Source: Agromyces mangrovi (GTDB taxonomy: Bacteria > Actinomycetota > Actinomycetes > Actinomycetales > Microbacteriaceae). Taken from it: DNA of 64,000 nucleotides. The notes beneath the pieces are model-generated. The model saw nothing but the letters and a program-made list of their open reading frames with translations. It had not been told where the DNA came from and ran no database searches. The position numbers and the translations under genes are program-made. This document shows positions 1 to 64,000 of this stretch, piece by piece. The stretch lies in the NCBI RefSeq assembly GCF_030296695.1, contig NZ_AP027737.1, forward strand, positions 992,001 through 1,056,000, given 5' to 3'. Each line of letters starts with the position of its first letter. Position 1 is the first letter of the stretch.

Positions 1-1083
1 GAACACCTGGTCGGTCTTGGCCCCGTGCTGCATGTACTCCTGGATGCCGAAGTTGTGGATCGCGAGGCCCAGGTGCATCGCCGCGGCCATGCCGACCGGC
101 GAGATGTCGGTCGGGCCGTGCATGCCCGACTTGATCTGGAACATCGCCGCGTAGTCGAGCGTCTTCTTCAGCGGCGAGATGCCGCCCATGTGCGTGACCG
201 CGCCGCGCACGTAGTCGATGAGCTGCTCGCGGATGAGGTCCTTGAAGTCCCATGCCGTGTTGAAGATCTCGCCGATCGCGAGCGGCGTCGTGGTGTGCTG
301 GCGCACCAGGCGCAGCGCCTCCTGGTTCTCGGCGGGCGTGCAGTCCTCGAGCCAGAACAGGTCGTAGGGCTCGAGCGCCTTGCCGAGCTTCGCCGCCTGG
401 ATCGGCGTCATGCGGTGATGCCCGTCGTGCAGCAGCGGCAGCTCGGGGCCGAACTCGTTGCGCACGGCCTCGAAGACGCCGGGCAGGTGGCGGAGGTAGG
501 CCCGGGTGTCCCAGTCCTCCTCGACCGGCTTCGCGCCGCGGCGCGCGGGCTCGTGGTCGTAGCGCGCCTCGCCGCCGCCGGTGTCGGCGGCCTGCGACGC
601 GATGCCGTAGATCGCCTTGAGGCCCGGCACGCCGGTCTGCACGCGGATCGCCCGGTAGCCCTGCTCCTGGTGCGAGCGGATCGAGTCGAACAGCTCGGGC
701 AGCGACTTGCCGGAGGCGTGGCCGTACGCCATCAGCCCGGAGCGGCTCGCGCCGCCGAGCAGCTGGTACACGGGCATCCCGGCCGCCTTGCCCTTGATGT
801 CCCACAGGGCCATGTCGACCGCGGCGATGGCCGCCATGGTGACCGGGCCGCGCCGCCAGTAGGCGCTGCGGTACAGGAACTGCCAGGTGTCCTCGATGCG
901 CTGCGGGTCGCGGCCGATCAGCAGCGGCACCACGTGCTCGGTGAGGTACGCGACCACGGCCAGCTCGCGACCGTTGAGGGTCGCGTCGCCGAGCCCGACG
1001 AGCCCGTCGTCGGTCGTGAGCCGCAGGGTGACGAAGTTACGGTCGGGGCTGGTGACGACGACCTCGGCCTTGTCGATGATCAT
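1..1083 (-). CDS. manD: D-mannonate dehydratase ManD, enolase superfamily (C-terminus outside window)
   Basis: Removes water from D-mannonate to give 2-keto-3-deoxy-D-gluconate, the last step of the glucuronate branch encoded here. The protein starts [20 protein letters not shown] and shows the RspA/ManD signature: [19 protein letters not shown], the metal and base segment LLHDGHHRM, the glutamates in WLEDC and IGEIF, and [10 protein letters not shown]. About 361 residues are visible of a family length near 400, so only the end is missing. The ATG at 1083 has CGGAGGA upstream. It is the last visible gene of the operon with uxaC, uxuB, uidA and the transporter. The ManD assignment is firm; mannonate rather than gluconate as substrate is inferred from the operon. 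Confidence 0.9.
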
Positions 1084-1103
1084 GCTGGTGTTCCTCCGTG
1101 GGG

Positions 1104-1130
1104 GCGGGCGGGGCGCGCGGCCCCGCCCGC
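1104..1130 (-). other. GC-rich hairpin between transporter and manD
   Basis: A perfect 10-bp stem (GCGGGCGGGG with CCCCGCCCGC) closes a 7-nt loop in the 58-bp gap before manD. It has no T-run. It could be an mRNA-processing or attenuating element inside the operon; its function is not shown. Confidence 0.4.
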
Positions 1131-1141
1131 GGGGTGGGTGG

Positions 1142-2665
1142 CTACTTGCGGCGGCGGCCGAAGCGGGTCGGGCGGGCCCGGCCGGTGCGGAGCGCCGCAG
1201 TGCTGAGCGACACGTCGCTCGCGGGCTTCGTGAGGCCGTCGGGGTGCTCCTCCGCCGAGATGTCGACGATGCCGCCGTGGCCGGCGACCTCCGCCTCATC
1301 GTCGCGGTGGGCCGTGATCTCCTCGACGATCTGCGCGTGGAACTTGTCGGTGAGCGGGTAGAACACCATGATCGCGCCGGCGAGGAAGACGAGCACGGCG
1401 GGGATGAGGGCGGCACCGGTGCGGATGCCCCACTCGGCCGCCGTGCCCACGACCTGCTCGCCGACCGCGTAGCCGCCGAAGCCGATCGCGTACGCGGCGA
1501 GCGCGCCGCCGACGGCCTGGCCGGCCTTGCGGGTGAACGAGAACACCGCGTAGGTGATGCCCTCGGTACGCACGCCGGTCTTCCACTCGCCGTACTCGAC
1601 GGTGTCGGCCTCGAGCGCCCAGATGAGCATGGAGACGAACATGATTCCGGGCAGGCCGATCATGCTGCCGCCGAGGGCGACCCACTCGTTCGGGGCGAAG
1701 AACGTGATCAGCTGGCCGAGCGAGCCGACCACGGCGCCGGCGATGTACGCGGTGCGCTTGCCGAAGCGGCGCACGACCATCGGCACGAACGGCGCGATCA
1801 CGAAGATCAGGGCGAGCTGCGCGAGCGAGAGCACGGGCACCAGGTAGAGCGCGTCGAACACGTCGCGCATGAGGTAGATCTGCGCGGTGGTCGACGAGAT
1901 CATGCCCGACAGCAGCAGCAGCGAGCTGATGCACAGCATGAGCAGCGGGCGGTTGCCCTTGAGGGTGGCGAACGACTGCTTCATCGTGACCTTCGGCACC
2001 GCGCGGTAGACGCGCTCCTTGGTGGTGAAGAAGGTGAAGAGGTAGAGCGCCATGCCGACGAACAGGGCCGTCACGGTCACGATCGTGAAGATGCGCTGCA
2101 GGTCGTTCTCGGGCGAGAGCAGCGGCGAGACCACGATGCCGAGCAGCGCGCCGACGACGGCGGCGCCCATGGTGCGGAACGTGGCCAGGCGCGCACGCTC
2201 GGCGGGCACCTGGGTCATCGCCGCGGCGAGCGAGCCGTAGGGGATGTTGACCAGCGTGTACGCGATGCCGAGCAGGCCGTAGGTGATGTAGGCGTACAGC
2301 AGCATGCCGGTCTCGCCGATCTGCGGCACGTGGAACGTCGCGATCGACAGCAGCAGCAGCGGCACCGAGCCGAACAGGATGTACGGGCGGAACTTGCCCC
2401 AGCGCTTGGTGTACGTCTTGTCGACGATGCGCCCCGCGATGATGTCGGTGAAGGCGTCGAAGATGCGCAGCACCAGGAAGAGCGTGCCGACCGCGGCGGC
2501 CGAGAGCCCCGCGACATCCGTGTAGTAGACGAGCAGGAACATCGACGCGAGCGTGAACGACAGGTTGTTCGCCATGTCGCCCGCGCCGTAGCCGACGTAG
2601 GAGATCTTGGGGAGCTTCGGGAGGCCCGTCGTCTTCGGCGACGCGTCCCGGTCGGTGGTGGTCAT
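1142..2665 (-). CDS. GPH-family glycoside:cation symporter, probable glucuronide importer
   Basis: A 507-residue integral membrane symporter with about 12 hydrophobic segments. The N-terminus has [14 protein letters not shown] and the loop motif [26 protein letters not shown], split here by description rather than by any gap; both are typical of the GPH group that includes UidB/GusB, MelB and LacS. The C-terminus is a charged cytoplasmic tail. The ATG at 2665 has AAAGGAG in front. It lies directly downstream of uidA, so import of glucuronides as substrates for the cytoplasmic beta-glucuronidase is the natural role. The family is secure; the substrate is inferred from context only. Confidence 0.87.
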
Positions 2666-2744
2666 GCGGTCGGCTCCTTTGCCGTCGGTGGATCCTACGG
2701 GGTGGTGGTGGGAATGGTGCGGTCGTGGGGTGGTCGGGGTGGGG

Positions 2745-2781
2745 CGGATGCCCCGGGGCGGCGTGCGCCCCGGGGCATCCG
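2745..2781 (-). other. Strong intercistronic hairpin after uidA
   Basis: A perfect 16-bp stem (2745-2760 with 2766-2781) closes a 5-nt loop, GCGTG, starting 5 bp beyond the uidA stop and ending about 80 bp before the transporter start. Each arm ends in the CGGATGCC octamer common in this DNA. No T-run follows. It may protect the upstream mRNA 3' end or partially terminate, which would lower transporter and manD expression relative to uidA. Confidence 0.6.
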
Positions 2782-2785
2782 GGTG

Positions 2786-4576
2786 TCAGGCCGTTCGGCC
2801 GTCGCGCAGTGCGGTCCAGCGCTTGCGGAGGGCGTGCGCCGCGGCCTTCGGCTTGCGGTCGCGGGTGAACGCGCCCTTCTTGTTGCCGTCGACGCGGAAG
2901 ATGCCGACCGAGGTCTGGAAGTCGGCGAAGTTCCAGACCTGCTCGCCGACCATGGCGTCGACGCGGTCGAACACGCGGTGGTACATGTCGAGCAGGTTCG
3001 CCTGGAACTCCTCGGTCCACGGCTGGTCCCACACCGAGTGGAAGCCGGGGATGGTGTCGGCGCCGTACTCGGTCATGATCATGGGCTTGCCGTACATCTG
3101 CTCCCAGCCGCGCAGCTCGGCCTCGAGGTGCACCTCGGCCGTGGCGAGGTCGCCCGTGTCGACGTACCAGCCGTAGTAGCGGTTGATGCAGATGACGTCG
3201 GCGAACTTCGAGACGCGGCACACGTTCGGGGGCGCCATCATGACGTTCACGAACGTGACCGGGCGGGTCGGGTCGAGCTCGCGGGTCAGCGCGAACAGCG
3301 GCTCGAAGTAGTCGTCGGTGCCCTCGGCCATGGTGTCGGGCTCGTTCGCGATCGACCACATGACCACCGAGGGGTGGTTCTTGTCGCGCGCGATGAGCTC
3401 GCGGATCTCGCGGCGGTGCGCCTCGGCCATCTTCGGGCCGAAGCCCTCCTCGCCGCCGCCTCCGCCCATGGCGGACATGAGGTCGGCGATGCCGCCCGAG
3501 ATGCGGCTGTTGAGGCCGACGGCCGACGTCTCGTCGATCACGACGATGCCGTGGCGGTCGGCGTAGTCCATGACCTCCTCGGCGTAGGGGTAGTGCGAGG
3601 TGCGGAACGAGTTCGCGCCGATCCAGTCGATCAGCTCGAAGTCGTGCACGAGGAACGCGTTGTCGTGGCCCTTGCCCTTGACCGCGATGTCCTCGTGCTT
3701 GCCGAAGCCGGTGAAGTAGAACGGCTCGCCGTTGATGAGGAACTGGTTGCCCTTCACCTCGACGGTGCGCACGCCGACGTGCAGGTCGTAGGCGTCGACG
3801 ACGGTCTCGCCGTCGACGAGCTCGACCGTCAGGTCGTAGAGGTACGCGGCGCCCGGCTGCCAGAGCTGCACGTCGGCGACCTCGAGGGTCGCCTCGGCGC
3901 CCGTGCCAGTGGCGACGACCGCACCCTGCTCGTCGCGCAGGGTGAGCCGCACCTCGGCCTCGCCGGAGGTCTCGACGCTGGTGCGCACCAGGCCGGTCGC
4001 GCCCTCGACGTCGGTCACGACGGTGACGTCGGTCACGCGCGTCGCGGGGGCGCTGTACAGCCACACCGAGCGGTGCAGCCCGGAGTAGTTGTAGAAGTCG
4101 TGCATGTAGCCCTGCTGCTTGCGGCCGTCGGGCAGGTCCTTCACGAGCCCCGGCGGGACGGTGTCGGGGGTGAGCACGTTGTTCACGCCCACGGTGAGGC
4201 GGAACTCTGCACCCGCGGTGACGTGGTCGGTGATGTCGGCCTCGAACGGCAGGTAGCCGCCCTCGTGGCGCACGACCTCGACGTCGTCGACGTACACGAC
4301 GCCCTCGTGGGTGGCGGCGTCGAGGCGCACGACGATGCGCTCGCCGGCCCAGCCGCGCGGCACGCGCACGGTGCGCTGGTACCAGACCCAGCCGACGTGG
4401 TCGCGGATCTTCGCGTCGGTGAACAGGTCGTTGTAGCTCGACGGCACGGGCGCCTCGAGCTTCGTGTCGAGTGTCGACGCCCACGGGTCGGTGAGGTCGC
4501 CGGTGTCGACGGCGAACCGCCAGAGGCCGTCGAGGTTGACGAGCTCGCGGGTGGCGGTGGTCTTCGGCTTGAGCAT
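2786..4576 (-). CDS. uidA: Beta-glucuronidase (GH2)
   Basis: Hydrolyses beta-D-glucuronides to glucuronate plus aglycone in the cytoplasm; no signal peptide is present. The product has 596 residues, against 603 for the E. coli enzyme. It keeps the GH2 layout: sugar-binding domain (about 1-180), immunoglobulin-like domain (180-275) and TIM barrel (275-596). The acid/base is E412 in IANEPD and the nucleophile is E503 in MTEYGAD. The N565-K567 pair in GNKKGAFTRDRKPK is the known glucuronide-specific N-x-K motif, which separates it from beta-galactosidases. The ATG at 4576 follows GAGAGGG. It is third in the operon after uxaC and uxuB. Confidence 0.95.
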   Translation of the reverse strand: MLKPKTTATRELVNLDGLWRFAVDTGDLTDPWASTLDTKLEAPVPSSYNDLFTDAKIRDHVGWVWYQRTVRVPRGWAGERIVVRLDAATHEGVVYVDDVEVVRHEGGYLPFEADITDHVTAGAEFRLTVGVNNVLTPDTVPPGLVKDLPDGRKQQGYMHDFYNYSGLHRSVWLYSAPATRVTDVTVVTDVEGATGLVRTSVETSGEAEVRLTLRDEQGAVVATGTGAEATLEVADVQLWQPGAAYLYDLTVELVDGETVVDAYDLHVGVRTVEVKGNQFLINGEPFYFTGFGKHEDIAVKGKGHDNAFLVHDFELIDWIGANSFRTSHYPYAEEVMDYADRHGIVVIDETSAVGLNSRISGGIADLMSAMGGGGGEEGFGPKMAEAHRREIRELIARDKNHPSVVMWSIANEPDTMAEGTDDYFEPLFALTRELDPTRPVTFVNVMMAPPNVCRVSKFADVICINRYYGWYVDTGDLATAEVHLEAELRGWEQMYGKPMIMTEYGADTIPGFHSVWDQPWTEEFQANLLDMYHRVFDRVDAMVGEQVWNFADFQTSVGIFRVDGNKKGAFTRDRKPKAAAHALRKRWTALRDGRTA

Positions 4577-4656
4577 GGTGCCCTCTCTGCGCTGCGGTGC
4601 GCGGTATTCGGTTCGGTGGTCGGTGGGTTCTGTGGTCCGGGTTCGGGTCCGGTGGT

Positions 4657-6054
4657 TCAGGTGACGGATGCCACGGGGACTGCCGGTCGCAGGGCGGCGG
4701 CGTGCGCGCGCACGACGTCGGCGGCGTCCGGGTCGGCGGCGAGTCGCGGCGAGACCAGGTCGAGCAGGCGCCCGACGGGGTCGGCGGCGGCCAACGCGCG
4801 GTCGATCGCGTCGTCCTGGGCATCTGGCGCGCGGTGGCCGCCCTGCACCGCGGCGATCCAGGAGGCGACCGCCTCGAGGCTCGCGGCGGGCGTGCGGCCC
4901 GCATCGAGCGTGCGCTCGGCGACCGTGACCGCGCGGTAGCGGGTCTTGGTCGCGGCGTCCTGCGCGATCTGCTCGAGGCGGTGCACGATGCGCGGGTTGG
5001 CGAAGCGCTCGATCAGCGCACCGCGGTAGTCGGCGTGCTCGATGCCCTCGGGCAGCAGCGCGACGGCCTCGCCCCAGTAGCGCTCGACGAGGTCGCGGCA
5101 GGCCGGGTCGGCGATCGCTTCGGCGACCGTCTCGTGGCCGCGCAGCGGGCCGGCCGCGGCGAGGATCGAGTGCGCGCCGTTCAGCAGCCAGAGCTTGCGC
5201 TGCTCCCACGGCTCGATGTCGTCGACGAACCGCGCGCCCGCGGACTCCCAGTCGGGGCGCCCGGCGGGGAACTCGCCCTGCAGGGTCCAGTCGGCGAAGG
5301 GCTCGGCAACGACCGGGCAGGCGTCGCCGCGGAGCTCGAGGGCGTCGGCGGCATCCGTCTCGGAGAGCCTCGGCGTGATGCGGTCGACCGACGTGCTGAC
5401 GACCGACGCCTCGGCCGCGATCCAGGCGGCGAGCGCGTCGTCGACCATGCCGGCCGCGGCGATGAGGCCGGTGCGCAGCCACCGCCCGTTGTCGGGCACG
5501 TTGTCGCACGGCACGATCGCGATGGGTCCGGCGGCGGCGCGGCGGCGGGTCTCCAGCCCGAGGAGGAGGCGGCCGAGGGCGGAGTTCGCCGCCACCTCCC
5601 CGAGCGGGTCGTGGTGCGCGAGCGCGTCGCGCAGGTGCTCGATGTCGGCGGCGAGCACGGCGTCGGCCACGTCGGGCCGCCCGTCGGGCAGCAGCCGGTA
5701 GCCGGCCTCGGTGATCGTGAGGGTCACGATCGCGACGCGCGGGTCGGCGACGAGGTCGGTGAAGCGCGCGAGGTCGTCGCCGCGGTGCGCCTCGACGATG
5801 CTGCCGACGACCTCGGTCTCGTCGCCGTCGGCGCCGCGGCGCGTCAGCGTGTAGAGGTGGTCCTGCGCGGCGAGCGCGACGGCGGCCTCCGGCGAGCGGC
5901 CGGTGAAGGCGGCGATGCCCCACTCCGAGGCATCCGTCGCCCGGGCCGTGAACCACGCCTGGTGCGCGCGGTGGAAGGCCCCGAGGCCGAGGTGCACGAT
6001 GCGCACCGGCGGGGTGGGCACGCCGGCCGTGGCGCGGGAGAGCGAGGCGGTCAC
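4657..6054 (-). CDS. uxuB: Mannitol dehydrogenase family protein, probable fructuronate reductase
   Basis: Expected to reduce D-fructuronate to D-mannonate with NADH. The 465-residue protein begins with the Rossmann segment IVHLGLGAFHRAHQAW and has the catalytic-domain stretch KLWLLNGAHSILAAAG, both characteristic of the polyol/fructuronate dehydrogenase family. Translation starts at a GTG whose last bases form the uxaC stop (GTGA overlap), so the two genes are translationally coupled. Pathway position between uronate isomerase and mannonate dehydratase supports UxuB over a mannitol or altronate enzyme. Confidence 0.87.
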   Translation of the reverse strand: MTASLSRATAGVPTPPVRIVHLGLGAFHRAHQAWFTARATDASEWGIAAFTGRSPEAAVALAAQDHLYTLTRRGADGDETEVVGSIVEAHRGDDLARFTDLVADPRVAIVTLTITEAGYRLLPDGRPDVADAVLAADIEHLRDALAHHDPLGEVAANSALGRLLLGLETRRRAAAGPIAIVPCDNVPDNGRWLRTGLIAAAGMVDDALAAWIAAEASVVSTSVDRITPRLSETDAADALELRGDACPVVAEPFADWTLQGEFPAGRPDWESAGARFVDDIEPWEQRKLWLLNGAHSILAAAGPLRGHETVAEAIADPACRDLVERYWGEAVALLPEGIEHADYRGALIERFANPRIVHRLEQIAQDAATKTRYRAVTVAERTLDAGRTPAASLEAVASWIAAVQGGHRAPDAQDDAIDRALAAADPVGRLLDLVSPRLAADPDAADVVRAHAAALRPAVPVASVT

Positions 6055-7454
6055 AGCTTGAACACCTCCCGCGGGATGGCGTCGACCAGGTCGTGCGCGA
6101 TGCGCGTCGCGGTCGGCAGGCTCACGCGGCCCTCGCGCACGAGGCGGGCGAGGAACGCGGCGTCGAGGCGGCGCGCGGTGTCGTGGCGGGCGGGGATGGA
6201 CAGGAACGCGCGGGTGTCGTCGATGAAGCCGCTCGAGCGGTAGAAGCCGGCGGTCTCGGTCACGGCCGAGCGGAAGCGCAGGATCGCGTCGGGCGCGTCG
6301 AGGAACCACCACGGGGCGCCGATGTACAGGCTCGGGTAGAAGCCCGCGAGCGGGGCGACCTCGCGCGAGTACACCGTCTCGTCGACGGCGAAGAGCACGA
6401 GGTGCAGGCCCGGCTCCATGCCGTAGCGCTCGAGCAGCGGGCGCAGGTTCTCGGTGTACTCGGTGCGCACCGGGATGTCGTGGCCGCGGTCGGCGCCGAA
6501 CCGGCGGAACGTCTCGGTGTGGTGGTTGCGGCGCACGCCCGGGTGGATCGTCATCACGAGCCCGTCGTCGACGCTCATGCGTGCCATCTGCAGCAGCATG
6601 TGGCCGCGGAACGTGCGCGCCTCGTCGGCGGAGAGCGTTCCGGCGACGGCGCCGGCGTAGAGGCGGTCTGCGACGTCGGAGGCGATGTCGGCCGTGAACG
6701 GCTCGAGCACGCCGTGGTCGGCGGAGACCGCGCCGTGCGCGACGAAGTGGGCGCGGCGGGCCTCGAGCGCGGCCAGGTAGCCCGCGAAGTCCGTCGCGGT
6801 GCCGGTCGCGGCGTGCAGGCGCGCGATGCGGTCGGCGAAGCCCGGCGCCTCGGGGTCGAGGTACGCGTCGGGGCGGAAGGTCGGGAGCACGCGACCGGTG
6901 AACGTCGGGTCGGCGGCGAGTGCCGCGTGGGCGGCGAGGTCGTCGAGCGGGTCGTCGGTCGTCGCGAGCACCTCGATGCGGAAGCGGTCGAACAGCGCGC
7001 GGGGCCGGAAGTCGGGGTCGGCGAGCGTCGAGGCGATGCGGTCGTAGAGGCGGTCGGCGTTCTCGGGCGCGAGTTCCTCGGTGATGCCGAACAGGGTCTG
7101 GAACTCGTGCGCGAGCCAGTAGCCAGACGCGGTGCCGGCGAAGCGGTGCCAGTGCGCGGCGAGCAGGCGCCAGACGTCGCGGGGGTCGGCGGCGCTGTTC
7201 GGGTCGAGGCCGAGCTCGGCGAACGAGGCGCCGGATGCGACGAGGAGGCGCGTCACGTAGTGGTCGTGCGTGACGAAGAGCTCGGTCGGGTCGGCGAACG
7301 GCTGGTCGTCGGCGAGCATGCGCGGGTCGACGTGGCCGTGCGGCGAGAGGATCGGCGCGTCCGCGACCGCGGCGTAGAGCTCGCGGGCGATCTCGCGGGT
7401 GCGCGGATCGGCCGGCAGCAGGCGGTCGCCATCGAGGCCTGTCGTCATCGTCAT
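6051..7454 (-). CDS. uxaC: Glucuronate isomerase (uronate isomerase)
   Basis: Isomerises D-glucuronate to D-fructuronate. The 467-residue protein is normal for UxaC. It shows SPHGHVDPRMLADDQPF (metal-binding His pair near the N-terminus), EFQTLFGI, EVLATTDDP, TIHPGVRRNH, and APWWFLDAPDAI followed by TETAGFYRSSGFIDDTR near the C-terminus. It is the first gene of the glucuronide operon. Two in-frame ATGs at 7454 and 7448 lack a good ribosome binding site, so a short-leader transcript is possible. A LacI-type palindrome lies 33 bp upstream. Confidence 0.93.
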   Translation of the reverse strand: MTMTTGLDGDRLLPADPRTREIARELYAAVADAPILSPHGHVDPRMLADDQPFADPTELFVTHDHYVTRLLVASGASFAELGLDPNSAADPRDVWRLLAAHWHRFAGTASGYWLAHEFQTLFGITEELAPENADRLYDRIASTLADPDFRPRALFDRFRIEVLATTDDPLDDLAAHAALAADPTFTGRVLPTFRPDAYLDPEAPGFADRIARLHAATGTATDFAGYLAALEARRAHFVAHGAVSADHGVLEPFTADIASDVADRLYAGAVAGTLSADEARTFRGHMLLQMARMSVDDGLVMTIHPGVRRNHHTETFRRFGADRGHDIPVRTEYTENLRPLLERYGMEPGLHLVLFAVDETVYSREVAPLAGFYPSLYIGAPWWFLDAPDAILRFRSAVTETAGFYRSSGFIDDTRAFLSIPARHDTARRLDAAFLARLVREGRVSLPTATRIAHDLVDAIPREVFKL

Positions 7455-7486
7455 GTCCACGAGTGTGACATGGATCTCGAGTCTCT

Positions 7487-7498
7487 GCAACCGGTTGC
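7487..7498. promoter_or_regulatory. LacI-family operator candidate for the glucuronide operon
   Basis: GCAACCGGTTGC is a perfect 12-bp palindrome with the CG centre typical of LacI/GalR operators. It sits 33 bp upstream of uxaC, where a repressor would block the promoter. The cognate regulator is not obvious; the only LacI protein in the window belongs to the fucoside locus. Confidence 0.6.
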
Positions 7499-7625
7499 CA
7501 ACAGACCAGTGCGCTATTCGATGCGGCACTCTGGGCTGATGCCGGTGTCCGCGCGCAATCGGCTGCCAGAACAGGCGCAAAGCCGGGCGGGCTGGCCGGT
7601 GCGACGGATGCCGCGGGGCGGCGAC

Positions 7626-8632
7626 CTACCAGCGGGCGTGGACGGCCTCGCGGAACGCGCGGTCGTAGAGCTCGCGCACGGCGTCGTCGAGGCCCGCGTC
7701 GAGCGTGATCGACCCGGCGGCGGCGTTGGCGCGGGCCTGCTCCGGGTTGCGCGCGCCGGGGATGACGGTGCTCACCCCGGGCTGCGCGGCGGCCCAGGCC
7801 AGCGCGAGCTGCGCGGTCGAGGGCACGGCCCCGCCCGGGGCATCCGTCACGAACTGCGGCGCGAACTGCGCGAACTGCTGCGCGGCGCGCACGCCGGTCG
7901 CGAAGTCGACGCCGGCGAAGGTCTCCCCACGTCGAACGCCGACCCGTCGCGGTTGTACGTGCGGTGGTCGTTCGCGGCGAAGGTCGTGTCGGTCGTGTAC
8001 TTGCCCGACAGCAGTCCGCTCGCGAGCGGCACGCGCACGATGATGCCCACGCCCTCGGCTTCGGCGGCGGGCAGCAGCACGTCGACCGGCTTCAGCCGGA
8101 ACGGGTTCACGATGACCTGCACGGATGCCACGCGCGGACGCGCGATCGCCGTGAGCGCCTGCGAGACCTCCTCGACGCTCACGCCGTACGCGGCGATGGC
8201 GCCCTCGTCGACGAGCGTGTCGAGCGCGTCGAACACCTCGTCGTCGGCGAACACCGCGGTCGGCGGGCAGTGCAGCTGCACGAGGTCGAGCGTGTCCGTG
8301 CCGAGGTTGCGGCGCGACCGATCGGTCCACGCGCGGAAGTTCGCGAGCGAGTAGTTCGCCGGCTCCTGGGGCATCCGCCGGCCCATCTTCGTCGCGACCG
8401 TGACGCCCGAGCCCGGGTGGTCGGCCAGCCAGCCGCCGATGATCGTCTCGCTGCGGCCGTCGCCGTAGACGTCGGCCGTGTCGAAGAACGTGACGCCCGA
8501 CTCGGCGGAGGCGTCGAGCACCGCGCGCGCGTCGGCCTCGTCGACGTCGCCCCAGTCGGCGCCGAGCTGCCAGGTGCCGAGTCCGATCGCCGAGACGGTG
8601 CGTCCGGTGCGTCCGAGGGTGCGGGTCTGCAT
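7626..8632 (-). pseudogene. Aldo/keto reductase, frameshifted (probable assembly error)
   Basis: An NAD(P)H-dependent reductase of the AKR superfamily. It starts MQTRTLGRTGRTVSAIGLGT and has FFDTADVYGDGRSE (catalytic Asp/Tyr region), ATKMG, LVQLHCP and the C-terminal VSTVIPGARNPEQ cofactor motif. The reading frame changes at the C-run 7925-7928. The length of 1007 nt is one short of a multiple of three, and one extra base joins DGSAFDVG to ETFAGVDF and gives a normal protein of about 335 residues. The ATG at 8632 has GGAGG. It runs in the same direction as the glucuronide operon but about 170 bp upstream of uxaC, probably as a separate unit. The substrate is unknown. Confidence 0.82.
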
Positions 8633-8770
8633 GGCGGTCCTCCGTGGCTCCTGCGCGGCCCGGGAGCGGGCACGCGCCCTTCGAGCCTACGCGCGCACGA
8701 CGCCCCGGGCGCTCCCCTGACACGGTCGTGCGCCCTCGCTATCGTGGAGACGGACGACTGGGGGTCACCC

Positions 8771-10750
8771 ATGACGACCGGAACACCCGAGACGAACGGC
8801 ACGCCGGCACCGGAGCCGCCGCCGAGCACCGCGGCGACGCGAGCGCAATTCCTGCCGAAGACCACGATCGAGCGCTGGGTGTTCTGGCCCGCGGCCGGCG
8901 TGGTGCTCCTGTTCAGCGGGTTTGCCCTGCTGGCGCCGAACGCGGCCGAAGCGGCGTTCGGCGCGGTGCAGACGTCGATCGTCAACGCGTTCAACTGGTA
9001 CTACGTGCTGATCGCCGCGTTCTTCGTCGTCTTCGCGCTGTTCGTGGGCTTCAGCCGCTTCGGCAGCATCCGCCTCGGCAAGGACACCGACAAGCCCGAG
9101 TTCTCGCTCGGCGCCTGGTTCTCGCTGCTGTTCGCGGCCGGCATGGGCATCGGCCTCGTGTTCTACGGGGCGAGCGAGCCGCTCAGCCACTTCGTGTCGC
9201 CGCGCCCGGGCGTGAGCGGCACCCCCGAGCAGCTGGCGCAGCAGGCCCTCAGCCAGACGTACCTGCACTGGGGCGTGCACGCGTGGGCCATCTACGTGGT
9301 GGTCGGCCTCGGCCTCGCCTACGCGATCCACCGCCGCGGGCGTCCGATCTCGATCCGCTGGACGCTCGAGCCGCTGCTCGGCAAGCGCGTGCGCGGCGCG
9401 TGGGGCAACGTCATCGACGTGGTCGCCCTCGCCGGCACGCTCTTCGGCGTCGCCACCTCGCTCGGCCTCGGCGTGCTGCAGATCAGCGCGGGCCTCGACT
9501 TCATCGGGCTGGTCGAGCCGACCGAGACCTCGCAGGTCGTCATCATCATGGTGATCACGGTGTTCGTGCTCGCATCCGTGCTCTCGGGCGTCACCAAGGG
9601 CATGAAGTGGCTCTCGTCGACCAACCTGATGCTCGCGGGGCTCCTCGTGCTCTACATGCTCACGTTCGGGCAGACCGAGTTCCTGCTGCGCGAGTTCGTG
9701 CAGTCGATCGGCGCGTACATCCAGAACTTCGTCGGCCTCTCGTTCAACGTGAGCGCCTTCCAGGGCGAAGCGGGCGAGGCCTGGCAGGCGAGCTGGACGT
9801 CGTTCTACTGGGGCTGGTGGATCTCGTGGGCGCCGTTCGTCGGCATCTTCATCGCGCGCATCTCGCGCGGGCGCACCGTGCGCGAGTTCGTCGCCGGCGT
9901 CATCATCGTGCCGACGCTCATCGGCATGCTGTGGTTCAGCGTGCTGGGCGGCTCGGCGCTGTACATCGAGCTGACCGACCCGGGCGCGCTGATCGGCCCG
10001 GAGGGCACGGTGAACGTCGAGGCGACGCTCTTCCACCTGCTCGACTTCTTCCCGGGCACGGCCTTCCTCACCGTCGGCGTGATCCTGCTGATCTCCATCT
10101 TCTTCATCACGTCGTCCGACTCCGGTGCGCTCGTCATGGGCATGATCGCGACCGGCGGCCAGATCAACCCGCGCAAGTGGGTGCGCACGTTCTTCACGCT
10201 CATCACCGCGCTCCTGGCGATCTCGCTGCTGCTGGCCGGCGGCCTGGTCGCCCTGCAGACCGCGGCGATCATCATCGCGCTGCCGTTCAGCGTGGTGATG
10301 CTGCTCATGTGCTGGTCGACGATCATCGCGTTCAGCCGCGAGCGGCGCGCGTACGAGCTGGCCAGGCGCGCCCAGTTCGTCGACCACATCGGCGAGTACT
10401 ACGGACTCGAGGTGGAGGAACCGTTGGAGGCGGGAGCGATCGGCAGGGGCCCGAGATGGATGCGGCAGATCGGCCGCAGGCTCAAGCTGCGCACCGACCT
10501 GCCCACCGGGCAGATCCCCACCGGCGACCAGCCGCTGAAGCCGGTGTTCACGCACGTGGACGACGAGATCCCGCTGCGCCACGCGAGCAAGCGCGCGCTC
10601 GAGGCCGAGGAGACCGACTCGATCGGCGTGCCGACCGACGACGTCGACGAGGTGGTCGAGCACGACCCGCGGGCGCGCGGCGACGTCGAGGACGTGCCCG
10701 ACCGCAGCGCCGACGACGACGGGCGCGACCCGCTGCGCGGGCGCGAGTAG
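8771..10750 (+). CDS. BCCT-family betaine/carnitine/choline transporter
   Basis: Sodium- or proton-coupled uptake of a quaternary ammonium compound such as glycine betaine, usually for osmoprotection. It has 659 residues with about 12 transmembrane segments between residues 35 and 530. Family landmarks include GAWFSLLFAAGMGIGLVFYG, the tryptophan-rich segment YWGWWISWAPFVG, and FITSSDSGALVMG. A long charged C-terminal tail (about 540-659) resembles the osmosensory tail of BetP; a sensing role here is inferred. The ATG at 8771 was chosen because the conserved N-terminus begins shortly after it; the ribosome binding site is weak. It is divergent from the aldo/keto reductase. Confidence 0.9.
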   Translation: MTTGTPETNGTPAPEPPPSTAATRAQFLPKTTIERWVFWPAAGVVLLFSGFALLAPNAAEAAFGAVQTSIVNAFNWYYVLIAAFFVVFALFVGFSRFGSIRLGKDTDKPEFSLGAWFSLLFAAGMGIGLVFYGASEPLSHFVSPRPGVSGTPEQLAQQALSQTYLHWGVHAWAIYVVVGLGLAYAIHRRGRPISIRWTLEPLLGKRVRGAWGNVIDVVALAGTLFGVATSLGLGVLQISAGLDFIGLVEPTETSQVVIIMVITVFVLASVLSGVTKGMKWLSSTNLMLAGLLVLYMLTFGQTEFLLREFVQSIGAYIQNFVGLSFNVSAFQGEAGEAWQASWTSFYWGWWISWAPFVGIFIARISRGRTVREFVAGVIIVPTLIGMLWFSVLGGSALYIELTDPGALIGPEGTVNVEATLFHLLDFFPGTAFLTVGVILLISIFFITSSDSGALVMGMIATGGQINPRKWVRTFFTLITALLAISLLLAGGLVALQTAAIIIALPFSVVMLLMCWSTIIAFSRERRAYELARRAQFVDHIGEYYGLEVEEPLEAGAIGRGPRWMRQIGRRLKLRTDLPTGQIPTGDQPLKPVFTHVDDEIPLRHASKRALEAEETDSIGVPTDDVDEVVEHDPRARGDVEDVPDRSADDDGRDPLRGRE

Positions 10751-10800
10751 CGAGGCATCCGCACCCCCACCCGCGTGTTCGGGCGCATGCGCCCGCATGC

Positions 10801-10833
10801 GTTCACGCAGGCTTCATTCCGCGTTCCCCGGCC
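10801..10833 (+). promoter_or_regulatory. PHO-box-like direct repeats upstream of phoX
   Basis: Three consecutive 11-nt units start GTTCA, CTTCA and GTTCC (10801, 10812, 10823). This matches the 11-nt direct repeat layout of actinobacterial PhoP boxes. They lie 80-113 bp upstream of the PhoX start, so phosphate-starvation control is a reasonable prediction. Confidence 0.55.
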
Positions 10834-10913
10834 CCACCGGTCCGCGCCATCCGGCGCCGCGATCGTGGCGTCGACTGCCCGTTGGCCGGGCACCGACGCG
10901 ATGGGAGCGATCC

Positions 10914-13022
10914 ATGACGATGACCGATGACCCGACCGACCAGGCCGGCGCCGAGGTGCCCGGCCCGGGCCGTCGCAGCCTGCTGACCCTGCTGCCCATG
11001 CAGGGCCACACGCGCGGCAAGCGCAGCGCGGTCACCTGCCACCTGAAGTGCGCCGACGCGTGCTCGCACCCCGCCCCGAACCTCTCGACGAACGGGTACT
11101 TCCGCGACGTCGTGAACTCGGCCTTCTCGCGCCGCGCCCTCCTCGCGGGCGCCGGTGCCGGCGCCGCGGCCGTCGTCATCGGCGGCGCTGCGGGCGGCGC
11201 GGCCGCTCCCGCCGCGGCCGCCCCCAGCGGGCCGGGCAAGCTTCCGTTCGTGCCGATCGCGCCGGTGCCGAACACCGTCGACGACGTGGTCGTGCCGAAC
11301 GGCTACTCGTGGAAGACGATCATCCGCTGGGGCGACCCGCTGTTCTCGACGGCCGACACCTTCGACCCGAGCAACCAGACCGCCGAGCTCCAGGCCCGCC
11401 AGTTCGGCTACAACTGCGACTACCTCGACGTCATCGCCGAGCCGAACGGCACGCGCGGCGTGCTCGTGGCCAACCACGAGTACACCAACGAGAACATCAT
11501 GTTCCCGCCGGCCGCCGACGAGGACGAGGCGAATACGCAGCGCCGGGTCGCGCTCGCCTCGCACGGCATGACCGTCGCCGACGTGACCCGCTCGGGCAAG
11601 GGCACGCCGTGGACGTACGTCGTCGGGGGCCCTCGCAACCGCCGCGTCACCCCCGAGACGGTCTTCGCCTTCACCGGGCCCGCCGCGGGCGACGTGCTGC
11701 TCCAGACCGTCGAGGACCCGACCGGCACCCGCGTGCGCGGCACGTTCAACAACTGCGCCGGCGGCACCACGCCGTGGGGCACCGTGCTCTCGGGCGAGGA
11801 GAACTTCAACCAGTACTTCAAGGCGGCCGGCACGCCCGAGCAGCAGCGGTACGGCATCGGCGGCTCGGGCGACTTCCGCGGCTGGGCGAACGTCGACCCG
11901 CGCTACGACGGCGTCGCGAACCCGGGCTACGCCAACGAGCCGAACCGCTTCGGCTGGATCGTCGAGATCGACCCCGAGGACCCGACGTCGATGCCCGTCA
12001 AGCACACCGCGCTCGGCCGCTTCAAGCACGAGGGCGCGAACGTGCACGTCGGGCGCGACGGCCACGTCGTGGCGTACATGGGCGACGACGAGCGCTTCGA
12101 CTACCTCTACAAGTTCGTGTCGAAGCACACCATGCGCCCCGGCAACAGCGCCAAGGCCCGCGCGTTCAACAAGACGCTGCTCTCCGAGGGCGACCTGTTC
12201 GTCGCGCGCTTCGACGGCGACTCGTCGGCCGCCGAGATCACCGGCGACGGCACCCTGCCCTCGGACGGCGAGTTCGACGGTTCGGGCGTGTGGATCCCGC
12301 TCGTCGTCGACGGCGAGAGCACGGTCCCCGGCATGACCACCGCCGAGGTGCTCGTGCACACCCGCCTCGCGGGCGACGCGGTCGGCGCGACCAAGATGGA
12401 CCGCCCCGAGGACGTCGAGCCGAACCCGGTCACGGGCCGCGTGTACATCGCCTGCACGAACAACACCAACCGCGGCATCGGCGACTACCCGAAGGCCGAC
12501 GAGGCGAACCCGCGCACGCGCAACCGCTACGGGCACGTCATCGAGCTGACCGAGGCGGGCGGAGATGTCACGGCCACCACGTTCGGCTGGAGCATCCTGA
12601 TCGTCGCGGGCGACCCGGCGACCGACCCGACGACCTACTTCGCGGGCTTCCCGCCGGCCAAGGTCTCGCCGATCTCCTGCCCCGACAACGTCGCGTTCGA
12701 TGCCGACGGCACGCTGTGGATCTCGACCGACGGCCAGCCCGGCACGATCGGCCTGTGCGACGGGCTGTTCAAGGTGCCGCTGACCGGCGCCGAGCGCGGT
12801 CACGTGCAGCAGTTCCTCTCGGTGCCGCGCGAGGCCGAGACCTGCGGCCCGGTCATCCACGACCGCGACGGGTCGGTCTTCGTGGCCGTGCAGCACCCGG
12901 GCGAGGACGGCGACTGGTCGGACCAGCACTCGTTCTTCCCCGACTACGTCGCTCCCGGCACCCTGTCGGGCGGCAAGTGGGGCGGTCCGCGCCCCAGCGT
13001 GATCCAGGTCGTGCGCGACTAG
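10914..13022 (+). CDS. phoX: PhoX-type alkaline phosphatase (DUF839), Tat-exported
   Basis: Calcium- and iron-dependent phosphatase releasing phosphate from organic esters outside the membrane. The 702-residue protein begins with a conserved segment of about 70 residues that includes GHTRGKRSAVTCHLKCADAC. A twin-arginine signal SRRALLAG follows (RR at 73-74) with an alanine-rich hydrophobic core ending near residue 106. The mature domain has NHEYTNENIMFP, LSGEENFNQYF and RPEDVEPNP, as in PhoX. The ATG at 10914 follows GGGAG. The long segment before the Tat motif is usual for actinobacterial PhoX. Confidence 0.9.
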   Translation: MTMTDDPTDQAGAEVPGPGRRSLLTLLPMQGHTRGKRSAVTCHLKCADACSHPAPNLSTNGYFRDVVNSAFSRRALLAGAGAGAAAVVIGGAAGGAAAPAAAAPSGPGKLPFVPIAPVPNTVDDVVVPNGYSWKTIIRWGDPLFSTADTFDPSNQTAELQARQFGYNCDYLDVIAEPNGTRGVLVANHEYTNENIMFPPAADEDEANTQRRVALASHGMTVADVTRSGKGTPWTYVVGGPRNRRVTPETVFAFTGPAAGDVLLQTVEDPTGTRVRGTFNNCAGGTTPWGTVLSGEENFNQYFKAAGTPEQQRYGIGGSGDFRGWANVDPRYDGVANPGYANEPNRFGWIVEIDPEDPTSMPVKHTALGRFKHEGANVHVGRDGHVVAYMGDDERFDYLYKFVSKHTMRPGNSAKARAFNKTLLSEGDLFVARFDGDSSAAEITGDGTLPSDGEFDGSGVWIPLVVDGESTVPGMTTAEVLVHTRLAGDAVGATKMDRPEDVEPNPVTGRVYIACTNNTNRGIGDYPKADEANPRTRNRYGHVIELTEAGGDVTATTFGWSILIVAGDPATDPTTYFAGFPPAKVSPISCPDNVAFDADGTLWISTDGQPGTIGLCDGLFKVPLTGAERGHVQQFLSVPREAETCGPVIHDRDGSVFVAVQHPGEDGDWSDQHSFFPDYVAPGTLSGGKWGGPRPSVIQVVRD

Positions 13023-13042
13023 GCACGACCCGGAGTACGCAG

Positions 13043-13073
13043 AAGGCGGCGGCGCGTGAAGCGCCGCCGCCTT
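13043..13073. terminator. Bidirectional hairpin between phoX and csp
   Basis: A perfect 13-bp stem (AAGGCGGCGGCGC with its complement) closes a 5-nt loop, GTGAA, between two converging genes. A-ends on one side and T-ends on the other suit termination from both directions. Confidence 0.75.
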
Positions 13074-13095
13074 CCGGCGTTCGTGGTGCGGGGTC

Positions 13096-13298
13096 CTAGA
13101 GGACCTGGATGTCCGCGGCCTGCGGGCCCTTCGGGCCCTGCGTCACCTCGAACTGCACCTTCTGGTTCTCCTCCAGGGTGCGGAAGCCCCCGAGTTGATG
13201 GCGCTGAAGTGCGCGAAGACGTCGGCGCTCCCGTCGTCGGGAGCGATGAAGCCGTAGCCCTTGTCGGCGTTGAACCACTTGACGGTTCCGGTAGCCAT
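13096..13298 (-). pseudogene. Cold shock protein (CspA family), frameshifted (probable assembly error)
   Basis: A small single-stranded nucleic-acid-binding protein acting as an RNA chaperone. The first part reads [18 protein letters not shown], then [17 protein letters not shown], containing RNP1 (KGYGFI) and RNP2 (VFAHF). After the C-run 13187-13191 the frame shifts and continues [19 protein letters not shown] to IQVL. The span is 203 nt; one added base gives exactly 67 residues, the standard Csp length. Intact in vivo is therefore much more likely than a broken gene. AAGGAAA precedes the ATG, and a GC-rich untranslated region of about 190 bp follows to the desaturase end. Confidence 0.88.
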
Positions 13299-13488
13299 AC
13301 TGTGTTTTCCTTCGTTGTACTCATTCGGCCCGCCGGTGCGGGCGCGAAGCGGGCGGCACGGGTGCCGTCCGCGTGCTCCCTGCGCCTCGTCTGGCGCCGG
13401 GAAGTTGCGGTGGATGGGGCGAGGCGACGGCGGGAGCGGTCGGACGCGGCATCCGGTCGTGGGTGGAGGTCGGGCGGACCCTCCTGGG

Positions 13489-14637
13489 TCAGACCCGTCG
13501 GAATCGATCGACCATGGGGCAATCGAAGGGATCGCGGGCGGCGAGGCCGACCCGGTTGAGGTAACGGACGACGATCCCGTACGAACGTACGAGCGTCGTC
13601 TCAGTGTAGGGCACGTCGGTGGTGCGGCAATGCTCCATGACGATCTCGCGCGCTCGAGCGAGGTGCGGGCGCGGCATGCTCGGGAACAGGTGGTGCTCGA
13701 CCTGGTAGTTGAGGCCGCCCATCAGCGCGCTCGCCCACCAGCCGCCGGAGATGTTGCGCGAGGTGCGCACCTGCTTGCTGAAGAAGTCGAGCTTGGCGTC
13801 GCGCGGCACGATCGGCATGCCCTTGTGGTTGGGGGCGAACGACGCGCCCATGTAGATGCCGAACACCGCGAGCTGGACGCCGAGGAAGGCGAACGCCATG
13901 CCGAGCGGCAGGAACCAGAACACGACGCCGAGGTAGAGGGCGAAGCGGACGGCGATGAGGGTGAGCTCGAGCGCACGGCCCTCGACGCGCCGGCGGGCGA
14001 AGAGCGCGCGCAGTGAGATCGCGTGCAGGTTCAGGCCCTCGAGCGTGAGGAGCGGGAAGAACAGGTAGCCCTGGCGACGCGTGATCCAGGCGATGAGCCC
14101 GCGCTGCTTCGCCGCCGACTCCTCGGTGAACGAGATCGTGTCGAACTCGATGTCCGGGTCCTTGCCGACCCGGTTGGGGTTCGCGTGGTGGCGGCTGTGC
14201 TTGCTCATCCACCACTGGTAGCTCATGCCGACCACGAGCGTGGCCAGGAGCCGGCCGACCCGGTCGTTCGCGGGGCCGGACGTCATCACCTGGCGGTGGG
14301 CGGCCTCGTGGGCCAGGAACGCGAACTGCGTGAAGATGATGCCCAGCGCGCCGGCGATGAGCAGCTGGAACCAGCTGTCGCCGAGCAGCCAGAAGCCGAA
14401 GCCCGCGGCGACCAGGGCGACGACGAGACCGCCGAAGAGTGCGCCGTAGAACCACGGGGTGCGGGTCAGCAGGCCCGATTCCCGGATGACCTGGGACAGG
14501 GCGGAGTAGCTCTGAGTGATGTTCGGGGTGTTCGTCCGAGGAACCGTCCGGCGGATGCCGCCGACGGTGGGGGTGTCAACGATGATGTGATCCCAGCTGG
14601 TAGACCGACTTCCCAGCCGCGTGACACGGGCGACCAC
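13489..14637 (-). CDS. Membrane fatty acid desaturase (acyl-lipid type)
   Basis: Introduces a double bond into membrane acyl chains using a di-iron centre, often in cold adaptation. The three histidine boxes are present: HEAAHR, HSRHH and QVEHHLF. Hydrophobic pairs lie between them, with DIEFDTISF after the second box and [16 protein letters not shown] after the third. The start is uncertain. The only ordinary in-frame start codon before the conserved [16 protein letters not shown] region is the GTG at 14637, giving 382 residues, somewhat long. A missing base in the G-run 14569-14573 would instead allow a TTG at 14579. It is divergent from the epimerase gene. Confidence 0.85.
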
Positions 14638-14718
14638 CCGCTTGTCGATGTTGGCGACGCTATGGTCGGGCGCTGGGAAGCCCCTGTGAGACACGCCGAC
14701 CGGTGCGAGACTGTGACC

Positions 14719-15555
14719 ATGAGAGTCGCAGTCACCGGAGGATCGGGCAAGCTCGGCCGCACCGTCGTGCGTGAGCTGACCGCAGCCGGACACCAGGTCG
14801 TCAACTTCGATCGCGTCGGCGAACGCGGGCCGGGCTTCGTGCAGCTCGACACCACCGACTACGGGCAGGTGGTCGACGCGCTCGGCGGGGTCGACCGCAC
14901 CGAGCCGTTCGAGGCGCTCGTGCACCTCGCGGCGATCCCCGCGCCGGGCATGCTCACCGACGCCGCCACCTTCCGCAACAACATGCTGACCACGTTCAAC
15001 CTGTTCTGGGCGGCGACGCGGCTCGGCATCCGCCGCATCGTCTACGCCTCGAGCGAGACCGTGCTGGGCCTGCCGTTCGACGTGCCGCCGCCGTACATCC
15101 CGGTCGACGAGGACTACCCGGCCCGCCCCGAGTCGGTCTACTCGATCGTGAAGGTGCTCGAGGAGCAGCTCGCGATCGAGCTCGTGCGCTGGCACCCCGA
15201 CCTGTCGGTCACCGCGCTGCGGTTCTCGAACGTGATGGAGCCCGCCGACTACGCCGAGTTCCCGTCGTACGACGCCGACGCGATGACCCGCAAGTGGAAC
15301 CTGTGGGGCTACATCGACGCGCGGGACGGCGCTCAGGCGATCGACCTCGCGCTGCGCAAGGCGCCGGTCGGCTTCGACCGCTACATCATCGCGGCCGCCG
15401 ACACCGTGATGTCGCGGCCCAACGCCGAGCTCGTGGCCGAGGTGTTCCCCGACGTGCCCGTGCGGGGAGACCTGGGCGAGCACGACACGATGCTCTCGAT
15501 CGACAAGGCGAGGCGGATGCTGGGCTACGCGCCCCGCCACTCCTGGCGCGACTGA
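14719..15555 (+). CDS. NAD-dependent epimerase/dehydratase (extended SDR)
   Basis: A 278-residue extended short-chain dehydrogenase. The NAD-binding GGSGKLGR motif is at the very N-terminus, HLAAIPAPG follows, and the catalytic YSIVK (YxxxK) is in the middle. This subgroup resembles uronate dehydrogenase and UDP-sugar epimerase relatives; no substrate can be fixed. Uronate dehydrogenase would be of interest given the nearby uronate operon, but nothing in the sequence proves it. The ATG at 14719 is preceded by a short divergent promoter region shared with the desaturase. Confidence 0.78.
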   Translation: MRVAVTGGSGKLGRTVVRELTAAGHQVVNFDRVGERGPGFVQLDTTDYGQVVDALGGVDRTEPFEALVHLAAIPAPGMLTDAATFRNNMLTTFNLFWAATRLGIRRIVYASSETVLGLPFDVPPPYIPVDEDYPARPESVYSIVKVLEEQLAIELVRWHPDLSVTALRFSNVMEPADYAEFPSYDADAMTRKWNLWGYIDARDGAQAIDLALRKAPVGFDRYIIAAADTVMSRPNAELVAEVFPDVPVRGDLGEHDTMLSIDKARRMLGYAPRHSWRD

Positions 15556-15559
15556 CGCA

Positions 15560-15576
15560 GGCCGACGTCGTCGGCC
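15560..15576. terminator. Small hairpin between converging epimerase and rskA genes
   Basis: A 7-bp stem, GGCCGAC with GTCGGCC, closes a 3-nt loop in the 26-bp gap between two convergent stop codons. It is short but well placed for bidirectional termination. Confidence 0.45.
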
Positions 15577-15581
15577 CGCGC

Positions 15582-16430
15582 TCAGGCGGTCGGGATCGCG
15601 ATGATCGGGTCGGTCGTCGGCTGGTCGGAGCCTCCGGCCGGCTCGACGGTCACGCCGATCGTCGCGCCCGCGGGCGTGCCGTCGATGAGGTGCACCGTCA
15701 CGCCGTCCGCCCCCGCGTCGAACAGGCCCGCCGCCTGGATGCCCGCTTCGGTGATGACCCACGCCTCGTAGGTCTCGTCGTCCCCGAGTGCGGGGAGCTC
15801 GTCGACGAGCAGCGCCGAGCGGTCCTGCTCGTCCGACCAGACGAGGGTCGCGGTGGCGCCGTCGTCGAGGCGCACCGACTGACGCTGCGCGTCGGGGGCC
15901 GCGCTGATCTCCGCGACGACCTGCTCGGGCGTCTCCTGCGTGCCCGCGAACCCGCCGCCGAGCGCGATGCCGCCGACGAGCAGCGCGGCCGCGGCGGCGG
16001 CGGATGCGGCGACGGCCGCCGCGCGCACGCCCCAGCGCCGGCGGGCGCGCTCGGTCGCGGGGCCGTCGGCAGGTGCCGGAGGGGCCTGCTCAGTGGTGTC
16101 CGTCTGCCGAGGGGCGTCCGTCGACTCAGGGGCATCCGCCTGCTGAGGGGCTACTGCCGGCTCGGGACCCGCTGCGACCGCGTCGGGCGCGACCTGCGGC
16201 GTCTGCGCGATGCGCGCGAGCAGCGCGTCCCGCATGGCGGGCGGCGGGGCGACGGGCTCCGCGGCCGCACCCAGCACCGCCGCGGCCTCGCCGTAGGCGG
16301 TCGCGCTGCGGTCCAGCCCGCGGTCGGCGGCGCGCGCGGCCTCGAGCGCGGCGCGCTCCTCGTCGTCGAGCGCGTCGAGCGCGCCCGCGGCGGCGAGCGC
16401 CTCGAGCTCTTCGCGATCGCGTTCGGTCAT
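15582..16430 (-). CDS. rskA: Anti-sigma factor, RskA-like
   Basis: A membrane anti-sigma factor expected to hold the adjacent sigma factor inactive. It has 282 residues: an N-terminal cytoplasmic segment with GALDALDDEERAALEA, a proline/alanine-rich linker with repeated DAP-type units (about 85-125), one transmembrane helix near 140-162, and an extracytoplasmic RskA C-terminal domain with ETYEAWVI and GTPAGATIGVTVEPAGGSDQ. Its ATG overlaps the sigma-factor stop by 4 bp (ATGA), the usual arrangement for a cognate pair. Confidence 0.88.
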   Translation of the reverse strand: MTERDREELEALAAAGALDALDDEERAALEAARAADRGLDRSATAYGEAAAVLGAAAEPVAPPPAMRDALLARIAQTPQVAPDAVAAGPEPAVAPQQADAPESTDAPRQTDTTEQAPPAPADGPATERARRRWGVRAAAVAASAAAAAALLVGGIALGGGFAGTQETPEQVVAEISAAPDAQRQSVRLDDGATATLVWSDEQDRSALLVDELPALGDDETYEAWVITEAGIQAAGLFDAGADGVTVHLIDGTPAGATIGVTVEPAGGSDQPTTDPIIAIPTA

Positions 16431-17026
16431 GTCGTCACCCCCAGGGCGTCCCTCAGTCGTCCCATCCCGTCGCGGATGCGGGTCTTCACGGTACCGAGCG
16501 GCACGTCGAGCCGCTCGGCGATCTCGCGTTGCGTCAACCCGCCGTAGTACGCGAGCTCGATCGACTCGCGCTGCGCGTCGGCCAGCCCGCCGAGTGCTCG
16601 GGCGACCCGTTCGTGCTCGAGTCGGATCTCCACGGATTCCGACGGGTCGGGCACGTCGGCGGCGAGCTCGCGGTGGCCGGCCGCGACGTCGCGGTCGCGC
16701 GCCGACTGCGCCGAGCGGATGCGGTCGACGGCCCGGCGGTGCGCGAGCGTGAGCATCCACGCCGCCGCCGCGCCCTTCGCGGGATCGAACCGCGGCGCCT
16801 GCTGCCACACCTCGAGGAACACCTCCTGCGCGACCTCCTCCGACTGCGCCGGGTCGACGAGCAGTCGCCGCACGAGCCCGAGCACGCGCGGCGCCATCGC
16901 GTCGTACAACGCGGCGAACGCCTCCTGGTCGCCCGAGCCCGCGCGGACCAGCAGCGCATCGGGCGTGATCGCCTGCGCGGGGGTCTCGGTCTCGGGTGCC
17001 ACGAGCACCAGCATTGCAGGTGTCAC
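16427..17026 (-). CDS. sigK: ECF sigma factor, SigK-like
   Basis: An RNA polymerase sigma factor of the ECF group. Region 2 has DQEAFAALYDAMAPRVLGLV and EVAQEVFLEVW; region 4 has LAYYGGLTQREIAERLDVP then GTVKTRIRDGM. With the GTG at 17026, which has GGGGAGG close in front, the protein has 199 residues; ATGs at 17044 and 17068 would lengthen it. It is co-transcribed with the RskA-like anti-sigma gene. In Mycobacterium, SigK is released by regulated proteolysis of RskA; the same logic is likely here but the regulon is not visible. Confidence 0.88.
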   Translation of the reverse strand: MTPAMLVLVAPETETPAQAITPDALLVRAGSGDQEAFAALYDAMAPRVLGLVRRLLVDPAQSEEVAQEVFLEVWQQAPRFDPAKGAAAAWMLTLAHRRAVDRIRSAQSARDRDVAAGHRELAADVPDPSESVEIRLEHERVARALGGLADAQRESIELAYYGGLTQREIAERLDVPLGTVKTRIRDGMGRLRDALGVTT

Positions 17027-17127
17027 GCCGCCTCCCCGGTTCATCGGTGGTTCGGAGCCGCGCGGCACGCGGATTGCCGGGGTCGACGGCCGCGCAGCAC
17101 CGGCGCGGCGGCCGATAGCCTGTTCCG

Positions 17128-17943
17128 ATGACGACTCCCCCGGCGACGCCCAGCGACGACCAGGCCCGCGGCGGCCGCTACTGGTTCTGGCTCGCGACGG
17201 TCGGCGTGATCGGCGGCGTGCTCTCCGGTGCGTTCGGCGTGGGCGGCGGCATCATCATGGTGCCACTGCTGATCTTCCTGACGGGCATGGACCAGCGACG
17301 GGCATCCGCCACCTCGCTCGCGGCGATCGTGCCGACCGCGGTCGCGGGTGCGGCGACGTACTTCGCCAACGGCCAGGTCGACGTGCTCGCCGCGCTGTTC
17401 GTCGCGGTGGGCGGCGTGGTCGGCTCGTACCTCGGCGCGATGCTGCTGCGGCGCATCAGCCTGACCTGGCTGCGCTGGATGTTCATCGCGGTCATGCTCA
17501 TCGCGGCCGTGCGCCTGTTCCTCGTCGTGCCGATGCGCGGCGACGGCGTGCTGGAGATCGACGTCTGGACGGCGATCGCGCTGAGCGGGCTCGGCCTCGC
17601 GATGGGCATCGCCTCGGGCCTGTTCGGCGTCGGCGGGGGCATCATCGCGGTGCCCGGCCTCATGGCGCTGTTCGGCATGGGCGACCTCATCGCCAAGGGC
17701 ACGAGCCTGCTCGTCATGATCCCGACGGCCATCAGCGGCACGGTCGCGAACTCGCGCGGCGGGCTCGTGAAGCTCTCCGAGGCAGCCGTCGTCGGCGTGG
17801 CCGCGACCGCGGCGTCGTTCGCGGGGGTGGCGCTGGCATTCTGGATGCCCCCTGCGCTCGCGTCGTACCTGTTCGCGGCGCTCATCGTGTTCGCCGCGGT
17901 GCAGCTCGCGATCCGCGCGGTGCGGGCGCAGCGGAAGGGCTGA
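17128..17943 (+). CDS. TSUP family transporter (TauE/SafE sulfite-exporter-like)
   Basis: A 271-residue membrane protein built as two related halves. Each half carries the family glycine motif: SGAFGVGGGIIMVPLLIF near residue 33 and SGLFGVGGGIIAVPGLMALF near residue 170. About eight transmembrane helices are present. Family members move sulfite, sulfonates or other organic anions; the substrate is not determinable. It is divergent from the sigK/rskA pair. Confidence 0.85.
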   Translation: MTTPPATPSDDQARGGRYWFWLATVGVIGGVLSGAFGVGGGIIMVPLLIFLTGMDQRRASATSLAAIVPTAVAGAATYFANGQVDVLAALFVAVGGVVGSYLGAMLLRRISLTWLRWMFIAVMLIAAVRLFLVVPMRGDGVLEIDVWTAIALSGLGLAMGIASGLFGVGGGIIAVPGLMALFGMGDLIAKGTSLLVMIPTAISGTVANSRGGLVKLSEAAVVGVAATAASFAGVALAFWMPPALASYLFAALIVFAAVQLAIRAVRAQRKG

Positions 17944-18039
17944 TCCGGGGCCGGCGGACGGGCCTGGCATCACCCTCGTGAACTCCGTCGAAACTCTTCT
18001 GCGCACACGGGAATGAATCAGAAGTCCATGCGATTGCAT

Positions 18040-18603
18040 ATGACCATGGACACGCAGATCGCAACCCACCCCCAGTTCCTCGCCGGCATGTGGAAGCTCG
18101 ACCCCACGCACGCCGAGCTCTCGTTCTCGGTGCGTCACCTCGCCATCAGCAAGGTGCGCGGCTCGTTCGAGACCTTCGACGTCACGGTCGTGACCAGTGA
18201 CGACCCGGCGGAGACCACCGTCGAGGCGACCATCGACATCGCCTCGGTCACCACCAACCAGAAGGACCGCGACGCGCACCTGCGCACCGGCGACTTCTTC
18301 ATGGCCGACGAGTTCCCCACCGCCACCTTCCGCTCGACCCGCGTCGCGATCGACGGCGACGACTTCGTCATCGACGGCGACCTCACGCTGCGCGGCGTGA
18401 CCAAGCCGATCACGCTGACCGGCGAGTTCGGCGGCGTCGCGAAGGACCCCTACGGCCAGACCAAGGCCGGCGCGACCGCCACCACCAAGATCAACCGCCA
18501 CGACTTCGGCGTGAGCTGGAACGCCGCCCTCGAGACCGGCGGCGTCATGCTCGGCGACGAGGTCACCCTGACCGCCGAGCTGCAGGTCACGCTGCAGGCG
18601 TAG
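18040..18603 (+). CDS. YceI family protein (lipocalin-like)
   Basis: A 187-residue YceI-fold protein. It shows WKLDPTHAELSFSVRHLAIS, KVRGSFETFD, DFFMADEFPTATF, GDLTLRGVTKPITL and INRHDFGVSWN, the full set of family motifs. Family members bind polyisoprenoids or amphiphiles; no signal peptide is present here, so a cytoplasmic form is expected. Start codons at 18013, 18028, 18040 and 18046 are all in frame. I chose 18040 because homologues start about 10 residues before the WxLDP motif. Confidence 0.85.
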   Translation: MTMDTQIATHPQFLAGMWKLDPTHAELSFSVRHLAISKVRGSFETFDVTVVTSDDPAETTVEATIDIASVTTNQKDRDAHLRTGDFFMADEFPTATFRSTRVAIDGDDFVIDGDLTLRGVTKPITLTGEFGGVAKDPYGQTKAGATATTKINRHDFGVSWNAALETGGVMLGDEVTLTAELQVTLQA

Positions 18604-18616
18604 CCCGTTCCTCCTC

Positions 18617-18658
18617 GAGCGCTCGGCCCACCCGAGCGCTCACCCCGCTCGAGCGCTC
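18617..18658. repeat. Three GAGCGCTC palindromes at exact 17-nt spacing
   Basis: The 8-bp palindrome GAGCGCTC starts at 18617, 18634 and 18651 in the short gap between converging yceI and DUF4190 genes; the third copy reaches into the stop codon of the latter. Any two copies can pair as a hairpin, so termination is one possible role. The constant spacing is notable. Confidence 0.6.
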
Positions 18659-19082
18659 AGTACCGCTCGAGTGCGGCGCTCGCCCCGGCGATCAGCACCC
18701 AGGCGAGCGCCGTGAGCACGATGACCGCGAGGGTCACGATGCCGAGCACGAGCCCGGCCGTGGCCCGGCCCCGCCCCGTGCCGCCCAGCTGGGCGGCACG
18801 GTGGCGGCCGACCGCACCGAGGATCACGGCGAGCAGCGCCGGCAGGAACGCGGCGAGCGCGGTGACGATCCCGATGACCGGGATCACCGTCCAGACGCCC
18901 GTGGCGAGCGCGACGACCCCGAGCACGAGCGCCGCGACGGCGATGCCGTTCGTGGACGGGCCGGGCGGCGCCGCCGCGCCGGACGTCGCCGGGTGCACGG
19001 TGGCGGCGGGTGCCGCGGCGTCGGGGATCGCCGTGGCGGGTGGTGCGGGCTCGTCGGGATGCGGGGGTTCGCGCTCACCCAC
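18657..19082 (-). CDS. DUF4190 domain small membrane protein
   Basis: A 141-residue protein with a proline/alanine-rich N-terminus of about 45 residues, then NGIAVAALVLGVVALATGV and a second and third hydrophobic segment ending LTALAWVLIAGASAALERY. This is the DUF4190 pattern. No function is known for the family. The start is a GTG at 19082 with GAGGGG about 9 bp upstream; there is no nearby ATG. Confidence 0.7.
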   Translation of the reverse strand: MGEREPPHPDEPAPPATAIPDAAAPAATVHPATSGAAAPPGPSTNGIAVAALVLGVVALATGVWTVIPVIGIVTALAAFLPALLAVILGAVGRHRAAQLGGTGRGRATAGLVLGIVTLAVIVLTALAWVLIAGASAALERY

Positions 19083-19182
19083 CCGAGTATGCCCCTCGAA
19101 CCCGGCGGCCGCATGTGCGGCCGCGTCGCCTGTGGGCGAATCGTCCCGGCGGGACGGCCGCGCGCGGTGGCACCATGGGGTC

Positions 19183-19848
19183 ATGCCGCACGCCCCGGAG
19201 GACCTGACCCTCGACACCGGCGCCGCGGAGGTGCCCGCGATCTTCGCGACGCCCGACGACCCGTGGGCCACGCTCGTGATCGCGCACGGTGCGGGCGCCG
19301 GCATGGGGCATCCGTGGCTCGCCGGCTTCTCCGACGCCATGGTCGACGCGGGGCTCGCGACCCTGCGGTTCGACTTCCCGTACCGCGCGGCGGGGCGGAG
19401 GTTCCCCGACCGGCCGCCCGCCGCGATCGCGACCTGGCGCGCGGCGCTCGATGCGGCGCGCGCCCGCGCCGAGGGCACCCCGGTGTGGGCGTCGGGCAAG
19501 TCGTACGGCGGCCGCATGGCGTCGATGGCGGTGGCCGAGGGGGCGGATGCGGCCGGGCTGGTGTTCCTCGGCTATCCGCTGCATCCGCCCGGAAAGCCGG
19601 AGCAGCTGCGCGACGCGCACCTCTACGACCTCACGGTGCCCATGCTGTTCCTGCAGGGCACGAACGATCCGTTCGCCAAGCCCGTGGAGCAGCTCGAGGA
19701 CGTCGTGCGCCGGATCGGACCGAACGCGGTGCTCGAGTGGATCGACGGCGGCGGCCACTCGTTCGAGGTCGCGGGCCGGAAGCGCACGCAGGCCGAGCTC
19801 GGGGCATCCGCTGCCCCCTCCGTCGCGGAGTTCCTGCGGCAGCACTGA
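19183..19848 (+). CDS. Alpha/beta hydrolase of the KANL3/Tex30 type
   Basis: A 221-residue alpha/beta-hydrolase fold protein without a signal peptide. It has LVIAHGAGAGMGHPW (oxyanion region), the nucleophile elbow SGKSYGGRMAS, FLGYPLHPPGKPEQLR, the acid region LQGTNDPF and the catalytic histidine in IDGGGHSFE. The triad is therefore complete. This subgroup is usually annotated as a dienelactone-hydrolase-related protein; the substrate is unknown. Confidence 0.82.
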   Translation: MPHAPEDLTLDTGAAEVPAIFATPDDPWATLVIAHGAGAGMGHPWLAGFSDAMVDAGLATLRFDFPYRAAGRRFPDRPPAAIATWRAALDAARARAEGTPVWASGKSYGGRMASMAVAEGADAAGLVFLGYPLHPPGKPEQLRDAHLYDLTVPMLFLQGTNDPFAKPVEQLEDVVRRIGPNAVLEWIDGGGHSFEVAGRKRTQAELGASAAPSVAEFLRQH

Positions 19849-19889
19849 GTTCGCGCGCGCCGATGCCGCCCTCGTGCTTGACTCCCGTC

Positions 19890-20351
19890 ATGGGGGAGAC
19901 CAGCGCGGGCATCCTGCTCTACCGCCGGCGGGCGGCCGGCATCGAGGTGTACATCGGCCACATGGGCGGCCCGTTCTGGCGCGGGAAGGATGCGGCGGCC
20001 TGGACGATCCCGAAGGGCACGTACACCGACGAGGCGCCGCTCGAGGCCGCGCTGCGGGAGTTCGCGGAGGAGATCGGCACGCCGGCCCCCGACGTGGCCT
20101 ACCGTGAGCTCGGCCGCTTCCGCTACCCCTCCGGCAAGGTCGTGACGGTGTTCGCGGGCGAGGCGGAGTTCGATCCGGGCCCGGTGCGCAGCAACACATT
20201 CGAACTCGAGTGGCCACCGCGATCGGGGCGGATGCAGGCGGTGCCCGAGCTCGACGACGCGCGCTGGTTCGCGGTCGACGACGCCCGGGAGCGGCTCGTG
20301 CGCGGGCAGCGACCCGCGCTGGACGCACTCCTCGACCTCGCCGGGCCGTGA
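19890..20351 (+). CDS. NUDIX hydrolase
   Basis: A 153-residue NUDIX domain protein opening TSAGILLYRRRAAGIEVYI. The NUDIX helix region reads GTYTDEAPLEAALREFAEEI followed by G. The REFAEE core and spacing to the preceding glutamate are intact, but the first loop is one residue shorter than the G-x5-E consensus. Close family members hydrolyse nucleoside diphosphate derivatives or 8-oxo nucleotides; the substrate cannot be assigned. The start at 19890 is the only sensible ATG. Confidence 0.85.
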   Translation: MGETSAGILLYRRRAAGIEVYIGHMGGPFWRGKDAAAWTIPKGTYTDEAPLEAALREFAEEIGTPAPDVAYRELGRFRYPSGKVVTVFAGEAEFDPGPVRSNTFELEWPPRSGRMQAVPELDDARWFAVDDARERLVRGQRPALDALLDLAGP

Positions 20352-20405
20352 TGCCCGCGAGGGGGTTGCCGGTGTCGGAGGCGAGGAGCAGGATCGCATC
20401 GGGAG

Positions 20406-20426
20406 CCGCGATCGCGGCGCCGCGAT
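20406..20426. promoter_or_regulatory. Nested palindromes at the PhnB-like gene leader
   Basis: CCGCGATCGCGG (20406-20417) overlaps the perfect 16-bp palindrome ATCGCGGCGCCGCGAT (20411-20426). The latter abuts the ribosome binding site AGGAGG of the next gene. Either an operator or an mRNA hairpin limiting translation is possible. Confidence 0.4.
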
Positions 20427-20441
20427 AGGAGGCACTGCGCC

Positions 20442-20870
20442 ATGTCCATCCTCAACCCCTACCTGACCTTCGCCGGCAACGCCCGCGAGGCGATGGAGTA
20501 CTACCACTCGGTCTTCGGCGGCGACCTCGCGATGAACACCTTCCGCGAGTTCCAGATGGAGGACCTCCCCGAGGACGAGCTCGACGGCATCATGCACGCC
20601 CAGCTGACCACGCCCACCGGCTTCACGCTCATGGGCTCGGACGCACCCACGGCGATGGGCGGCGCCACGCCGAACGGCAAGATCTCGCTGTCGGGCGGCG
20701 CCGACGAGGAGGAGCAGCTGCGCGGCTACTGGGCCGGGCTGGCCGAGGGCGGCACGATCGACATGCCGCTCGAGACGGCACCTTGGGGCGACGCGTTCGG
20801 GCAGGTCACCGACCGGTACGGCGTGGTCTGGTACGTGAACCTGGAGGGACCGGGCAACCTGGCCGGCTGA
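20442..20870 (+). CDS. VOC family protein, PhnB-like
   Basis: A 142-residue vicinal-oxygen-chelate fold protein of the PhnB/glyoxalase type. It opens MSILNPYLTFAGNAREAMEY, then has YHSVFGG, and ends DRYGVVWYVNLEGP, all family landmarks. The ATG at 20442 has a strong AGGAGG ribosome binding site. The biochemical role of this subgroup is unknown; metal-dependent small-molecule binding is expected. Confidence 0.87.
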   Translation: MSILNPYLTFAGNAREAMEYYHSVFGGDLAMNTFREFQMEDLPEDELDGIMHAQLTTPTGFTLMGSDAPTAMGGATPNGKISLSGGADEEEQLRGYWAGLAEGGTIDMPLETAPWGDAFGQVTDRYGVVWYVNLEGPGNLAG

Positions 20871-20915
20871 GCCCGGGCGTCTCGGCCGCCCGGCCGACCC
20901 TCGCGCGCTGCCGGC

Positions 20916-21875
20916 TCAGACCAGCGGGATGCCCTTCCGCACGCGCCGGTCGAGGTCGAGCAGCAGCAGGTTGAACGGGAACTCGCGCAGCGGCCGGGGC
21001 GAGAGCGCGACGATCGCGCTGCACACCGCGAGCACGCGGTCGAAGCGCCGCTGCCGGTCGTCGTTCCAGCTCCAGCGCATCTCGTCGCGGAACCGCTGTG
21101 GAAGGAACCCGGTCGCGAGCAGCAGCGCGAAGTCGTTGATCGGGTCGCGCACGAGCTTCGGCAGGTCGACCTTCACCACGAGGTCGTTCAGGTAGGTGCG
21201 CACCGCGTCGTCGATGTGCACGCGGTCGAGCGACTCGTTCCAGTACCGCTCGAACGCAGCCAGGTCCTCCGGCCACTGGTCGGGATGCACCTGCAGGGTC
21301 GTGCCGAGTACCGCGCCTGCGCGGTAGTGCGCCTCGGCGGTGACCTCGTCCATCGGCCCGATGAACTGGTGCCACACGTCGACGCCGCCCTTGTAGAGGC
21401 AGGCGGCGACCCAGAGCTGGAGGTCGCGGTCGAACGCGTTGTACTTCACCGGGCTCTCGAGGGTCGAGCGCACCTGGCGGTGCGACCCGTCGACCGCGCG
21501 CCGATACACGGCCTTCTGTGCGTCGGTGCCCCGGTAGGCCACGGCGAGGTACGTGAACGTGGTGCGGGCGCGCTTGACCGGATGCAGGTCGGCCCGGCCG
21601 CTCTCGACGCGGCTCTCGGCGACGCCGTGACCGACGCCCGGCCGCGCGAGCTGCATGATGACGTTCGCACGGCCCGCGAGCAGGCTGACCCACATGAGGG
21701 CGTCGGAGAAGTCGGGGTCGCGGCGCGCCCAGACGCGGCGCTGCCACGCGGGCCGGGAAGGCACCGGCATGAAGATGCTCGCGTCGCGCGCGGCGCCGAC
21801 CACGGTCGCCGCCACCCGGCCGATCGCGGCCCCGGCCGTCTGCGCCACCCGCTGACGCTCCTGCTCCACCGTCAT
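20916..21875 (-). CDS. Oxygenase MpaB family protein (DUF2236)
   Basis: A 319-residue protein of the DUF2236/MpaB group, heme-type oxygenases related to latex-clearing protein. Landmarks are FIGPMDEV, WVAACLYKGG, YNAFDRDLQLW and the C-terminal LPQRFRDEMRWSWNDDRQRR. It starts with MTVEQERQ at 21875 after GGGGAG. The divergent 199-bp gap to the DUF4956 gene holds the palindrome AACCGCGGTT. No neighbour indicates a substrate. Confidence 0.83.
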   Translation of the reverse strand: MTVEQERQRVAQTAGAAIGRVAATVVGAARDASIFMPVPSRPAWQRRVWARRDPDFSDALMWVSLLAGRANVIMQLARPGVGHGVAESRVESGRADLHPVKRARTTFTYLAVAYRGTDAQKAVYRRAVDGSHRQVRSTLESPVKYNAFDRDLQLWVAACLYKGGVDVWHQFIGPMDEVTAEAHYRAGAVLGTTLQVHPDQWPEDLAAFERYWNESLDRVHIDDAVRTYLNDLVVKVDLPKLVRDPINDFALLLATGFLPQRFRDEMRWSWNDDRQRRFDRVLAVCSAIVALSPRPLREFPFNLLLLDLDRRVRKGIPLV

Positions 21876-21915
21876 GCCGGCTCCCCTCGAGGCTCCCTCA
21901 CCACGACTCCATGTT

Positions 21916-21925
21916 AACCGCGGTT
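21916..21925. promoter_or_regulatory. AACCGCGGTT palindrome upstream of MpaB gene
   Basis: A perfect 10-bp palindrome lies 41 bp upstream of the MpaB start and about 150 bp before the divergent DUF4956 gene. Size and position suit a repressor operator; no cognate regulator is adjacent. Confidence 0.35.
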
Positions 21926-22074
21926 CGCAGGTGACGGGAACCCCCTGCCCTCGTTCCGCCCTCGCCGCGAACGCGGAGGCGATGCATTCGCGCGACACAG
22001 ACGGGGCATAGGAACCGCATAGGGCTCCGGGGCTGAATGGGACGCATCCCGCCCCACGAACCTCGGAGGCCCCC

Positions 22075-22740
22075 GTGCAACAGCTCCTCGCCATCGCGAT
22101 CGACCTCGTCGCGATCACCGTCCTCGCCCTCGGCATCTACTTCCCACGCCACCGCCGGCGCGACCTCGTCGTCGCGTACATCGGCGTGAACGTCGGGGTG
22201 GTCGCGGTGTCGATGGTGCTCGGCTCGGCGGCGATCGGCGCCGGCCTCGGGCTCGGGCTGTTCGGCGTGCTCTCGATCATCCGGCTCCGCTCGCGCGAGA
22301 TCGAGCAGCACGAGGTCGCGTACTACTTCGCCTCGCTCGCCCTCGGCCTCATCGCCGGCCTCGGCAGCTCGCTCGGGTGGGTCGCGGCCGCGCTGATGGG
22401 CCTCGTCATCGCCGCGATGTTCCTCGGCGACCACTCGCGCCTGCTGTCGCGGTACCGCCAGCAGACGGTCGTGCTCGATCGGGCGGTATCGGATGCCTCC
22501 GAGCTGCGCGCCGCCCTCGAGGACCTGCTCGGCGGGCGGGTGCACGGCGCCGACGTGAAGCGCCTCGACCTGGTCAACGACACCACCGTGGTCGACGTGC
22601 GGTACGAGGTCGGTCGTGCCGGGCGCGCGCCGGGGCGCGACGAGCGCGACCGCCGCACCGGCGGCACCGCGGACGCCGCCGGCGCCACCGATGCCGCATT
22701 CGACGGCGACCGGGCCGCGTTCGCCGAGGTGCGGTCATGA
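22075..22740 (+). CDS. DUF4956 membrane protein, partner of VTC-domain protein
   Basis: A 221-residue protein with four hydrophobic segments in the first 125 residues, including GLGLGLFGVLSIIRLRS and the polar motif SREIEQHEVAYYF typical of DUF4956. A cytoplasmic domain of about 100 residues follows, with DVKRLDLVNDTTVVDVRYEV. It starts at a GTG (22075) after GGAGG. Its last codons overlap the ATG of the VTC gene by 4 bp, so the two are coupled. DUF4956 and VTC genes are often paired, which suggests a membrane polyphosphate complex; this is inference. Confidence 0.82.
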   Translation: MQQLLAIAIDLVAITVLALGIYFPRHRRRDLVVAYIGVNVGVVAVSMVLGSAAIGAGLGLGLFGVLSIIRLRSREIEQHEVAYYFASLALGLIAGLGSSLGWVAAALMGLVIAAMFLGDHSRLLSRYRQQTVVLDRAVSDASELRAALEDLLGGRVHGADVKRLDLVNDTTVVDVRYEVGRAGRAPGRDERDRRTGGTADAAGATDAAFDGDRAAFAEVRS

Positions 22741-23591
22741 CCGCCGCCGACGTGCGGACCCGCCCGGTTGCGACGGCCCTCCGCCCCATCTCGCTCGACG
22801 AGCTCAACGCCGCCGCCGCGCTGCAGACCCGCGTCGACCGCAAGTACGCCCTGCGTCGCGACGCGCTCGCCCCGGTGCTGGCCGGGCTCGACCGCGACGC
22901 GCGCGTGCTCGAGATCGACGGCGAGCGCCGCAGCCGCTACGAGTCGGTGTACTTCGACACCCCCGACCTGACGAGCTACATGCTCGCGGCGCGCGGGCGG
23001 CGACGCCGGTTCAAGGTGCGCACCCGCAGCTACGTCGACGTCGGCACGAGCTTCCTCGAGGTGAAGACGCGCGGCGGGCGCAGCGTCACCGTCAAGGACC
23101 GCATCGCCTACGACGATGCCGACACCACGGAGCTGACCGAGGAGGGCGCCGCCTACACCGCATCCGTCTTCGCCGAGGTCGGCATCGACGCACCGGGCCG
23201 CCCGCTCGAGCCCGTGCTCACCACCACGTACCGACGCACCACGCTGCTGCTCGCCGACGGCGCCTCCCGCGCGACCGTCGACGTCGATCTCGCCTGGATC
23301 GACCACGGCGACCACCAGCACTTCGCGCGTCGCCTCGAGCTGCCCGACCTGGTGATCGTCGAGACGAAGTCCGTCGGTGGCGCAGGTGAGCTCGACCGCC
23401 TGCTCTGGGCGAACGGGCACCGACCGACACCCGTCTCGAAGTTCGGCACCGGACTCGCCGCCCTGCGGCCCGCGCTCCCCCGCAACAAGTGGTCGCGCGT
23501 GCTGCGCCGCCACTTCGACCACGTTCCCGCCCGACCGACCCACGCACCCTCGAGGAGGACCCGTCGCCCGGCCTTCAGGATCGCCCGGTAG
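22737..23591 (+). CDS. VTC-domain polyphosphate polymerase-like protein
   Basis: A 284-residue CYTH/VTC tunnel-fold protein. It carries TRVDRKYALRRDALAPVLAG, YESVYFDTPDLTSYML, RRFKVRTRSYVD, FLEVKTRGGRSVTVKDR, and LVIVETKSVGG with KFGTGLAALRP near the end. Rows of basic and acidic residues facing a tunnel are what the eukaryotic VTC4 polymerase uses. ATP-dependent polyphosphate synthesis is the family-based prediction. It is coupled to the upstream DUF4956 membrane protein. Confidence 0.85.
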   Translation: MTAADVRTRPVATALRPISLDELNAAAALQTRVDRKYALRRDALAPVLAGLDRDARVLEIDGERRSRYESVYFDTPDLTSYMLAARGRRRRFKVRTRSYVDVGTSFLEVKTRGGRSVTVKDRIAYDDADTTELTEEGAAYTASVFAEVGIDAPGRPLEPVLTTTYRRTTLLLADGASRATVDVDLAWIDHGDHQHFARRLELPDLVIVETKSVGGAGELDRLLWANGHRPTPVSKFGTGLAALRPALPRNKWSRVLRRHFDHVPARPTHAPSRRTRRPAFRIAR

Positions 23592-23653
23592 CGTCGTGCC
23601 GGGCGCAGCGTCGCTCCCGTCGCATCCGTATCGAAGGAAGAGGACCCGCCCGC

Positions 23654-24265
23654 ATGACCCGCATCGTCTTCGTGCGCCACGGCGAGACCGAGTGGAACCG
23701 CGCCCGCCTGCTGCAGGGCCGCACCGACATCCCGCTGAACGACCACGGGCGCCGCCAGGCCGCGGCCGCCGCACAGCTGCTCGCCGACCGACCCGCCGAG
23801 GCCATCGTGACCTCGCCGCTCGGGCGCGCCGTCGAGACCGGACGCATCGTCGCCGAGCACGCGGGCCTCGAGCTGCTCGGCACCCACGACGACCTGGTCG
23901 AGCGCGACTTCGGCGAGGCCGAGGGCTGGCTGGTGCCCGAGGCACGCGAGCGCTGGGGCCACGAGTACCCGGGCGCCGAGCCGGATGCCGCGCTGGCGGC
24001 GCGCGGTCGTGCCGCGGTCGAGCACCTCGCAGCCCACCACGACGCGGTCATCGCGGTCGCGCACGGCACGTTCATCCGCGCCGCGGTCGATTCGGTGACG
24101 GATGGCGCCCTCGACCGCCTCGGCAACGGCGACGTCGTGCTGATCGAGCGCGTCGACGACGCGTGGCGGGTCGAGGTGCGCGCCAACCCGATCCCCGCGT
24201 CGCCCGAGGCCGACCCCGCCGAGGTCGCGGCGGTTCGAGCGGACGCATCGGCCCGCGTCGCCTGA
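23654..24265 (+). CDS. Histidine phosphatase family protein
   Basis: A 203-residue phosphoglycerate-mutase-like phosphatase. The catalytic FVRHGETEWN is at residues 6-15, the second histidine is in AVAHGTFIRAA, and TSPLGRAVETGRI lies between them. The substrate is unknown; family members act on sugar phosphates, alpha-ribazole phosphate or other phosphoesters. It is 62 bp after the VTC gene and 38 bp before the kinase-like gene, so a shared transcript is possible. Confidence 0.88.
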   Translation: MTRIVFVRHGETEWNRARLLQGRTDIPLNDHGRRQAAAAAQLLADRPAEAIVTSPLGRAVETGRIVAEHAGLELLGTHDDLVERDFGEAEGWLVPEARERWGHEYPGAEPDAALAARGRAAVEHLAAHHDAVIAVAHGTFIRAAVDSVTDGALDRLGNGDVVLIERVDDAWRVEVRANPIPASPEADPAEVAAVRADASARVA

Positions 24266-24303
24266 GTGGACAACGTTCGGCCCCGACCAATAGCGTCGGC
24301 GGC

Positions 24304-25737
24304 ATGGACGTGGGGGCGGGGGTTCCGGGGGCGCCGAACGACGCGCTCTCGGAGGAGACCCTGCGGCGGCTCGCCGCGTGGATCGCGAGCCGGCGCTGGT
24401 ACGGCGGCACCGCGAGCGTGCCCCGGCTCCGCCCGATCGGATCGTACGAGCTGCCGACCGAGGCGCCGGGCGTCGCGGCGCACGCGCTGCTCGTCATGGA
24501 CGACGCGCCGAGCCCGCCGGTGCTGTACCAGATTCCGGTCACGCTGCGCCGGACGCCCGCCGACATCGACCCCGAGCACCTCATCGGCGCGCTCGACGAC
24601 GGCACGCTCGTCTACGACGGACCGTACGATCCCGTGTTCGCCCGCGCGCTGCTCGACCTCCTGCTCGGCCGCTCGGCGGCGCACGCCGACGGCGTCGAGG
24701 CGGTCGGCCGACCCGCGGTGACGGATGCCGCGGGGCGGGTCGACCCCGGGGCGCTCGCCACTCGCGTGCTCACGGGCGAGCAGTCGAACACGTCGATCAT
24801 CTACGAGCCCGCCGAACCCGGCAGCGCGCGGCCGGTGATCTGCAAGGTCTACCGCCGGCTGCACCACGGCGAGAACCCGGATGTCACGCTGCCGACGGCA
24901 CTCGCCGAGGCGGGCTCGCCGCACGTTCCCGCGAGCGTCGGGGCGCTCGTCGGCACGTGGGACGACGTGGGGCGTGACTCGGGGCGGGCCACGGGCCACA
25001 TCGCGTTCGCGCAGGAGTTCCTGCCCGGAGTCGAGGATGCCTGGCGGGTCGCGCTGCTCGCGGCTGCGGCGGGCGAGTCGTTCGCGGCGCCGGCACGCGA
25101 GCTCGGCGTCGCGACCGCCGACGTGCACGCGAGCCTCGCGCTCGCGTTCGGCACGCGCCGGGCGAGCCGGGAGCACGACCTCGGCAGCGTCCACGCGTGG
25201 CACCGGCGGCTCACCACTGCACTGCGCGAGGTGCCCGCGATCACGCCCCACCGCGCGGCGATCGAGGCGGTCTACGCACGTGCCGAGGACGCGGCCTGGC
25301 CGCCCATGCAGCGCATCCACGGCGACCTGCACCTTGGCCAGGTGGTGGCCGCGCCCGGCCGGGCGTGGATGCTGCTCGACTTCGAGGGCGAGCCGCTGCG
25401 GCCGATGCACGAGCGCACGGGCGACGACCTCGCGCTGCGCGACGTGGCCGGCATGCTGCGCTCGTTCGACTACGTCACGGGATCGATCGCGCAGTCGCGA
25501 GGCGGCGCCCCCGACGACGACCTGCGCGAGTGGACGAGCGTGGCCCGGCGCGCGTTCCTCGACGGCTACGCGGAGGTCGCGGGCGCCGACCCCGCGGAGC
25601 AGCGCGACCTGCTGGCCGCACTCGAGCTCGACAAGGCCGTGTACGAGGCGATCTACGAGACCCGCACGCGCCCCGACTGGGTCGGCATCCCCCTCGCGGC
25701 GATCGCGCGACTGCTGGCCGGCGAGGCCGCAGGCTGA
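24304..25737 (+). CDS. Maltokinase-like phosphotransferase
   Basis: A 477-residue protein of the maltokinase/Mak group: an N-terminal cap (LAAWIASRRWYGG, residues 24-36) followed by an aminoglycoside-phosphotransferase-like kinase domain. The active-site pieces are TGEQSNTSIIY, the catalytic HGDLHLGQV and the metal-binding LLDFEGEP. In actinobacteria the true Mak phosphorylates maltose for the GlgE alpha-glucan pathway and usually lies beside or is fused to treS. No treS or glgE is near, so maltose is only a family-based guess. Confidence 0.8.
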   Translation: MDVGAGVPGAPNDALSEETLRRLAAWIASRRWYGGTASVPRLRPIGSYELPTEAPGVAAHALLVMDDAPSPPVLYQIPVTLRRTPADIDPEHLIGALDDGTLVYDGPYDPVFARALLDLLLGRSAAHADGVEAVGRPAVTDAAGRVDPGALATRVLTGEQSNTSIIYEPAEPGSARPVICKVYRRLHHGENPDVTLPTALAEAGSPHVPASVGALVGTWDDVGRDSGRATGHIAFAQEFLPGVEDAWRVALLAAAAGESFAAPARELGVATADVHASLALAFGTRRASREHDLGSVHAWHRRLTTALREVPAITPHRAAIEAVYARAEDAAWPPMQRIHGDLHLGQVVAAPGRAWMLLDFEGEPLRPMHERTGDDLALRDVAGMLRSFDYVTGSIAQSRGGAPDDDLREWTSVARRAFLDGYAEVAGADPAEQRDLLAALELDKAVYEAIYETRTRPDWVGIPLAAIARLLAGEAAG

Positions 25738-25751
25738 GGCGTTCTCGCCGT

Positions 25752-25770
25752 TTTGGAGGATCACTCCAAA
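25752..25770. repeat. TTTGGAG inverted repeat after the kinase gene
   Basis: TTTGGAG and CTCCAAA are separated by 5 nt, 15 bp beyond the kinase stop. It is AT-richer than its surroundings. It could be a weak terminator or an operator for the following membrane-protein gene. Confidence 0.35.
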
Positions 25771-25843
25771 CGCGCGTGCCGTACGCGCCCTGATCGCGGC
25801 AGAATCTCACGAACACGTGCGATGGGTTGTGTGAATGGTTGTA

Positions 25844-25854
25844 TGGTCAGACCA
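25844..25854. promoter_or_regulatory. FadR/GntR-type operator candidate
   Basis: TGGTCAGACCA is a perfect palindrome matching the FadR-subfamily GntR consensus T-n-GT-n3-AC-n-A. It lies 36 bp upstream of the next gene's ATG, a typical repressor position. Confidence 0.45.
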
Positions 25855-25890
25855 CAGAGACACACCACACCAGAACAAGGGGACGAGCAC

Positions 25891-26367
25891 ATGACCACCA
25901 CCCTCAGCCCGGTCCGCCGCACGACGGCCCGAGTCCTCAGCATCATCGCCATCGCGATCGGCGCCGTCTTCGTCACCGCGGGCGCGGTCGCCTGGTCGGC
26001 CGTCAGCACCCAGCTGGCCGACGAGCAGATCGTCGTCGCCGAGGACGCCGCCTTCCTCGGCGGGGAGCCGGTCGCCGGCCCGCTCACGGCGTACGCGCAG
26101 GCCGACATCATCAACCACCACGCCCTCGAGGCGAGCGGCGGCCTCACCTACGCCGAGCTCGACCGCGACGACCCGGTGCGCGCCACCATGATGAACGCCT
26201 CGTTCCTGCGGGCGTCGCTGTTCACCTCGGTCGTCTCGTTCGGCGTCGCGCTCTTCGCCGTCGGCACCGGCGTCGTGACCATCCTGCTCGGCAGCGCAGG
26301 CCTCCTGGTCACCCCGGCCCCCGCGAAGGTCGAGGAGGCGGAGGGCCGCGAGGCCGTCACCGCCTGA
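25891..26367 (+). CDS. Small two-TM membrane protein of unknown function
   Basis: A 158-residue protein with a hydrophobic segment near residues 15-38 (ARVLSIIAIAIGAVFVTAG) and a second near 112-140. An exposed loop with ADEQIVVAEDAAFLGGEPV and NHHALEASGGLTYAELDRD lies between them. Homologues in actinobacterial databases are often labelled aromatic ring-opening dioxygenase LigA; nothing in this sequence supports that. AAGGGG precedes the ATG. A terminator follows, so it is probably a single-gene unit. Confidence 0.72.
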   Translation: MTTTLSPVRRTTARVLSIIAIAIGAVFVTAGAVAWSAVSTQLADEQIVVAEDAAFLGGEPVAGPLTAYAQADIINHHALEASGGLTYAELDRDDPVRATMMNASFLRASLFTSVVSFGVALFAVGTGVVTILLGSAGLLVTPAPAKVEEAEGREAVTA

Positions 26368-26399
26368 CCCGCTCGGGACCCGCACCCGCGCACCCCGCC

Positions 26400-26432
26400 A
26401 CGGCGCCCGCACCCACCCGGTGCGGGCGCCGT
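26400..26432 (+). terminator. Rho-independent terminator
   Basis: A perfect 14-bp GC-rich stem (26400-26413 with 26419-26432) closes a 5-nt loop and is followed by TTCTCGT. It lies 33 bp after the membrane-protein stop. Confidence 0.8.
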
Positions 26433-26504
26433 TTCTCGTGCCCGGGGAAGGGTCGCGGCCCTCCAGCGGTTGGGGTGGGAGACCCCCACGGAAGGATCCC
26501 CCGC

Positions 26505-27359
26505 ATGACCATCCTCGTCACCGGTGCGAGCGGCAAGCTCGGCCCGCTCGTCATCGACGCCCTCCTCGCCCGCGGCGCCTCGCCCGACGACCTCGTCGCC
26601 GGCGCACGCACGCCCTCCGACGCGGACGCACTCGCGCAGCGGGGCATCCGCGTCGTGCGGTTCGACTACGCCGACCCCGACTCGCTTCGGCCCGCGCTCG
26701 AGGGGGTCGACGCGCTGCTGCTCGTCTCGGGCACGGAGTTCGGCGCCCGGGTCGCCCAGCACGGCAACGTCATCGCGGCGGCCGCGGAGGCCGGCGTCGG
26801 CAAGCTCGTGTACACGAGCGCGCCGCACGCCGACACGACGCCGCTCGTGCTCGCGGCCGACCACCGCGCGACCGAGGAGGCGATCGCCGCGTCGGACGTG
26901 CCCGCGGTGATCCTCCGCAACAACTGGTACTCGGAGAACTACCTGGGCGACCTCGCGATCGCCGCCGACACGGGCAGGGTGTTCGCGGCGGTCGGCGACG
27001 GCCGGGTCGCGAGCGCGCCGCGCGCCGACTACGCCGAGGCGGCCGCCGTCGTGCTGCTCGAGGACGGGCACGTGGGCGAGACCTACGAGCTCGCCGGCGA
27101 CCACCCGTGGACGTTCGACGAGCTCGCGGCCGCGATCGCGGAGGTGCTCGGCCGGGACGTCGAGTACGCGCGCCTCACCGTCGACGAGCGCATCGCCGCG
27201 TTGCAGGAGGCAGGGCTGGACGAGGGCACGGCCGGGTTCGTCGCCGCGCTCGACGCCGGCATCCGCGACGGGGCGCTCGCCGACGCCGACGGCACGCTCG
27301 CGCGCCTGATCGGGCGCCCGACCACCCCGCTCGTGGAGACCCTGCGGCAGGCGGCCTGA
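26505..27359 (+). CDS. NmrA/QOR2-like NAD(P)-binding oxidoreductase
   Basis: A 284-residue atypical SDR. It starts with MTILVTGASGKLGPLVIDAL, lacks the YxxxK pair and shows RNNWYSENYLGDL, as in the quinone oxidoreductase QOR2 (YtfG) and NmrA redox sensors. TYELAGDHPWTFDELAAAIA follows in the C-terminal half. NAD(P)H binding is secure; quinone reduction is the closest characterised activity. GGAAGGA precedes the ATG. Confidence 0.83.
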   Translation: MTILVTGASGKLGPLVIDALLARGASPDDLVAGARTPSDADALAQRGIRVVRFDYADPDSLRPALEGVDALLLVSGTEFGARVAQHGNVIAAAAEAGVGKLVYTSAPHADTTPLVLAADHRATEEAIAASDVPAVILRNNWYSENYLGDLAIAADTGRVFAAVGDGRVASAPRADYAEAAAVVLLEDGHVGETYELAGDHPWTFDELAAAIAEVLGRDVEYARLTVDERIAALQEAGLDEGTAGFVAALDAGIRDGALADADGTLARLIGRPTTPLVETLRQAA

Positions 27360-27432
27360 GCCGCGGGCCGCGTCGGCGCGACCGGCGCGGCCGGCCGACG
27401 CCGGACGCACCCGGCCCGCGCATACTGGAACG

Positions 27433-27840
27433 GTGACCGCGAAGACCCCGCTGCCCGACGACGCCCGCTGCCCATGCCTCAGCGGCCTCACCTACGGCGA
27501 GTGCTGCGGCCCGCTGCACCGCGGCGAGCGCGTCGCCCCCACGGCGCTCGCCCTCATGCGATCGCGGTACTCCGCGTTCGCGGTGCACGACGGCGAGTAC
27601 CTGTCGGCCACGTGGCATCCGCGCTCCCGACCCGACGTCATCGGCCTCGACCCGCGCGAGCGCTGGTACCGGCTCGACATCGACGAGACCGTCGGCGGCG
27701 GCCCGCTCGACTCGTAGGGCGTGGTCGAGTTCACCGCCTACCACCGCAGCGCGGACGAGCGGGGCAGCCTGCACGAGCGCAGCGGGTTCGTGCGCGAGCA
27801 GGGCCGCTGGTGGTACGTCGGGCGGGTGCAGCGCGGCTGA
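27433..27840 (+). pseudogene. YchJ-like SEC-C/UPF0225 protein interrupted by TAG
   Basis: The frame from the GTG at 27433 encodes CPCLSGLTYGECCGPLHRGE (zinc-binding SEC-C-like cysteines), ALALMRSRYSAFAVHD, then FLD-type residues up to GGPLDS. A TAG stop sits at 27715-27717. Without interruption of frame the sequence continues GVVEFTAYHRSADERG and GFVREQGRWWYVGRVQ to a TGA at 27838. Family members usually have D-T/S-E-G-x-V-E-F here, so a single G-to-T change (GAG to TAG) explains it. Unlike the other disrupted genes in the window this is a substitution, so real inactivation is possible. Confidence 0.75.
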
Positions 27841-28017
27841 GTCAGGGGCATCCGCTCGCCTGCCGGCCCCGTGCCACCCGACCGCCCCGGCAACTCGCAG
27901 CCGGCTCCCAGCTTCGGCGGAACAGCCCCGCGCTCCCATCCGTTCTCCCTGATGTCGCCGAATCACCGGCGGGCACACGGCGTCGCAGCCGGCGGCGCCT
28001 GGAGAAGGAGGAACGAG

Positions 28018-28539
28018 ATGTCCCCCGAGTACCGCAGCACCCCCGAGGCGCTCGCGCGCCTCACCCCGCTCCAGCGGAAGGTCACGCAGGAGGAGGGCAC
28101 CGAGCCCGCCTTCCGCAACGAGTTCTGGAACCACCACGAGGACGGCATCTACGTCGACGTCGTGTCGGGCGAGCCGCTGTTCGCCTCCACCCACAAGTAC
28201 GACAGCCGGTCGGGCTGGCCGAGCTTCACCCGGCCGATCCACGACGCGTCGGTGACCGAGAAGGTCGACCGGTCGTTCTTCATGAAGCGCGTCGAGGTGC
28301 GCTCGGCGGGCGCCGACAGCCACCTGGGGCACGTCTTCGACGACGGGCCGACGGATGCCGGCGGCCTGCGCTACTGCATCAACTCGGCCGCGCTCCGGTT
28401 CGTCCCGGTCGCCGGGCTCGAGGCCGAGGGCTACGGCGAGTACCGCACCCTGTTCGGGTCGCCCGATGACGACCGGTCGGCGCCCGCCGGGCACGCGGAT
28501 GCGACCATTGAGATGTCCGAGAAGGAGGACGCATCATGA
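28018..28539 (+). CDS. msrB: Peptide-methionine (R)-S-oxide reductase MsrB
   Basis: Repairs the R form of methionine sulfoxide in proteins. It has 173 residues with [28 protein letters not shown] and the catalytic cysteine in [11 protein letters not shown]. The two CxxC zinc-binding pairs seen in many MsrB proteins are absent, so this is the zinc-free form. An excellent GAAGGAGG site precedes the ATG at 28018. Its stop overlaps the msrA start (ATGA), making a coupled repair operon. Confidence 0.95.
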
Positions 28540-29090
28540 CCACCACCCCCGCTCCCGGTGAGCTGACCACGATCCCCGGCGCCGAGACCGCAGTGCTCGC
28601 GGGCGGATGCTTCTGGGGCATGCAGGACCTGATCCGCCGGCGCCCGGGCGTGCTGTCGACCCGCGTCGGCTACTCCGGCGGCGAGGTCGACCACGCGACC
28701 TACCGCAACCACGGCGACCACGCCGAGGCGATCGAGATCGTGTTCGACCCCACCCGCACCTCGTATCGCGAGCTGCTGGAGTTCTTCTTCCAGATCCACG
28801 ACCCGACGACGAAGAACCGCCAGGGCAACGACCTCGGGCGCAGCTACCGGTCGGCGATCTACCCGACGTCGGCCGCGCAGCACGACACCGCGATCGACAC
28901 GATCGAGGACGTCGACGCATCGGGCCTCTGGCCCGGGAAGGTCGTCACCGAGGTCGCCGACGCCGGCCCGTTCTGGGAGGCCGAGCCCGAGCACCAGGAC
29001 TACCTGGAGCGGTACCCGAACGGGTACACCTGCCACTTCGCGCGGCCCGGATGGGTGCTGCCGAAGCGGGACGCGGCCGCCGCGTCGTAA
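28536..29090 (+). CDS. msrA: Peptide-methionine (S)-S-oxide reductase MsrA
   Basis: Repairs the S form of methionine sulfoxide. It has 184 residues with the catalytic [33 protein letters not shown] and [18 protein letters not shown], all canonical. It is translationally coupled to msrB by a 4-bp overlap, with AGAAGGAGG upstream inside msrB. A long hairpin terminator follows. Confidence 0.95.
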
Positions 29091-29104
29091 CGCCGGCAGG
29101 CAAG

Positions 29105-29149
29105 CCCGTGGCCGCCGTCCGGAGGTCTTCCTCGGGCGGCGGCCACGGG
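29105..29149 (+). terminator. Terminator hairpin after msrBA
   Basis: A 13-bp perfect stem, CCCGTGGCCGCCG with its complement, encloses a 19-nt loop, starting 15 bp past the msrA stop. There is no T-run, as is common in high-GC actinobacteria. Confidence 0.65.
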
Positions 29150-29369
29150 AGCCCCATCGCGAACCGACGGTGAAGCCTTCACTGCTCAGGCCGTTGGGGG
29201 GAACGGCCGATGGCGCAAGGGGCTCGTCGGGGGGAACGACCACCGGTTCGGCACAGGGCTTGCAGACAGGTTCGCACGCCCCGGCCCGGTAGGGTGTGGC
29301 GGAGACGCGCCATGGCCATGACCCGCCATGGCGTGACACGTCATCGACCGAGTGCGAGGAGGCCACCGG

Positions 29370-30334
29370 ATGCTGGACGTCATCGGGCTGGACGCGTCGC
29401 ACACGGCCGTCTACCGGGCGATCCTCGCCCAGCCGTCCGTGCGATTCGCGGACCTGTCGTCACAGCCCGACCTGGTGGGAATCGACCTGGCGCAGGTGGT
29501 CGACGCGCTCGAGCAGGGCGGACTGGTCGCGCGGCGCGCGACCGACCGTGACCTGCTCGTCGCCTCGCCGCCCTCCATCGCGCTGCGCCCCTGCTCCTCG
29601 AGCACGAGCGCGGGCTGTCCGCCGCGCACGAGACGCTCGTGCAGCTGAGCGAGATGTACCGTGCGAACACGGCGCGCACGAGCGATGCCGACGTGGTCGA
29701 GCGCGTGGTCGGCCGCACGGCGATCCGCCAGCGCGTGTCGCAGCTGCAGGCCGCCGCCGCGTCGTCGATCGACCTGTTCGTGCGCGACGACAGCATGCTC
29801 CGCGGGCCCGGCGAGAACGTCGAGGAGGCGCGGGCGCTGGCCCGCGGCGTGCGCTACCGCGTGCTCGTCGAGACGGCGGTGCTCGAACGCCTCGGCATCG
29901 TCGGCACCGCGCGCACGTCTGCGCGCATCGGCGAGGAGATCCGCGCGGCCGCCCACCTGCCCGCACGCCTCGTCGTGAGCGATCGCGCGAGCGCGCTGCT
30001 CTGGACCCCGCCGGACGACCCGGGCGAGGAGCCGACCGCGCTGGTGCTGCACGCGGGTGCCCTGCTCGACCTCGTCGTCGCGGCCTTCGAGCAGCACTGG
30101 CGGCTCGCGACCACCGTGACCAGCGAGGGCGAGCTGCGCTCGGGCGACGAGGCGTGCACCGACACCGACCTGCTGCGCCTGCTGCTGCTGGGGCTGACGG
30201 ATGCCGCGGCGGCCACCGAGCTCGGCATCTCCCTGCGCACGGTGCAGCGTCGCATCGCCGCGCTCATGGACGTCGCGGGCGTCGGCACCCGCATCCAGCT
30301 CGGCGCCGAGGCCGTGCGTCGCGGCTGGGTCTGA
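29370..30334 (+). pseudogene. TrmB/LuxR-like transcriptional regulator, frameshifted (probable assembly error)
   Basis: The N-terminal part (MLDVIGLDASHTAVYRAILA then VDALEQGGLVARR) is a TrmB-like winged helix. The C-terminal part ends with a LuxR-type helix-turn-helix: GLTDAAAATELGISLRTVQR then RIAALMDVAGVGTRIQLGAE. The middle has LVVSDRASALLW and FEQHW, as in large actinobacterial HTH regulators. The frame changes at the C-run 29588-29591. The span of 965 nt is one short of a multiple of three, and one extra C gives 321 residues. GAGGAGG precedes the ATG at 29370. The target is unknown. Confidence 0.78.
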
Positions 30335-30345
30335 GGCGCGCGCCC

Positions 30346-31359
30346 CTACCTGGCCCGCTGCAGCGCCGACAGCAGGCCCGCGGCCGTCGCCGCGTCGTCC
30401 ACGGTCACCGTGAACACGCGCCCTCCCTCCCGATGCACCTGCAGCGCGGTGCCGCTGTGCAGCACGATGCCGAAGCGCCCGTCCGGCGCGAAGCGCAGGC
30501 CGATGCCGCCGAACTCGGCCATGGCGCGCACCTGCACGACCTCGGCGCGACGCACCTGCTCGATCGGCACGCGGAACCGGATGACCCCGAGCAGTGAGCG
30601 CGCGGTGAGGCCGGTGGCGTCGACTCGCACCCGGAACGCGAGCGTGACGGCGGCGAGCGCGAGCGCGCCGGCGGCGACCCAGAGGGCCCAGGTGGCCGAA
30701 CTGCTCGTGACCCCGAGCACGACCGCGGCACCCGCGACGAGCACGACCGCGGCGATGATCGCGACCAGCGCGGGCGTCGCGACCGCGGTCGTACGCACCC
30801 AGACGGCGCGCTCGCCCGGCACGAGCTCGATGGGCTGCCCCGGCTCGACCTCCGCGGCGGGCGGCTCCGTCTTCGGCTGCACGAACCAGCCGACGACGCC
30901 GGCGACCGCGCCGGCCACGGCAGCGACCAGCATCGGCACGCCGATGCCCGAGGCATCCGCCCCGTCGTCGAGGCCCCGCTGCATGCCGACCGCCCAGGTC
31001 AGCGACACCGCGATGAGCGTAGAGAGGCCCAGCATGACCGCGCCGAGCAGCCGCGTGGTGGTGCCGAACCCGTCGGGAACGGCCTGCGGCACCGTGACTG
31101 CGGCGAGCAGCGCGGGCACGCCCAGGCCGATCGCGACGGTGAGCGCCGGGTAGGTCCACGCGGGGCCGAACCCGTCGGGCTCGCTGCCACTCCAGTGGGT
31201 CGCGACGGTCGCCGGCAGTTCGGGCAGCCAGGCGAACTGCAGCACGAGCGCGATGGCGACGAGCACTGCGGGGAGCACGATCGTCACGACGAGGAACCGG
31301 GTGCGGGCGCGGCGCATCGACTCCGTCGTCTCGGAGCGGGCCTGGCGGGGCGTGGTCAT
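30346..31359 (-). CDS. DUF1648 domain membrane protein
   Basis: A 337-residue membrane protein. The first segment has LPATVATHWSGSEPDGFGP, the DUF1648 signature after a transmembrane helix; several further helices follow, then a C-terminal PH-like region (about 245-337) with VRRAEVVQVRAMAEFGGIG. The ATG overlaps the stop of the preceding GntR gene by 4 bp. GntR-YtrA regulators paired with DUF1648 proteins are common in Firmicutes and Actinobacteria and probably respond to envelope stress; that link is inferred. Confidence 0.83.
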   Translation of the reverse strand: MTTPRQARSETTESMRRARTRFLVVTIVLPAVLVAIALVLQFAWLPELPATVATHWSGSEPDGFGPAWTYPALTVAIGLGVPALLAAVTVPQAVPDGFGTTTRLLGAVMLGLSTLIAVSLTWAVGMQRGLDDGADASGIGVPMLVAAVAGAVAGVVGWFVQPKTEPPAAEVEPGQPIELVPGERAVWVRTTAVATPALVAIIAAVVLVAGAAVVLGVTSSSATWALWVAAGALALAAVTLAFRVRVDATGLTARSLLGVIRFRVPIEQVRRAEVVQVRAMAEFGGIGLRFAPDGRFGIVLHSGTALQVHREGGRVFTVTVDDAATAAGLLSALQRAR

Positions 31360-31706
31360 CGGAGGGACTCCTTCACGAGGGACGCGAGCGCGTCGGGGCT
31401 GAGGCCGAGCGCTCGGGCGCGCTCGGCGAGGCGGGCGATGTCGTCACGCAGCTCGGCGAGCCCGGCGACGGCGGGAGTGAGCACGGCACCGCGACCGCGA
31501 CGCAGGTCGACGAGGCCCTCGTCGCGCAGGTCCTGGTAGGCGCGCAGCACGGTGTGCAGGTTGATGTCGAGGGAGTCGGCGACCTCGCGCGCGGCGGGGA
31601 GGCGGTCGCCCGCATGAGCGCGGCCGGCCGCGACCTCGGCGCGCACCGATGCGGCGACCTGCGCGAACAGGGGCACGTCGCTGCCGGGATCGATGCGGAT
31701 GAGCAT
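31356..31706 (-). CDS. GntR family regulator, YtrA subfamily
   Basis: A 116-residue regulator with only the winged helix-turn-helix domain and a short C-terminal helical part. It carries SDVPLFAQVAASVRAEVAAG, LPAAREVADSLDINLHTVLR and LVDLRRGRGAVLT, typical of the YtrA group, which lacks a large effector domain. The start at 31706 has no clear ribosome binding site; the transcript may be leaderless. An inverted repeat at 31715-31736 covers the expected promoter, suggesting autoregulation of this gene and the coupled DUF1648 gene. Confidence 0.87.
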   Translation of the reverse strand: MLIRIDPGSDVPLFAQVAASVRAEVAAGRAHAGDRLPAAREVADSLDINLHTVLRAYQDLRDEGLVDLRRGRGAVLTPAVAGLAELRDDIARLAERARALGLSPDALASLVKESLR

Positions 31707-31714
31707 GCGTCCAC

Positions 31715-31736
31715 GATACCAGATTGTTTGGGTATC
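31715..31736. promoter_or_regulatory. Inverted repeat operator candidate for GntR/DUF1648 pair
   Basis: GATACC and GGTATC are separated by 10 bp, centred about 20 bp upstream of the GntR ATG. The region is also AT-rich (TTGTTT core) and faces the promoter of the divergent MFS gene. Confidence 0.55.
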
Positions 31737-31831
31737 ACTAGAACAATGCACGACACCTCGGGAGGTCTACGCTGGAACCCGCGGCGCACCGCGGCGACGC
31801 GATCCCGCCCGCTGCGCACCCTGAAGGCACC

Positions 31832-33141
31832 GTGACCACTGCACCGCCCCCGACCCCGGCCGTCCGTCGCTGGTGGCTGTGGGTCGTCTGGGCCGTCGGC
31901 GTCGGCGCGTACGTGCTCGCGGTCGCGAACCGCACCTCGCTCGCGGCGGTCGGCGTCGACACCGCGGTGCGATTCGATGCGGATGCCTCGACGCTGTCGC
32001 TGTTCGCCGTCATCCAGCTCGCCGTGTACTCGGGCATGCAGGTGCCGGTCGGCCTGCTGCTCGACCGCTTCGGCAGCAAGCCCGTGATGGTGCTCGGGAT
32101 GCTGGTGATGGCCTCCGGGCAGGTCATCATGGCGTTCGCGACCGACGTGGGCGTGGCGATCCTCGCGCGCGTGCTGATCGGCGCCGGCGACGCCGCGATC
32201 TTCCCCGGCGTGCTGCGCGTGGTCGCGGCGTGGTTCTCCGAACGCCAGGCCCCGCTCGTCGTGCAGCTCACCGGCATCATCGGGCAGCTCGGCCAGCTCG
32301 TCTCGGTCATCCCGCTCGCCGTGCTGCTGCGCGCCACCACCTGGACGGTCGCCTTCAGCGCCCTCGCCGGCACGTGCCTGCTGTTCGCCGTGCTGATGCT
32401 CGCGATCCTGAACGACCGGCCGCCCGGCGTCGAGGTGCAGCGGAAGGTCGTCTCGAGCGCCGACCTGCGGCAGGGCTTCGCCGAGTCGTGGCGGCACCCG
32501 GGCACACGGCTCGGCTTCTGGTCGCACTTCACGCCGCCGCTGTCGGTCAACGCGTTCATCCTGCTCTGGGGCTACCCGTTCCTCACCGTCGGCGAGGGGC
32601 TCTCGCCGGCCGCGGCGTCGACCGTGATGTCGGTCATCGTGATCGCCGGCCTCGCGGCGGGCCCGGTGGTCGGGGCGCTCTCCCACCGGCATCCGCTGCG
32701 CCGTTCGCGCATGCTCGTGCTGCCGATCATCGGTGCGCAGGTCGTCGTCTGGCTCGCCGTGATCGCCTGGCCCGTCGCCGCACCGCTCTGGCTGCTCCTC
32801 CTGCTCGCCGTCGCGATCGGGCTCGGGGGCCGGCGTCGCTCGTGTCGTTCGACCATGCCCGCGCGTTCACGCCCAGCCACCGGCTGAGCACCGCGACCGG
32901 CATCATCAACTCCGGCGGATTCATCGCGGGCCTCGCCGCGATCCTCGCCATCGGCGTCGCGATGGACCTGCAGGGCGCGGGCACCCCAGACACGTACAGC
33001 CTCGAGGCGTTCCGCGTCGCGTTCCTCACCCAGCTGCCGCTCTGGGCGATCGGCACCGTCGGCATCGTCGTCGAGCGCCGCCGCACGCGCCTGCTGCTCG
33101 GCATCGACCCGCCGCGCGCGCCGCGCCGGCCCCGCCCATAG
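31832..33141 (+). pseudogene. MFS transporter, frameshifted (probable assembly error)
   Basis: A 12-helix major facilitator. It starts at a GTG (31832) with a short cytoplasmic tail, then ANRTSLAAVG, VPVGLLLDRFGSKPVMVLG (motif A) and GAGDAAIFPGVLRVVAAWF. The frame changes at the G-run 32825-32829. The span of 1310 nt plus one base gives 436 residues, and the second part (GPASLVSFDHARAFTPSHRL to the end) completes helices 10-12. The substrate is unknown. It is divergent from the GntR/DUF1648 pair. Confidence 0.82.
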
Positions 33142-33189
33142 CGCCGGCCCGAGGCATCCGCTCACCGACCCTCTCGGCACGTGCCCGCG

Positions 33190-33273
33190 GGTTCGGCACG
33201 TCGAAGTCGGTTCGGCACGTCGAAGTCGGTTCGGCACGTCGAGTTCAGCGTGCCGGAACGATTTCGACGTGCC
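33190..33273 (+). repeat. Structured intergenic repeat, copy A
   Basis: Tandem units GGTTCGGCACGTCGAAGTC occur at 33190-33208 and 33209-33227. A variant ending GAGTTC (33228-33246) follows, then inverted sequence ending TTCGACGTGCC. The 64 bp at 33210-33273 match 34753-34816 at 58 positions, the first 37 identically. GGCACG...CGTGCC (33233-33255) forms an inner hairpin, and the outer arms GGCACGTCGAA/TTCGACGTGCC can pair around it. It lies between two converging MFS genes. Confidence 0.8.
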
Positions 33274-33288
33274 AGCACTCGGGGAGCG

Positions 33289-34559
33289 TCAGCGGGCGAT
33301 GCGGATGGGCAGCACCGCGAGCGCGCCGAGCGTCGCGATCACGCCCGACGCGATGAACAGCGCCCAGAAGCCGCCCGCCGCGGTCACGATCAGCGCGCCG
33401 ATCATCGGCCCGATCGCCTGCGGCACCACCGATGCGATGTTCATGATGCCGAGGTCCTTGCCGCGCGAGTGCTCGTCGGGCAGCACCTGCGTCGCGAGGG
33501 CCTGATCGACGGCGAGGAAGCATCCGTAGCCCGTGCCGAGCACCGCGCCGGCGACCATGATCACCGCGAAATCGGTCGAGACGAGCAGCAGCAGCGCGCC
33601 CCTGCCTGCAGTGCGGATGCCGCGAAGACGAACGGCTTCCGCCGCTCGAGCCGGTCGGAGAGCCGCCCGCCGACGAGCGCCGCCGCGATCGAGCAGGCCG
33701 TGTAGACGAGCGTGAGCAGCAGCAGGTCGTCCTCCGCCTGCTCCGCGGTGTCGCCGTACGAGTAGATGAGGAAGTACAGCAGCAGGCCCGTGATGATCGC
33801 GTTGCCGATGTTGACGAGCACGCGGCTGAGCAGCGTCCAGCCGAAGTCGGGGAAGCGGCGCGGGCTGATCCAGAAGCCCTGCAGCATGCCGGCGAACGTG
33901 AACGGCTGGCGCTCGTCGCGGGGCAGCACTGCGTCGGGCGCGGTCAGCAGCAGCGGCACGACGAGCACGACGAGCAGCACGGCGAGGGCGGCGTAGCCCG
34001 CGACCGCCCCCGTGAAGAGGGTCGTCACGAGGAGGATGCCACCGATGATGCCCACGCCCTGCGGCGCCGAGATCACGCCGGAGACGAAGCCGCGCTGGTA
34101 CACCGGCACCTGGTCGGAGATCATCGCGGTCATCGCGGCCGACAGCGCGCAGAAGCCGGTGATCGCGAGCGACCACCAGATCGCGACGCCGACGAGCGTC
34201 GTCTGCACGCCGAGCGCGAGGAGCGAGCCGGCGAAGAGCAGCGCGCCGCCCGCGATCCACGGGCGACGGCGGCCGAAGCGCGAGGTCGTGCGGTCGGAGA
34301 GCGCGCCCGTGACCGGGTACGCGATGATCGCGGCGACCGACGAGATGCCCGACACGATGCCGAACGCGAGCACGCTGTCCTGCCAGGTGTCGGTCGCGAC
34401 GAGCGCGTCGACCTGGGTCGGCAGCAGCAGCTGCACGAGCGTGAGTTGCGCCATCCAGAGGCCGAGCCAGGCGGTGGCGAACGCGGCGATCCAGCCGCCG
34501 CCGACGCGCTCGCGCGGGGTGCCGAACAGCGTGGTATCGGTGCCGGGGGTGGACGTCAT
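33289..34559 (-). pseudogene. MFS transporter, frameshifted (probable assembly error)
   Basis: A 12-helix major facilitator with AFATAWLGLWMAQLTLVQLL, YPVTGALSDRTTSRFGRRRP (motif A) and, in the second half, GGRLSDRLERRKPFVFAAS. The latter part, LGTGYGCFLAVDQALATQVL, is in another frame after the C-run 33599-33602. The span of 1271 nt plus one base gives 423 residues. It is not closely related to the neighbouring MFS gene. Copies of the same intergenic repeat flank it on both sides in direct orientation. Confidence 0.82.
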
Positions 34560-34704
34560 GGGGCGGATGCTCCTCGCGATCGTGGCGCCGACGGCCGCCG
34601 TCGCCCGTCGTCATGAGTGGGTCAACTGTCCCAGAGCCGGTCGCGCCCGACAAGGGTCGCGTGCGGCCTGTGGAAAGCGGTTCGGCCGCCGCATCCGTTC
34701 GTTC

Positions 34705-34816
34705 GGTTCTCGGCACGTGCCCGCGCGGTCGGTTCTCGGCACGTGCCCGCGCGTTCGGCACGTCGAAGTCGGTTCGGCACGTCGAGTTCTGCGTGCCGAG
34801 ACGAGTTGGGCGTGCC
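34705..34816 (+). repeat. Structured intergenic repeat, copy B
   Basis: The 312-bp gap 34560-34871 holds no gene. It begins with an exact direct repeat of 23 nt (34705-34727 and 34731-34753, period 26, containing CGGCACGTGCC). The 64-bp element shared with copy A follows at 34753-34816; its first 37 bp are identical to 33210-33246. The palindrome GGCACGTGCC recurs at 34826-34835. Copies A and B are in the same orientation and bracket the MFS gene. Confidence 0.8.
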
Positions 34817-34871
34817 GGGTCACGCGGCACGTGCCGGAACCGGCGGCGAGGTCCACGCCTAGGCTGGTCAC

Positions 34872-35831
34872 GTGCACACTCCCCCGCAGCCACCGGCGGG
34901 CTGGTACGACGATCCGGCGGATGTCTCGCGGCGACGCTTCTGGGACGGCGACGCCTGGACCGAGCAGACGCAGCCGCGCGCGTCCGGCGGCGACGGGCCG
35001 GCAGCGGATGACGCGGGGGCGACGGCGGACGACGAGCAGCCGACCGAGGTGCTCGGCGCGGGCCCGGCCGAGGTCCCGGGCGAGGGCGCGACCGCGGATC
35101 TGGGCGAGCAACCGACCGCGGTGTTCACCGAGCAGCCCACTGAGGTGCTCGGTGATGCCCCGGCCCAGGTGGCGGCGCCCTCCGGCGGCTCGATGCCGGC
35201 CGAGGGCGGGTCGCCGTCGGACGACGGAGCGCGCGACTCGCGCACGCGATGGTGGCTCGTCGCGGCGGCGATCGCGGCGGCCGTGCTGCTGGTCGGCGGC
35301 ATCACCACCGCCGCGCTGCTCACGGCCGGGAGCGGCGACGGGGTGACGGTCGAGGACGGGTCCGGCGGCGACGCGGAGGGCGGATCGGATGCGGCCGCGG
35401 GCTCCGCGAACGACGAGGGGTCGGATGCCGCAGGCGACGATGCGGTGACCGAGCCGGACGCGGACGAACCCGCACCCGAGGAACCGGCGGATCCGGTCGA
35501 CCCCGTCGCGTTCGCCCGCGAGGCGGAGCGGCGGCTCGACCGCATGGAACGCGACATCGATGCGCTCGAGCGCGACGTCGAGGATGCGCGCTTCGAGCGG
35601 CTCGCGACCGAGACCGTGCGGCTCGCGGAGCAGCTGGACGAGCTCCGGGCGATCGGCACGCCCGAGGAGCTCGCCGGCACCTGGGAGGCCGACCTCGACG
35701 CGATCGACGACGGCATCGACCGGCTCGCGGAGGCCGTGGTGGCGGACGACTCCGACGCCGCCGAGGACGCGGCCGACGAGATCGACGACGCGATCGGCGA
35801 CGCCCGGTCGCGCGTCGAGTCGCTCGGCTGA
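34872..35831 (+). CDS. DUF2510 membrane protein with coiled-coil domain
   Basis: A 319-residue protein. The N-terminal DUF2510 motif PPAGWYDDPADVSRRRFWDG and WTEQT is at residues 8-38. A long acidic, low-complexity linker with repeated PTEV/PTAV units follows (about 40-120), then one transmembrane helix (about 126-150), an acidic stretch, and a helical C-terminal region (about 215-319) rich in E, R, L and D that is probably a coiled coil. It starts at a GTG (34872). DUF2510 is common in actinobacterial envelope proteins; no function is assigned. Confidence 0.75.
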   Translation: MHTPPQPPAGWYDDPADVSRRRFWDGDAWTEQTQPRASGGDGPAADDAGATADDEQPTEVLGAGPAEVPGEGATADLGEQPTAVFTEQPTEVLGDAPAQVAAPSGGSMPAEGGSPSDDGARDSRTRWWLVAAAIAAAVLLVGGITTAALLTAGSGDGVTVEDGSGGDAEGGSDAAAGSANDEGSDAAGDDAVTEPDADEPAPEEPADPVDPVAFAREAERRLDRMERDIDALERDVEDARFERLATETVRLAEQLDELRAIGTPEELAGTWEADLDAIDDGIDRLAEAVVADDSDAAEDAADEIDDAIGDARSRVESLG

Positions 35832-35870
35832 GGCGCGGCGCCATCCGCGCGCTCGGCAGCCCGCGAGTTC

Positions 35871-35913
35871 CACGCCGGCCCGTCGAAGTCGCACTGGCCC
35901 GTGCTGCAGCGCG
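35871..35913 (+). repeat. 43-bp intergenic element, forward copy
   Basis: It begins CACGCCGGCCCGTCGAAGTC. The reverse complement of 63542-63584 matches it at 42 of 43 positions. The core CGTCGAAGTC is shared with the GGCACGTCGAAGTC repeats at 33.2 and 34.75 kb. It lies between converging genes. Confidence 0.8.
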
Positions 35914-35952
35914 GGCCCGTGTGATTTGGACGGGCCGAACGCGTGGAACGGA

Positions 35953-36002
35953 GGGCGGGCGGGCGGCGCGGCGCGGGCGGGCGGGCGGCGCGGCGCGGGC
36001 GG
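35953..36002 (+). repeat. G-rich tandem repeat, 22-bp unit
   Basis: The 22-bp unit containing GGGCGGGCGGCGCGGCGC occurs at 35957-35974 and again at 35979-35996, just before the stop of the convergent methyltransferase-like gene. The pattern of G-triplets could fold as a G-quadruplex in the plus-strand sequence. Confidence 0.6.
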
Positions 36003-36004
36003 CG

Positions 36005-36466
36005 TCAGCGGACGCCGCGGCCCCAGAGGATGAGCGGGGTGCGGTCGGCGTAGCGGCGGTAGTCGTCGCCGAACGCGGCGACGAGAGCGCGCTGTTCGAC
36101 GTGCGCCTTCACGACCAGCACGACGACGAGCAGCGACCAGACCACGACGAGCTCGACGCGGGCACGCCAGAGCACCCAGCCGGCGGTGGCGAGGATGAGC
36201 CCGAGGTAGATCGGGTTCCGCGTGAACCGGAACACCCCGCCCGTGCGCAGCGGCGCACCCTCGCGCGGCGCGACCCACGGCACGAGGTCGCGCCCGAGCA
36301 CGGCAGCGCCGGCCACGGCGAGCGCAACCCCGACGACGCCGACGGCGGCCGCGACGACGCCGACCACCGGCCCACCCCAGAGCGACGGGCCCGGCAGCAG
36401 CAGGAGCGCGAGCAGCACGAACTGGGCCCCCACCAGCAGGTTCGCGCGATCCTTCACGGGCACCAT
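36005..36466 (-). CDS. Isoprenylcysteine carboxyl methyltransferase family protein
   Basis: A 153-residue integral membrane methyltransferase-like protein with four hydrophobic segments. It has the family motif GGVFRFTRNPIYLGLILAT and a C-terminal EQRALVAAFGDDYRRYADRT, the S-adenosylmethionine-binding part of ICMT/PEMT-like proteins. The ATG at 36466 has GGAAGG immediately upstream. The bacterial substrate is unknown; phospholipid or isoprenoid modification is possible. Confidence 0.83.
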   Translation of the reverse strand: MVPVKDRANLLVGAQFVLLALLLLPGPSLWGGPVVGVVAAAVGVVGVALAVAGAAVLGRDLVPWVAPREGAPLRTGGVFRFTRNPIYLGLILATAGWVLWRARVELVVVWSLLVVVLVVKAHVEQRALVAAFGDDYRRYADRTPLILWGRGVR

Positions 36467-36571
36467 CCTTCCGTCCGCGCGCCCGCACGGGAACCCGCGA
36501 CCCGCCGCCGGGGCGTTGCCACAAGCGGACGACGCTGGCAACATGGCGCACGGAACCGAGGGGGAACCGCC

Positions 36572-37663
36572 ATGACGAGCCCGGACGACGACGCCACCCG
36601 CCCGTACCCGCCCGCGCAGGGCCCCGGCTCGCCGGGCGCACCGGGTTCCGACCCAGGCGCCCCCGGCTCCGGCCCGCAGGGCCCCGGCGGCCCCGGGGAC
36701 CCCGGCGCCCCGGGCGACGGCACGGGCACCCCACCCGACGAGCCCACGAAGGCGAGCGGCCTCGGCATCGCCGCCCTCGTGGTCGGCATCGTCGCGGTGG
36801 CCCTCGCGTTCTGGCCGATCGCGTGGATCGCCGCGATCGTGCTGGGCGTCATCGGCCTCGTGCTCGGCATCATCGCGCTCACGAAGAAGGACCGGAAGAA
36901 GGGCGTCTCGACCGCCGGCACGGTCGTCTCGTCCGCCGCGCTGGTCATCGCGATGATCTTCGGCGTGCTGTACACGACGGGCGTGATCGGCACCGGCGAC
37001 ACCCCCGAGCCGACGGCCACACCGACCGAGAGCGCCTCGCCGACGCCCACCGAGACCACGACCCCGACGCCGACCCCCACCCCGACGCAGACCGTGCAGG
37101 AGTGGGCCGACGCGACCTGGGGCACCTTCGACGACGTCAGCCAGAGCGGCACGGGCGACGGCACGGTCACCCTGCCCGCCGACGCGACGGGCGCCCTCGT
37201 GCAGGCCGAGCACGACGGCGACGACGCCTTCCAGGTCACGGTGCTCGACTCGTCGGGCTCGGCCACGGGCGACCCGCTCGTCGACGTCGACGGGGACTAC
37301 GAGGGCACGACGGCCTACGGCGTCTCCGATGCATCCGCCGCCGTCACCCTGCAGATCACGGCGACCGGCGACTGGCAGGTCACCGTGTCGCAGCTGTCGA
37401 GCGCATCCGAGCTGCCCTCCGCCGTCTCGGGCGAGGACGACGCGGTGTACCTGTACGGCGGCGACGCCGCGACGCTCGCGGCGACGCACTCGGGCGACGA
37501 CGCGGAGGATCCGTTCGTGGTGCGCCAGCAGTCCGAGCAGGCGTTCTCGAGCTCGGCGCTCATCGACGTGACCGGCAACTTCGACGGCAGTGCGCCACTC
37601 GCCGCGGGCCCGTCGGTGGTGACGGTGCAGGCCGACGAGGACTGGACGATCACGCTCGGCTGA
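36572..37663 (+). CDS. DUF4190 domain protein with exported C-terminal domain
   Basis: A 363-residue protein. It has a proline/glycine-rich N-terminus (about 1-62), a DUF4190 membrane region with SGLGIAALVVGIVAVALAFW and a second helix pair (about 63-145), then a threonine/proline-rich linker (PTATPTESASPTPTETTT). The extracellular domain of about 185 residues is rich in beta-strand patterns and seems internally repeated, with two halves carrying EHDGDDAFQVTVLDSSG and THSGDDAEDPFVVRQ. No catalytic motif was found. GAGGGGG precedes the ATG. Confidence 0.75.
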   Translation: MTSPDDDATRPYPPAQGPGSPGAPGSDPGAPGSGPQGPGGPGDPGAPGDGTGTPPDEPTKASGLGIAALVVGIVAVALAFWPIAWIAAIVLGVIGLVLGIIALTKKDRKKGVSTAGTVVSSAALVIAMIFGVLYTTGVIGTGDTPEPTATPTESASPTPTETTTPTPTPTPTQTVQEWADATWGTFDDVSQSGTGDGTVTLPADATGALVQAEHDGDDAFQVTVLDSSGSATGDPLVDVDGDYEGTTAYGVSDASAAVTLQITATGDWQVTVSQLSSASELPSAVSGEDDAVYLYGGDAATLAATHSGDDAEDPFVVRQQSEQAFSSSALIDVTGNFDGSAPLAAGPSVVTVQADEDWTITLG

Positions 37664-37687
37664 CCGAAGCGCATACCGCTCGGCGGT

Positions 37688-40600
37688 TCACTCGTCGAGC
37701 AGCCCGCGCAGGTCGTCGACGGTGAGCGCACCGGCGGCGTCGACCCCCTCGTCGTCGGCGAGGATCGACGCGACCAGCTCGCCCTTGCGCGCCTTCAGCG
37801 CCATGACCTTCTCCTCGATCGTGTCCTCGGCGACGAGCCGGTAGACCATGACCTGCCGCTCCTGCCCGATGCGGTGCGTGCGGTCGATCGCCTGCGCCTC
37901 GCTCGCCGGGTTCCACCACGGGTCGAGCAGGAACACGTAGTCGGCCTCGGTGAGGTTCAGCCCGAACCCGCCGGCCTTCAGCGAGATGCAGAAGACGGAT
38001 GCCTCGCCTGCGCGGAACCGCTCGACCGCCGCGTCGCGCGCACGTGTCGACGACGATCCGTCGAGTCGTGCGAACGGCACGCCCACGGCGTCGAGCCGCG
38101 CGGTGACGCGGTCGAGGAACGACGTGAACTGGCTGAACACGAGCGCGCGATGCCCCTCCGCGAGCACGTCCTCGAGCTGCTCGAAGAGGGCGTCGAGCTT
38201 GGCCGAGCGCAGCCCCGCGTGCCGCTCGGCGTCGACGAGGGTGGCGTCGAGCGCGAGCAGGCGCAGCAGAGTGAGCGACCGGTAGACGATGAAGCGCTGC
38301 CGGTCGAGGTCGTCGAGCAGTCCGAGCAGCTTCTGCCGCTCGCGCTGCAGGGTCTGGTCGTAGAGCCGACGGTGGGCGGGCTCGAGCGCGACCTGCAGCA
38401 CCTGCTCCTGCTTGGGCGGCAGCTCGGGTGCGACCTGCTCCTTGGTGCGGCGCAGCACGAGCGGTCGGATGCGGCGGCGCAGCGTCGCCCGGCGCTCGGC
38501 GTTGCCGTCCTGCTCGATGGGTCGCCGGTAGCGCTCGTCGAACGCGCGGCGCGAGGGGAACAGCCCCGGGGCGACGAGGCGGAGGATCGCCCAGAGTTCG
38601 CCGAGGTCGTTCTCGATCGGCGTGCCGGTGACGGCGAGCACGAACGGGGCCGCGAGGGCCTCGACCGCGCCGTGCGCCTTGGTCGCCGCGTTCTTCACGA
38701 ACTGCGCCTCGTCGAGCACGACGCCCGCCCAGTCGAGCGCTGCGAACGCGGCGTCGTCGCGGCGCAGCACGGCGTAGGTGGTGACCACCAGGTCCACGCC
38801 CGCGACGGCGTCGGCGAGCGGTCTCCCCGGCGGCGTTCGGTCTCGGTGACGCGGGCGACCCGCAGACCCGGCGTGAAGCGCGCCGCTTCGGCGACCCAAT
38901 TCGACGCGACCGAGGTGGGCGTGACCACGAGCCACGGTCCGGTCGATCCCGGCCCACCCGGGGCATCCGTCGCCGGCGCACCCCCGACACCCGTCGCATG
39001 CGCGACCAGCGCGAGCGACTGCGCGGTCTTGCCGAGCCCCATGTCGTCGGCGAGCACGCCGCCGATGCCGTGCGACCAGAGGAACGCGAGCCGCCGGAAC
39101 CCGTCGAGCTGGTACGGCCGCAGCGGCAGCACGACCCCCTCGGGCTGCGGGAGCGGTTCGACCTCGCCGTCGTCGAGCCCGCGTACGAGTTCGCGCCAGG
39201 CGACCGCCGGGGCCGCCTCGTGCGCGAGGTCCTCGAAGTCGGCGACGAGGCTCGCACGGCTCGCGGGCACGCGCAGGCCGGTCTCCCACTCGGCGAGCGT
39301 GCCGGCCTCGTCGATGAGCTCGCGCAGGTCGTCGAGCACGGGCTGGTCGAGCCGCAGGTACGTGCGGTCGGGCAGGCGCAGGCGCTTGCGCCCGAGCGAC
39401 AGCGCCCGGAACAGCGGCATGAGCGGCACCTTCCGCCCGCCGACTGTGACGATGACGCCGAGGTCGAACCAGTCGGCCTTGTGCGACTCGACGAGCGTCA
39501 CCGCGAGGTGCGGCGGCTCGGTCACCTCGCGTACCGCCGCCGGGTCGCCGCGGCGCTCGATGCGCAGCCCGCGGATCGACGCGAGGTCGGGCAGCACCTC
39601 GAGGTCGAACGCGGCGGCGTCGTCGCCACGCAGGATGATCGCGGGCTCCAGCCCGCCCCGGTCGGTCGCGTCGGCGATGCCGGACGACCCCGTCGCGAGC
39701 GCCATGCGGCCGGCCGCCGAGCCGCTCAGGACCACGTCGACGGCGCCGAGCACCTCGCCCTCGCGCTCCCGCGTCGGGTCGGCGAAGTCGTCGTCGGGGG
39801 CGTCGAGCCCGCTCGCGCGCCCGTCGGCATGCTCCCACCGCCAGGCGAGCTTCAGCCCGCCGTCGTCGGCGTAGCGCACGTCGAGCACGAGGGTCGCGGG
39901 CGGGATCTCGGGCGGCACGAAGCTCTCGTCGCCGCTCGTGATCGCGACGCGCCGCGCGAGCCCCGGATAGTGGCCGCGCAGGAACTCGGGCACGTCGTCG
40001 ACGGGCACCGCGACCACCGACGGCCGCTCGAGAAGGTCGTGCTCCGCCGGGCCGAGCGGCGCGACGAGCGGCGCGAGGTCGAGCACGCCCGCGTCGAGGT
40101 CGACCCGCACGACGCCGTGGTCGCGGACGAGCCGTGTGCCGTCGATCGGGCCCGGCACCCCGTCGAGCTCGAGCGCGGGAGCGAGCGTCAGCGCGTCGTC
40201 GTCGAGCCGGGCGTCGAGCACGACGCGCGCCGACCGGTGCAGCCGCACCAGCGACGCGGCATCCGTGCCCGCCAGCGTGATGCCGAGCCGCTCGGCTTCG
40301 GCGAGCAGCGCCCAGAGCAGCGGGCTCTCGTAGGCGTCGAGCGTGATCCACGCCGACCCGTACGGGTTGTACGTGCCCGGGTTGCCGCCCTTCAGCAGGG
40401 CGAACTGCGCGAACCAGCGCGCCTGCGCCGGATCGACGCCCGCGCCCTCGCCCTTGTAGGCGATGTTCTGCCAGGTCAGGTCGCCCTTCGCCCACGCGCC
40501 GCGCGCGCCCCGCACGACCGGGCGCACCGCGATGCGGTCCACGGATGCCGCGTCGGACGCCGGCTCGTCGCGCGGCCCCTGCCACTGGTCGCTGGAGCGC

Positions 40601-40770
40601 CGCAGCAGGTGTCGCGGCGCGAACTGCAGGCCGAGCTCGCGGAAGGCCGAGCGTTCGGCACGGGCATCCGCTCGGCGCTCACCCTGCATCGCGCCGCCCG
40701 GGTCGCGCAGCGCATCGAGCGAGGCCCGCCAGTCGCCGCCGGGCCGGGCGGAGGCGGGCGGCGTGGGCAT
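37688..40770 (-). pseudogene. SNF2-family helicase, frameshifted (probable assembly error)
   Basis: An ATP-dependent DNA translocase of the bacterial SNF2 type. After an N-terminal region of about 550 residues come PLRPYQLDGFRRLAFLWSHG, the Walker A segment GGVLADDMGLGKTAQSLALV, the DEAQ box VVLDEAQFVKN, TGTPIENDLGELWAIL, FSQFTSFLDR, SLKAGGFGLNLTEADYVFLL and DRTHRIGQ. The frame changes at the C-run 38825-38828, between motifs I and II. The span of 3083 nt plus one base gives 1027 residues with all helicase motifs in order. I did not see the SWIM zinc finger that many actinobacterial homologues carry at the N-terminus. Confidence 0.85.
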
Positions 40771-40804
40771 GCGACCATGCTCGCACGCACCGGCGACGCG
40801 CCCG

Positions 40805-42472
40805 TCAGACGGTGTCGAGGTACTTGTGCACGAGGCTCACGGCGACCGCGCCCTGCCCCACCGCCGACGCCACGCGGCGCACGACGTCGTGCCGCACGTC
40901 GCCCGCGGCGAAGATGCCGGGCACGCTCGTCTCGAGCACCATGGGGTCGCGCTGCAGCGTCCAGCCGCGCGGGCGGCGGCCGTCGACGACGAGGTCGGGG
41001 CCGGTCACGACGAACCCTTGTTCGTTCACCTCGACGATGTCGCGCACGAGCTCGGAACCCGGCACCGCGCCGATGAACGCGAACATCGCGTCGGCGGGCA
41101 GTTCGGCCGAGGCATCCGTCGACGCATCGTGCACCGTGACCGACTCGAGTCGCTCCTCGCCGGCCAGCCCGCGCACCTCGCTGTGCGGGCGCACCGTGAT
41201 GTTCGGGGTCGCCTCGATCTGGTCGATGAGGTACTGCGACATGCTCGACGCGAGGGACTCGCCGCGCACCAGCACGACGACCTCCTCCGCGAACCGCGAC
41301 AGGTACATGGCCCCCTGCCCGGCCGAGTTGGCGCCGCCCACGACGACCACGCGGCATCCGGTGTAGCTGACGGCCTCGGATGCCGCTGCGCCGTAGTAGA
41401 CCGACCCGCCGAGCAGTCGCTCCTCGCCGGGCACGCCCAGCCGGCGGACCTCGACGCCGGTCGCGACGATGAGCGCCTGGCAGCGCAGTTCGCTGCCGTC
41501 GTCGAGCGTGACGATCTTGTACGAGCCCTCGACGCGCACCGCCGTGACCTCCTGCGCGCTCAGGATCTCGGCGCCGAGGCGCTTCGCCTGCGTCGCCGCG
41601 CGCCGGGCGAGGTCGGCGCCCGAGATGCCGTTCGGGAACCCGAGGTAGTTCTCGATGCGCGAGCTCGTGCCCGCCTGCCCGCCCGGCACCTCGCGCTCGA
41701 CCACGGCGGTGCGCAGGCCCTCGGATGCCCCGTAGACCGCCGCGGCGAGGCCGGCCGGACCCGCGCCGATGACGATCAGGTCGTAGAACGGCTGCAGCGC
41801 CGGTGCGCGGATGCCGAGTCGCTCGGCGAGCTCGTGCAGCTCGGGTGCGACCATGACGAGTCCGTCGGGCAGCAGCACGACCGGCAGCTTCGCGTGGCCG
41901 TCGCCGAGCGCCTCGACCATGGCCCGTGCACCCTCGTTGCGCTCGATGTCGAGCCACTCGTACGGCGTCTGGCTGCGCGCGAGCAGGTCCTTCACGGCGT
42001 GCGACGCGGGCGACCAGCGGGTGCCGGCCACGCGGATGCCGTCGTACGGCAGGGCGGCGCTCGCCTTCCAGTCGCCCAGGATGTCGTCGAGCACCGGGTA
42101 CAGCCGCTCCTCGGGCGGATCCCACGGCTTCAGCAGGTAGTAGTCGAGGTTGATCGCGTTGATGCTCGTGATCGCGGCGTCGGTGTCGGCGTACGCGGTC
42201 AGCAGCACCCGCCGGGCCTGGGGCGCGTGCACGAGCGCCTTCGCGAGGAACTCGACGCCGCTCATGCCGGGCATCCGCTGGTCGACCACGAACAGCGCGA
42301 TCGGCGTGCCGCGGCGCTGGTACTCCTGCACCGCCTCGAGCGCCTCCTGCCCCGACGACGCCTGGGCGACGCGGAAGTCGGTGCGGTACCTCGCCTGCAG
42401 GTCGCGGGCGATGGCGTTCAGCACCTGCGGCTCGTCGTCGACGGCGAGGATGACGGGCTTGGCCATGCTCAC
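40805..42472 (-). CDS. Response regulator fused to thioredoxin-reductase-like FAD oxidoreductase
   Basis: A 555-residue fusion. Residues 1-130 are a receiver domain with the acidic pair VDDEP, the phospho-acceptor in VVDQRMPGMSG, LLTAYAD and LLKPWDPP. After a linker that includes a thioredoxin-like stretch (PYEWLDIERN...KLPVVLLPDG), residues from about 235 form a TrxR-like domain: DLIVIGAGPAGLAAAVYGAS, PGGQAGTSSRIENYLGFP, the NAD(P) motif VVVGGANSAGQGA and the C-terminal FAAGDVR. The redox CxxC of TrxR is replaced by VYYGAAASEA. It starts at a GTG overlapping the kinase stop (GTGA). Confidence 0.85.
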   Translation of the reverse strand: MSMAKPVILAVDDEPQVLNAIARDLQARYRTDFRVAQASSGQEALEAVQEYQRRGTPIALFVVDQRMPGMSGVEFLAKALVHAPQARRVLLTAYADTDAAITSINAINLDYYLLKPWDPPEERLYPVLDDILGDWKASAALPYDGIRVAGTRWSPASHAVKDLLARSQTPYEWLDIERNEGARAMVEALGDGHAKLPVVLLPDGLVMVAPELHELAERLGIRAPALQPFYDLIVIGAGPAGLAAAVYGASEGLRTAVVEREVPGGQAGTSSRIENYLGFPNGISGADLARRAATQAKRLGAEILSAQEVTAVRVEGSYKIVTLDDGSELRCQALIVATGVEVRRLGVPGEERLLGGSVYYGAAASEAVSYTGCRVVVVGGANSAGQGAMYLSRFAEEVVVLVRGESLASSMSQYLIDQIEATPNITVRPHSEVRGLAGEERLESVTVHDASTDASAELPADAMFAFIGAVPGSELVRDIVEVNEQGFVVTGPDLVVDGRRPRGWTLQRDPMVLETSVPGIFAAGDVRHDVVRRVASAVGQGAVAVSLVHKYLDTV

Positions 42473-44769
42473 GCCTCCGTCGGGTGGTCGGGGCGGGCGG
42501 ATGCCTCGGGGGCACCGGTCGGCTCAGGGGCAACCGTCGCCTGCCCTGCCGTCGGGTCGAGGTCGAGCGGCAGCCGCACCGTGAAGCACGTGCGCCCCGG
42601 GCGCGAGGCGACCGTGAACTGCCCGCCGTGCTTCTTCACGATGATGTTGCGCGAGATGTTCAGCCCGAGCCCGGTGCCCTCGCCGGGCGGCTTCGTGGTG
42701 AAGAACGGGTCGAACACCTTCGACTGCACCTCCTCGGGGATGCCGGGCCCGTCGTCCTCGAACTGCACCTCGACGCTGTCGCCCGAGCGTCGGGCCCGCA
42801 CGGTGAGCGTGCCCTGCCCGCCCATCGCGTCGATCGCGTTGTCGATGAGGTTCGTCCAGACCTGGTTGAGCTCGCTCGCGTACGCCTGGATCGCCGGCAG
42901 CTCGTCGTCGTAGTCCTTGACGACCTGCACGCCCGCCTTGAGCTTGTTGTGCAGGATGATCAGCGTGTTGTCGAGGCCGCGGCGCACGTCGACGTCCTGC
43001 ACCGGCGCCTGGTCCATGTAGGTGTACGTCTTCATCGCCTTCACCAGTTCGACGATGCGGTGGGTGCCGATCGCGATCTCCGACAGCAGGTTGTAGATGA
43101 GGTACTTGAGCCCGAGCCACTCGACGACGACCGCGAGCTCGTCGCGCGCGAACGCCGCGCAGAGCTCGTCGAGCTGCTCCGTCGTGAGGCCGACGGCGAC
43201 GAGCGCCGGGGCGAGGTCGCCCACCGAGCCCGCCCCGAGGTCCTCGAGCCAGTCCTCGAACTCGTCCTCGCGGTCGCCGCGCTCCACGGCCGACAGCTGG
43301 GCCGGGTCGCGCGCGCCCTGCTCGGCGAGGTGGTCGAGCTCGCTCAGCTTGTCGATCTGGCTGTCGTAGAGTCCGAGTCGGCCGAGCTGCAGCTGCGCCT
43401 GCTGCAGCTTCGCGAACACGGCCATCGCCTGAGACGCGCCACGCTGCGCCGACGACGCCGGGTTGTTCAGCTCGTGCGCCATGCCGGCGCTCAGCTTGCC
43501 GAGCGACGCCATCTTCTCCTGCAGGATGAGCTGGTTCTGCATCTGGCTGATCTGGTCGAGCGTCTCCTGCAGCGCGTCGTTCTTGCCGCGCAGCTCCTCG
43601 CCCTTCTCGCGCAGCTCCTGCTCGCTCTGCTTCAGCGCCTCCTCGGCCGCCTTGCGCTCGGCGATGTCGCGGATGATGCCGGTGTAGTACCGGTCCTCCC
43701 GAACGGTCCAGGTCGACAGCGACAGCTCGATCGGGATCTGCTCGCCCGCCTTGGTGACGGCCGCCAGCTCGACGGTGGTGCCGATGACATGCGCCTCGCC
43801 GGTCTCGGTGTAGCGGGCGATGCCGGTGCGGTGCAGCTCGTGGTATTCGGTCGGGATGATGAGCTCGAGCCGCTCGCCGACCGCCTCCTCCTCGGTGTAG
43901 CCGAGGATGCGGGTGGCCGCCGAGTTCCACGACACGATGTTGCCCAGGTGGTCGGCGGAGATGATCGCGTCGATCGCCGATTCGGTCACGGAGCGGAACT
44001 TCTGCTCGGCCTGCTTGCGCTCGCTGATGTCGCGGATGATGCCGGTGTAGTACCGGTCGTCGTCGAGGAACCAGGTGGCCAGCGACAGCTCGACCGGGAA
44101 CTCGCTGCCGTCGGCGCGGATCGCCGCGAGCTCGACGGTCTGCCCGATGACGTGCGTCTCACCCCCGCCCGACACGCGCGCGATGCCCGTGCGGTGCCCC
44201 TCGTGGAACCGCTCGGGGATGATCATCTCGAGCCGCTGCCCGATCGCCTCGTCCTCGGTGTGCCCGAAGAGCGCGCGCGCGGCGCTGTTCCAGCTGCGGA
44301 TGACACCCCGCGCGTCGGCCGAGATGATCGCGTCGATCGCCGACTCCATGACCGAGCGGAACTTCGCCTCCGACTCGCGCAGCGCCATGCGCACCTTCGA
44401 CACGGTGACCTGGCGTTCGATGCGGGCGAGCACCTCGAGCGCGTCGAACGGGGTCGTGATGAGGTCGTCGCCCACCTCGAGGCCGCGCACCCGCGACTCG
44501 ACGTCGGCGTCGCCGGCGACGAAGATCACGGGGATGTCGCGGACCTCCTCGGAGCGCCGGTGCTCGGTCACGAGCGTGAACGGGTCGGTCTCCTCGAGTG
44601 CCGCGTCGACGACGATGAGGTCGGGTGCGCGTGCGAGCTCGCGGCGCAGGTGCTCGGTCTCTCCGTCGCTCGCGACGACGCGGTAGTCGTCCTCGCCGAG
44701 CACGACGGAGAGCTGCCCGATGACCCCGGCGTCGTCGGACACGATCAGGATCAGGCCGCGATCCGGCAT
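42469..44769 (-). CDS. PAS-domain sensor histidine kinase with N-terminal receiver
   Basis: A 766-residue cytoplasmic kinase. A receiver-like domain (about 1-120) keeps the aspartate in LIVVDAALEE but has TTPFD where the conserved lysine (TKPFD) is expected. Two closely similar PAS domains follow (FRSVMESAIDAIISAD and FRSVTESAIDAIISAD, each ending YYTGIIRDI-ER), then a coiled coil, the H-box GMAHELNNPASSAQ, and a GHKL ATPase with NLIDNAIDAMGG, DDGPGIP and GTGLGLN. No transmembrane helices are present. It is co-translated with the receiver-oxidoreductase fusion, which is the obvious phospho-acceptor. GAGGAGGG precedes the ATG. Confidence 0.87.
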   Translation of the reverse strand: MPDRGLILIVSDDAGVIGQLSVVLGEDDYRVVASDGETEHLRRELARAPDLIVVDAALEETDPFTLVTEHRRSEEVRDIPVIFVAGDADVESRVRGLEVGDDLITTPFDALEVLARIERQVTVSKVRMALRESEAKFRSVMESAIDAIISADARGVIRSWNSAARALFGHTEDEAIGQRLEMIIPERFHEGHRTGIARVSGGGETHVIGQTVELAAIRADGSEFPVELSLATWFLDDDRYYTGIIRDISERKQAEQKFRSVTESAIDAIISADHLGNIVSWNSAATRILGYTEEEAVGERLELIIPTEYHELHRTGIARYTETGEAHVIGTTVELAAVTKAGEQIPIELSLSTWTVREDRYYTGIIRDIAERKAAEEALKQSEQELREKGEELRGKNDALQETLDQISQMQNQLILQEKMASLGKLSAGMAHELNNPASSAQRGASQAMAVFAKLQQAQLQLGRLGLYDSQIDKLSELDHLAEQGARDPAQLSAVERGDREDEFEDWLEDLGAGSVGDLAPALVAVGLTTEQLDELCAAFARDELAVVVEWLGLKYLIYNLLSEIAIGTHRIVELVKAMKTYTYMDQAPVQDVDVRRGLDNTLIILHNKLKAGVQVVKDYDDELPAIQAYASELNQVWTNLIDNAIDAMGGQGTLTVRARRSGDSVEVQFEDDGPGIPEEVQSKVFDPFFTTKPPGEGTGLGLNISRNIIVKKHGGQFTVASRPGRTCFTVRLPLDLDPTAGQATVAPEPTGAPEASARPDHPTEA

Positions 44770-44916
44770 CTGGACCCTCCTCGTGCTGCCTCGCATGACG
44801 GGTGCTCCCGCGGTCAGCGTATCGATCGCGCGTCCGGGTCGGCCAGCACCCGAGTGGGGGTCGTGACGTGCGGTCGTCGGCGAGCGGATGCCCCGTGCCG
44901 GCGCATCGCGGGCACG

Positions 44917-44956
44917 CGTACGGCCGGGGCGACGTATCCGTCGCCCCGGCCGTACG
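44917..44956. terminator. Strong terminator hairpin after the fucosidase gene
   Basis: A perfect 18-bp stem (44917-44934 with 44939-44956) closes the 4-nt loop TATC. It is 15 bp past the GH29 stop and upstream of the kinase gene, separating the two leftward units. Confidence 0.8.
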
Positions 44957-44971
44957 GGTCGTGCCGCCCGC

Positions 44972-46282
44972 TCAGGTGCGGGCGACCGCCACCGCAGCGG
45001 GGCCACCGTGGACCGCGGCGACCCGCACGACGAGGTCGTCCCCGTCGACCTCGGTCGAGGCCTCGCCCGACAGGACGCGCACCCGTCCCAGGTCGAGGCC
45101 GGCGCCGTCGACGCGGAACTCCCCCGGCGCGTCGACGAACGTGATCAGCTCGGTCGGCGTGCGCCACTCGCGGCGCCAGCCCGAGGCATCCGATTCGGGC
45201 TGCTCGGACCGCTCGCTCACCGCGGCGGCCGCCTCGACCAGCGGCCGCTTCCAGTCGCCGAAGCCCTCGAGGGTGGCGCGCTGCAGGTCGGGGATGCGCC
45301 CGTCGGCGGTCGGCCCGACGTTCACCAGGAGCCGGCCGCCCTTGGCGACCACGGTCACCCAGTGCTTCGCGAGGCGCATCGTGTCGAGGATCTCGTCGGT
45401 CGACTCCACCTGGTTGAAGCCGAACGAGTAGCCCAGGCCGCGGTTGTTCTCCCAGACGTCCTTGGTCTCGTTCTCGCCGAACGCCGAGTACTCGGTGGTG
45501 GCGTAGTCGGAGAACGTGTCGCCCCAGCGATCGTTGACGACGCCCTCGGGGTTCGCCGCGAAGTACTCGGCGAACAGCTCGTGCAGGCCGCCCGGGGCGC
45601 GGTGCTTGCCCGCGTCGGGCCACTCGATGTCGTTCCAGAGCACGTCGGGGCGGTATCGGTCGACGAGGTCGCGCACGTGGGCGGCCGCGTAGTAGTGGTA
45701 CGCGGCGTCGTTCGGGCGCAGGCTGTGCACCTCGGTGCTCGACGTGTGCGGCGGGAAGTCGGAGACCGACCAGTCGAGCCCGCCCGAGTAGTACACGCCG
45801 AAGCGGATGCCCTCGGCACGCACGGCCTCCGCGATGTCGCCGACGAGGTCGCGGCGCGGGCCGCGGCGCACCGTGTTGCGGTCGCCCGTGCCCGGCGCGT
45901 CCCACAGCGTGATGCCGTCGTGGTGCTTCGTGGTCGGCACCACGTACTCGGCACCGGCCCGGGCGAACAGCTTCGCCCAGTCGGCCGGGTCGAACCGTTC
46001 GGCGCCCCACTGGTCGAGGAAGTCGTCGTAGGGGGCATCCGAGTAGGCCTCGCGGTGGTGCTGCTGGGCCGGGCTGCCCTCGATGCGGATCGTGTTGAGG
46101 TACCACTCGGCGTACGGGTTGTGGGCGAACCAGGTGTCGTCGGGGATCTCGCCGAGCGCGCCGATGGGCTCGGCCCAGGCGGGCACCGAGTAGGCGCCCC
46201 AGTGGATGAAGATGCCGAACTTCGCGCGCGCGAACCACTCGGGCAGCGGACGCTCGAGGTCGGTCCAGGTCGTGTCGGTCAT
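44972..46282 (-). CDS. Alpha-L-fucosidase (GH29), cytoplasmic
   Basis: Releases L-fucose from alpha-fucosides. It has 436 residues and no signal peptide, so it acts after import by the adjacent ABC transporter. GH29 signatures are WFARAKFGIFIHWGAYSVPAW, YVVPTTKHHDGITLWDAPGT, GVYYSGGLDW, and VLWNDIEWPD with the nucleophile aspartate in the WND segment, then VTVVAKGGRLLVNVGPTADG. A C-terminal beta-domain (about 355-436) closes the protein. It is the last gene of a four-gene operon. Confidence 0.92.
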   Translation of the reverse strand: MTDTTWTDLERPLPEWFARAKFGIFIHWGAYSVPAWAEPIGALGEIPDDTWFAHNPYAEWYLNTIRIEGSPAQQHHREAYSDAPYDDFLDQWGAERFDPADWAKLFARAGAEYVVPTTKHHDGITLWDAPGTGDRNTVRRGPRRDLVGDIAEAVRAEGIRFGVYYSGGLDWSVSDFPPHTSSTEVHSLRPNDAAYHYYAAAHVRDLVDRYRPDVLWNDIEWPDAGKHRAPGGLHELFAEYFAANPEGVVNDRWGDTFSDYATTEYSAFGENETKDVWENNRGLGYSFGFNQVESTDEILDTMRLAKHWVTVVAKGGRLLVNVGPTADGRIPDLQRATLEGFGDWKRPLVEAAAAVSERSEQPESDASGWRREWRTPTELITFVDAPGEFRVDGAGLDLGRVRVLSGEASTEVDGDDLVVRVAAVHGGPAAVAVART

Positions 46283-46309
46283 GGGGGTCCTTTCGAATAT
46301 TGCGATGGT

Positions 46310-47236
46310 TCAGCGGCCGCCGAGGCCGGAGAGGGCGATGCCCTTGACCAGGTGCCGTTGGAGCAGGATGACGATCAGCGCCGTCGGCAGCATCGAGATC
46401 GTCGACGCGGCCATGAGCAGCTGCCACTGGTTGCCCTGCTGGCCGAGGAAGCTGTTCAGCCCGATCGGCACGGTCGCCATGTCCTGGGTGGAGATGATGA
46501 TCAGCGGCCAGAGGAAGCTGTTCCAGTAGTTGATGAAGGTGAAGACCGCCAGCACGCCGATCGCGGGCTTCGCGATAGGCACGATGATGGTCAGCAGGAT
46601 GCGCAGCCGGCTCGCGCCGTCGACCGTGGCCGCCTCCTCGAGCTCCCGCGGCACCGTCAGGAAGAACTGGCGCAGCAGGAAGGTGCCGAACGCGGTGAAC
46701 GCCCACGGCAGGATGAGCGCCTGGTAGCTGTTCTGCCAGCCGAGCTCCTGCATGAAGATGAACATCGGGATGACGACGACCTCCTGCGGCACGAGCAGCG
46801 TGACGAGGTAGAGCGCGAAGAGCCCGCTCCGGCCGCGGAACCGCATGCGTGCGAATGCATACGCGGCGAAGACGCTCGTGATGCAGACGAGCAGCGTGCC
46901 GAGCACCGACACCACGAGGCCGTTCCACATGAACCGGCCGAACGGCACGAAGGTCCACGCGTCGACGAAGTTCGACCAGCGGATCTCGCTGCCGAACAGC
47001 GACGGCGGCGAGGCGAACACCTCGTTGCCGGGCTTCAGGGCCGTCGCGAGCATCCAGATGAACGGCATCAGGAACAGCAGCAGCACGAGCGTGAGCAGCA
47101 CCTGGGAGGTGATCTCGCGGGCGAGGCGGGCACGCTTGCGAGCGGATGCCGGTCGGGGCACGTACTCGTCGTGCAGGTCCCGCGGCTGGACGATCGCCCG
47201 GGTCGTGTCCGGGCGTTGCGCGGTCGCGCTACTCAT
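46310..47236 (-). CDS. Carbohydrate ABC transporter permease, MalG type
   Basis: A 308-residue inner-membrane permease with six helices and the cytoplasmic EAA loop EEAATVDGASRLRILLTIIV-P. The long first cytoplasmic segment and C-terminal LVKGIALSGLGGR are typical of the MalG (CUT1) group. Its ATG overlaps the end of the upstream permease by 8 bp. No ATPase is encoded nearby, so a shared MsiK-type ATPase elsewhere is likely, as in other actinobacteria. Confidence 0.92.
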   Translation of the reverse strand: MSSATAQRPDTTRAIVQPRDLHDEYVPRPASARKRARLAREITSQVLLTLVLLLFLMPFIWMLATALKPGNEVFASPPSLFGSEIRWSNFVDAWTFVPFGRFMWNGLVVSVLGTLLVCITSVFAAYAFARMRFRGRSGLFALYLVTLLVPQEVVVIPMFIFMQELGWQNSYQALILPWAFTAFGTFLLRQFFLTVPRELEEAATVDGASRLRILLTIIVPIAKPAIGVLAVFTFINYWNSFLWPLIIISTQDMATVPIGLNSFLGQQGNQWQLLMAASTISMLPTALIVILLQRHLVKGIALSGLGGR

Positions 47237-48160
47237 AGTGCACCCACTTCCGCTGGCCCAGGAACTGGACCGCCGTGATCAGAGCGATGATGGCGAACAG
47301 GACCGTGGCCACCGCCGACGCGGTGCCGAGGTCGAAGAGCTGGAAGCCGCGCTGGTAGAGGTACATGACCATGGTCGTCGTGGCCACGCCCGGTCCACCG
47401 CCGGTCAGCACGTACGGCTGCGCGAAGACCTGGAAGCTCGTGATGAGCGTCATGACCGCCGCGAAGAACAGCGACGGCGACAGCATCGGCAGCGTCACGT
47501 GCCAGAACCGGCGCGGAGCGCTGGCCCCGTCGAGCGAGGCCGCCTCGTAGAGGTGGTCGGGGATCGAGTCGAGCCCGGCCGAGAAGACCAGCATGTTGTA
47601 GCCGAACCCCTGCCAGAGCGACATCACGACGACCGCGGCCATGGCGCCCGTCTCGGTGCCGAGCGGGTTGAACTGCTCGACGCCGAACCACGAGGCGATG
47701 TCGGCGAAGACGCCGTTCGGCTGCACGAGCAGCCGCCAGACCAGCGCGTTCGCGACGATCGGCGTGACGGCGGGCAGGAAGAACAGCAGCCGGTAGAGCC
47801 CGCGGCCGCGGATGCGGGGCGAGATCCAGAGGGCGAGGCCGAGCGCGAGCACGAAGTTCAGCGGCACGTACAGCACCACGAACAGCAGGGTGTTGCCGAC
47901 CGTGCGCCAGAACATCGGGTCGCTCGTGAAGATCGTGACGAAGTTCTGGAACCCGACGAAGGTGCGCTCGCCGAACACCGGCCAGGCGAAGAAGGCGATG
48001 ACGACGGATGCGACGATCGGCCCGAGCGTGAAGGCGAAGAAGCCGATGCCGCTCGGGGCGAGGAACGCGTACGCGGTACGCGCCTCCCGCCGCTTGAGCG
48101 AGGGGCCCGCCGGGGCGCCGACGAAGTCGTCGACGCCCCCGCGGTGGTGGACGAGGTCAC
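47229..48160 (-). pseudogene. Carbohydrate ABC transporter permease, MalF type, frameshifted (probable assembly error)
   Basis: From the GTG at 48160, which overlaps the binding-protein stop (GTGA), translation reads VTSSTTAG. The frame then changes at the C-run 48136-48140; one added base gives GGVDDFVGAPAGPSLKRREA, a first helix containing SGIGFFAFTLGPIVASVV, and the main body FGERTFVGFQNFVTIF onward. The EAA loop is EAASLDGASAPRRFWHVTLP. The corrected length is 310 residues, normal for MalF-type CUT1 permeases. As written, the conserved frame has no usable start before the GTG at 47978, which would remove the first helix. Confidence 0.87.
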
Positions 48161-49410
48161 TGCCCTGCGCCCGCCTCGGTCTGCGACTGCACCGTGCCGA
48201 GGAAGTCCTCGGCGGTCATGTCACCGTTCAGCGCGCTCACCGCGTACTGGTTGAAGAGGGTGTTGACCTGGGTGAAGTTCGCCGTCGAGCGCAACGCCTC
48301 GCCGGTGGCGCCGGCCGCCGAGAGGGTGTCCTCGGCGATCGCGAACGCGCCCTGGTAGTACGCGGGCTGCTCGGCGGTGCGCGACGGGAAGGCGCGACCC
48401 TGCTCGGCGAGCGCGGTCTGCGCCTCGGGGCCGGTGAGCACCGAGATCGCCTGCAGCGCCTCCTCGGGGTACTCGCACGATGCGCTCACGCCGTAGCCCG
48501 AGCCGGCGACGGGCGTCGCCGAGCCGTTCGGGCCCGCGGGGATGAGGGCGACGCCGTACTCGAACGCGACCTGCTCGGCGACGTAGGCGAGCTGCCACGG
48601 GCCGTCGATCGCCATCGCCGCGTCGCCCGCGACGAACGAGTTGAGCGCGTTGTAGGAGTCGCTCGTGGCGGGCAGCTGCGGCGCGCTGCCGTCGGCGACG
48701 AGGCCCTGCAGGTACGCGACCGCCTCGACCATGGCCGGGTCGGTCAGCTGCAGCGAGCCGTCGGCGGCCACGCCCTGCTCGCCGCCCAGCGTCAGCGACC
48801 ACGCGGTCGTGGTGTCGACGGTCGGGTTGATGGCGTAGCCGTATTTGCCGTCGCCCGAGAGCGCAGCGGCGGCCTCGGAGAAGTCGTCCACCGTCCAGTC
48901 CTCGGCGGGCGCGTCGAGGCCGGCCTCGGCGAACGCGTCGGCGTTGTAGAAGACGATGAGGGGCCCGAGGTCGTAGGGCACGGCGACCTGCTCGCCGTCG
49001 ACCTGGGTGCCCTCGACGATGGCGCTGTCGAACTCTGCCAGGTCGATGCCCGCGTCGGCGAGCATCCTGTCGTCGAGCGGCAGCAGCAGCTCGCGGATGC
49101 TCGTCGCACGCGGCGACTGCACGCCGAGGATGCACGCCTCGGTGCCGCCGCTGGCCTGTGCGGCCAGCCGAGTCCAGTAGTCGTTGAACGGTGCCGTCTC
49201 GAGCTCGAGCTGGATGTTCGGGTACTCCGCCTCGACCAGGCCGACGAGGGTCTCGAGGGCCTCGGTCTCGGGGGTGGAGCCGGCCCACATCGAGAAGGTG
49301 AGCGTCGTGACGCCGTCCTCCTGCGTGCTGCCTCCGCCGCCGCCCGAACAACCCGCGAGCAGGGCCAGGGCCCCGACCGCCGCCAATGGTGCTCCGACGA
49401 ATCGCTTCAT
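48157..49410 (-). CDS. Sugar ABC transporter substrate-binding lipoprotein
   Basis: A 417-residue extracellular solute-binding protein. It has a lipoprotein signal peptide with lipobox LLAGC (Cys21), followed by a glycine spacer. It shows TLTFSMWAGSTPETEALETL, VPYDLGPLIVFYNADAFAEA, FVAGDAAMAIDGPWQL and GSGYGVSASCEYPEEALQ, as in family 1 binding proteins of CUT1 transporters. GGAGAGGAAG precedes the ATG. It is first in the operon with two permeases and the GH29 fucosidase; fucosylated oligosaccharides are the inferred ligand. Confidence 0.93.
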   Translation of the reverse strand: MKRFVGAPLAAVGALALLAGCSGGGGGSTQEDGVTTLTFSMWAGSTPETEALETLVGLVEAEYPNIQLELETAPFNDYWTRLAAQASGGTEACILGVQSPRATSIRELLLPLDDRMLADAGIDLAEFDSAIVEGTQVDGEQVAVPYDLGPLIVFYNADAFAEAGLDAPAEDWTVDDFSEAAAALSGDGKYGYAINPTVDTTTAWSLTLGGEQGVAADGSLQLTDPAMVEAVAYLQGLVADGSAPQLPATSDSYNALNSFVAGDAAMAIDGPWQLAYVAEQVAFEYGVALIPAGPNGSATPVAGSGYGVSASCEYPEEALQAISVLTGPEAQTALAEQGRAFPSRTAEQPAYYQGAFAIAEDTLSAAGATGEALRSTANFTQVNTLFNQYAVSALNGDMTAEDFLGTVQSQTEAGAGQ

Positions 49411-49608
49411 GACTGTCTTCCTCTCCGTTGAAGAAATGGTGCTGTGCTCCGGCAGGACGTCCAGAGATCAGATCTATTCCGGTGATCAGTGTTGCTGCGC
49501 TAACCGTTTCAGTCAAGCGCGAAATCGTGATCTGGCCGCCATTGGCCTGTGATTACGCGAGTTCTGATGACAGTTTCGCGCTGATTCGTGATGAATCTCA
49601 CCGATATC

Positions 49609-49622
49609 GCGGAACGTTTCGC
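49609..49622. promoter_or_regulatory. LacI-type operator candidate at the fucoside locus
   Basis: GCGGAACGTTTCGC is a palindrome with one mismatched pair and a CG centre. It lies 48 bp upstream of the lacI-type gene in the divergent control region. A second sequence, TAACCGTTTCA (49501-49511), nearer the transporter operon, shares the GTTTC half and may be another site. Confidence 0.5.
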
Positions 49623-49669
49623 TCGTTTCGGCTACGCTACCACCACAGACTCATCCGACCAACAGGGGA

Positions 49670-50692
49670 ATGCGGGGCAGCGTGGCCACCTACCATGACC
49701 TCCGGCGCGAGACCGGGCTGTCGCTCGCGACGATCTCGAAGTACTTCAACGGCGGCAACGTGCTCGAGGAGAACGCGCGCAGCATCGAGGAGGCCGCGAA
49801 GCGGCTCGAGTTCCGGCCGAACACCTTCGCCCGCAACCTCCGCACACGGCGCACGCGCACGGTCGGCGTGCTGCTGCCCGACCTCACGAGCGACTTCTAC
49901 CTGTCGATCCTCTCGGGCATCGAGCGGCGGCTCCGCGACAACGGCGTGAGCATGCTCATCTGCGTCGACCACCACGAGGACGAGGGCGTCGACGACGCGG
50001 TCGAGTTCCTCGCCTCGCGCATGGTCGACGGCGTCATCACCGTGCCGAGCACGCGCGCGCTGCCCGGCCTGCGCACGCTCGCGGCACAGGGCACGCCCGT
50101 GGTCGCGATCGACTGGCCCGCAGACGGCGTCGAGGCCGACGCCGTCGTGATCGACAACGAGGAGGCGGCGGCGATGGCGATCCAGCGCCTCGCCGACCGC
50201 GGGCACCGTCGCATCGCGTTCATCGGCAACGACCGCGTGCCGACCATCCGCGCCCGCGAGCGCGGCGTGCGCAACCAGCTCGCCGCCCGCCGCATCCCGG
50301 TGCGGGAGGAGTACATCGCCCGCTCCCCCATGTCGGTCGAGGGCGGCCGGCTCGCCATGCAGCGGCTGCTGCTGCTCGAGGAGCGCCCCACCGCCGTGTT
50401 CTGCTCCATGAACCTGGTCGGCGTCGGCGCGCTCACCGCGCTCGCCGAGTCGGGGCTGCGCGTGCCCGACGACATGTCGTTCGTCGGGTTCGACATGCCC
50501 CTGCTCGCGCGCATGACCGATCCGCCGCTCGACATGGTCAATCAACGGGTGGGCGACCTGGCACGGGCATCCGCCGACCTCATGCTGCGCCGCCTCGACC
50601 CCGAGGCCCCGGCGGTGCCGCCGCAGACCGTCGTGCTGCACGCCGAGTTCCTGCACGGCGGGTCGGTGGCCGACATCCGCCGCCAGTCGTGA
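49670..50692 (+). CDS. LacI family transcriptional regulator
   Basis: A 340-residue LacI/GalR repressor. The N-terminal helix-turn-helix reads TYHDLRRETGLSLATISKYF with the hinge ARNLRTRRTRTVGVLLPDL. The periplasmic-binding-like effector domain has DGVITVPSTR, HRRIAFIGN and SFVGFDMP. It is divergent from the transporter/fucosidase operon and precedes the mutarotase and lactonase genes, so it probably controls the locus with fucose or a fucoside as inducer. An in-frame GTG at 49682 is an alternative start. Confidence 0.9.
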   Translation: MRGSVATYHDLRRETGLSLATISKYFNGGNVLEENARSIEEAAKRLEFRPNTFARNLRTRRTRTVGVLLPDLTSDFYLSILSGIERRLRDNGVSMLICVDHHEDEGVDDAVEFLASRMVDGVITVPSTRALPGLRTLAAQGTPVVAIDWPADGVEADAVVIDNEEAAAMAIQRLADRGHRRIAFIGNDRVPTIRARERGVRNQLAARRIPVREEYIARSPMSVEGGRLAMQRLLLLEERPTAVFCSMNLVGVGALTALAESGLRVPDDMSFVGFDMPLLARMTDPPLDMVNQRVGDLARASADLMLRRLDPEAPAVPPQTVVLHAEFLHGGSVADIRRQS

Positions 50693-50766
50693 TCATCGGC
50701 TGAATGCAGGGCGATCGGATGCCTCTGAGGCGAAACCGGCCTCCTGAACGTGAGAAGATCGGATCT

Positions 50767-51117
50767 ATGACGTCAACGACGATGCGAATCGCCCTCCACT
50801 CGACGGTGCGCGAGGGCTACATCGAGCAGCATGCCAGCATTCCCGAGGACCTCGTCGACACGTTCGCCCGCGTCGGCATCCACAACTGGACGATCTGGCG
50901 CTCGGGCGAGCACATGTTCCACCTCGTCGAGTGCGACGACTGGGACGCGGCGATGGCCGCGATCGAGGAGGACCCGGCCAACCTGCGCTGGCAGGCGACG
51001 ATCGGACCGTACGTCGAGCTGTACCGCGACTCCGACGGCGAGCCCGGATTCGTGCCGCTGGCCGAGGTCTACGACCTGCGCCGGCAGCGTGCCGCCCGAG
51101 CGGCGGATCCGGCATGA
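50767..51117 (+). CDS. L-rhamnose/L-fucose mutarotase family protein
   Basis: A 116-residue protein of the RhaM/FucU-like family (formerly DUF718), which interconverts the anomers of deoxysugars. It has EGYIEQHASIPEDLVDTFAR, GIHNWTIWRSGEHMFHLVEC and DPANLRWQATIGPYVEL. Its stop overlaps the lactonase start (ATGA). With a GH29 enzyme and a fuconolactonase-like gene next to it, L-fucose is the likely substrate. Confidence 0.85.
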   Translation: MTSTTMRIALHSTVREGYIEQHASIPEDLVDTFARVGIHNWTIWRSGEHMFHLVECDDWDAAMAAIEEDPANLRWQATIGPYVELYRDSDGEPGFVPLAEVYDLRRQRAARAADPA

Positions 51118-51962
51118 CCGCCCCGGGGCTGATCGACGCGCACGTGCACGTGTGGGACCCGTCGCTGCACCGGTACGACTGGCTCGACGGCCTCGCGATC
51201 CACCGGCCGATGCTGCCGGCCGACGTCGACCGCGCCGGCGGGGCGACGACCGGCATGGTGTTCGTGCAGGCGGGGGCCGCGCGCGAGGACGCGCTCGCCG
51301 AGGCGCGGTGGGTGGGCTCGGTCGACTGGCCCGAGCTCGTCGCGATCGTCGCCGATGCGGACCTGCTGTCGGATGCGGACGACCTGGCCGAGCACCTCGA
51401 CGCGCTCGCCGCGCTGCCGAAGGTGGTCGGCGTGCGCGACAACCTGCAGAACGAGCCGGTCGAGACGTTCACCGCCCGTGCCGATGGGCTGGCCGAGCTC
51501 GGGCGCCGCGGGCTCACGTTCGACGCCTGCATCCGCCACACCCAGCTGCCCGCGCTCATCGACCTGCTCGCCGCGGCGCCGGGCGTCGCGGTCGTGCTCG
51601 ACCACCTCGGCAAGCCGCCGATCGACGCAGGTGTCGACTCGCTCGAGGGACGCGCCTGGTCGGCCGGCATCGGCGAGCTCGCGTCTCGGCCCGGCACGTT
51701 CGCCAAGCTCTCCGGCCTCACCGCCGAGTCGGCCGATGCAGACGCGTTCGCCCGCAACGCCGGCGCGTTCATCGCCCGCGTGCTCGAGGCGTTCGGCCCC
51801 GAGCGCACCATGCTCGGCAGCGACTGGCCCGTGAGCGCCACCTTCGGCGTCGGCGGCTCGTTCGCCGACTGGGTCGCACGCGTGCGCGCCCTCGTCGGCG
51901 AGCCCGACTGGCCCGAGGTCGCCTCCGTCAGCGCGCGTCGCGCCTACCTCGGGACTCCGTAG
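51114..51962 (+). CDS. Amidohydrolase-superfamily sugar lactonase, probable L-fucono-1,5-lactonase
   Basis: A 282-residue TIM-barrel metal-dependent hydrolase. It starts LIDAHVHVWDPSLHRYDWLD, has FDACIRHTQLPALIDLL and VVLDHLGKPPI, and ends with ERTMLGSDWPVSATFG. These are the landmarks of the 2-pyrone-4,6-dicarboxylate lactonase/fuconolactonase group. It is coupled to the mutarotase gene. The expected reaction is opening of L-fuconolactone to L-fuconate. A fucose dehydrogenase is not visible beside it. Confidence 0.85.
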   Translation: MTAPGLIDAHVHVWDPSLHRYDWLDGLAIHRPMLPADVDRAGGATTGMVFVQAGAAREDALAEARWVGSVDWPELVAIVADADLLSDADDLAEHLDALAALPKVVGVRDNLQNEPVETFTARADGLAELGRRGLTFDACIRHTQLPALIDLLAAAPGVAVVLDHLGKPPIDAGVDSLEGRAWSAGIGELASRPGTFAKLSGLTAESADADAFARNAGAFIARVLEAFGPERTMLGSDWPVSATFGVGGSFADWVARVRALVGEPDWPEVASVSARRAYLGTP

Positions 51963-51970
51963 ATCGCAGC

Positions 51971-52507
51971 TCAGCCGGCGGTGAACGCGCCGGCCCGCTT
52001 CGCCGCGATCGCCCGGTGCGTCGTCGGCAGCATGGCGACCCGAGTCGCGAGGGCTATCGGATCGATCAGCGCCGCGTCGACGAGCGCCCCCACGAAGTCC
52101 ATGTCTTTCGGCTCGCCTCGGACGAGCTTCGCTGCACACAGGTCGATGGGATCCAGGCACAGCCCGGCGGCACCGCCTGGCCCGTCTGGTTCGACGCGCA
52201 CGATCCGCTCCTCCCACCCGGCAGGGAGCACCGCGGTCGCCAAGCTGACGCCCTGCCCATAGAACCCATGGGCGCGATCGAACTCGGACCACTCGCCGAT
52301 CGCCACGTCGATCATCTGCGCGACCAGTCCTCGCGCGTCGTCTCGCACGGGCACCACATCGGCCTCTCGCGACAGTGTTGCCCGCTCCGGCAGCTCATCC
52401 GCATCCCACGTACCCAGAATCGCCTGGCTGCCGATGATGATGACCTCTCCCTGACTGCTCACCTCGGTCGCTCGCCGGATGATCTCCTCCAGGTCTGCGC
52501 GCTTCAT
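51971..52507 (-). CDS. Nucleotidyltransferase-like protein (DUF6036 type), possible toxin
   Basis: A 178-residue protein with a nucleotidyltransferase-fold start: EVIIIGSQAILGTW (helix-turn glycine/serine motif) and the acidic strand SREADVVPV, then CLDPIDLCAAKLVRGEPKD with MDFVGALVDAALID. This resembles DUF6036/AbiEii-related proteins. It overlaps the preceding XRE gene by 4 bp. Similar two-gene modules behave as toxin-antitoxin systems, but activity here is unproven and the second catalytic acid is not obvious. Confidence 0.68.
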   Translation of the reverse strand: MKRADLEEIIRRATEVSSQGEVIIIGSQAILGTWDADELPERATLSREADVVPVRDDARGLVAQMIDVAIGEWSEFDRAHGFYGQGVSLATAVLPAGWEERIVRVEPDGPGGAAGLCLDPIDLCAAKLVRGEPKDMDFVGALVDAALIDPIALATRVAMLPTTHRAIAAKRAGAFTAG

Positions 52508-53004
52508 GCCGCGGTCGCCCGCTGAATCGCCGCCACTCGCGCGGCGTCGGTGAGCGCGCCTGCGAACGGAGAGTTCTGGCGCAGCTCTCGGCCCTCGGTC
52601 GTGTCGGCGAGCATCGCGTCGATCAGTTCATCGACCGGACCGGCCGCGAGCTCCTCCCAGCGGTCGAGCCAGTGAACCGCCTCGCCACGCGCGTGAGGGC
52701 GGATGCGGTCGAGGTTGCGTGGCACGACCGCGAGCGCCGCTTCCGGTCGCTGTAGCAGTTCCGCCGCGAGCGTGCGGTGCAACTCGATGAGCACACGCTC
52801 CTCTCGCCGCACCGGTACGACCTCCAGGCGAGGCTCCCGGTCCATCGCGGCGAGCGCTCGACGCAGCGTGTCGAGCCGGATCGTTCCCCGTCGCTCCGAC
52901 TCCTCCATGCGCGAGACGGTCGAGACATTGACGCCGAGTCGGCTCGCGAGCTCACGCTGCGACCACCCGACGGCATCCCGTGCTGCTTCGATCGTCGCCG
53001 ACAT
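52504..53004 (-). CDS. XRE family regulator, probable antitoxin partner
   Basis: A 166-residue protein. The N-terminal helix-turn-helix reads AVGWSQRELASRLGVNVSTV then SRMEESERRGTIRLDTLRRA. The C-terminal helical domain ends RELRQNSPFAGALTDAARVA, a recurrent motif in partners of nucleotidyltransferase-like proteins. GGAGGTG precedes the ATG at 53004. A near-ideal operator palindrome lies 16 bp upstream of the start, so autoregulation of the two-gene unit is likely. Confidence 0.78.
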   Translation of the reverse strand: MSATIEAARDAVGWSQRELASRLGVNVSTVSRMEESERRGTIRLDTLRRALAAMDREPRLEVVPVRREERVLIELHRTLAAELLQRPEAALAVVPRNLDRIRPHARGEAVHWLDRWEELAAGPVDELIDAMLADTTEGRELRQNSPFAGALTDAARVAAIQRATAA

Positions 53005-53019
53005 GCATCCACCTCCGTG

Positions 53020-53035
53020 TTGCATTCTAATGCAA
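53020..53035. promoter_or_regulatory. Operator palindrome of the XRE/nucleotidyltransferase unit
   Basis: TTGCATT-CT-AATGCAA is a palindrome with perfect 7-bp arms and a 2-bp centre, in an AT-rich island that should contain the promoter. Its geometry fits an XRE dimer. Confidence 0.65.
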
Positions 53036-53089
53036 CAAAGCGGCGCCCGCCCGGGAGTCGGGTCGACCGAACGGGCGCCTGCTCGGATG

Positions 53090-54607
53090 CTACGCCTCGG
53101 CGGGCAGCACCAGCACGCCGTCGATGCGCCGCGGGATGCCCGCGTAGTCCTCGCGGAGCTCCTCAGGCAGCGCCGACGCGGGCGCACCCTGGTAGGCGAT
53201 CGGCCGCAGGAAGCGCCGGATGGCGCTCACGCCCACCGAGGTGTGCTGCGAGTTGGTCGAGGGCCAGGTGCCGCCGTGGTGCTGGCCCCACGAGACGCGC
53301 ACGCCGGTCGGGTACCCGTTGAACACGATGCGGCCGGTGCGCGGGGCGAGGTCGGCGAGCAGCTCGTCGACCAGCGACGCGTCGGCGTCCTCGCTGTGGA
53401 TGGTCGCGGTGAGCGAGTCGGGCACGGCGTCGAGCGCGGCGCCGATCTCGGCCGCGTCGTCGTAGCGGGCGACCACGATGAGGGGGCCGAAGGCCTCCTC
53501 GGCGTGCTCGGGCGAGAGGTCGGAAGCGTCGACCTGGAGCACGACCGGAGTTGCGGCGAACCCGTCGCCCGAGGCATCCGCCCCCTCGGCCACCGTGGAC
53601 GCGCCAGCGGCCAGGATGCGGTCGCGGATCTCGCCGAACGACCCCGAGATGCGGCCGTTGAGCAGGGTCTGGGCGGATGCCTCGCCGGCACGCTCCGCGA
53701 GCCCTGCGACGAGTGCGTCACCGGCGTCGCCGCGCGGCACGAAGGCGATGCCGGGCTTGGTGCAGAACTGTCCGGCGCCAAGCGTGAACGAGCCGAACAG
53801 GCCCTCGGCGATGGCGCCCGCGCGCGCTGCAGCGGCGGCGGGGGTGATGACGAGCGGGTTGAGGCTCGACAGCTCGCCGTAGAACGGGATCGGCTCGGGG
53901 CGCGCGTTGATGATGTCGAGCAGGGCCTTGCCGCCGGAGAGCGACCCGGTGAAGCCGACGGCGCGGATGCGCGGGTCGGCGACGAGCGTGCGGCCCGCCT
54001 CGGTGCCGTAGACGATGCCGACCGTGCCCTCGGGGGCGCCGTACGCGGCGACGGCGCGAGCGATCGCGGCGTGCGAGCGCTTCGCGGTCTCGAGGTGCGA
54101 CGAGTGCGCCTTCACGACGACCGGGTTGCCGCCGGCGAGCGCCGAGGCGGTGTCGCCGCCCGCGACCGAGAACGCGAACGGGAAGTTGCTCGAGCCGAAC
54201 ACGCCGACCGGGCCGATCGGCACGAGCATGCGGCGGATCTCGGGCTGCGGCCCGAGCGGGGTGTCGCCCGCGTGGTCGATCGTCGCCTCGAGGTAGGAGC
54301 CCTCGCGGAGCGCCTCGGCGAAGAGGCGGAACTGGAAGGCGGCGCGGCCGACCTCGCCGGGCAGGCGCGGGCTGCCGAGGCCGGTCTCGCGGTCGGCGGC
54401 CTCGACGAGCGCGTCGCGGTCGGCCTCGAGGGCGTCGGCGATGGCGTCGAGGAGGCCGGCGCGCCAGGCGCGGCTCGAACGGCCGAGCACCGCGAAGGCG
54501 TCGGCGGCGCGGCCGATGACGGCGGCGGTCTCGTCGGCGGTGCAGGGGGCGATGCCGGTGTCGGTCGTCTCGCCGGTGCGCGGGTTGGTCGACTGCAGGG
54601 TGGTCAT
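53090..54607 (-). CDS. Aldehyde dehydrogenase, alpha-ketoglutarate semialdehyde (2,5-dioxovalerate) type
   Basis: A 505-residue NAD(P)-dependent aldehyde dehydrogenase. The catalytic cysteine is in AGQFCTKPG and the general base in FYGELSS; VGVFGSSNFPFAFSVAGGD and GFTGSLSGGKALLD form the cofactor site. These segments match the 2,5-dioxovalerate dehydrogenase clade that makes 2-oxoglutarate in oxidative pentose and hexarate routes. It lies 17 bp after the FAH gene, matching the XylX-XylA order of the Weimberg pathway. GGAG precedes the ATG at 54607. Confidence 0.85.
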   Translation of the reverse strand: MTTLQSTNPRTGETTDTGIAPCTADETAAVIGRAADAFAVLGRSSRAWRAGLLDAIADALEADRDALVEAADRETGLGSPRLPGEVGRAAFQFRLFAEALREGSYLEATIDHAGDTPLGPQPEIRRMLVPIGPVGVFGSSNFPFAFSVAGGDTASALAGGNPVVVKAHSSHLETAKRSHAAIARAVAAYGAPEGTVGIVYGTEAGRTLVADPRIRAVGFTGSLSGGKALLDIINARPEPIPFYGELSSLNPLVITPAAAAARAGAIAEGLFGSFTLGAGQFCTKPGIAFVPRGDAGDALVAGLAERAGEASAQTLLNGRISGSFGEIRDRILAAGASTVAEGADASGDGFAATPVVLQVDASDLSPEHAEEAFGPLIVVARYDDAAEIGAALDAVPDSLTATIHSEDADASLVDELLADLAPRTGRIVFNGYPTGVRVSWGQHHGGTWPSTNSQHTSVGVSAIRRFLRPIAYQGAPASALPEELREDYAGIPRRIDGVLVLPAEA

Positions 54608-54624
54608 GCGTTGCTCCTCGGAGT

Positions 54625-55845
54625 TCAGGTCAGCAGGCCGCGGCGGGCGAGGCCGCGGTAGAGGTCGTCGATGCCGAAAGTCCACGGCTCTGCCGCATCC
54701 GTCGGGCGCACCCGGTTCACGAGCCCGCCGAGGCGCGGCTCGGCGATGCGCACGATGTCGCCGTCGCGGTGGGTGAACCCGCGGCCGGGCTCGTCGCGGT
54801 CGTCGACCGGCGCGAACATGGTGCCGAGGAACAGCACGAAGCCGTCGGGGTAGCGGTGGTGCGCGCCGATGGTCTGCGCGACCAGGTCGGCCGGGTCGCG
54901 GCTGATCTGCGCGAGCGGGCTCGTGCCGTCGAGGCGGTACCCCTCCTCGCCGTCGATGCCGAGCGACACCACGCTCGCGCGCAGGTCGTCGAGCCCGTAG
55001 CCGGCGTCGAAGAAGCGGATGAACGGGCCGACCGACGCCGACGCGTTGTTGTCCTTCGCCTTGCCGAGCAGCAGCGCGCTGCGGCCCTCGATGTCACGCA
55101 GGTTCACGTCGTTGCCGAGGCTGGCGCCCACGATGCGGCCGTCGGATGCCACGACGAGCACGACCTCCGGCTCCGGGTTGTTCCACTGCGAGGCCGGGTG
55201 CACGCCGACGTCCACCGCGGGGCCGACCGTCGCGAGCACGGGCGCCTTGGTGAACACCTCGGCGTCGGGGCCGATGCCGACCTCGAGGTACTGGCTCCAC
55301 CAGCCGCGCTCGAGCAGCAGGGCCTTGAGCGCCGCCGCCTCGTCGGAGCCGGGCTTCAGCTCGTCGAGCGAGCCGCCGATCGTGCCGAGGATCTCGGCGC
55401 GGATCGTCGCGGCCGCGTCCTGGTCGCCGCGCGCCCGCTCCTCGATCACGCGCTCGAGCATCGAGACCGGGAAGGTCACGCCCGCGGCCTTCACGACCTG
55501 GAGGTCGATCGGCGAGAGCAGCCACGGCCGCTCGTCGTCGCGCGTCTCGGGCGGGGTGTTCGCGACGAGCTCGTCGAGCGTGCCGAGCACGGGGCCGGAT
55601 GCCGCGGCCAGCGCAGCGGCCGGGTCGGGCGTCTCGCACAGCGCGCGCATGGTCGGGAACGCGGCGCTCACGTCGACGACGCCCTCGGCGCGGATCGCGA
55701 CGACGCTCGGGCCGCCCGCGGCCGGGTCCCAGACGCGTGCGGCGAGCGTGCCGGCGGTGCCGTCGTCGGGCAGCAGGTCGGCCGCGGCGGGCGGCCAGGC
55801 GGCGGTGGACGCTGCGGGTGCCGGATCGGTGGTCGTGGTGCTCAT
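54625..55845 (-). CDS. Fumarylacetoacetate hydrolase family protein, XylX/KdaD-like
   Basis: A 406-residue FAH-fold protein. The N-terminus has LLPDDGTAGTLAARVWDP, GPSVVAIRAEGVVDVSAAFP and MRALCE. The core has NNPEPEVVLVVASDGRIVGA, SLGNDVNLRDIEGRSALL, LGKAKDNNASASVGPFIR and GFVLFLGTMFAPVDDRD. Length and motifs fit the 2-keto-3-deoxy-pentonate dehydratase group (XylX, KdaD) rather than the shorter diketo-fuconate hydrolases. The expected product, 2-oxoglutarate semialdehyde, would feed the adjacent dehydrogenase. Confidence 0.82.
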   Translation of the reverse strand: MSTTTTDPAPAASTAAWPPAAADLLPDDGTAGTLAARVWDPAAGGPSVVAIRAEGVVDVSAAFPTMRALCETPDPAAALAAASGPVLGTLDELVANTPPETRDDERPWLLSPIDLQVVKAAGVTFPVSMLERVIEERARGDQDAAATIRAEILGTIGGSLDELKPGSDEAAALKALLLERGWWSQYLEVGIGPDAEVFTKAPVLATVGPAVDVGVHPASQWNNPEPEVVLVVASDGRIVGASLGNDVNLRDIEGRSALLLGKAKDNNASASVGPFIRFFDAGYGLDDLRASVVSLGIDGEEGYRLDGTSPLAQISRDPADLVAQTIGAHHRYPDGFVLFLGTMFAPVDDRDEPGRGFTHRDGDIVRIAEPRLGGLVNRVRPTDAAEPWTFGIDDLYRGLARRGLLT

Positions 55846-55872
55846 GGTGCTCCTGGGGTCGTCGGGTCGAAC

Positions 55873-56655
55873 CTAGCGGCGGTGGAAGACGCCCGCGCGC
55901 TTCTCCGCGAACGCGGCACGCCCCTCGTCGGCGTCGGCCGTGGCGAACGTGATGGTCTGGAGGTCGCGCTCGTACCGCAGCGCCTCCTCCTGCGTCATGT
56001 TGACCGCGGCGCGCAGGTTCGCCTTGGCGGTCTCCGCGGCGATCGGCGGGCGACTCGAGATGGTCGCGGCGAGCTCCTGCGCGCGGGCGACGAGGCCTGC
56101 GGGCTCGACGAGCTCGGTCACGAGCCCCCAGCGCTGGGCGGTCTCGGCATCGATCGGGTCGCCGGTCATGAGCATGACCGCGGCGTTCGACGGGCCGATC
56201 GAGGTGGTGAGGAACGTCGCCATGCCCCCGCCGCCGATCCAGCCGAGCTTGATCTCGGGCGCCGCGAAGCTCGCGGTGGTCGAGGCCAGGCGGATGTCGC
56301 AGGACAGCGCCGTCTCGAGCCCGCCGCCGAACGCGTAGCCGTTGACCGCGGCGATCACGGGCTTCCGCGCCGCGCGGATCGCGTCGCAGTAGTCGGTGCG
56401 GTTGCGGAACTCCCATGGGGTGGCGTACTTGTCCAAGGAACGGATGTCGCTGCCCGCGCAGAACGCGCGCTCCCCCGCCCCGGTCAGCACGATGGCGCGG
56501 ATCTCGTCGGCGGCATCCGCCCACTCGACGACCTCGACGAGCGCGTCCGACATCTCCTGCGTGACCGAGTTGAGCTTCTCGGGTCGCGCGAGCGTGATGG
56601 TGGCGACGTGGCCGTCGACCTCGAGCAGCACGTGCTCGCTCGTGACCTCGATCAT
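55873..56655 (-). CDS. Enoyl-CoA hydratase/isomerase family protein
   Basis: A 260-residue crotonase-fold protein. It has ITLARPEKLNSVTQEMSDAL, LTGAGERAFCAGSDIRSLD (oxyanion hole), NGYAFGGGLETALSCDIRLA and the second active-site region FAAPEIKLGWIGGGGMATFL. It acts on an acyl-CoA, but the exact reaction is not evident. Its ATG overlaps the stop of the solute-binding-like gene by 4 bp, in a tightly coupled run with a CoA transferase. Confidence 0.88.
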   Translation of the reverse strand: MIEVTSEHVLLEVDGHVATITLARPEKLNSVTQEMSDALVEVVEWADAADEIRAIVLTGAGERAFCAGSDIRSLDKYATPWEFRNRTDYCDAIRAARKPVIAAVNGYAFGGGLETALSCDIRLASTTASFAAPEIKLGWIGGGGMATFLTTSIGPSNAAVMLMTGDPIDAETAQRWGLVTELVEPAGLVARAQELAATISSRPPIAAETAKANLRAAVNMTQEEALRYERDLQTITFATADADEGRAAFAEKRAGVFHRR

Positions 56656-57791
56656 CGGTGGGTTCCTCCTGAAAGCGCGGGCGCGGCGGCCAGCGCGTCG
56701 TACATGGTGTTGATGCGGGCGACGGATGCCACGGGGTCGGCCCCGCCCGTGAGTGCCTCGCGGAGCACGGCCGACGCCGCCGACTGGAACGGGATGTACC
56801 CCGGCACGCGCGGGCGCACCCACGAGTCGTCGATCGTGGCCAGCGTGTTGCGGTAGAAGTCGCCGGATGCCGCGTTGACGGCGTCGTCGGTCCACGCCGA
56901 GCGCAGGCTCGGCTGGCCGTCGTTGGCGGGGATGAACCCGGCCTGCAGGTCGGGGTCGAGGAGCCCGGCGAGGTGGTCGACGAGCGCCTCGTCGGGGTGG
57001 CAGCGGGCGGAGAGCGCGATGCCCGTGCCGCCGATGGTCGAGCCGCGGCGGCCGCCCGGGGTCGCCGCCGGCGCGTCCTCGAACGCGAGTGCGCCGGGGC
57101 CGGTCGCGTTGGTCACGTAGCCGTAGACGAGCGGGATGTAGGCGATGTCGCGCGCCTGCTGCATGCGGTCGAGCAGGCCGATCGGGTTCTGCGCATCTGC
57201 GCCCGCGGGCTGGTGCGCGGCGAGCCGGGCGAGGATGCCGAACGCCTCGGCGCCTACGGACTCGGAGACGAGGCCCTCGCCCGGCACGACCCGCGGCTCC
57301 TCGCCGAGGGCGACGCAGAGCGACGCGAAGCTGAGGAACGCGTGCGGGCCGGCGAGGCTCAGCGCCACGGGCACGTCGAGCGCCTCGACCTCGACCCAGG
57401 TCTCGGGCGCGGTCTCGAGCAGCTCGGGCACGCGCACCGCGACCTGGGTCGCGGCGTCGAGCGGCAGCGCCCAGAGGTGACCGTCGAGCCGGTACGAGGT
57501 GAAGCTCGGGCCGACGCAGCCGGCCGCGAGGCGGTCGACCAGTGCTCGACCGAACAGGTCGTCGAGCGGCTGGAGGGACCCGTGCGCGAGCGCGTCGCCG
57601 AGGTGCGGGTGGTCGAGCACGATCACGTCGTAGCGCTCGGCGAGCTCCTCGATCGGCGTCGACTCGAAGCCCTCGAGCGGGTGCACGTCCCACGAGATGA
57701 GCGGGCGGTCGTCGCCGCCGAAGGCGTCCTCCGCGGCACGCTCGAGCGCGTGCCGGCCGCGCGGGTGGTCCCAGGTGAGTCCGCGGTACAT
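56652..57791 (-). CDS. Solute-binding-protein-like protein without signal peptide
   Basis: A 379-residue protein with the fold pattern of family 1 ABC sugar-binding proteins: VIVLDHPHLGDALAHGSLQP, SYRLDGHLWALPLDAATQVA, VPELLETAPETWVEVEAL and GFIPANDGQPSLRSAW. It begins directly MYRGLTWDHPRGRHALERAA with no signal peptide or lipobox. It shares TGATG with the CoA transferase stop and ATGA with the enoyl-CoA hydratase start, so it is made with these cytosolic enzymes. A cytosolic ligand sensor or a binding fold turned enzyme are the two main possibilities; function is unknown. Confidence 0.8.
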   Translation of the reverse strand: MYRGLTWDHPRGRHALERAAEDAFGGDDRPLISWDVHPLEGFESTPIEELAERYDVIVLDHPHLGDALAHGSLQPLDDLFGRALVDRLAAGCVGPSFTSYRLDGHLWALPLDAATQVAVRVPELLETAPETWVEVEALDVPVALSLAGPHAFLSFASLCVALGEEPRVVPGEGLVSESVGAEAFGILARLAAHQPAGADAQNPIGLLDRMQQARDIAYIPLVYGYVTNATGPGALAFEDAPAATPGGRRGSTIGGTGIALSARCHPDEALVDHLAGLLDPDLQAGFIPANDGQPSLRSAWTDDAVNAASGDFYRNTLATIDDSWVRPRVPGYIPFQSAASAVLREALTGGADPVASVARINTMYDALAAAPALSGGTHR

Positions 57792-59077
57792 CACGCCTCG
57801 ACGGGCTCGGGCTCGGCGCGGGGCACGGCGTGCGCGGGCGCGGCCGGGTCGGGGGCGGAGGCCGAGGCGGGGGCATCCGTCGTCTCCTTCGCGGCGCCCG
57901 ACGCGAGCAGCGCGTCGATCGCGGCGTCGTCGAACCCGGCCTGCGCGAGGATCTCGCGCGTGTGCTCGCCGACGCGCGGGGCGCCGCGGACGAGCTTGGG
58001 CGGGGTCTTGGAGAACCGGTACGGGAACCCGGGGGTCTTCACGTGCCCCTCGGTCGGGTGGTCGTACTCGATGAAGGTGCCGTTGTGCACGACCTGCGGG
58101 TCGTCGACGAGCTCCTGGTAGCCGTGCACGGGTCCGATCCACATGCCGGCCGCGCCGAGCGTCTCGATCCAGTAGCCCGACGGCTTCTCGGCGAGCTTCG
58201 CGGCGGTCTTGGCGTGGATCTCGTCGCGACGCGTCCAGCCCTCCACCTCGGAGTTCCAGCCCTCGAACGCGGGCTCGCCGATGAGGCGGCCGAGCTCGTG
58301 CAGGTCGGCGAACGCGAGCGCGACGAAGCCGTCGCTGGTCGCGAACACGCCGTAGGGGGCGCGGATGTAGACGTGCGCGTGCGGCTCGGCCGACCGCTCC
58401 TGGGTCTTCTTGCCGACGGTGAACACCGACAGCTCCTGCATCTGCAGGGTCGTCAGCGCGTCGAGCATGTTCACCGTGACGAGCTGGCCCTCGCCCGTGC
58501 GCTCGCGGTGCAGCAGCGCGGCGAGCACGCCCTCGAACGCGGTCGACGCGGTCACGGCGTCGGCGAGGTACTGGCCCGCGGGCGTCGGCTCGTCGCCGTG
58601 GCGGCCGGCCGAGAGCATCGCGCCCGACATGGCCTGCAGCAGCAGGTCCTGCCCGGGGCGGTCGCGGTACGGGCCGTCCTCGCCGTAGCCCGAGATCGAC
58701 ACGTAGACGATCGACGGGTTGATCGCGCGCAGCGACTCGTAGTCGACGCCGAGGCGCGCGGCGACGCCGGGGCGGTAGTTCTGCAGGAACACGTCGGCGT
58801 CGGCGACGAGGGCGCGCAGCGCCTCCTTGCCGGCATCCGACTTCAGGTCGAGGGCGACCGAGCGCTTGTTGCGGTTGAGCGACAGGAACGAGACGTTGAT
58901 CTCGTTGCCCTGCGCGCCGCCCGCGGCGGCGTGACGCTGCCACTCGCCCGTGGTCGGCTCGACCTTGACGACGTCGGCGCCGAGGTCGCCCAGGCGCTGG
59001 GCGGCGAACGGCCCGGCCATGGCGATGGAGCAGTCGAGCACGCGGTAGCCCGCGAGCACTCCGGTGGACTCGGTCAT
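57791..59077 (-). CDS. CaiB/BaiF CoA transferase family protein
   Basis: A 428-residue class III CoA transferase. It has LAGYRVLDCSIAMAGPFAAQ, RLGDLGADVVKVEPTTG, FLSLNRNKRSVALDLKSDAG, FLQNYRPGVAARLGVDYESL and SISGYGEDGPYRDRPGQDLL (containing the catalytic aspartate region). The C-terminal 35 residues are a low-complexity A/P/E tail. It moves CoA between organic acids; the acid is unknown. The start overlaps the Gfo/Idh stop (ATGA). Confidence 0.9.
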   Translation of the reverse strand: MTESTGVLAGYRVLDCSIAMAGPFAAQRLGDLGADVVKVEPTTGEWQRHAAAGGAQGNEINVSFLSLNRNKRSVALDLKSDAGKEALRALVADADVFLQNYRPGVAARLGVDYESLRAINPSIVYVSISGYGEDGPYRDRPGQDLLLQAMSGAMLSAGRHGDEPTPAGQYLADAVTASTAFEGVLAALLHRERTGEGQLVTVNMLDALTTLQMQELSVFTVGKKTQERSAEPHAHVYIRAPYGVFATSDGFVALAFADLHELGRLIGEPAFEGWNSEVEGWTRRDEIHAKTAAKLAEKPSGYWIETLGAAGMWIGPVHGYQELVDDPQVVHNGTFIEYDHPTEGHVKTPGFPYRFSKTPPKLVRGAPRVGEHTREILAQAGFDDAAIDALLASGAAKETTDAPASASAPDPAAPAHAVPRAEPEPVEA

Positions 59078-60165
59078 CGTGTTCCCTTCGCGGCATCCGC
59101 CGTCTCGTGCTCGTGGACGCGCACCTCGGCGCCGCCCGCAGCGGACGACCGCAGCATGGCGTCGATCAGCTCGATCGAGCGCGCCGCCACCGTGGCATCC
59201 GAGTTGTTCTCCGTGCTCGCCCCCGTGATGAGGTCGATGAACCGGTTCGGCGGCACGATGCATTCGTACGCACCGGCGCCCGGCTCGATGTCGAGGTCCC
59301 ACTTCTGACCGTCGTGGCGGTGCAGGCTGACCCGCTCGCGCTCGGTGTCGACGAGCAGTATGCCCTCGGTGCCGAAGATGCGGAGGTCCACCTGGTACGG
59401 GTCGCCGTCGGGCACGGTCGCGGCGCCCGAGAGCGAGCCGAGCGCGTGGTTGTCGAACGTGATCACGGCGGCGTCGTAGAGGTCGACGGCAGCGCCGGCA
59501 GTCGACACCTTGGACATGACGGATGCCGCCCGCAGCTCGGTCAGCCAGAACAGCAGCGCGCTCGAGTGGGTGACCTGGCCGTGCGCGTACCCGCCGCCGC
59601 GCGACGGCGACTGCCAGGTCGACGGGTCGGGCCCGCTGGTCTGCGAGTCCCAGAGCGCGCGGATGTGGTTCGTGTCGCCGGCGAACAGTCCGGTGGTGGG
59701 CGATGCCATGTTGCAGACGACGTGCTGGATCTCGCCCAGGTGGCCCGCCTCGACGAGCTTCCGCGCCTCGACCGTGAACGGCTTGTAGTTCCAGCCGTAC
59801 GGGGCGAGGAAGTGCACGCCGGCCTCCTCGACGCGGCGCGCGAGCTCCCAGCCCTCGTCGGCGTGCAGGGTGACGGGCTTCTCGACGAGCACGTGCAGGC
59901 CGCGGTCGACCGCCTGCACCGCCTGCGCGAAGTGCAGGTCGTGCGGGGTCGTGACGACGACCGCGTCGAGCCCCTGGTCGAGCAGCTCGTCGTAGTCGCG
60001 CGTGGCCATGCCGAAGCCGAACTGGTCGCGCACGGCCGCGAGTTCAGGGCCGATGCCGCAGACGCCGACGAGCTCGACGTCGTCGCGCCCGGCGAAGATC
60101 GGGAAGTGGTTGCTGGTCGCCCACCAGCCGGCGCCGACCGCGCCGAGGCGCACCTTCCGGCTCAT
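59074..60165 (-). CDS. Gfo/Idh/MocA family oxidoreductase
   Basis: A 363-residue NAD(P)-dependent sugar or polyol dehydrogenase-type protein. The N-terminal Rossmann motif is VRLGAVGAGWWATSNHFPIF; the catalytic-site region is HVLVEKPVTLHADEG with the conserved EKP; APYGWNYKPFT and RGGGYAHGQVTHSSALLFWL form the C-terminal sheet domain. It is coupled by ATGA overlaps to the metallo-hydrolase before it and the CoA transferase after it. Oxidation of a sugar or sugar acid is expected. Confidence 0.87.
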   Translation of the reverse strand: MSRKVRLGAVGAGWWATSNHFPIFAGRDDVELVGVCGIGPELAAVRDQFGFGMATRDYDELLDQGLDAVVVTTPHDLHFAQAVQAVDRGLHVLVEKPVTLHADEGWELARRVEEAGVHFLAPYGWNYKPFTVEARKLVEAGHLGEIQHVVCNMASPTTGLFAGDTNHIRALWDSQTSGPDPSTWQSPSRGGGYAHGQVTHSSALLFWLTELRAASVMSKVSTAGAAVDLYDAAVITFDNHALGSLSGAATVPDGDPYQVDLRIFGTEGILLVDTERERVSLHRHDGQKWDLDIEPGAGAYECIVPPNRFIDLITGASTENNSDATVAARSIELIDAMLRSSAAGGAEVRVHEHETADAAKGTR

Positions 60166-61133
60166 GCCGCGTCCCCCGTCCAGGTCCAGCGTCGTCGTCC
60201 GTCTTCAGCGGTGGCGGATGCCGCGAGCCCGCGCGCCTCCATGCGCTCGAGGTTCCCGGTGACCGGGAAGATCGAGTAGTCGAGGGCTTCCGGGGGCCAC
60301 GGGCCGAGTGCCGGGCCGGCCGCGCGGATCAGTTCGAGCGCCGTGCTCGGGGCATCCTGACCCTTGAGCAGCCCGGCGAGGATCTCGTCGACCTGCTCGG
60401 TGTACGCCTCGCTCTCGTCGAGGAAGGCGGCGACGCCCTCGCCCTCGTAGACCGGGTAGTGCGCGGTGAGCAGCAGGTCGGCGTCGAGCGCTCGGAACGC
60501 GTGGATCGAGTCGACGTAGTCGGCGGTGTCGCGGTAGGTCGGCGGGAAGGCAGGACGGCCGTCGGCGAACGGCACGGTCGCGCCGAGGGTCGCGTCGCCG
60601 ATCATGAGCGCGCGGTTCTCGGGGTCGTACACGGCGACGTGGCCCGGGCTGTGGCCGGGCACGTGCAGCACGGTGACGCTGCGGCCGCCGAGGTCGAAGG
60701 TCTCGCCGCCCTCGAGCGCGCGGTCGACGGGCACGAGCTGCGCCCACTCGCGGATCGACGCCGTCAGCTCGGGCGGGTCGACGAAGCCGTCGGTGTCGAT
60801 GAACTCGCCGTAACGGGAGTCGATGAGCGCCTCGACGTCTTCGACCAGCGGCACGTCGGCGGCGCCCGCCATGACCTGCACGTGCGGCAGCGCCTCCGTC
60901 AGGGCGCGGTTGCCGCCCGTGTGGTCCCAGTCGCAGTGCGTGTTGACGGCCCACTTCACCTTCGCGCGCGGAATGCCCACCTCGTCGAGGTACGGCAGCA
61001 GCGTCTCGGTGATCGACGCCGGCACGCCCGTGTCGACGAGCAGCGCGGCATCCGTGCCGACCAGCAGGTAGAGGGCGACGAAGCGCTCTTCGAGGGGTGC
61101 CTGCACGCGGTGCAGGCCGGGGCGGATCTCCAT
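60162..61133 (-). CDS. MBL-fold metallo-hydrolase with altered metal motif
   Basis: A 323-residue metallo-beta-lactamase-fold protein. The metal motif reads NTHCDWDHTGGN, so the usual HxHxDH appears as H-C-D-W-D-H and lacks the second histidine. HVPGHSPGHVAVYD, IGDATLG and LTAHYPVYEG supply the later ligands. A C-terminal helical extension (about 235-323) may form an interaction domain. In this sugar-acid operon it could act as a lactonase or acyl-CoA thioesterase; neither is proven. Its stop overlaps the Gfo/Idh start. Confidence 0.85.
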   Translation of the reverse strand: MEIRPGLHRVQAPLEERFVALYLLVGTDAALLVDTGVPASITETLLPYLDEVGIPRAKVKWAVNTHCDWDHTGGNRALTEALPHVQVMAGAADVPLVEDVEALIDSRYGEFIDTDGFVDPPELTASIREWAQLVPVDRALEGGETFDLGGRSVTVLHVPGHSPGHVAVYDPENRALMIGDATLGATVPFADGRPAFPPTYRDTADYVDSIHAFRALDADLLLTAHYPVYEGEGVAAFLDESEAYTEQVDEILAGLLKGQDAPSTALELIRAAGPALGPWPPEALDYSIFPVTGNLERMEARGLAASATAEDGRRRWTWTGDAA

Positions 61134-61181
61134 CGGTCCTGGTCTCTCTCGTGTCGGTGTGTCAGCTCGCGTCGGGGAGGC

Positions 61182-62332
61182 TCAGCGCTCGACGCCGTCG
61201 AGCAGCATGCGGAGGCCGGCGCGGGTCGGACGCATGTGCGGCCCCGCGGGGTTGGCCCAGCCGGCGCCCTCGCGGGCGGCGGCGATCGCGGCCTCGTCGA
61301 TGCGGATGCCCGCACCGGGCTCGTCGCCCAGCACGATGCCGCCGTCGACGACCTCCTGGTCGACGTGCACGCCGGGCGCGTAGTCGAGCGCCTGCACCTC
61401 GGTGGTGAGGTGGTTCGGCACGGCGGTCGCCACGTGCACGACCGCGGGGTTCGCGTTGTGGCCGACGATGCTCACCGGCAGGTCGCGCACGGCCGCCGCG
61501 AACGACAGGCGCTGGAAGTGGGTGACGCCCCAGATCGAGCCCGCCTGCACGATGTCGGGCGCGCCCGCCTCGAACAGCGGACGGAACTGCTCGACGCCGG
61601 TGAGGTTCTCGCCGGTCGCGACCGCGGCACGGATCGCGTCGCTCAGGCGCGCGTGGCCCACCGCGTCCCACCGGCGCAGCGGCTCCTCGACCCACACCAG
61701 GTCGAAGTGCTGCTCGATCGCCGAGACGTAGCGCACGGCCTGCTTCACCTGCCACGACTCGTTCGAGTCGATCATCAGCCCGGGGGCATCCGTGTGTGCC
61801 GACAGCGCGTCGCGCATGATGCCGAGTCGCCGCAGGTCGGTGTCGAGGTCGAGCCCGCCCTTGAGCTTGCCGGCGACGTAGCCGCGCTCGGCGTACTGGC
61901 CGTAGAAGGCGTGCAGGTCGTCGTCGGGCAGGGCGATGTCGAGGCCCGACGCGTAGCCGGGCACGAACCGGTCGCGGCCGCCGAGCATGCGCCAGAGCGG
62001 TTCGCCGGCGGCCTTGGCCTTGAGGTCCCAGATGGCGGAGTCGAGGGTGGCGATGCCCCCGTAGGTCGCACCGGCGTGGCTCGACTTGAAGACCTGGGCG
62101 AGCATGCGGTCGAACAGCGCCGAGACGCTGCGCGGGTCCTCCCCTCGATCGCCGGGAAGAGGCGGGCGAGGTCGGCGTGCGAGCCGATGCCGGCGCCCTC
62201 GAGGCCGGTGTCGGTCTCGAGGATGACGATGGGGACGTCGGTGACGGCATCGGGGATGTGGCCGTTGGCGTCGCCGATGGCTCGCCGCCATTCGTGCTGC
62301 GCGGTGAGGGTGCGATACCCGGTGATCTTCAT
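61182..62332 (-). pseudogene. Enolase-superfamily sugar-acid dehydratase, frameshifted (probable assembly error)
   Basis: A mandelate-racemase-group enzyme: MKITGYRTLTAQHEWRRAIG, VPIVILETDTGLEGAGIG, then after the frame change IWDLKAKAAGEPLWRMLGG, GKLKGGLD (KxK), MIDSNESW, VWVEEPL, GENLTG and a basic histidine in IVGHNANPAVV. The frame changes at the C-run 62141-62144. The span of 1151 nt plus one base gives 383 residues. It is the first gene of the leftward operon, facing the FadR regulator. Dehydration of an aldonate to a 2-keto-3-deoxy acid is expected; the substrate is not fixed. Confidence 0.85.
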
Positions 62333-62366
62333 ATCGTCCTTGATGTCGTCACGCGGTAGGATTCAA

Positions 62367-62379
62367 CATACATCATACA
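62367..62379. promoter_or_regulatory. CATACA direct repeat in the divergent promoter
   Basis: CATACA-T-CATACA sits in the only AT-rich stretch of the enolase/FadR divergent region, 35-47 bp upstream of the enolase start. It may be a promoter part or a FadR-type binding site; it is not a clean palindrome. Confidence 0.4.
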
Positions 62380-62459
62380 ACTTTACGGAGCGGATGTCAC
62401 GGGGCAGCGTCGCCCGGCCCGGTCGCCACCGGGCGGGGCGCCGATGCCTCGCGACCGCC

Positions 62460-62535
62460 GGGGGCGACCTCCCGCCGCAGGGAGCGTCCTCCCCGACCGC
62501 GGGAGTGTCCTCCCCCGCAGCGGGAGCGTCCTCCC
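62460..62535 (+). repeat. Four-copy repeat array upstream of the FadR-type gene
   Basis: GGGAGCGTCCTCCC-type units start at 62480, 62501 and 62522 (exact 21-nt period), with a diverged copy, GGGGGCGACCTCCC, at 62460. Each unit is an imperfect palindrome with GGGAG/CTCCC arms. The array ends 35 bp before the regulator start. A 21-nt period places all sites on one face of the helix, as in cooperative operators. Confidence 0.7.
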
Positions 62536-62569
62536 GACCGCGCCGGACCCGACCGTTAGGATGCAAGCC

Positions 62570-63364
62570 ATGTCCAACCCCGCCGGCCTTCCGAGCACGG
62601 GTGTGCCGAGCACCGGTTCCGGCGCCTCCGGCTCGCCCGCCATCCTCGGCGCGGGCAGCCGCCGCACGCCGAATGCCCGACTCGGTGTCGTCGTCGTGCA
62701 CGACCTGGTCAGCGCGATCGTGACCGGCGAGGTGCAGCCCGGCGACCTCCTCCCGACCGAGTCGGTGCTCACCGAGCACTTCGGCGTGAGCCGCACCGTG
62801 ATCCGCGAGTCGGTGAAGCGGCTCGAGGAGAAGGGGCTCGTGCGCGTCACCCAGGGGCGCGGTACCGAGATCACCGACCCGTCCGAGTGGAACATCCTCG
62901 ACCGGGTCGTGCTGGGCGCATTCGTCGAGCACGACGCGACGCTCGGCATCCTCGACGAGATCGCGGTGATCCGCGCGCAGCTCGAGTCGGTCATGGCGGC
63001 CGGCTGCGCCTCGCGGCGGAGCGATGCCGACCTCGACGCCCTGCGCGCCGCCATGGAGGAGATGCACCGCACGGTCGACGACACCGAGGGCTTCGCGCAG
63101 TCCGACATCGACTTCCACGTGCTCGTGATGGACATCTCGGGCAACCGGCTGGCCGAGGGCATCGCGCGCACGCTCGTCGCGCGCGCACGCGACAACTCGC
63201 GCTTCTACGGCGCGCCCGGCCCCGAGGCGCCGACCGAGACGCTGGCCGAGCACGAGGCGATCCTCGACGCGATCGCCGCGGGCGATGCGGAGGCGGCCGC
63301 GCGCCTCATGTCCGACCACATCACCACCGCCTGGGAGCGTCGCCGCATCCCCCGCGAGGCCTGA
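62570..63364 (+). CDS. FadR-subfamily GntR transcriptional regulator
   Basis: A 264-residue regulator. An N-terminal extension of about 35 residues precedes the winged helix (VVVVHDLVSAIVTGEVQPGD, LLPTESVLTEHFGVSRTVIR, ESVKRLEEKGLVRVTQGRGT). The FCD ligand domain follows with IAVIRAQLESVMA, DIDFHVLVMDISGN, EHEAILDAIAAGD and MSDHI, which include the metal-binding D and H positions. It is divergent from the enolase operon and is its likely repressor, with a sugar acid as ligand. ATGs at 62561 and 62570 are both possible; AGGA fits the latter. Confidence 0.9.
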   Translation: MSNPAGLPSTGVPSTGSGASGSPAILGAGSRRTPNARLGVVVVHDLVSAIVTGEVQPGDLLPTESVLTEHFGVSRTVIRESVKRLEEKGLVRVTQGRGTEITDPSEWNILDRVVLGAFVEHDATLGILDEIAVIRAQLESVMAAGCASRRSDADLDALRAAMEEMHRTVDDTEGFAQSDIDFHVLVMDISGNRLAEGIARTLVARARDNSRFYGAPGPEAPTETLAEHEAILDAIAAGDAEAAARLMSDHITTAWERRRIPREA

Positions 63365-63400
63365 CGCGCAAGCGGCGCCCCACACGGCACCCCGCCCCTC

Positions 63401-63465
63401 GATTCGGCACGCTGAACTCGTTTCGGCAGGTCGAGTTCGACGTGCCCAACCGCGTTCGACGTGCT
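63401..63465 (+). repeat. Structured intergenic repeat, copy C
   Basis: The 302-bp gap 63365-63666 holds no gene. It begins with a diverged copy of the 64-bp element at 33.2 and 34.75 kb, keeping unit order and spacing (TTCGGCAC..., TTTCGGCAGGTCGAGTTC, CGTGCCC, TTCGACGTGCT). GGCACGTGCC-type palindromes follow near 63501 and at 63589. Confidence 0.7.
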
Positions 63466-63541
63466 GGAGCGACGCGCACGTGCCCGGTCTTCCCGCACCG
63501 GCACGTGCCGATCACACCGGCCCGCGTTGTTCACGCGGGCA

Positions 63542-63584
63542 CGCGCTGCAGCACGGGCCGGTGCGACTTCGACGGGCCGGCGTG
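63542..63584 (-). repeat. 43-bp intergenic element, inverted copy
   Basis: The reverse complement of this segment matches 35871-35913 at 42 of 43 positions. It lies in the same gap as repeat copy C, downstream of the FadR gene and the convergent beta-helix gene. Confidence 0.8.
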
Positions 63585-63666
63585 ACTGGCACGTGCCCGG
63601 TCGGCGCCGCACCAGCGTGGAGCGGGCACCCGGCACGTGCCGGGATGCGGCCTTCGAGTGGGCGCG

Positions 63667-64000
63667 TCAGCCCTGGGCGCGGGCGAACTGGTCGCGGCGC
63701 GTGCGCGCGGCGAGCGGGTGCAGGCGGTCGGCCACGGGGCGCGGGCCGGCGCCGGAGACGTCGGGCACGCGGATGCCGAGGTCGTGCACCGGGGAGTCGT
63801 CGGCCACGGCGAACTCGCGGCGGGTGCCGGGCTCGCCGGAGGCATCCGCTCGCCCCTCGGCGGACTCGCCCGAGAGCTCGCCCGACGGGGAATCGACGAA
63901 CCGCGGGTCAGCGACGACCGAGTGCCGGTCGTGCCCGAGCTCGCGCCACGCGTCGTCCATCGGCTCGACGATCGACCACTCGAGCCGACCATCGGGCCCC
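63667..64000 (-). CDS. C-terminus of a probable parallel beta-helix protein (partial)
   Basis: Only the last 110 residues are in the window; the frame is open to the edge. The segment AWRELGHDRHSVVADPRFVD, then SPSGE and DDSPVHDLGIR matches the recurrent ending of right-handed parallel beta-helix polysaccharide-active proteins (HSVVADP-FVDP...DSPA-DLG). An acidic insertion of about 25 residues, rich in S, E and G, separates the two motifs. A polysaccharide-related role would fit the neighbouring sugar-acid operon but is inferred. Confidence 0.6.
   Translation of the reverse strand, partial: GPDGRLEWSIVEPMDDAWRELGHDRHSVVADPRFVDSPSGELSGESAEGRADASGEPGTRREFAVADDSPVHDLGIRVPDVSGAGPRPVADRLHPLAARTRRDQFARAQG

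Follow-up and report, generated by a model that had tools for sequence, protein, structure and literature searches.

A conserved CoA transferase and hydratase core in a putative sugar-oxidation gene block of Agromyces mangrovi, with a possible role in aldonate dehydration

Described dehydration systems and the Agromyces mangrovi block

In the carnitine system, a CoA transferase (CaiB) and a crotonase (CaiD) jointly dehydrate a hydroxy acid via crotonobetainyl-CoA, and the CoA is recycled. Aldonate dehydration in the well-studied sugar-acid pathways proceeds without CoA: the aldopentonate dehydratases described in the available sections of two reports are IlvD/EDD or enolase proteins (PMC9795676) and UxaA/GarD proteins (PMC6336799). 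A precedent for a sugar acid travelling as a CoA thioester is the oxidative deoxyribonate pathway of Klebsiella michiganensis, for which a deoxyribonyl-CoA route has been proposed and whose cluster holds a CoA transferase, although the available part of that report lists a CoA synthetase, a hydroxyacyl-CoA dehydrogenase and a thiolase, and names no hydratase or binding-like protein (PMC6365646).

The window, a 64,000-nucleotide stretch of Agromyces mangrovi DNA, contains a block of eight genes (53090-62332), all on the same strand, in which aldonate dehydration may take place in a CoA-bound form. The genes are listed below, preceded by a divergent regulator.

62444..63364, + strand: GntR/FCD (FadR-type) regulator, divergent, start codon uncertain (PF00392 65 bits, PF07729 96.5 bits)
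61182..62332, - strand: ENO1, enolase-superfamily sugar-acid dehydratase, frameshifted (PF13378 130 bits)
60162..61133, - strand: MBL-fold hydrolase with an HCDxDH motif, proposed aldonolactonase (PF00753 100 bits)
59074..60165, - strand: Gfo/Idh/MocA oxidoreductase, proposed sugar 1-dehydrogenase (PF01408 73.5 bits)
57791..59077, - strand: class III CoA transferase, core (PF02515 359 bits)
56652..57791, - strand: cytosolic, signal-less MalE-type substrate-binding-protein fold, core (from structure)
55873..56655, - strand: crotonase-fold enoyl-CoA hydratase, core (PF00378 206 bits)
54625..55845, - strand: FAH-superfamily protein of the XylX/KdaD type, proposed 2-keto-3-deoxypentonate dehydratase (PDB 9kkt 399 bits)
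53090..54607, - strand: NADP-type aldehyde dehydrogenase, proposed 2,5-dioxopentanoate dehydrogenase (PF00171 157 bits)

The gene content of the block had been recognized in a sequence-only reading of the window, as had the short overlaps between consecutive genes from 61133 to 55873 (4, 4, 1 and 4 bp), which argue against separate transcripts for the two halves of the block. The enolase-type dehydratase of that reading is indeed present, but it had been overlooked that the assembly splits the gene over two frames by a frameshift near 62140; this gene would be the conventional aldonate dehydratase of the block. The likeness to the Weimberg pathway (Route II) lies in the relative of the FAH-type 2-keto-3-deoxypentonate dehydratase, the aldehyde dehydrogenase, the candidate sugar dehydrogenase and lactonase, and a sugar ABC transporter nearby, whereas the CoA transferase, the hydratase and the binding-protein fold ahead of the FAH gene set the block apart. 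With CaiB/CaiD it shares a class III CoA transferase with an invariant Asp and a crotonase with two Glu residues; however, the transferase falls outside the CaiB equivalog (146.6 bits, cut-off 413), the context is that of sugars, and there is an additional binding-like protein. The latter has the Type 2 periplasmic binding fold of MalE-type ABC binding proteins but no visible signal peptide, and is encoded between two CoA enzymes. A literature search, with most subscription journals outside its reach, found no published description of the block.

The host is a soil-type bacterium. The block sits in a fucosyl-glycan island, among glycan-degrading genes, and beside it are relatives of the L-fucose Route III enzymes (dehydrogenase, lactonase, dehydratase, keto-acid dehydrogenase and 2,4-diketo hydrolase), with the hydrolase and lactonase models scoring below their cut-offs.

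Residues, folds and relatives of the block proteins

Asp144 of the CoA transferase is kept in 84 of 84 alignments, and Glu114 and Glu134 of the hydratase are both kept in 83 of 83 (the window's own protein counted in each case); we take these to be the catalytic residues of the two enzymes. The closest solved relative of the transferase is a succinate-hydroxymethylglutarate CoA-transferase (9br6, 218 bits), and alpha-methylacyl-CoA racemases are also among its PDB matches, while solved enoyl-CoA hydratases match the crotonase-fold protein at up to 168 bits. The binding-like protein gave no match in Pfam/NCBIfam searches. Its Type 2 periplasmic binding fold was established by structure comparison, in which the Foldseek and VIA matches listed are all binding proteins, save two fusion-construct chains. 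At least 2234 homologs were found among 7996 candidates scored. Inspection by eye of an alignment of 26 sequences revealed no signal peptide or lipoprotein anchor; in most of them the conserved domain begins at or near residue 1, and many Asp, His, Glu and Trp residues are invariant.

Judged by its sequence matches, the FAH protein is a homolog of the 2-keto-3-deoxypentonate dehydratase of the Weimberg pathway. Its best-scoring relative, 9kkt, is named only as an FAH family protein, with no function given there, and the archaeal dehydratase 2q18 matches at 49 bits with the EPE and Asp positions aligned. The aldehyde dehydrogenase matches PDB 3v4c at 347 bits; the NCBIfam 2,5-dioxovalerate dehydrogenase model, which is not its best model, gives 89 bits, short of its cut-off of 750. 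Solved relatives of the Gfo/Idh protein are weak (best 65 bits), and the HCDxDH motif of the MBL-fold hydrolase is conserved in homolog alignments.

Conservation and neighbours of the core

The sequence-only reading had proposed a neighbourhood survey as the check on conservation of the block. Our survey comprises 80 loci kept out of 340 relatives from one scan, its counts including related strains and a duplicate-looking pair (L010/L011), and some loci end at contig ends. The core was found in 77 of the 80 (all except L065, L069 and L079) and is contiguous, in one order, in 76. An FAH gene of the XylX/KdaD type is present within the fetched stretch of 61 of the 77 core loci and follows the hydratase immediately in 48 of these, an adjacency seen in two phyla; the fetched stretch of the other 16, some of them cut by contig ends, contains no FAH gene. 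The regulator protein is matched in 42 core loci. Two front ends, either of which could in principle convert a sugar to an aldonate, are mutually exclusive: MBL plus Gfo/Idh in 29 loci and SDR plus DUF4432 in 47, with both in none and neither in one truncated locus. A relative of ENO1 (at least 45%) occurs in 27 of the 29 MBL plus Gfo/Idh loci, and an enolase relative at the level of at least 40% in 39 of the 77 core loci, so that many already own a conventional dehydratase. Conversely, 22 of the 47 SDR plus DUF4432 loci have the core and FAH with neither an enolase nor an IlvD match nearby. Pairwise distances covary between the families (r 0.76-0.91), an observation left out of the argument because shared ancestry alone would produce it.

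In several distant relatives the binding-like protein is partnered by a different CoA transferase, and a hydratase of the MaoC family is encoded close by, which suggests that the hydratase fold can change while the CoA-level role stays. In a distant S. meliloti locus the CoA transferase and the binding-like gene occur, but the stretch contains no hydratase. In Croceibacterium and Martelella the CoA transferase and hydratase genes have no binding-like gene between them, which weakens the idea that this protein is an obligatory neighbour; a more distant copy lies elsewhere on the Croceibacterium plasmid, and another binding-like gene is found about 7 kb further on in the Martelella stretch.

The association with FAH is not reciprocal. 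Obligate coupling of the Weimberg and CoA halves can be dismissed: of 75 FAH loci in the sampled genomes, 73 have no core in the fetched stretch, and a genome of the same genus as the window (G094) has FAH without the core. Homologous clusters without the CoA genes, which the sequence-only reading would have counted against a joint pathway, thus exist for the Weimberg half, but the reverse does not hold, as the FAH-bearing core loci show. Nine of 14 genomes searched have no FAH near the binding-like gene, and eight of these nine have one elsewhere, whereas among 289 genomes of the class it is present in 57. Among genomes with the binding-like family, FAH was found in only four of nine in an actinomycete sample (own genome counted) and in three of six Alphaproteobacteria.

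A possible CoA-dependent dehydration and its alternatives

Our best reading, by analogy with CaiB/CaiD for carnitine, is that the CoA transferase and the hydratase may together dehydrate aldonates in a CoA-dependent manner, supplying a Weimberg-type route. That the block as a whole is an oxidative sugar pathway dehydrating its aldonate as a CoA thioester is a tentative proposal, to which we give somewhat less than an even chance. We infer the reactions, the substrate (probably a D-series aldopentonate) and the roles of the MBL-fold and binding-like proteins as follows. The Gfo/Idh protein would oxidise an aldose at C1, the MBL-fold protein would open the lactone, and the CoA transferase would load CoA onto the aldonate. 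Since the thioester would make the C2 proton acidic, the crotonase could remove it together with the C3 hydroxyl, and the product would tautomerise to 2-keto-3-deoxy-aldonyl-CoA. The transferase would then pass the CoA to the next aldonate, releasing 2-keto-3-deoxy-aldonate, which the FAH protein would convert to 2-oxoglutarate semialdehyde and the aldehyde dehydrogenase to 2-oxoglutarate. The block has no CoA ligase for priming the cycle; succinyl-CoA could start it. As for the cytosolic binding-protein fold, its probable task is binding of the sugar acid, which it would present to the CoA transferase or sense. The earlier suggestion of an unusual sugar acid degraded through a CoA thioester gains from this context, as the CoA genes keep company with genes for sugar oxidation and sugar ABC transport and with FAH. 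Our reading is favoured by the near-constant order of the core, the FAH gene so often behind it or elsewhere in the genome, the mutually exclusive front ends, the loci with FAH but no enolase or IlvD match nearby, the MaoC hydratases of distant relatives, the invariant Glu pair and the deoxyribonyl-CoA precedent. It is weakened by the enolase relatives in 39 core loci, by core loci that lack FAH, by the distant loci with an incomplete core, by the FAH-bearing genome of the same genus without the core, by the modest share of FAH among genomes with the binding-like family and by the missing CoA ligase.

The enolase gene allows for a different role of the CoA enzymes, which we consider improbable: they could change the configuration of the aldonate at C2 or C3 while it is a thioester, by proton exchange or by dehydration and then rehydration, with the enolase dehydrating the right epimer. 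This would account for the enolase in the same block throughout most MBL plus Gfo/Idh loci, and agrees with the racemases among the structural matches of the transferase, but sits poorly with the 22 FAH-bearing SDR plus DUF4432 loci that have no enolase or IlvD match nearby. Yet all of the 17 genomes of these loci that were searched for dehydratases hold enolase-superfamily proteins elsewhere, which limits any argument from genome-wide absence of other dehydratases, even though six of them encode one IlvD-family protein and UxaA/GarD is absent from 14 (in the window's own genome, IlvD is represented by one protein and UxaA/GarD is missing). It is also of low probability that the block combines two independent functions under a shared regulator, with the Weimberg genes serving one sugar and the CoA genes an unrelated hydroxy acid. 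The frequency of FAH loci without the core, and the 16 core loci without FAH in the stretch, would fit such an arrangement; the overlaps that tie the CoA genes to the Gfo/Idh and MBL genes in the window, the core-FAH adjacency in two phyla and the presence of FAH elsewhere in eight of nine genomes argue against it.

Feruloyl-CoA hydratase-lyase provides the model for a retro-aldol reaction, in which the hydratase would split aldonyl-CoA between C2 and C3 into glycolyl-CoA and an aldehyde. Glyoxylate-reductase-like and kinase-like proteins close to the core in five Asticcacaulis, Brevundimonas and Sphingopyxis loci, four of which also hold an LldD-type 2-hydroxyacid dehydrogenase, are consistent with it, but we regard it as unlikely, because FAH, so often directly after the hydratase, would be without a role, and because both canonical hydratase Glu residues are kept. 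The sequence-only reading had alternatively linked the CoA genes to an acyl group, for example a lactyl or acyl ester, released from the sugar. In favour of this, the transferase and hydratase could handle a hydroxy acid, glycan-degrading genes surround the locus, and two acetylesterase-type genes lie close to a distant Rufibacter locus. However, no esterase, acyl-CoA dehydrogenase or thiolase was seen in the window's block or in the 27 families scanned with Pfam out of the 45 neighbour families shared by at least four loci (a thiolase is found near a distant Roseibium locus), and on plasmids the core is accompanied by monosaccharide-type ABC transporters and sugar dehydrogenases, so that this assignment finds little support and appears very unlikely.

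If the CoA-dependent dehydration of aldonates is correct, the block could belong to a further class of sugar-acid dehydratases in Actinomycetota, Proteobacteria and Bacteroidota, in which aldonates would be activated for a crotonase or MaoC hydratase by a class III CoA transferase, in most cases accompanied by a dedicated cytosolic sugar-binding-protein fold; this extension is more doubtful than not. Such a class may serve acids that iron-sulfur or enolase enzymes handle poorly, for instance 2-O-substituted or unusually configured ones from fucosylated plant glycans. Sugar-acid dehydration at the CoA level would then occur in many bacteria, through enzymes whose current annotations point to fatty acids or carnitine; these annotations would be corrected in several hundred genomes, given the 340 relatives in one scan. 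It would also mean that an ABC-transporter binding protein has been recruited into the cytosol as the partner of a CoA transferase, and pentose conversion would gain a dehydratase that lacks an iron-sulfur cluster.

Anatomy of the block

The block lies in a single-contig genome of 3.61 Mb, whose proteins place it nearest to Agromyces among named relatives, and is read away from a regulator gene:

62444-63364, GntR/FCD regulator, divergent from the block
62332-53090, minus strand, block, in the order enolase-type dehydratase (ENO1), MBL-fold hydrolase, Gfo/Idh, class III CoA transferase, binding-like protein, enoyl-CoA hydratase, FAH-superfamily protein (FAH) and aldehyde dehydrogenase (ALDH)

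From the MBL to the hydratase gene, successive overlaps measure 4, 4, 1 and 4 bp, and the hydratase gene is followed by gaps of 27 and then 17 bp. ENO1 is split over two frames near 62140, as is the beta-helix gene that starts at 63670 and crosses the window end (at about 1710-1740 of L218, the stretch running beyond that end, or about 1056720 of the contig). Because these breaks lie so near each other (about 2.6 kb), they suggest assembly errors; each gene is in a single frame in L002, a near-identical genome of an uncultured Agromyces. Just downstream of the block, at 51971-53187, a DUF6036 nucleotidyltransferase-like gene overlaps a helix-turn-helix gene, resembling a toxin-antitoxin-type pair.

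In alignments of at least 50% identity, window included, Asp144 of the CoA transferase, which we take to be catalytic after formyl-CoA transferase, is invariant (84/84), and the two presumably catalytic Glu residues of the hydratase, assigned after rat enoyl-CoA hydratase, are both kept in 83/83. The MBL-fold protein (60162-61133) has the motif HCDxDH, the unusual Asp being kept in 29 of 30 alignments. The binding-like protein has no match in Pfam or NCBIfam and at least 2234 homologs, and its structure model (pLDDT 93.6) and structure comparison give a MalE-type substrate-binding fold over the full length. An alignment of 26 relatives puts the start of its conserved domain at residue 1 or close to it in most sequences, and shows many invariant residues (Asp, His, Glu, Trp, Arg); judging from the sequence, the protein is probably cytosolic.

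Conservation of the core and its partners

Of 340 relatives found by scanning species genomes, 80 were kept for survey. The core of CoA transferase, binding-like protein and hydratase was complete in 77 of these loci (both enzymes at 55% or more), and in 76 of the 77 its genes were contiguous and in unchanged order. Going by record titles, its hosts are Actinomycetota and Alphaproteobacteria, to which annotated plasmids add one Betaproteobacterium. Within the fetched stretches of the 77 core loci, FAH was found in 61 and IlvD in one (L018), while ALDH relatives and enolases of at least 40% were found in 39 each.

Two front ends, MBL with Gfo/Idh and SDR with DUF4432, co-occurred in none of the 77, and one truncated locus had neither. 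The former was present at 29 loci (enolase of at least 45% in 27, FAH in 28, ALDH in 24), the latter at 47 (enolase of at least 45% in 12, FAH in 32), including 22 with core and FAH and no enolase or IlvD match. Because the pairs exclude each other, we suggest that their roles are equivalent, each converting a sugar to the aldonate by oxidation. Four alphaproteobacterial core loci (L070, L075, L078, L081) have glyoxylate-reductase-like, kinase-like and LldD-type proteins after the hydratase or FAH gene, suggestive of a different lower pathway.

Counted at E up to 1e-40, FAH was found in 57 of 289 Alphaproteobacteria and, within the window's class, in 19 of 246 genomes; the binding-like family occurred in 6 and 9, respectively, of which 3 and 4 had FAH as well. 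When the 75 FAH loci besides the window (18 + 57) were inspected, about 9 kb per side where the contig allowed, the core was present at two. An enolase or IlvD match accompanied FAH at 14 of 16 other actinomycete loci and at 17 of 57 alphaproteobacterial loci (none in 40), many of the enolase matches being only 26-33% identical. The Weimberg half, the proposed oxidative route of FAH and ALDH from 2-keto-3-deoxypentonate to 2-oxoglutarate, therefore exists independently of the core. Fourteen genomes were also searched via their loci; in nine, including L065 and L079, which also lack the full core, no FAH lay close to the binding-like gene, and eight of the nine carry FAH elsewhere.

Proposed dehydration of the aldonate

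The anatomy and conservation of the block are observed, and from them we infer each of its reactions: an aldonate would be dehydrated in a CoA-dependent manner and the product would enter the Weimberg-type route, a scheme that we regard as the best explanation, though somewhat short of probable. Rival explanations are epimerisation, retro-aldol cleavage, acyl processing, or two unrelated functions. The search for other dehydratases in 17 of the 22 SDR+DUF4432 genomes free of enolase and IlvD at the locus leans towards the CoA-dependent scheme, not decisively: a single IlvD-family protein was found in 6 of the 17 and no UxaA/GarD protein in 14, and enolase-superfamily proteins were present in all 17. 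For the window's own genome the counts are one IlvD-family protein, no UxaA/GarD protein and seven PF13378 matches, including ENO1 and a second enolase past the window end.

Our literature search found no description of this block. The excerpts of the sources name as aldopentonate dehydratases IlvD/EDD, enolase (PMC9795676) and UxaA/GarD (PMC6336799) proteins, none with CoA; a sugar acid on CoA has been proposed for deoxyribonate (PMC6365646). Two characterised Herbaspirillum FAH-superfamily enzymes are described in PMC6336799 as using D- and L-2-keto-3-deoxypentonate, one strongly preferring D. Our guess for the block's substrate is a D-series pentonate.

Among distant relatives, plasmid binding-like proteins of 34-41% identity adjoin a CoA transferase of 34-40% identity. 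Most of the distant plasmid loci inspected, Bacteroidota included, have a MaoC-family hydratase and Gfo/Idh, and they variously add enolase, L-rhamnose mutarotase or RhaT genes; a locus in S. meliloti has no hydratase within the stretch. Shinella sp. HZN7 combines a 47% binding-like protein with a 35% enoyl-CoA hydratase relative and an SMP-30 lactonase. One stretch of Streptomyces sp. ITFR-6 holds binding-like protein, FAH, CoA transferase (63%), MaoC and ALDH without crotonase, and since it sits among transposase genes it may be rearranged. Two unrelated hydratase folds, crotonase and MaoC, in one context would fit dehydration or hydration at the CoA level. In Croceibacterium and Martelella, CoA transferase and hydratase occur without a binding-like gene in between. 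On Bacteroidota plasmids (L213 8989-13665; L214 8986-13782) there are two CoA transferase genes, both with a binding-protein-like gene as neighbour; BLAST found no match between the second of these binding-like families and the window's protein.

The fucosyl-glycan setting

Adjoining the block is a fucoside-use cluster (44972-51962), which also includes a LacI-type regulator:

44972-46282, alpha-L-fucosidase (PF01120, 282 bits)
46310-49410, sugar ABC transporter
50728-51117, L-rhamnose-mutarotase-family protein
50931-51962, L-fuconolactonase-like amidohydrolase (108.7 bits, cut-off 400)

Across and past the window end follow a GH141-like beta-helix protein, a sugar ABC transporter, an SDR, a 2,4-diketo-acid hydrolase relative, the second enolase and an aldo-keto reductase. 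Behind the GH141 label are weak matches to insertion domains at related loci, together with 27% similarity of those to the window's family. The last four genes (L218 6134-10968), the hydrolase being a relative of 2,4-didehydro-3-deoxy-L-rhamnonate hydrolase, form an L-fucose Route III-like set. The block thus sits inside a fucosyl-glycan island, and a glycan giving L-fucose and a second sugar would be a natural source of its substrate.
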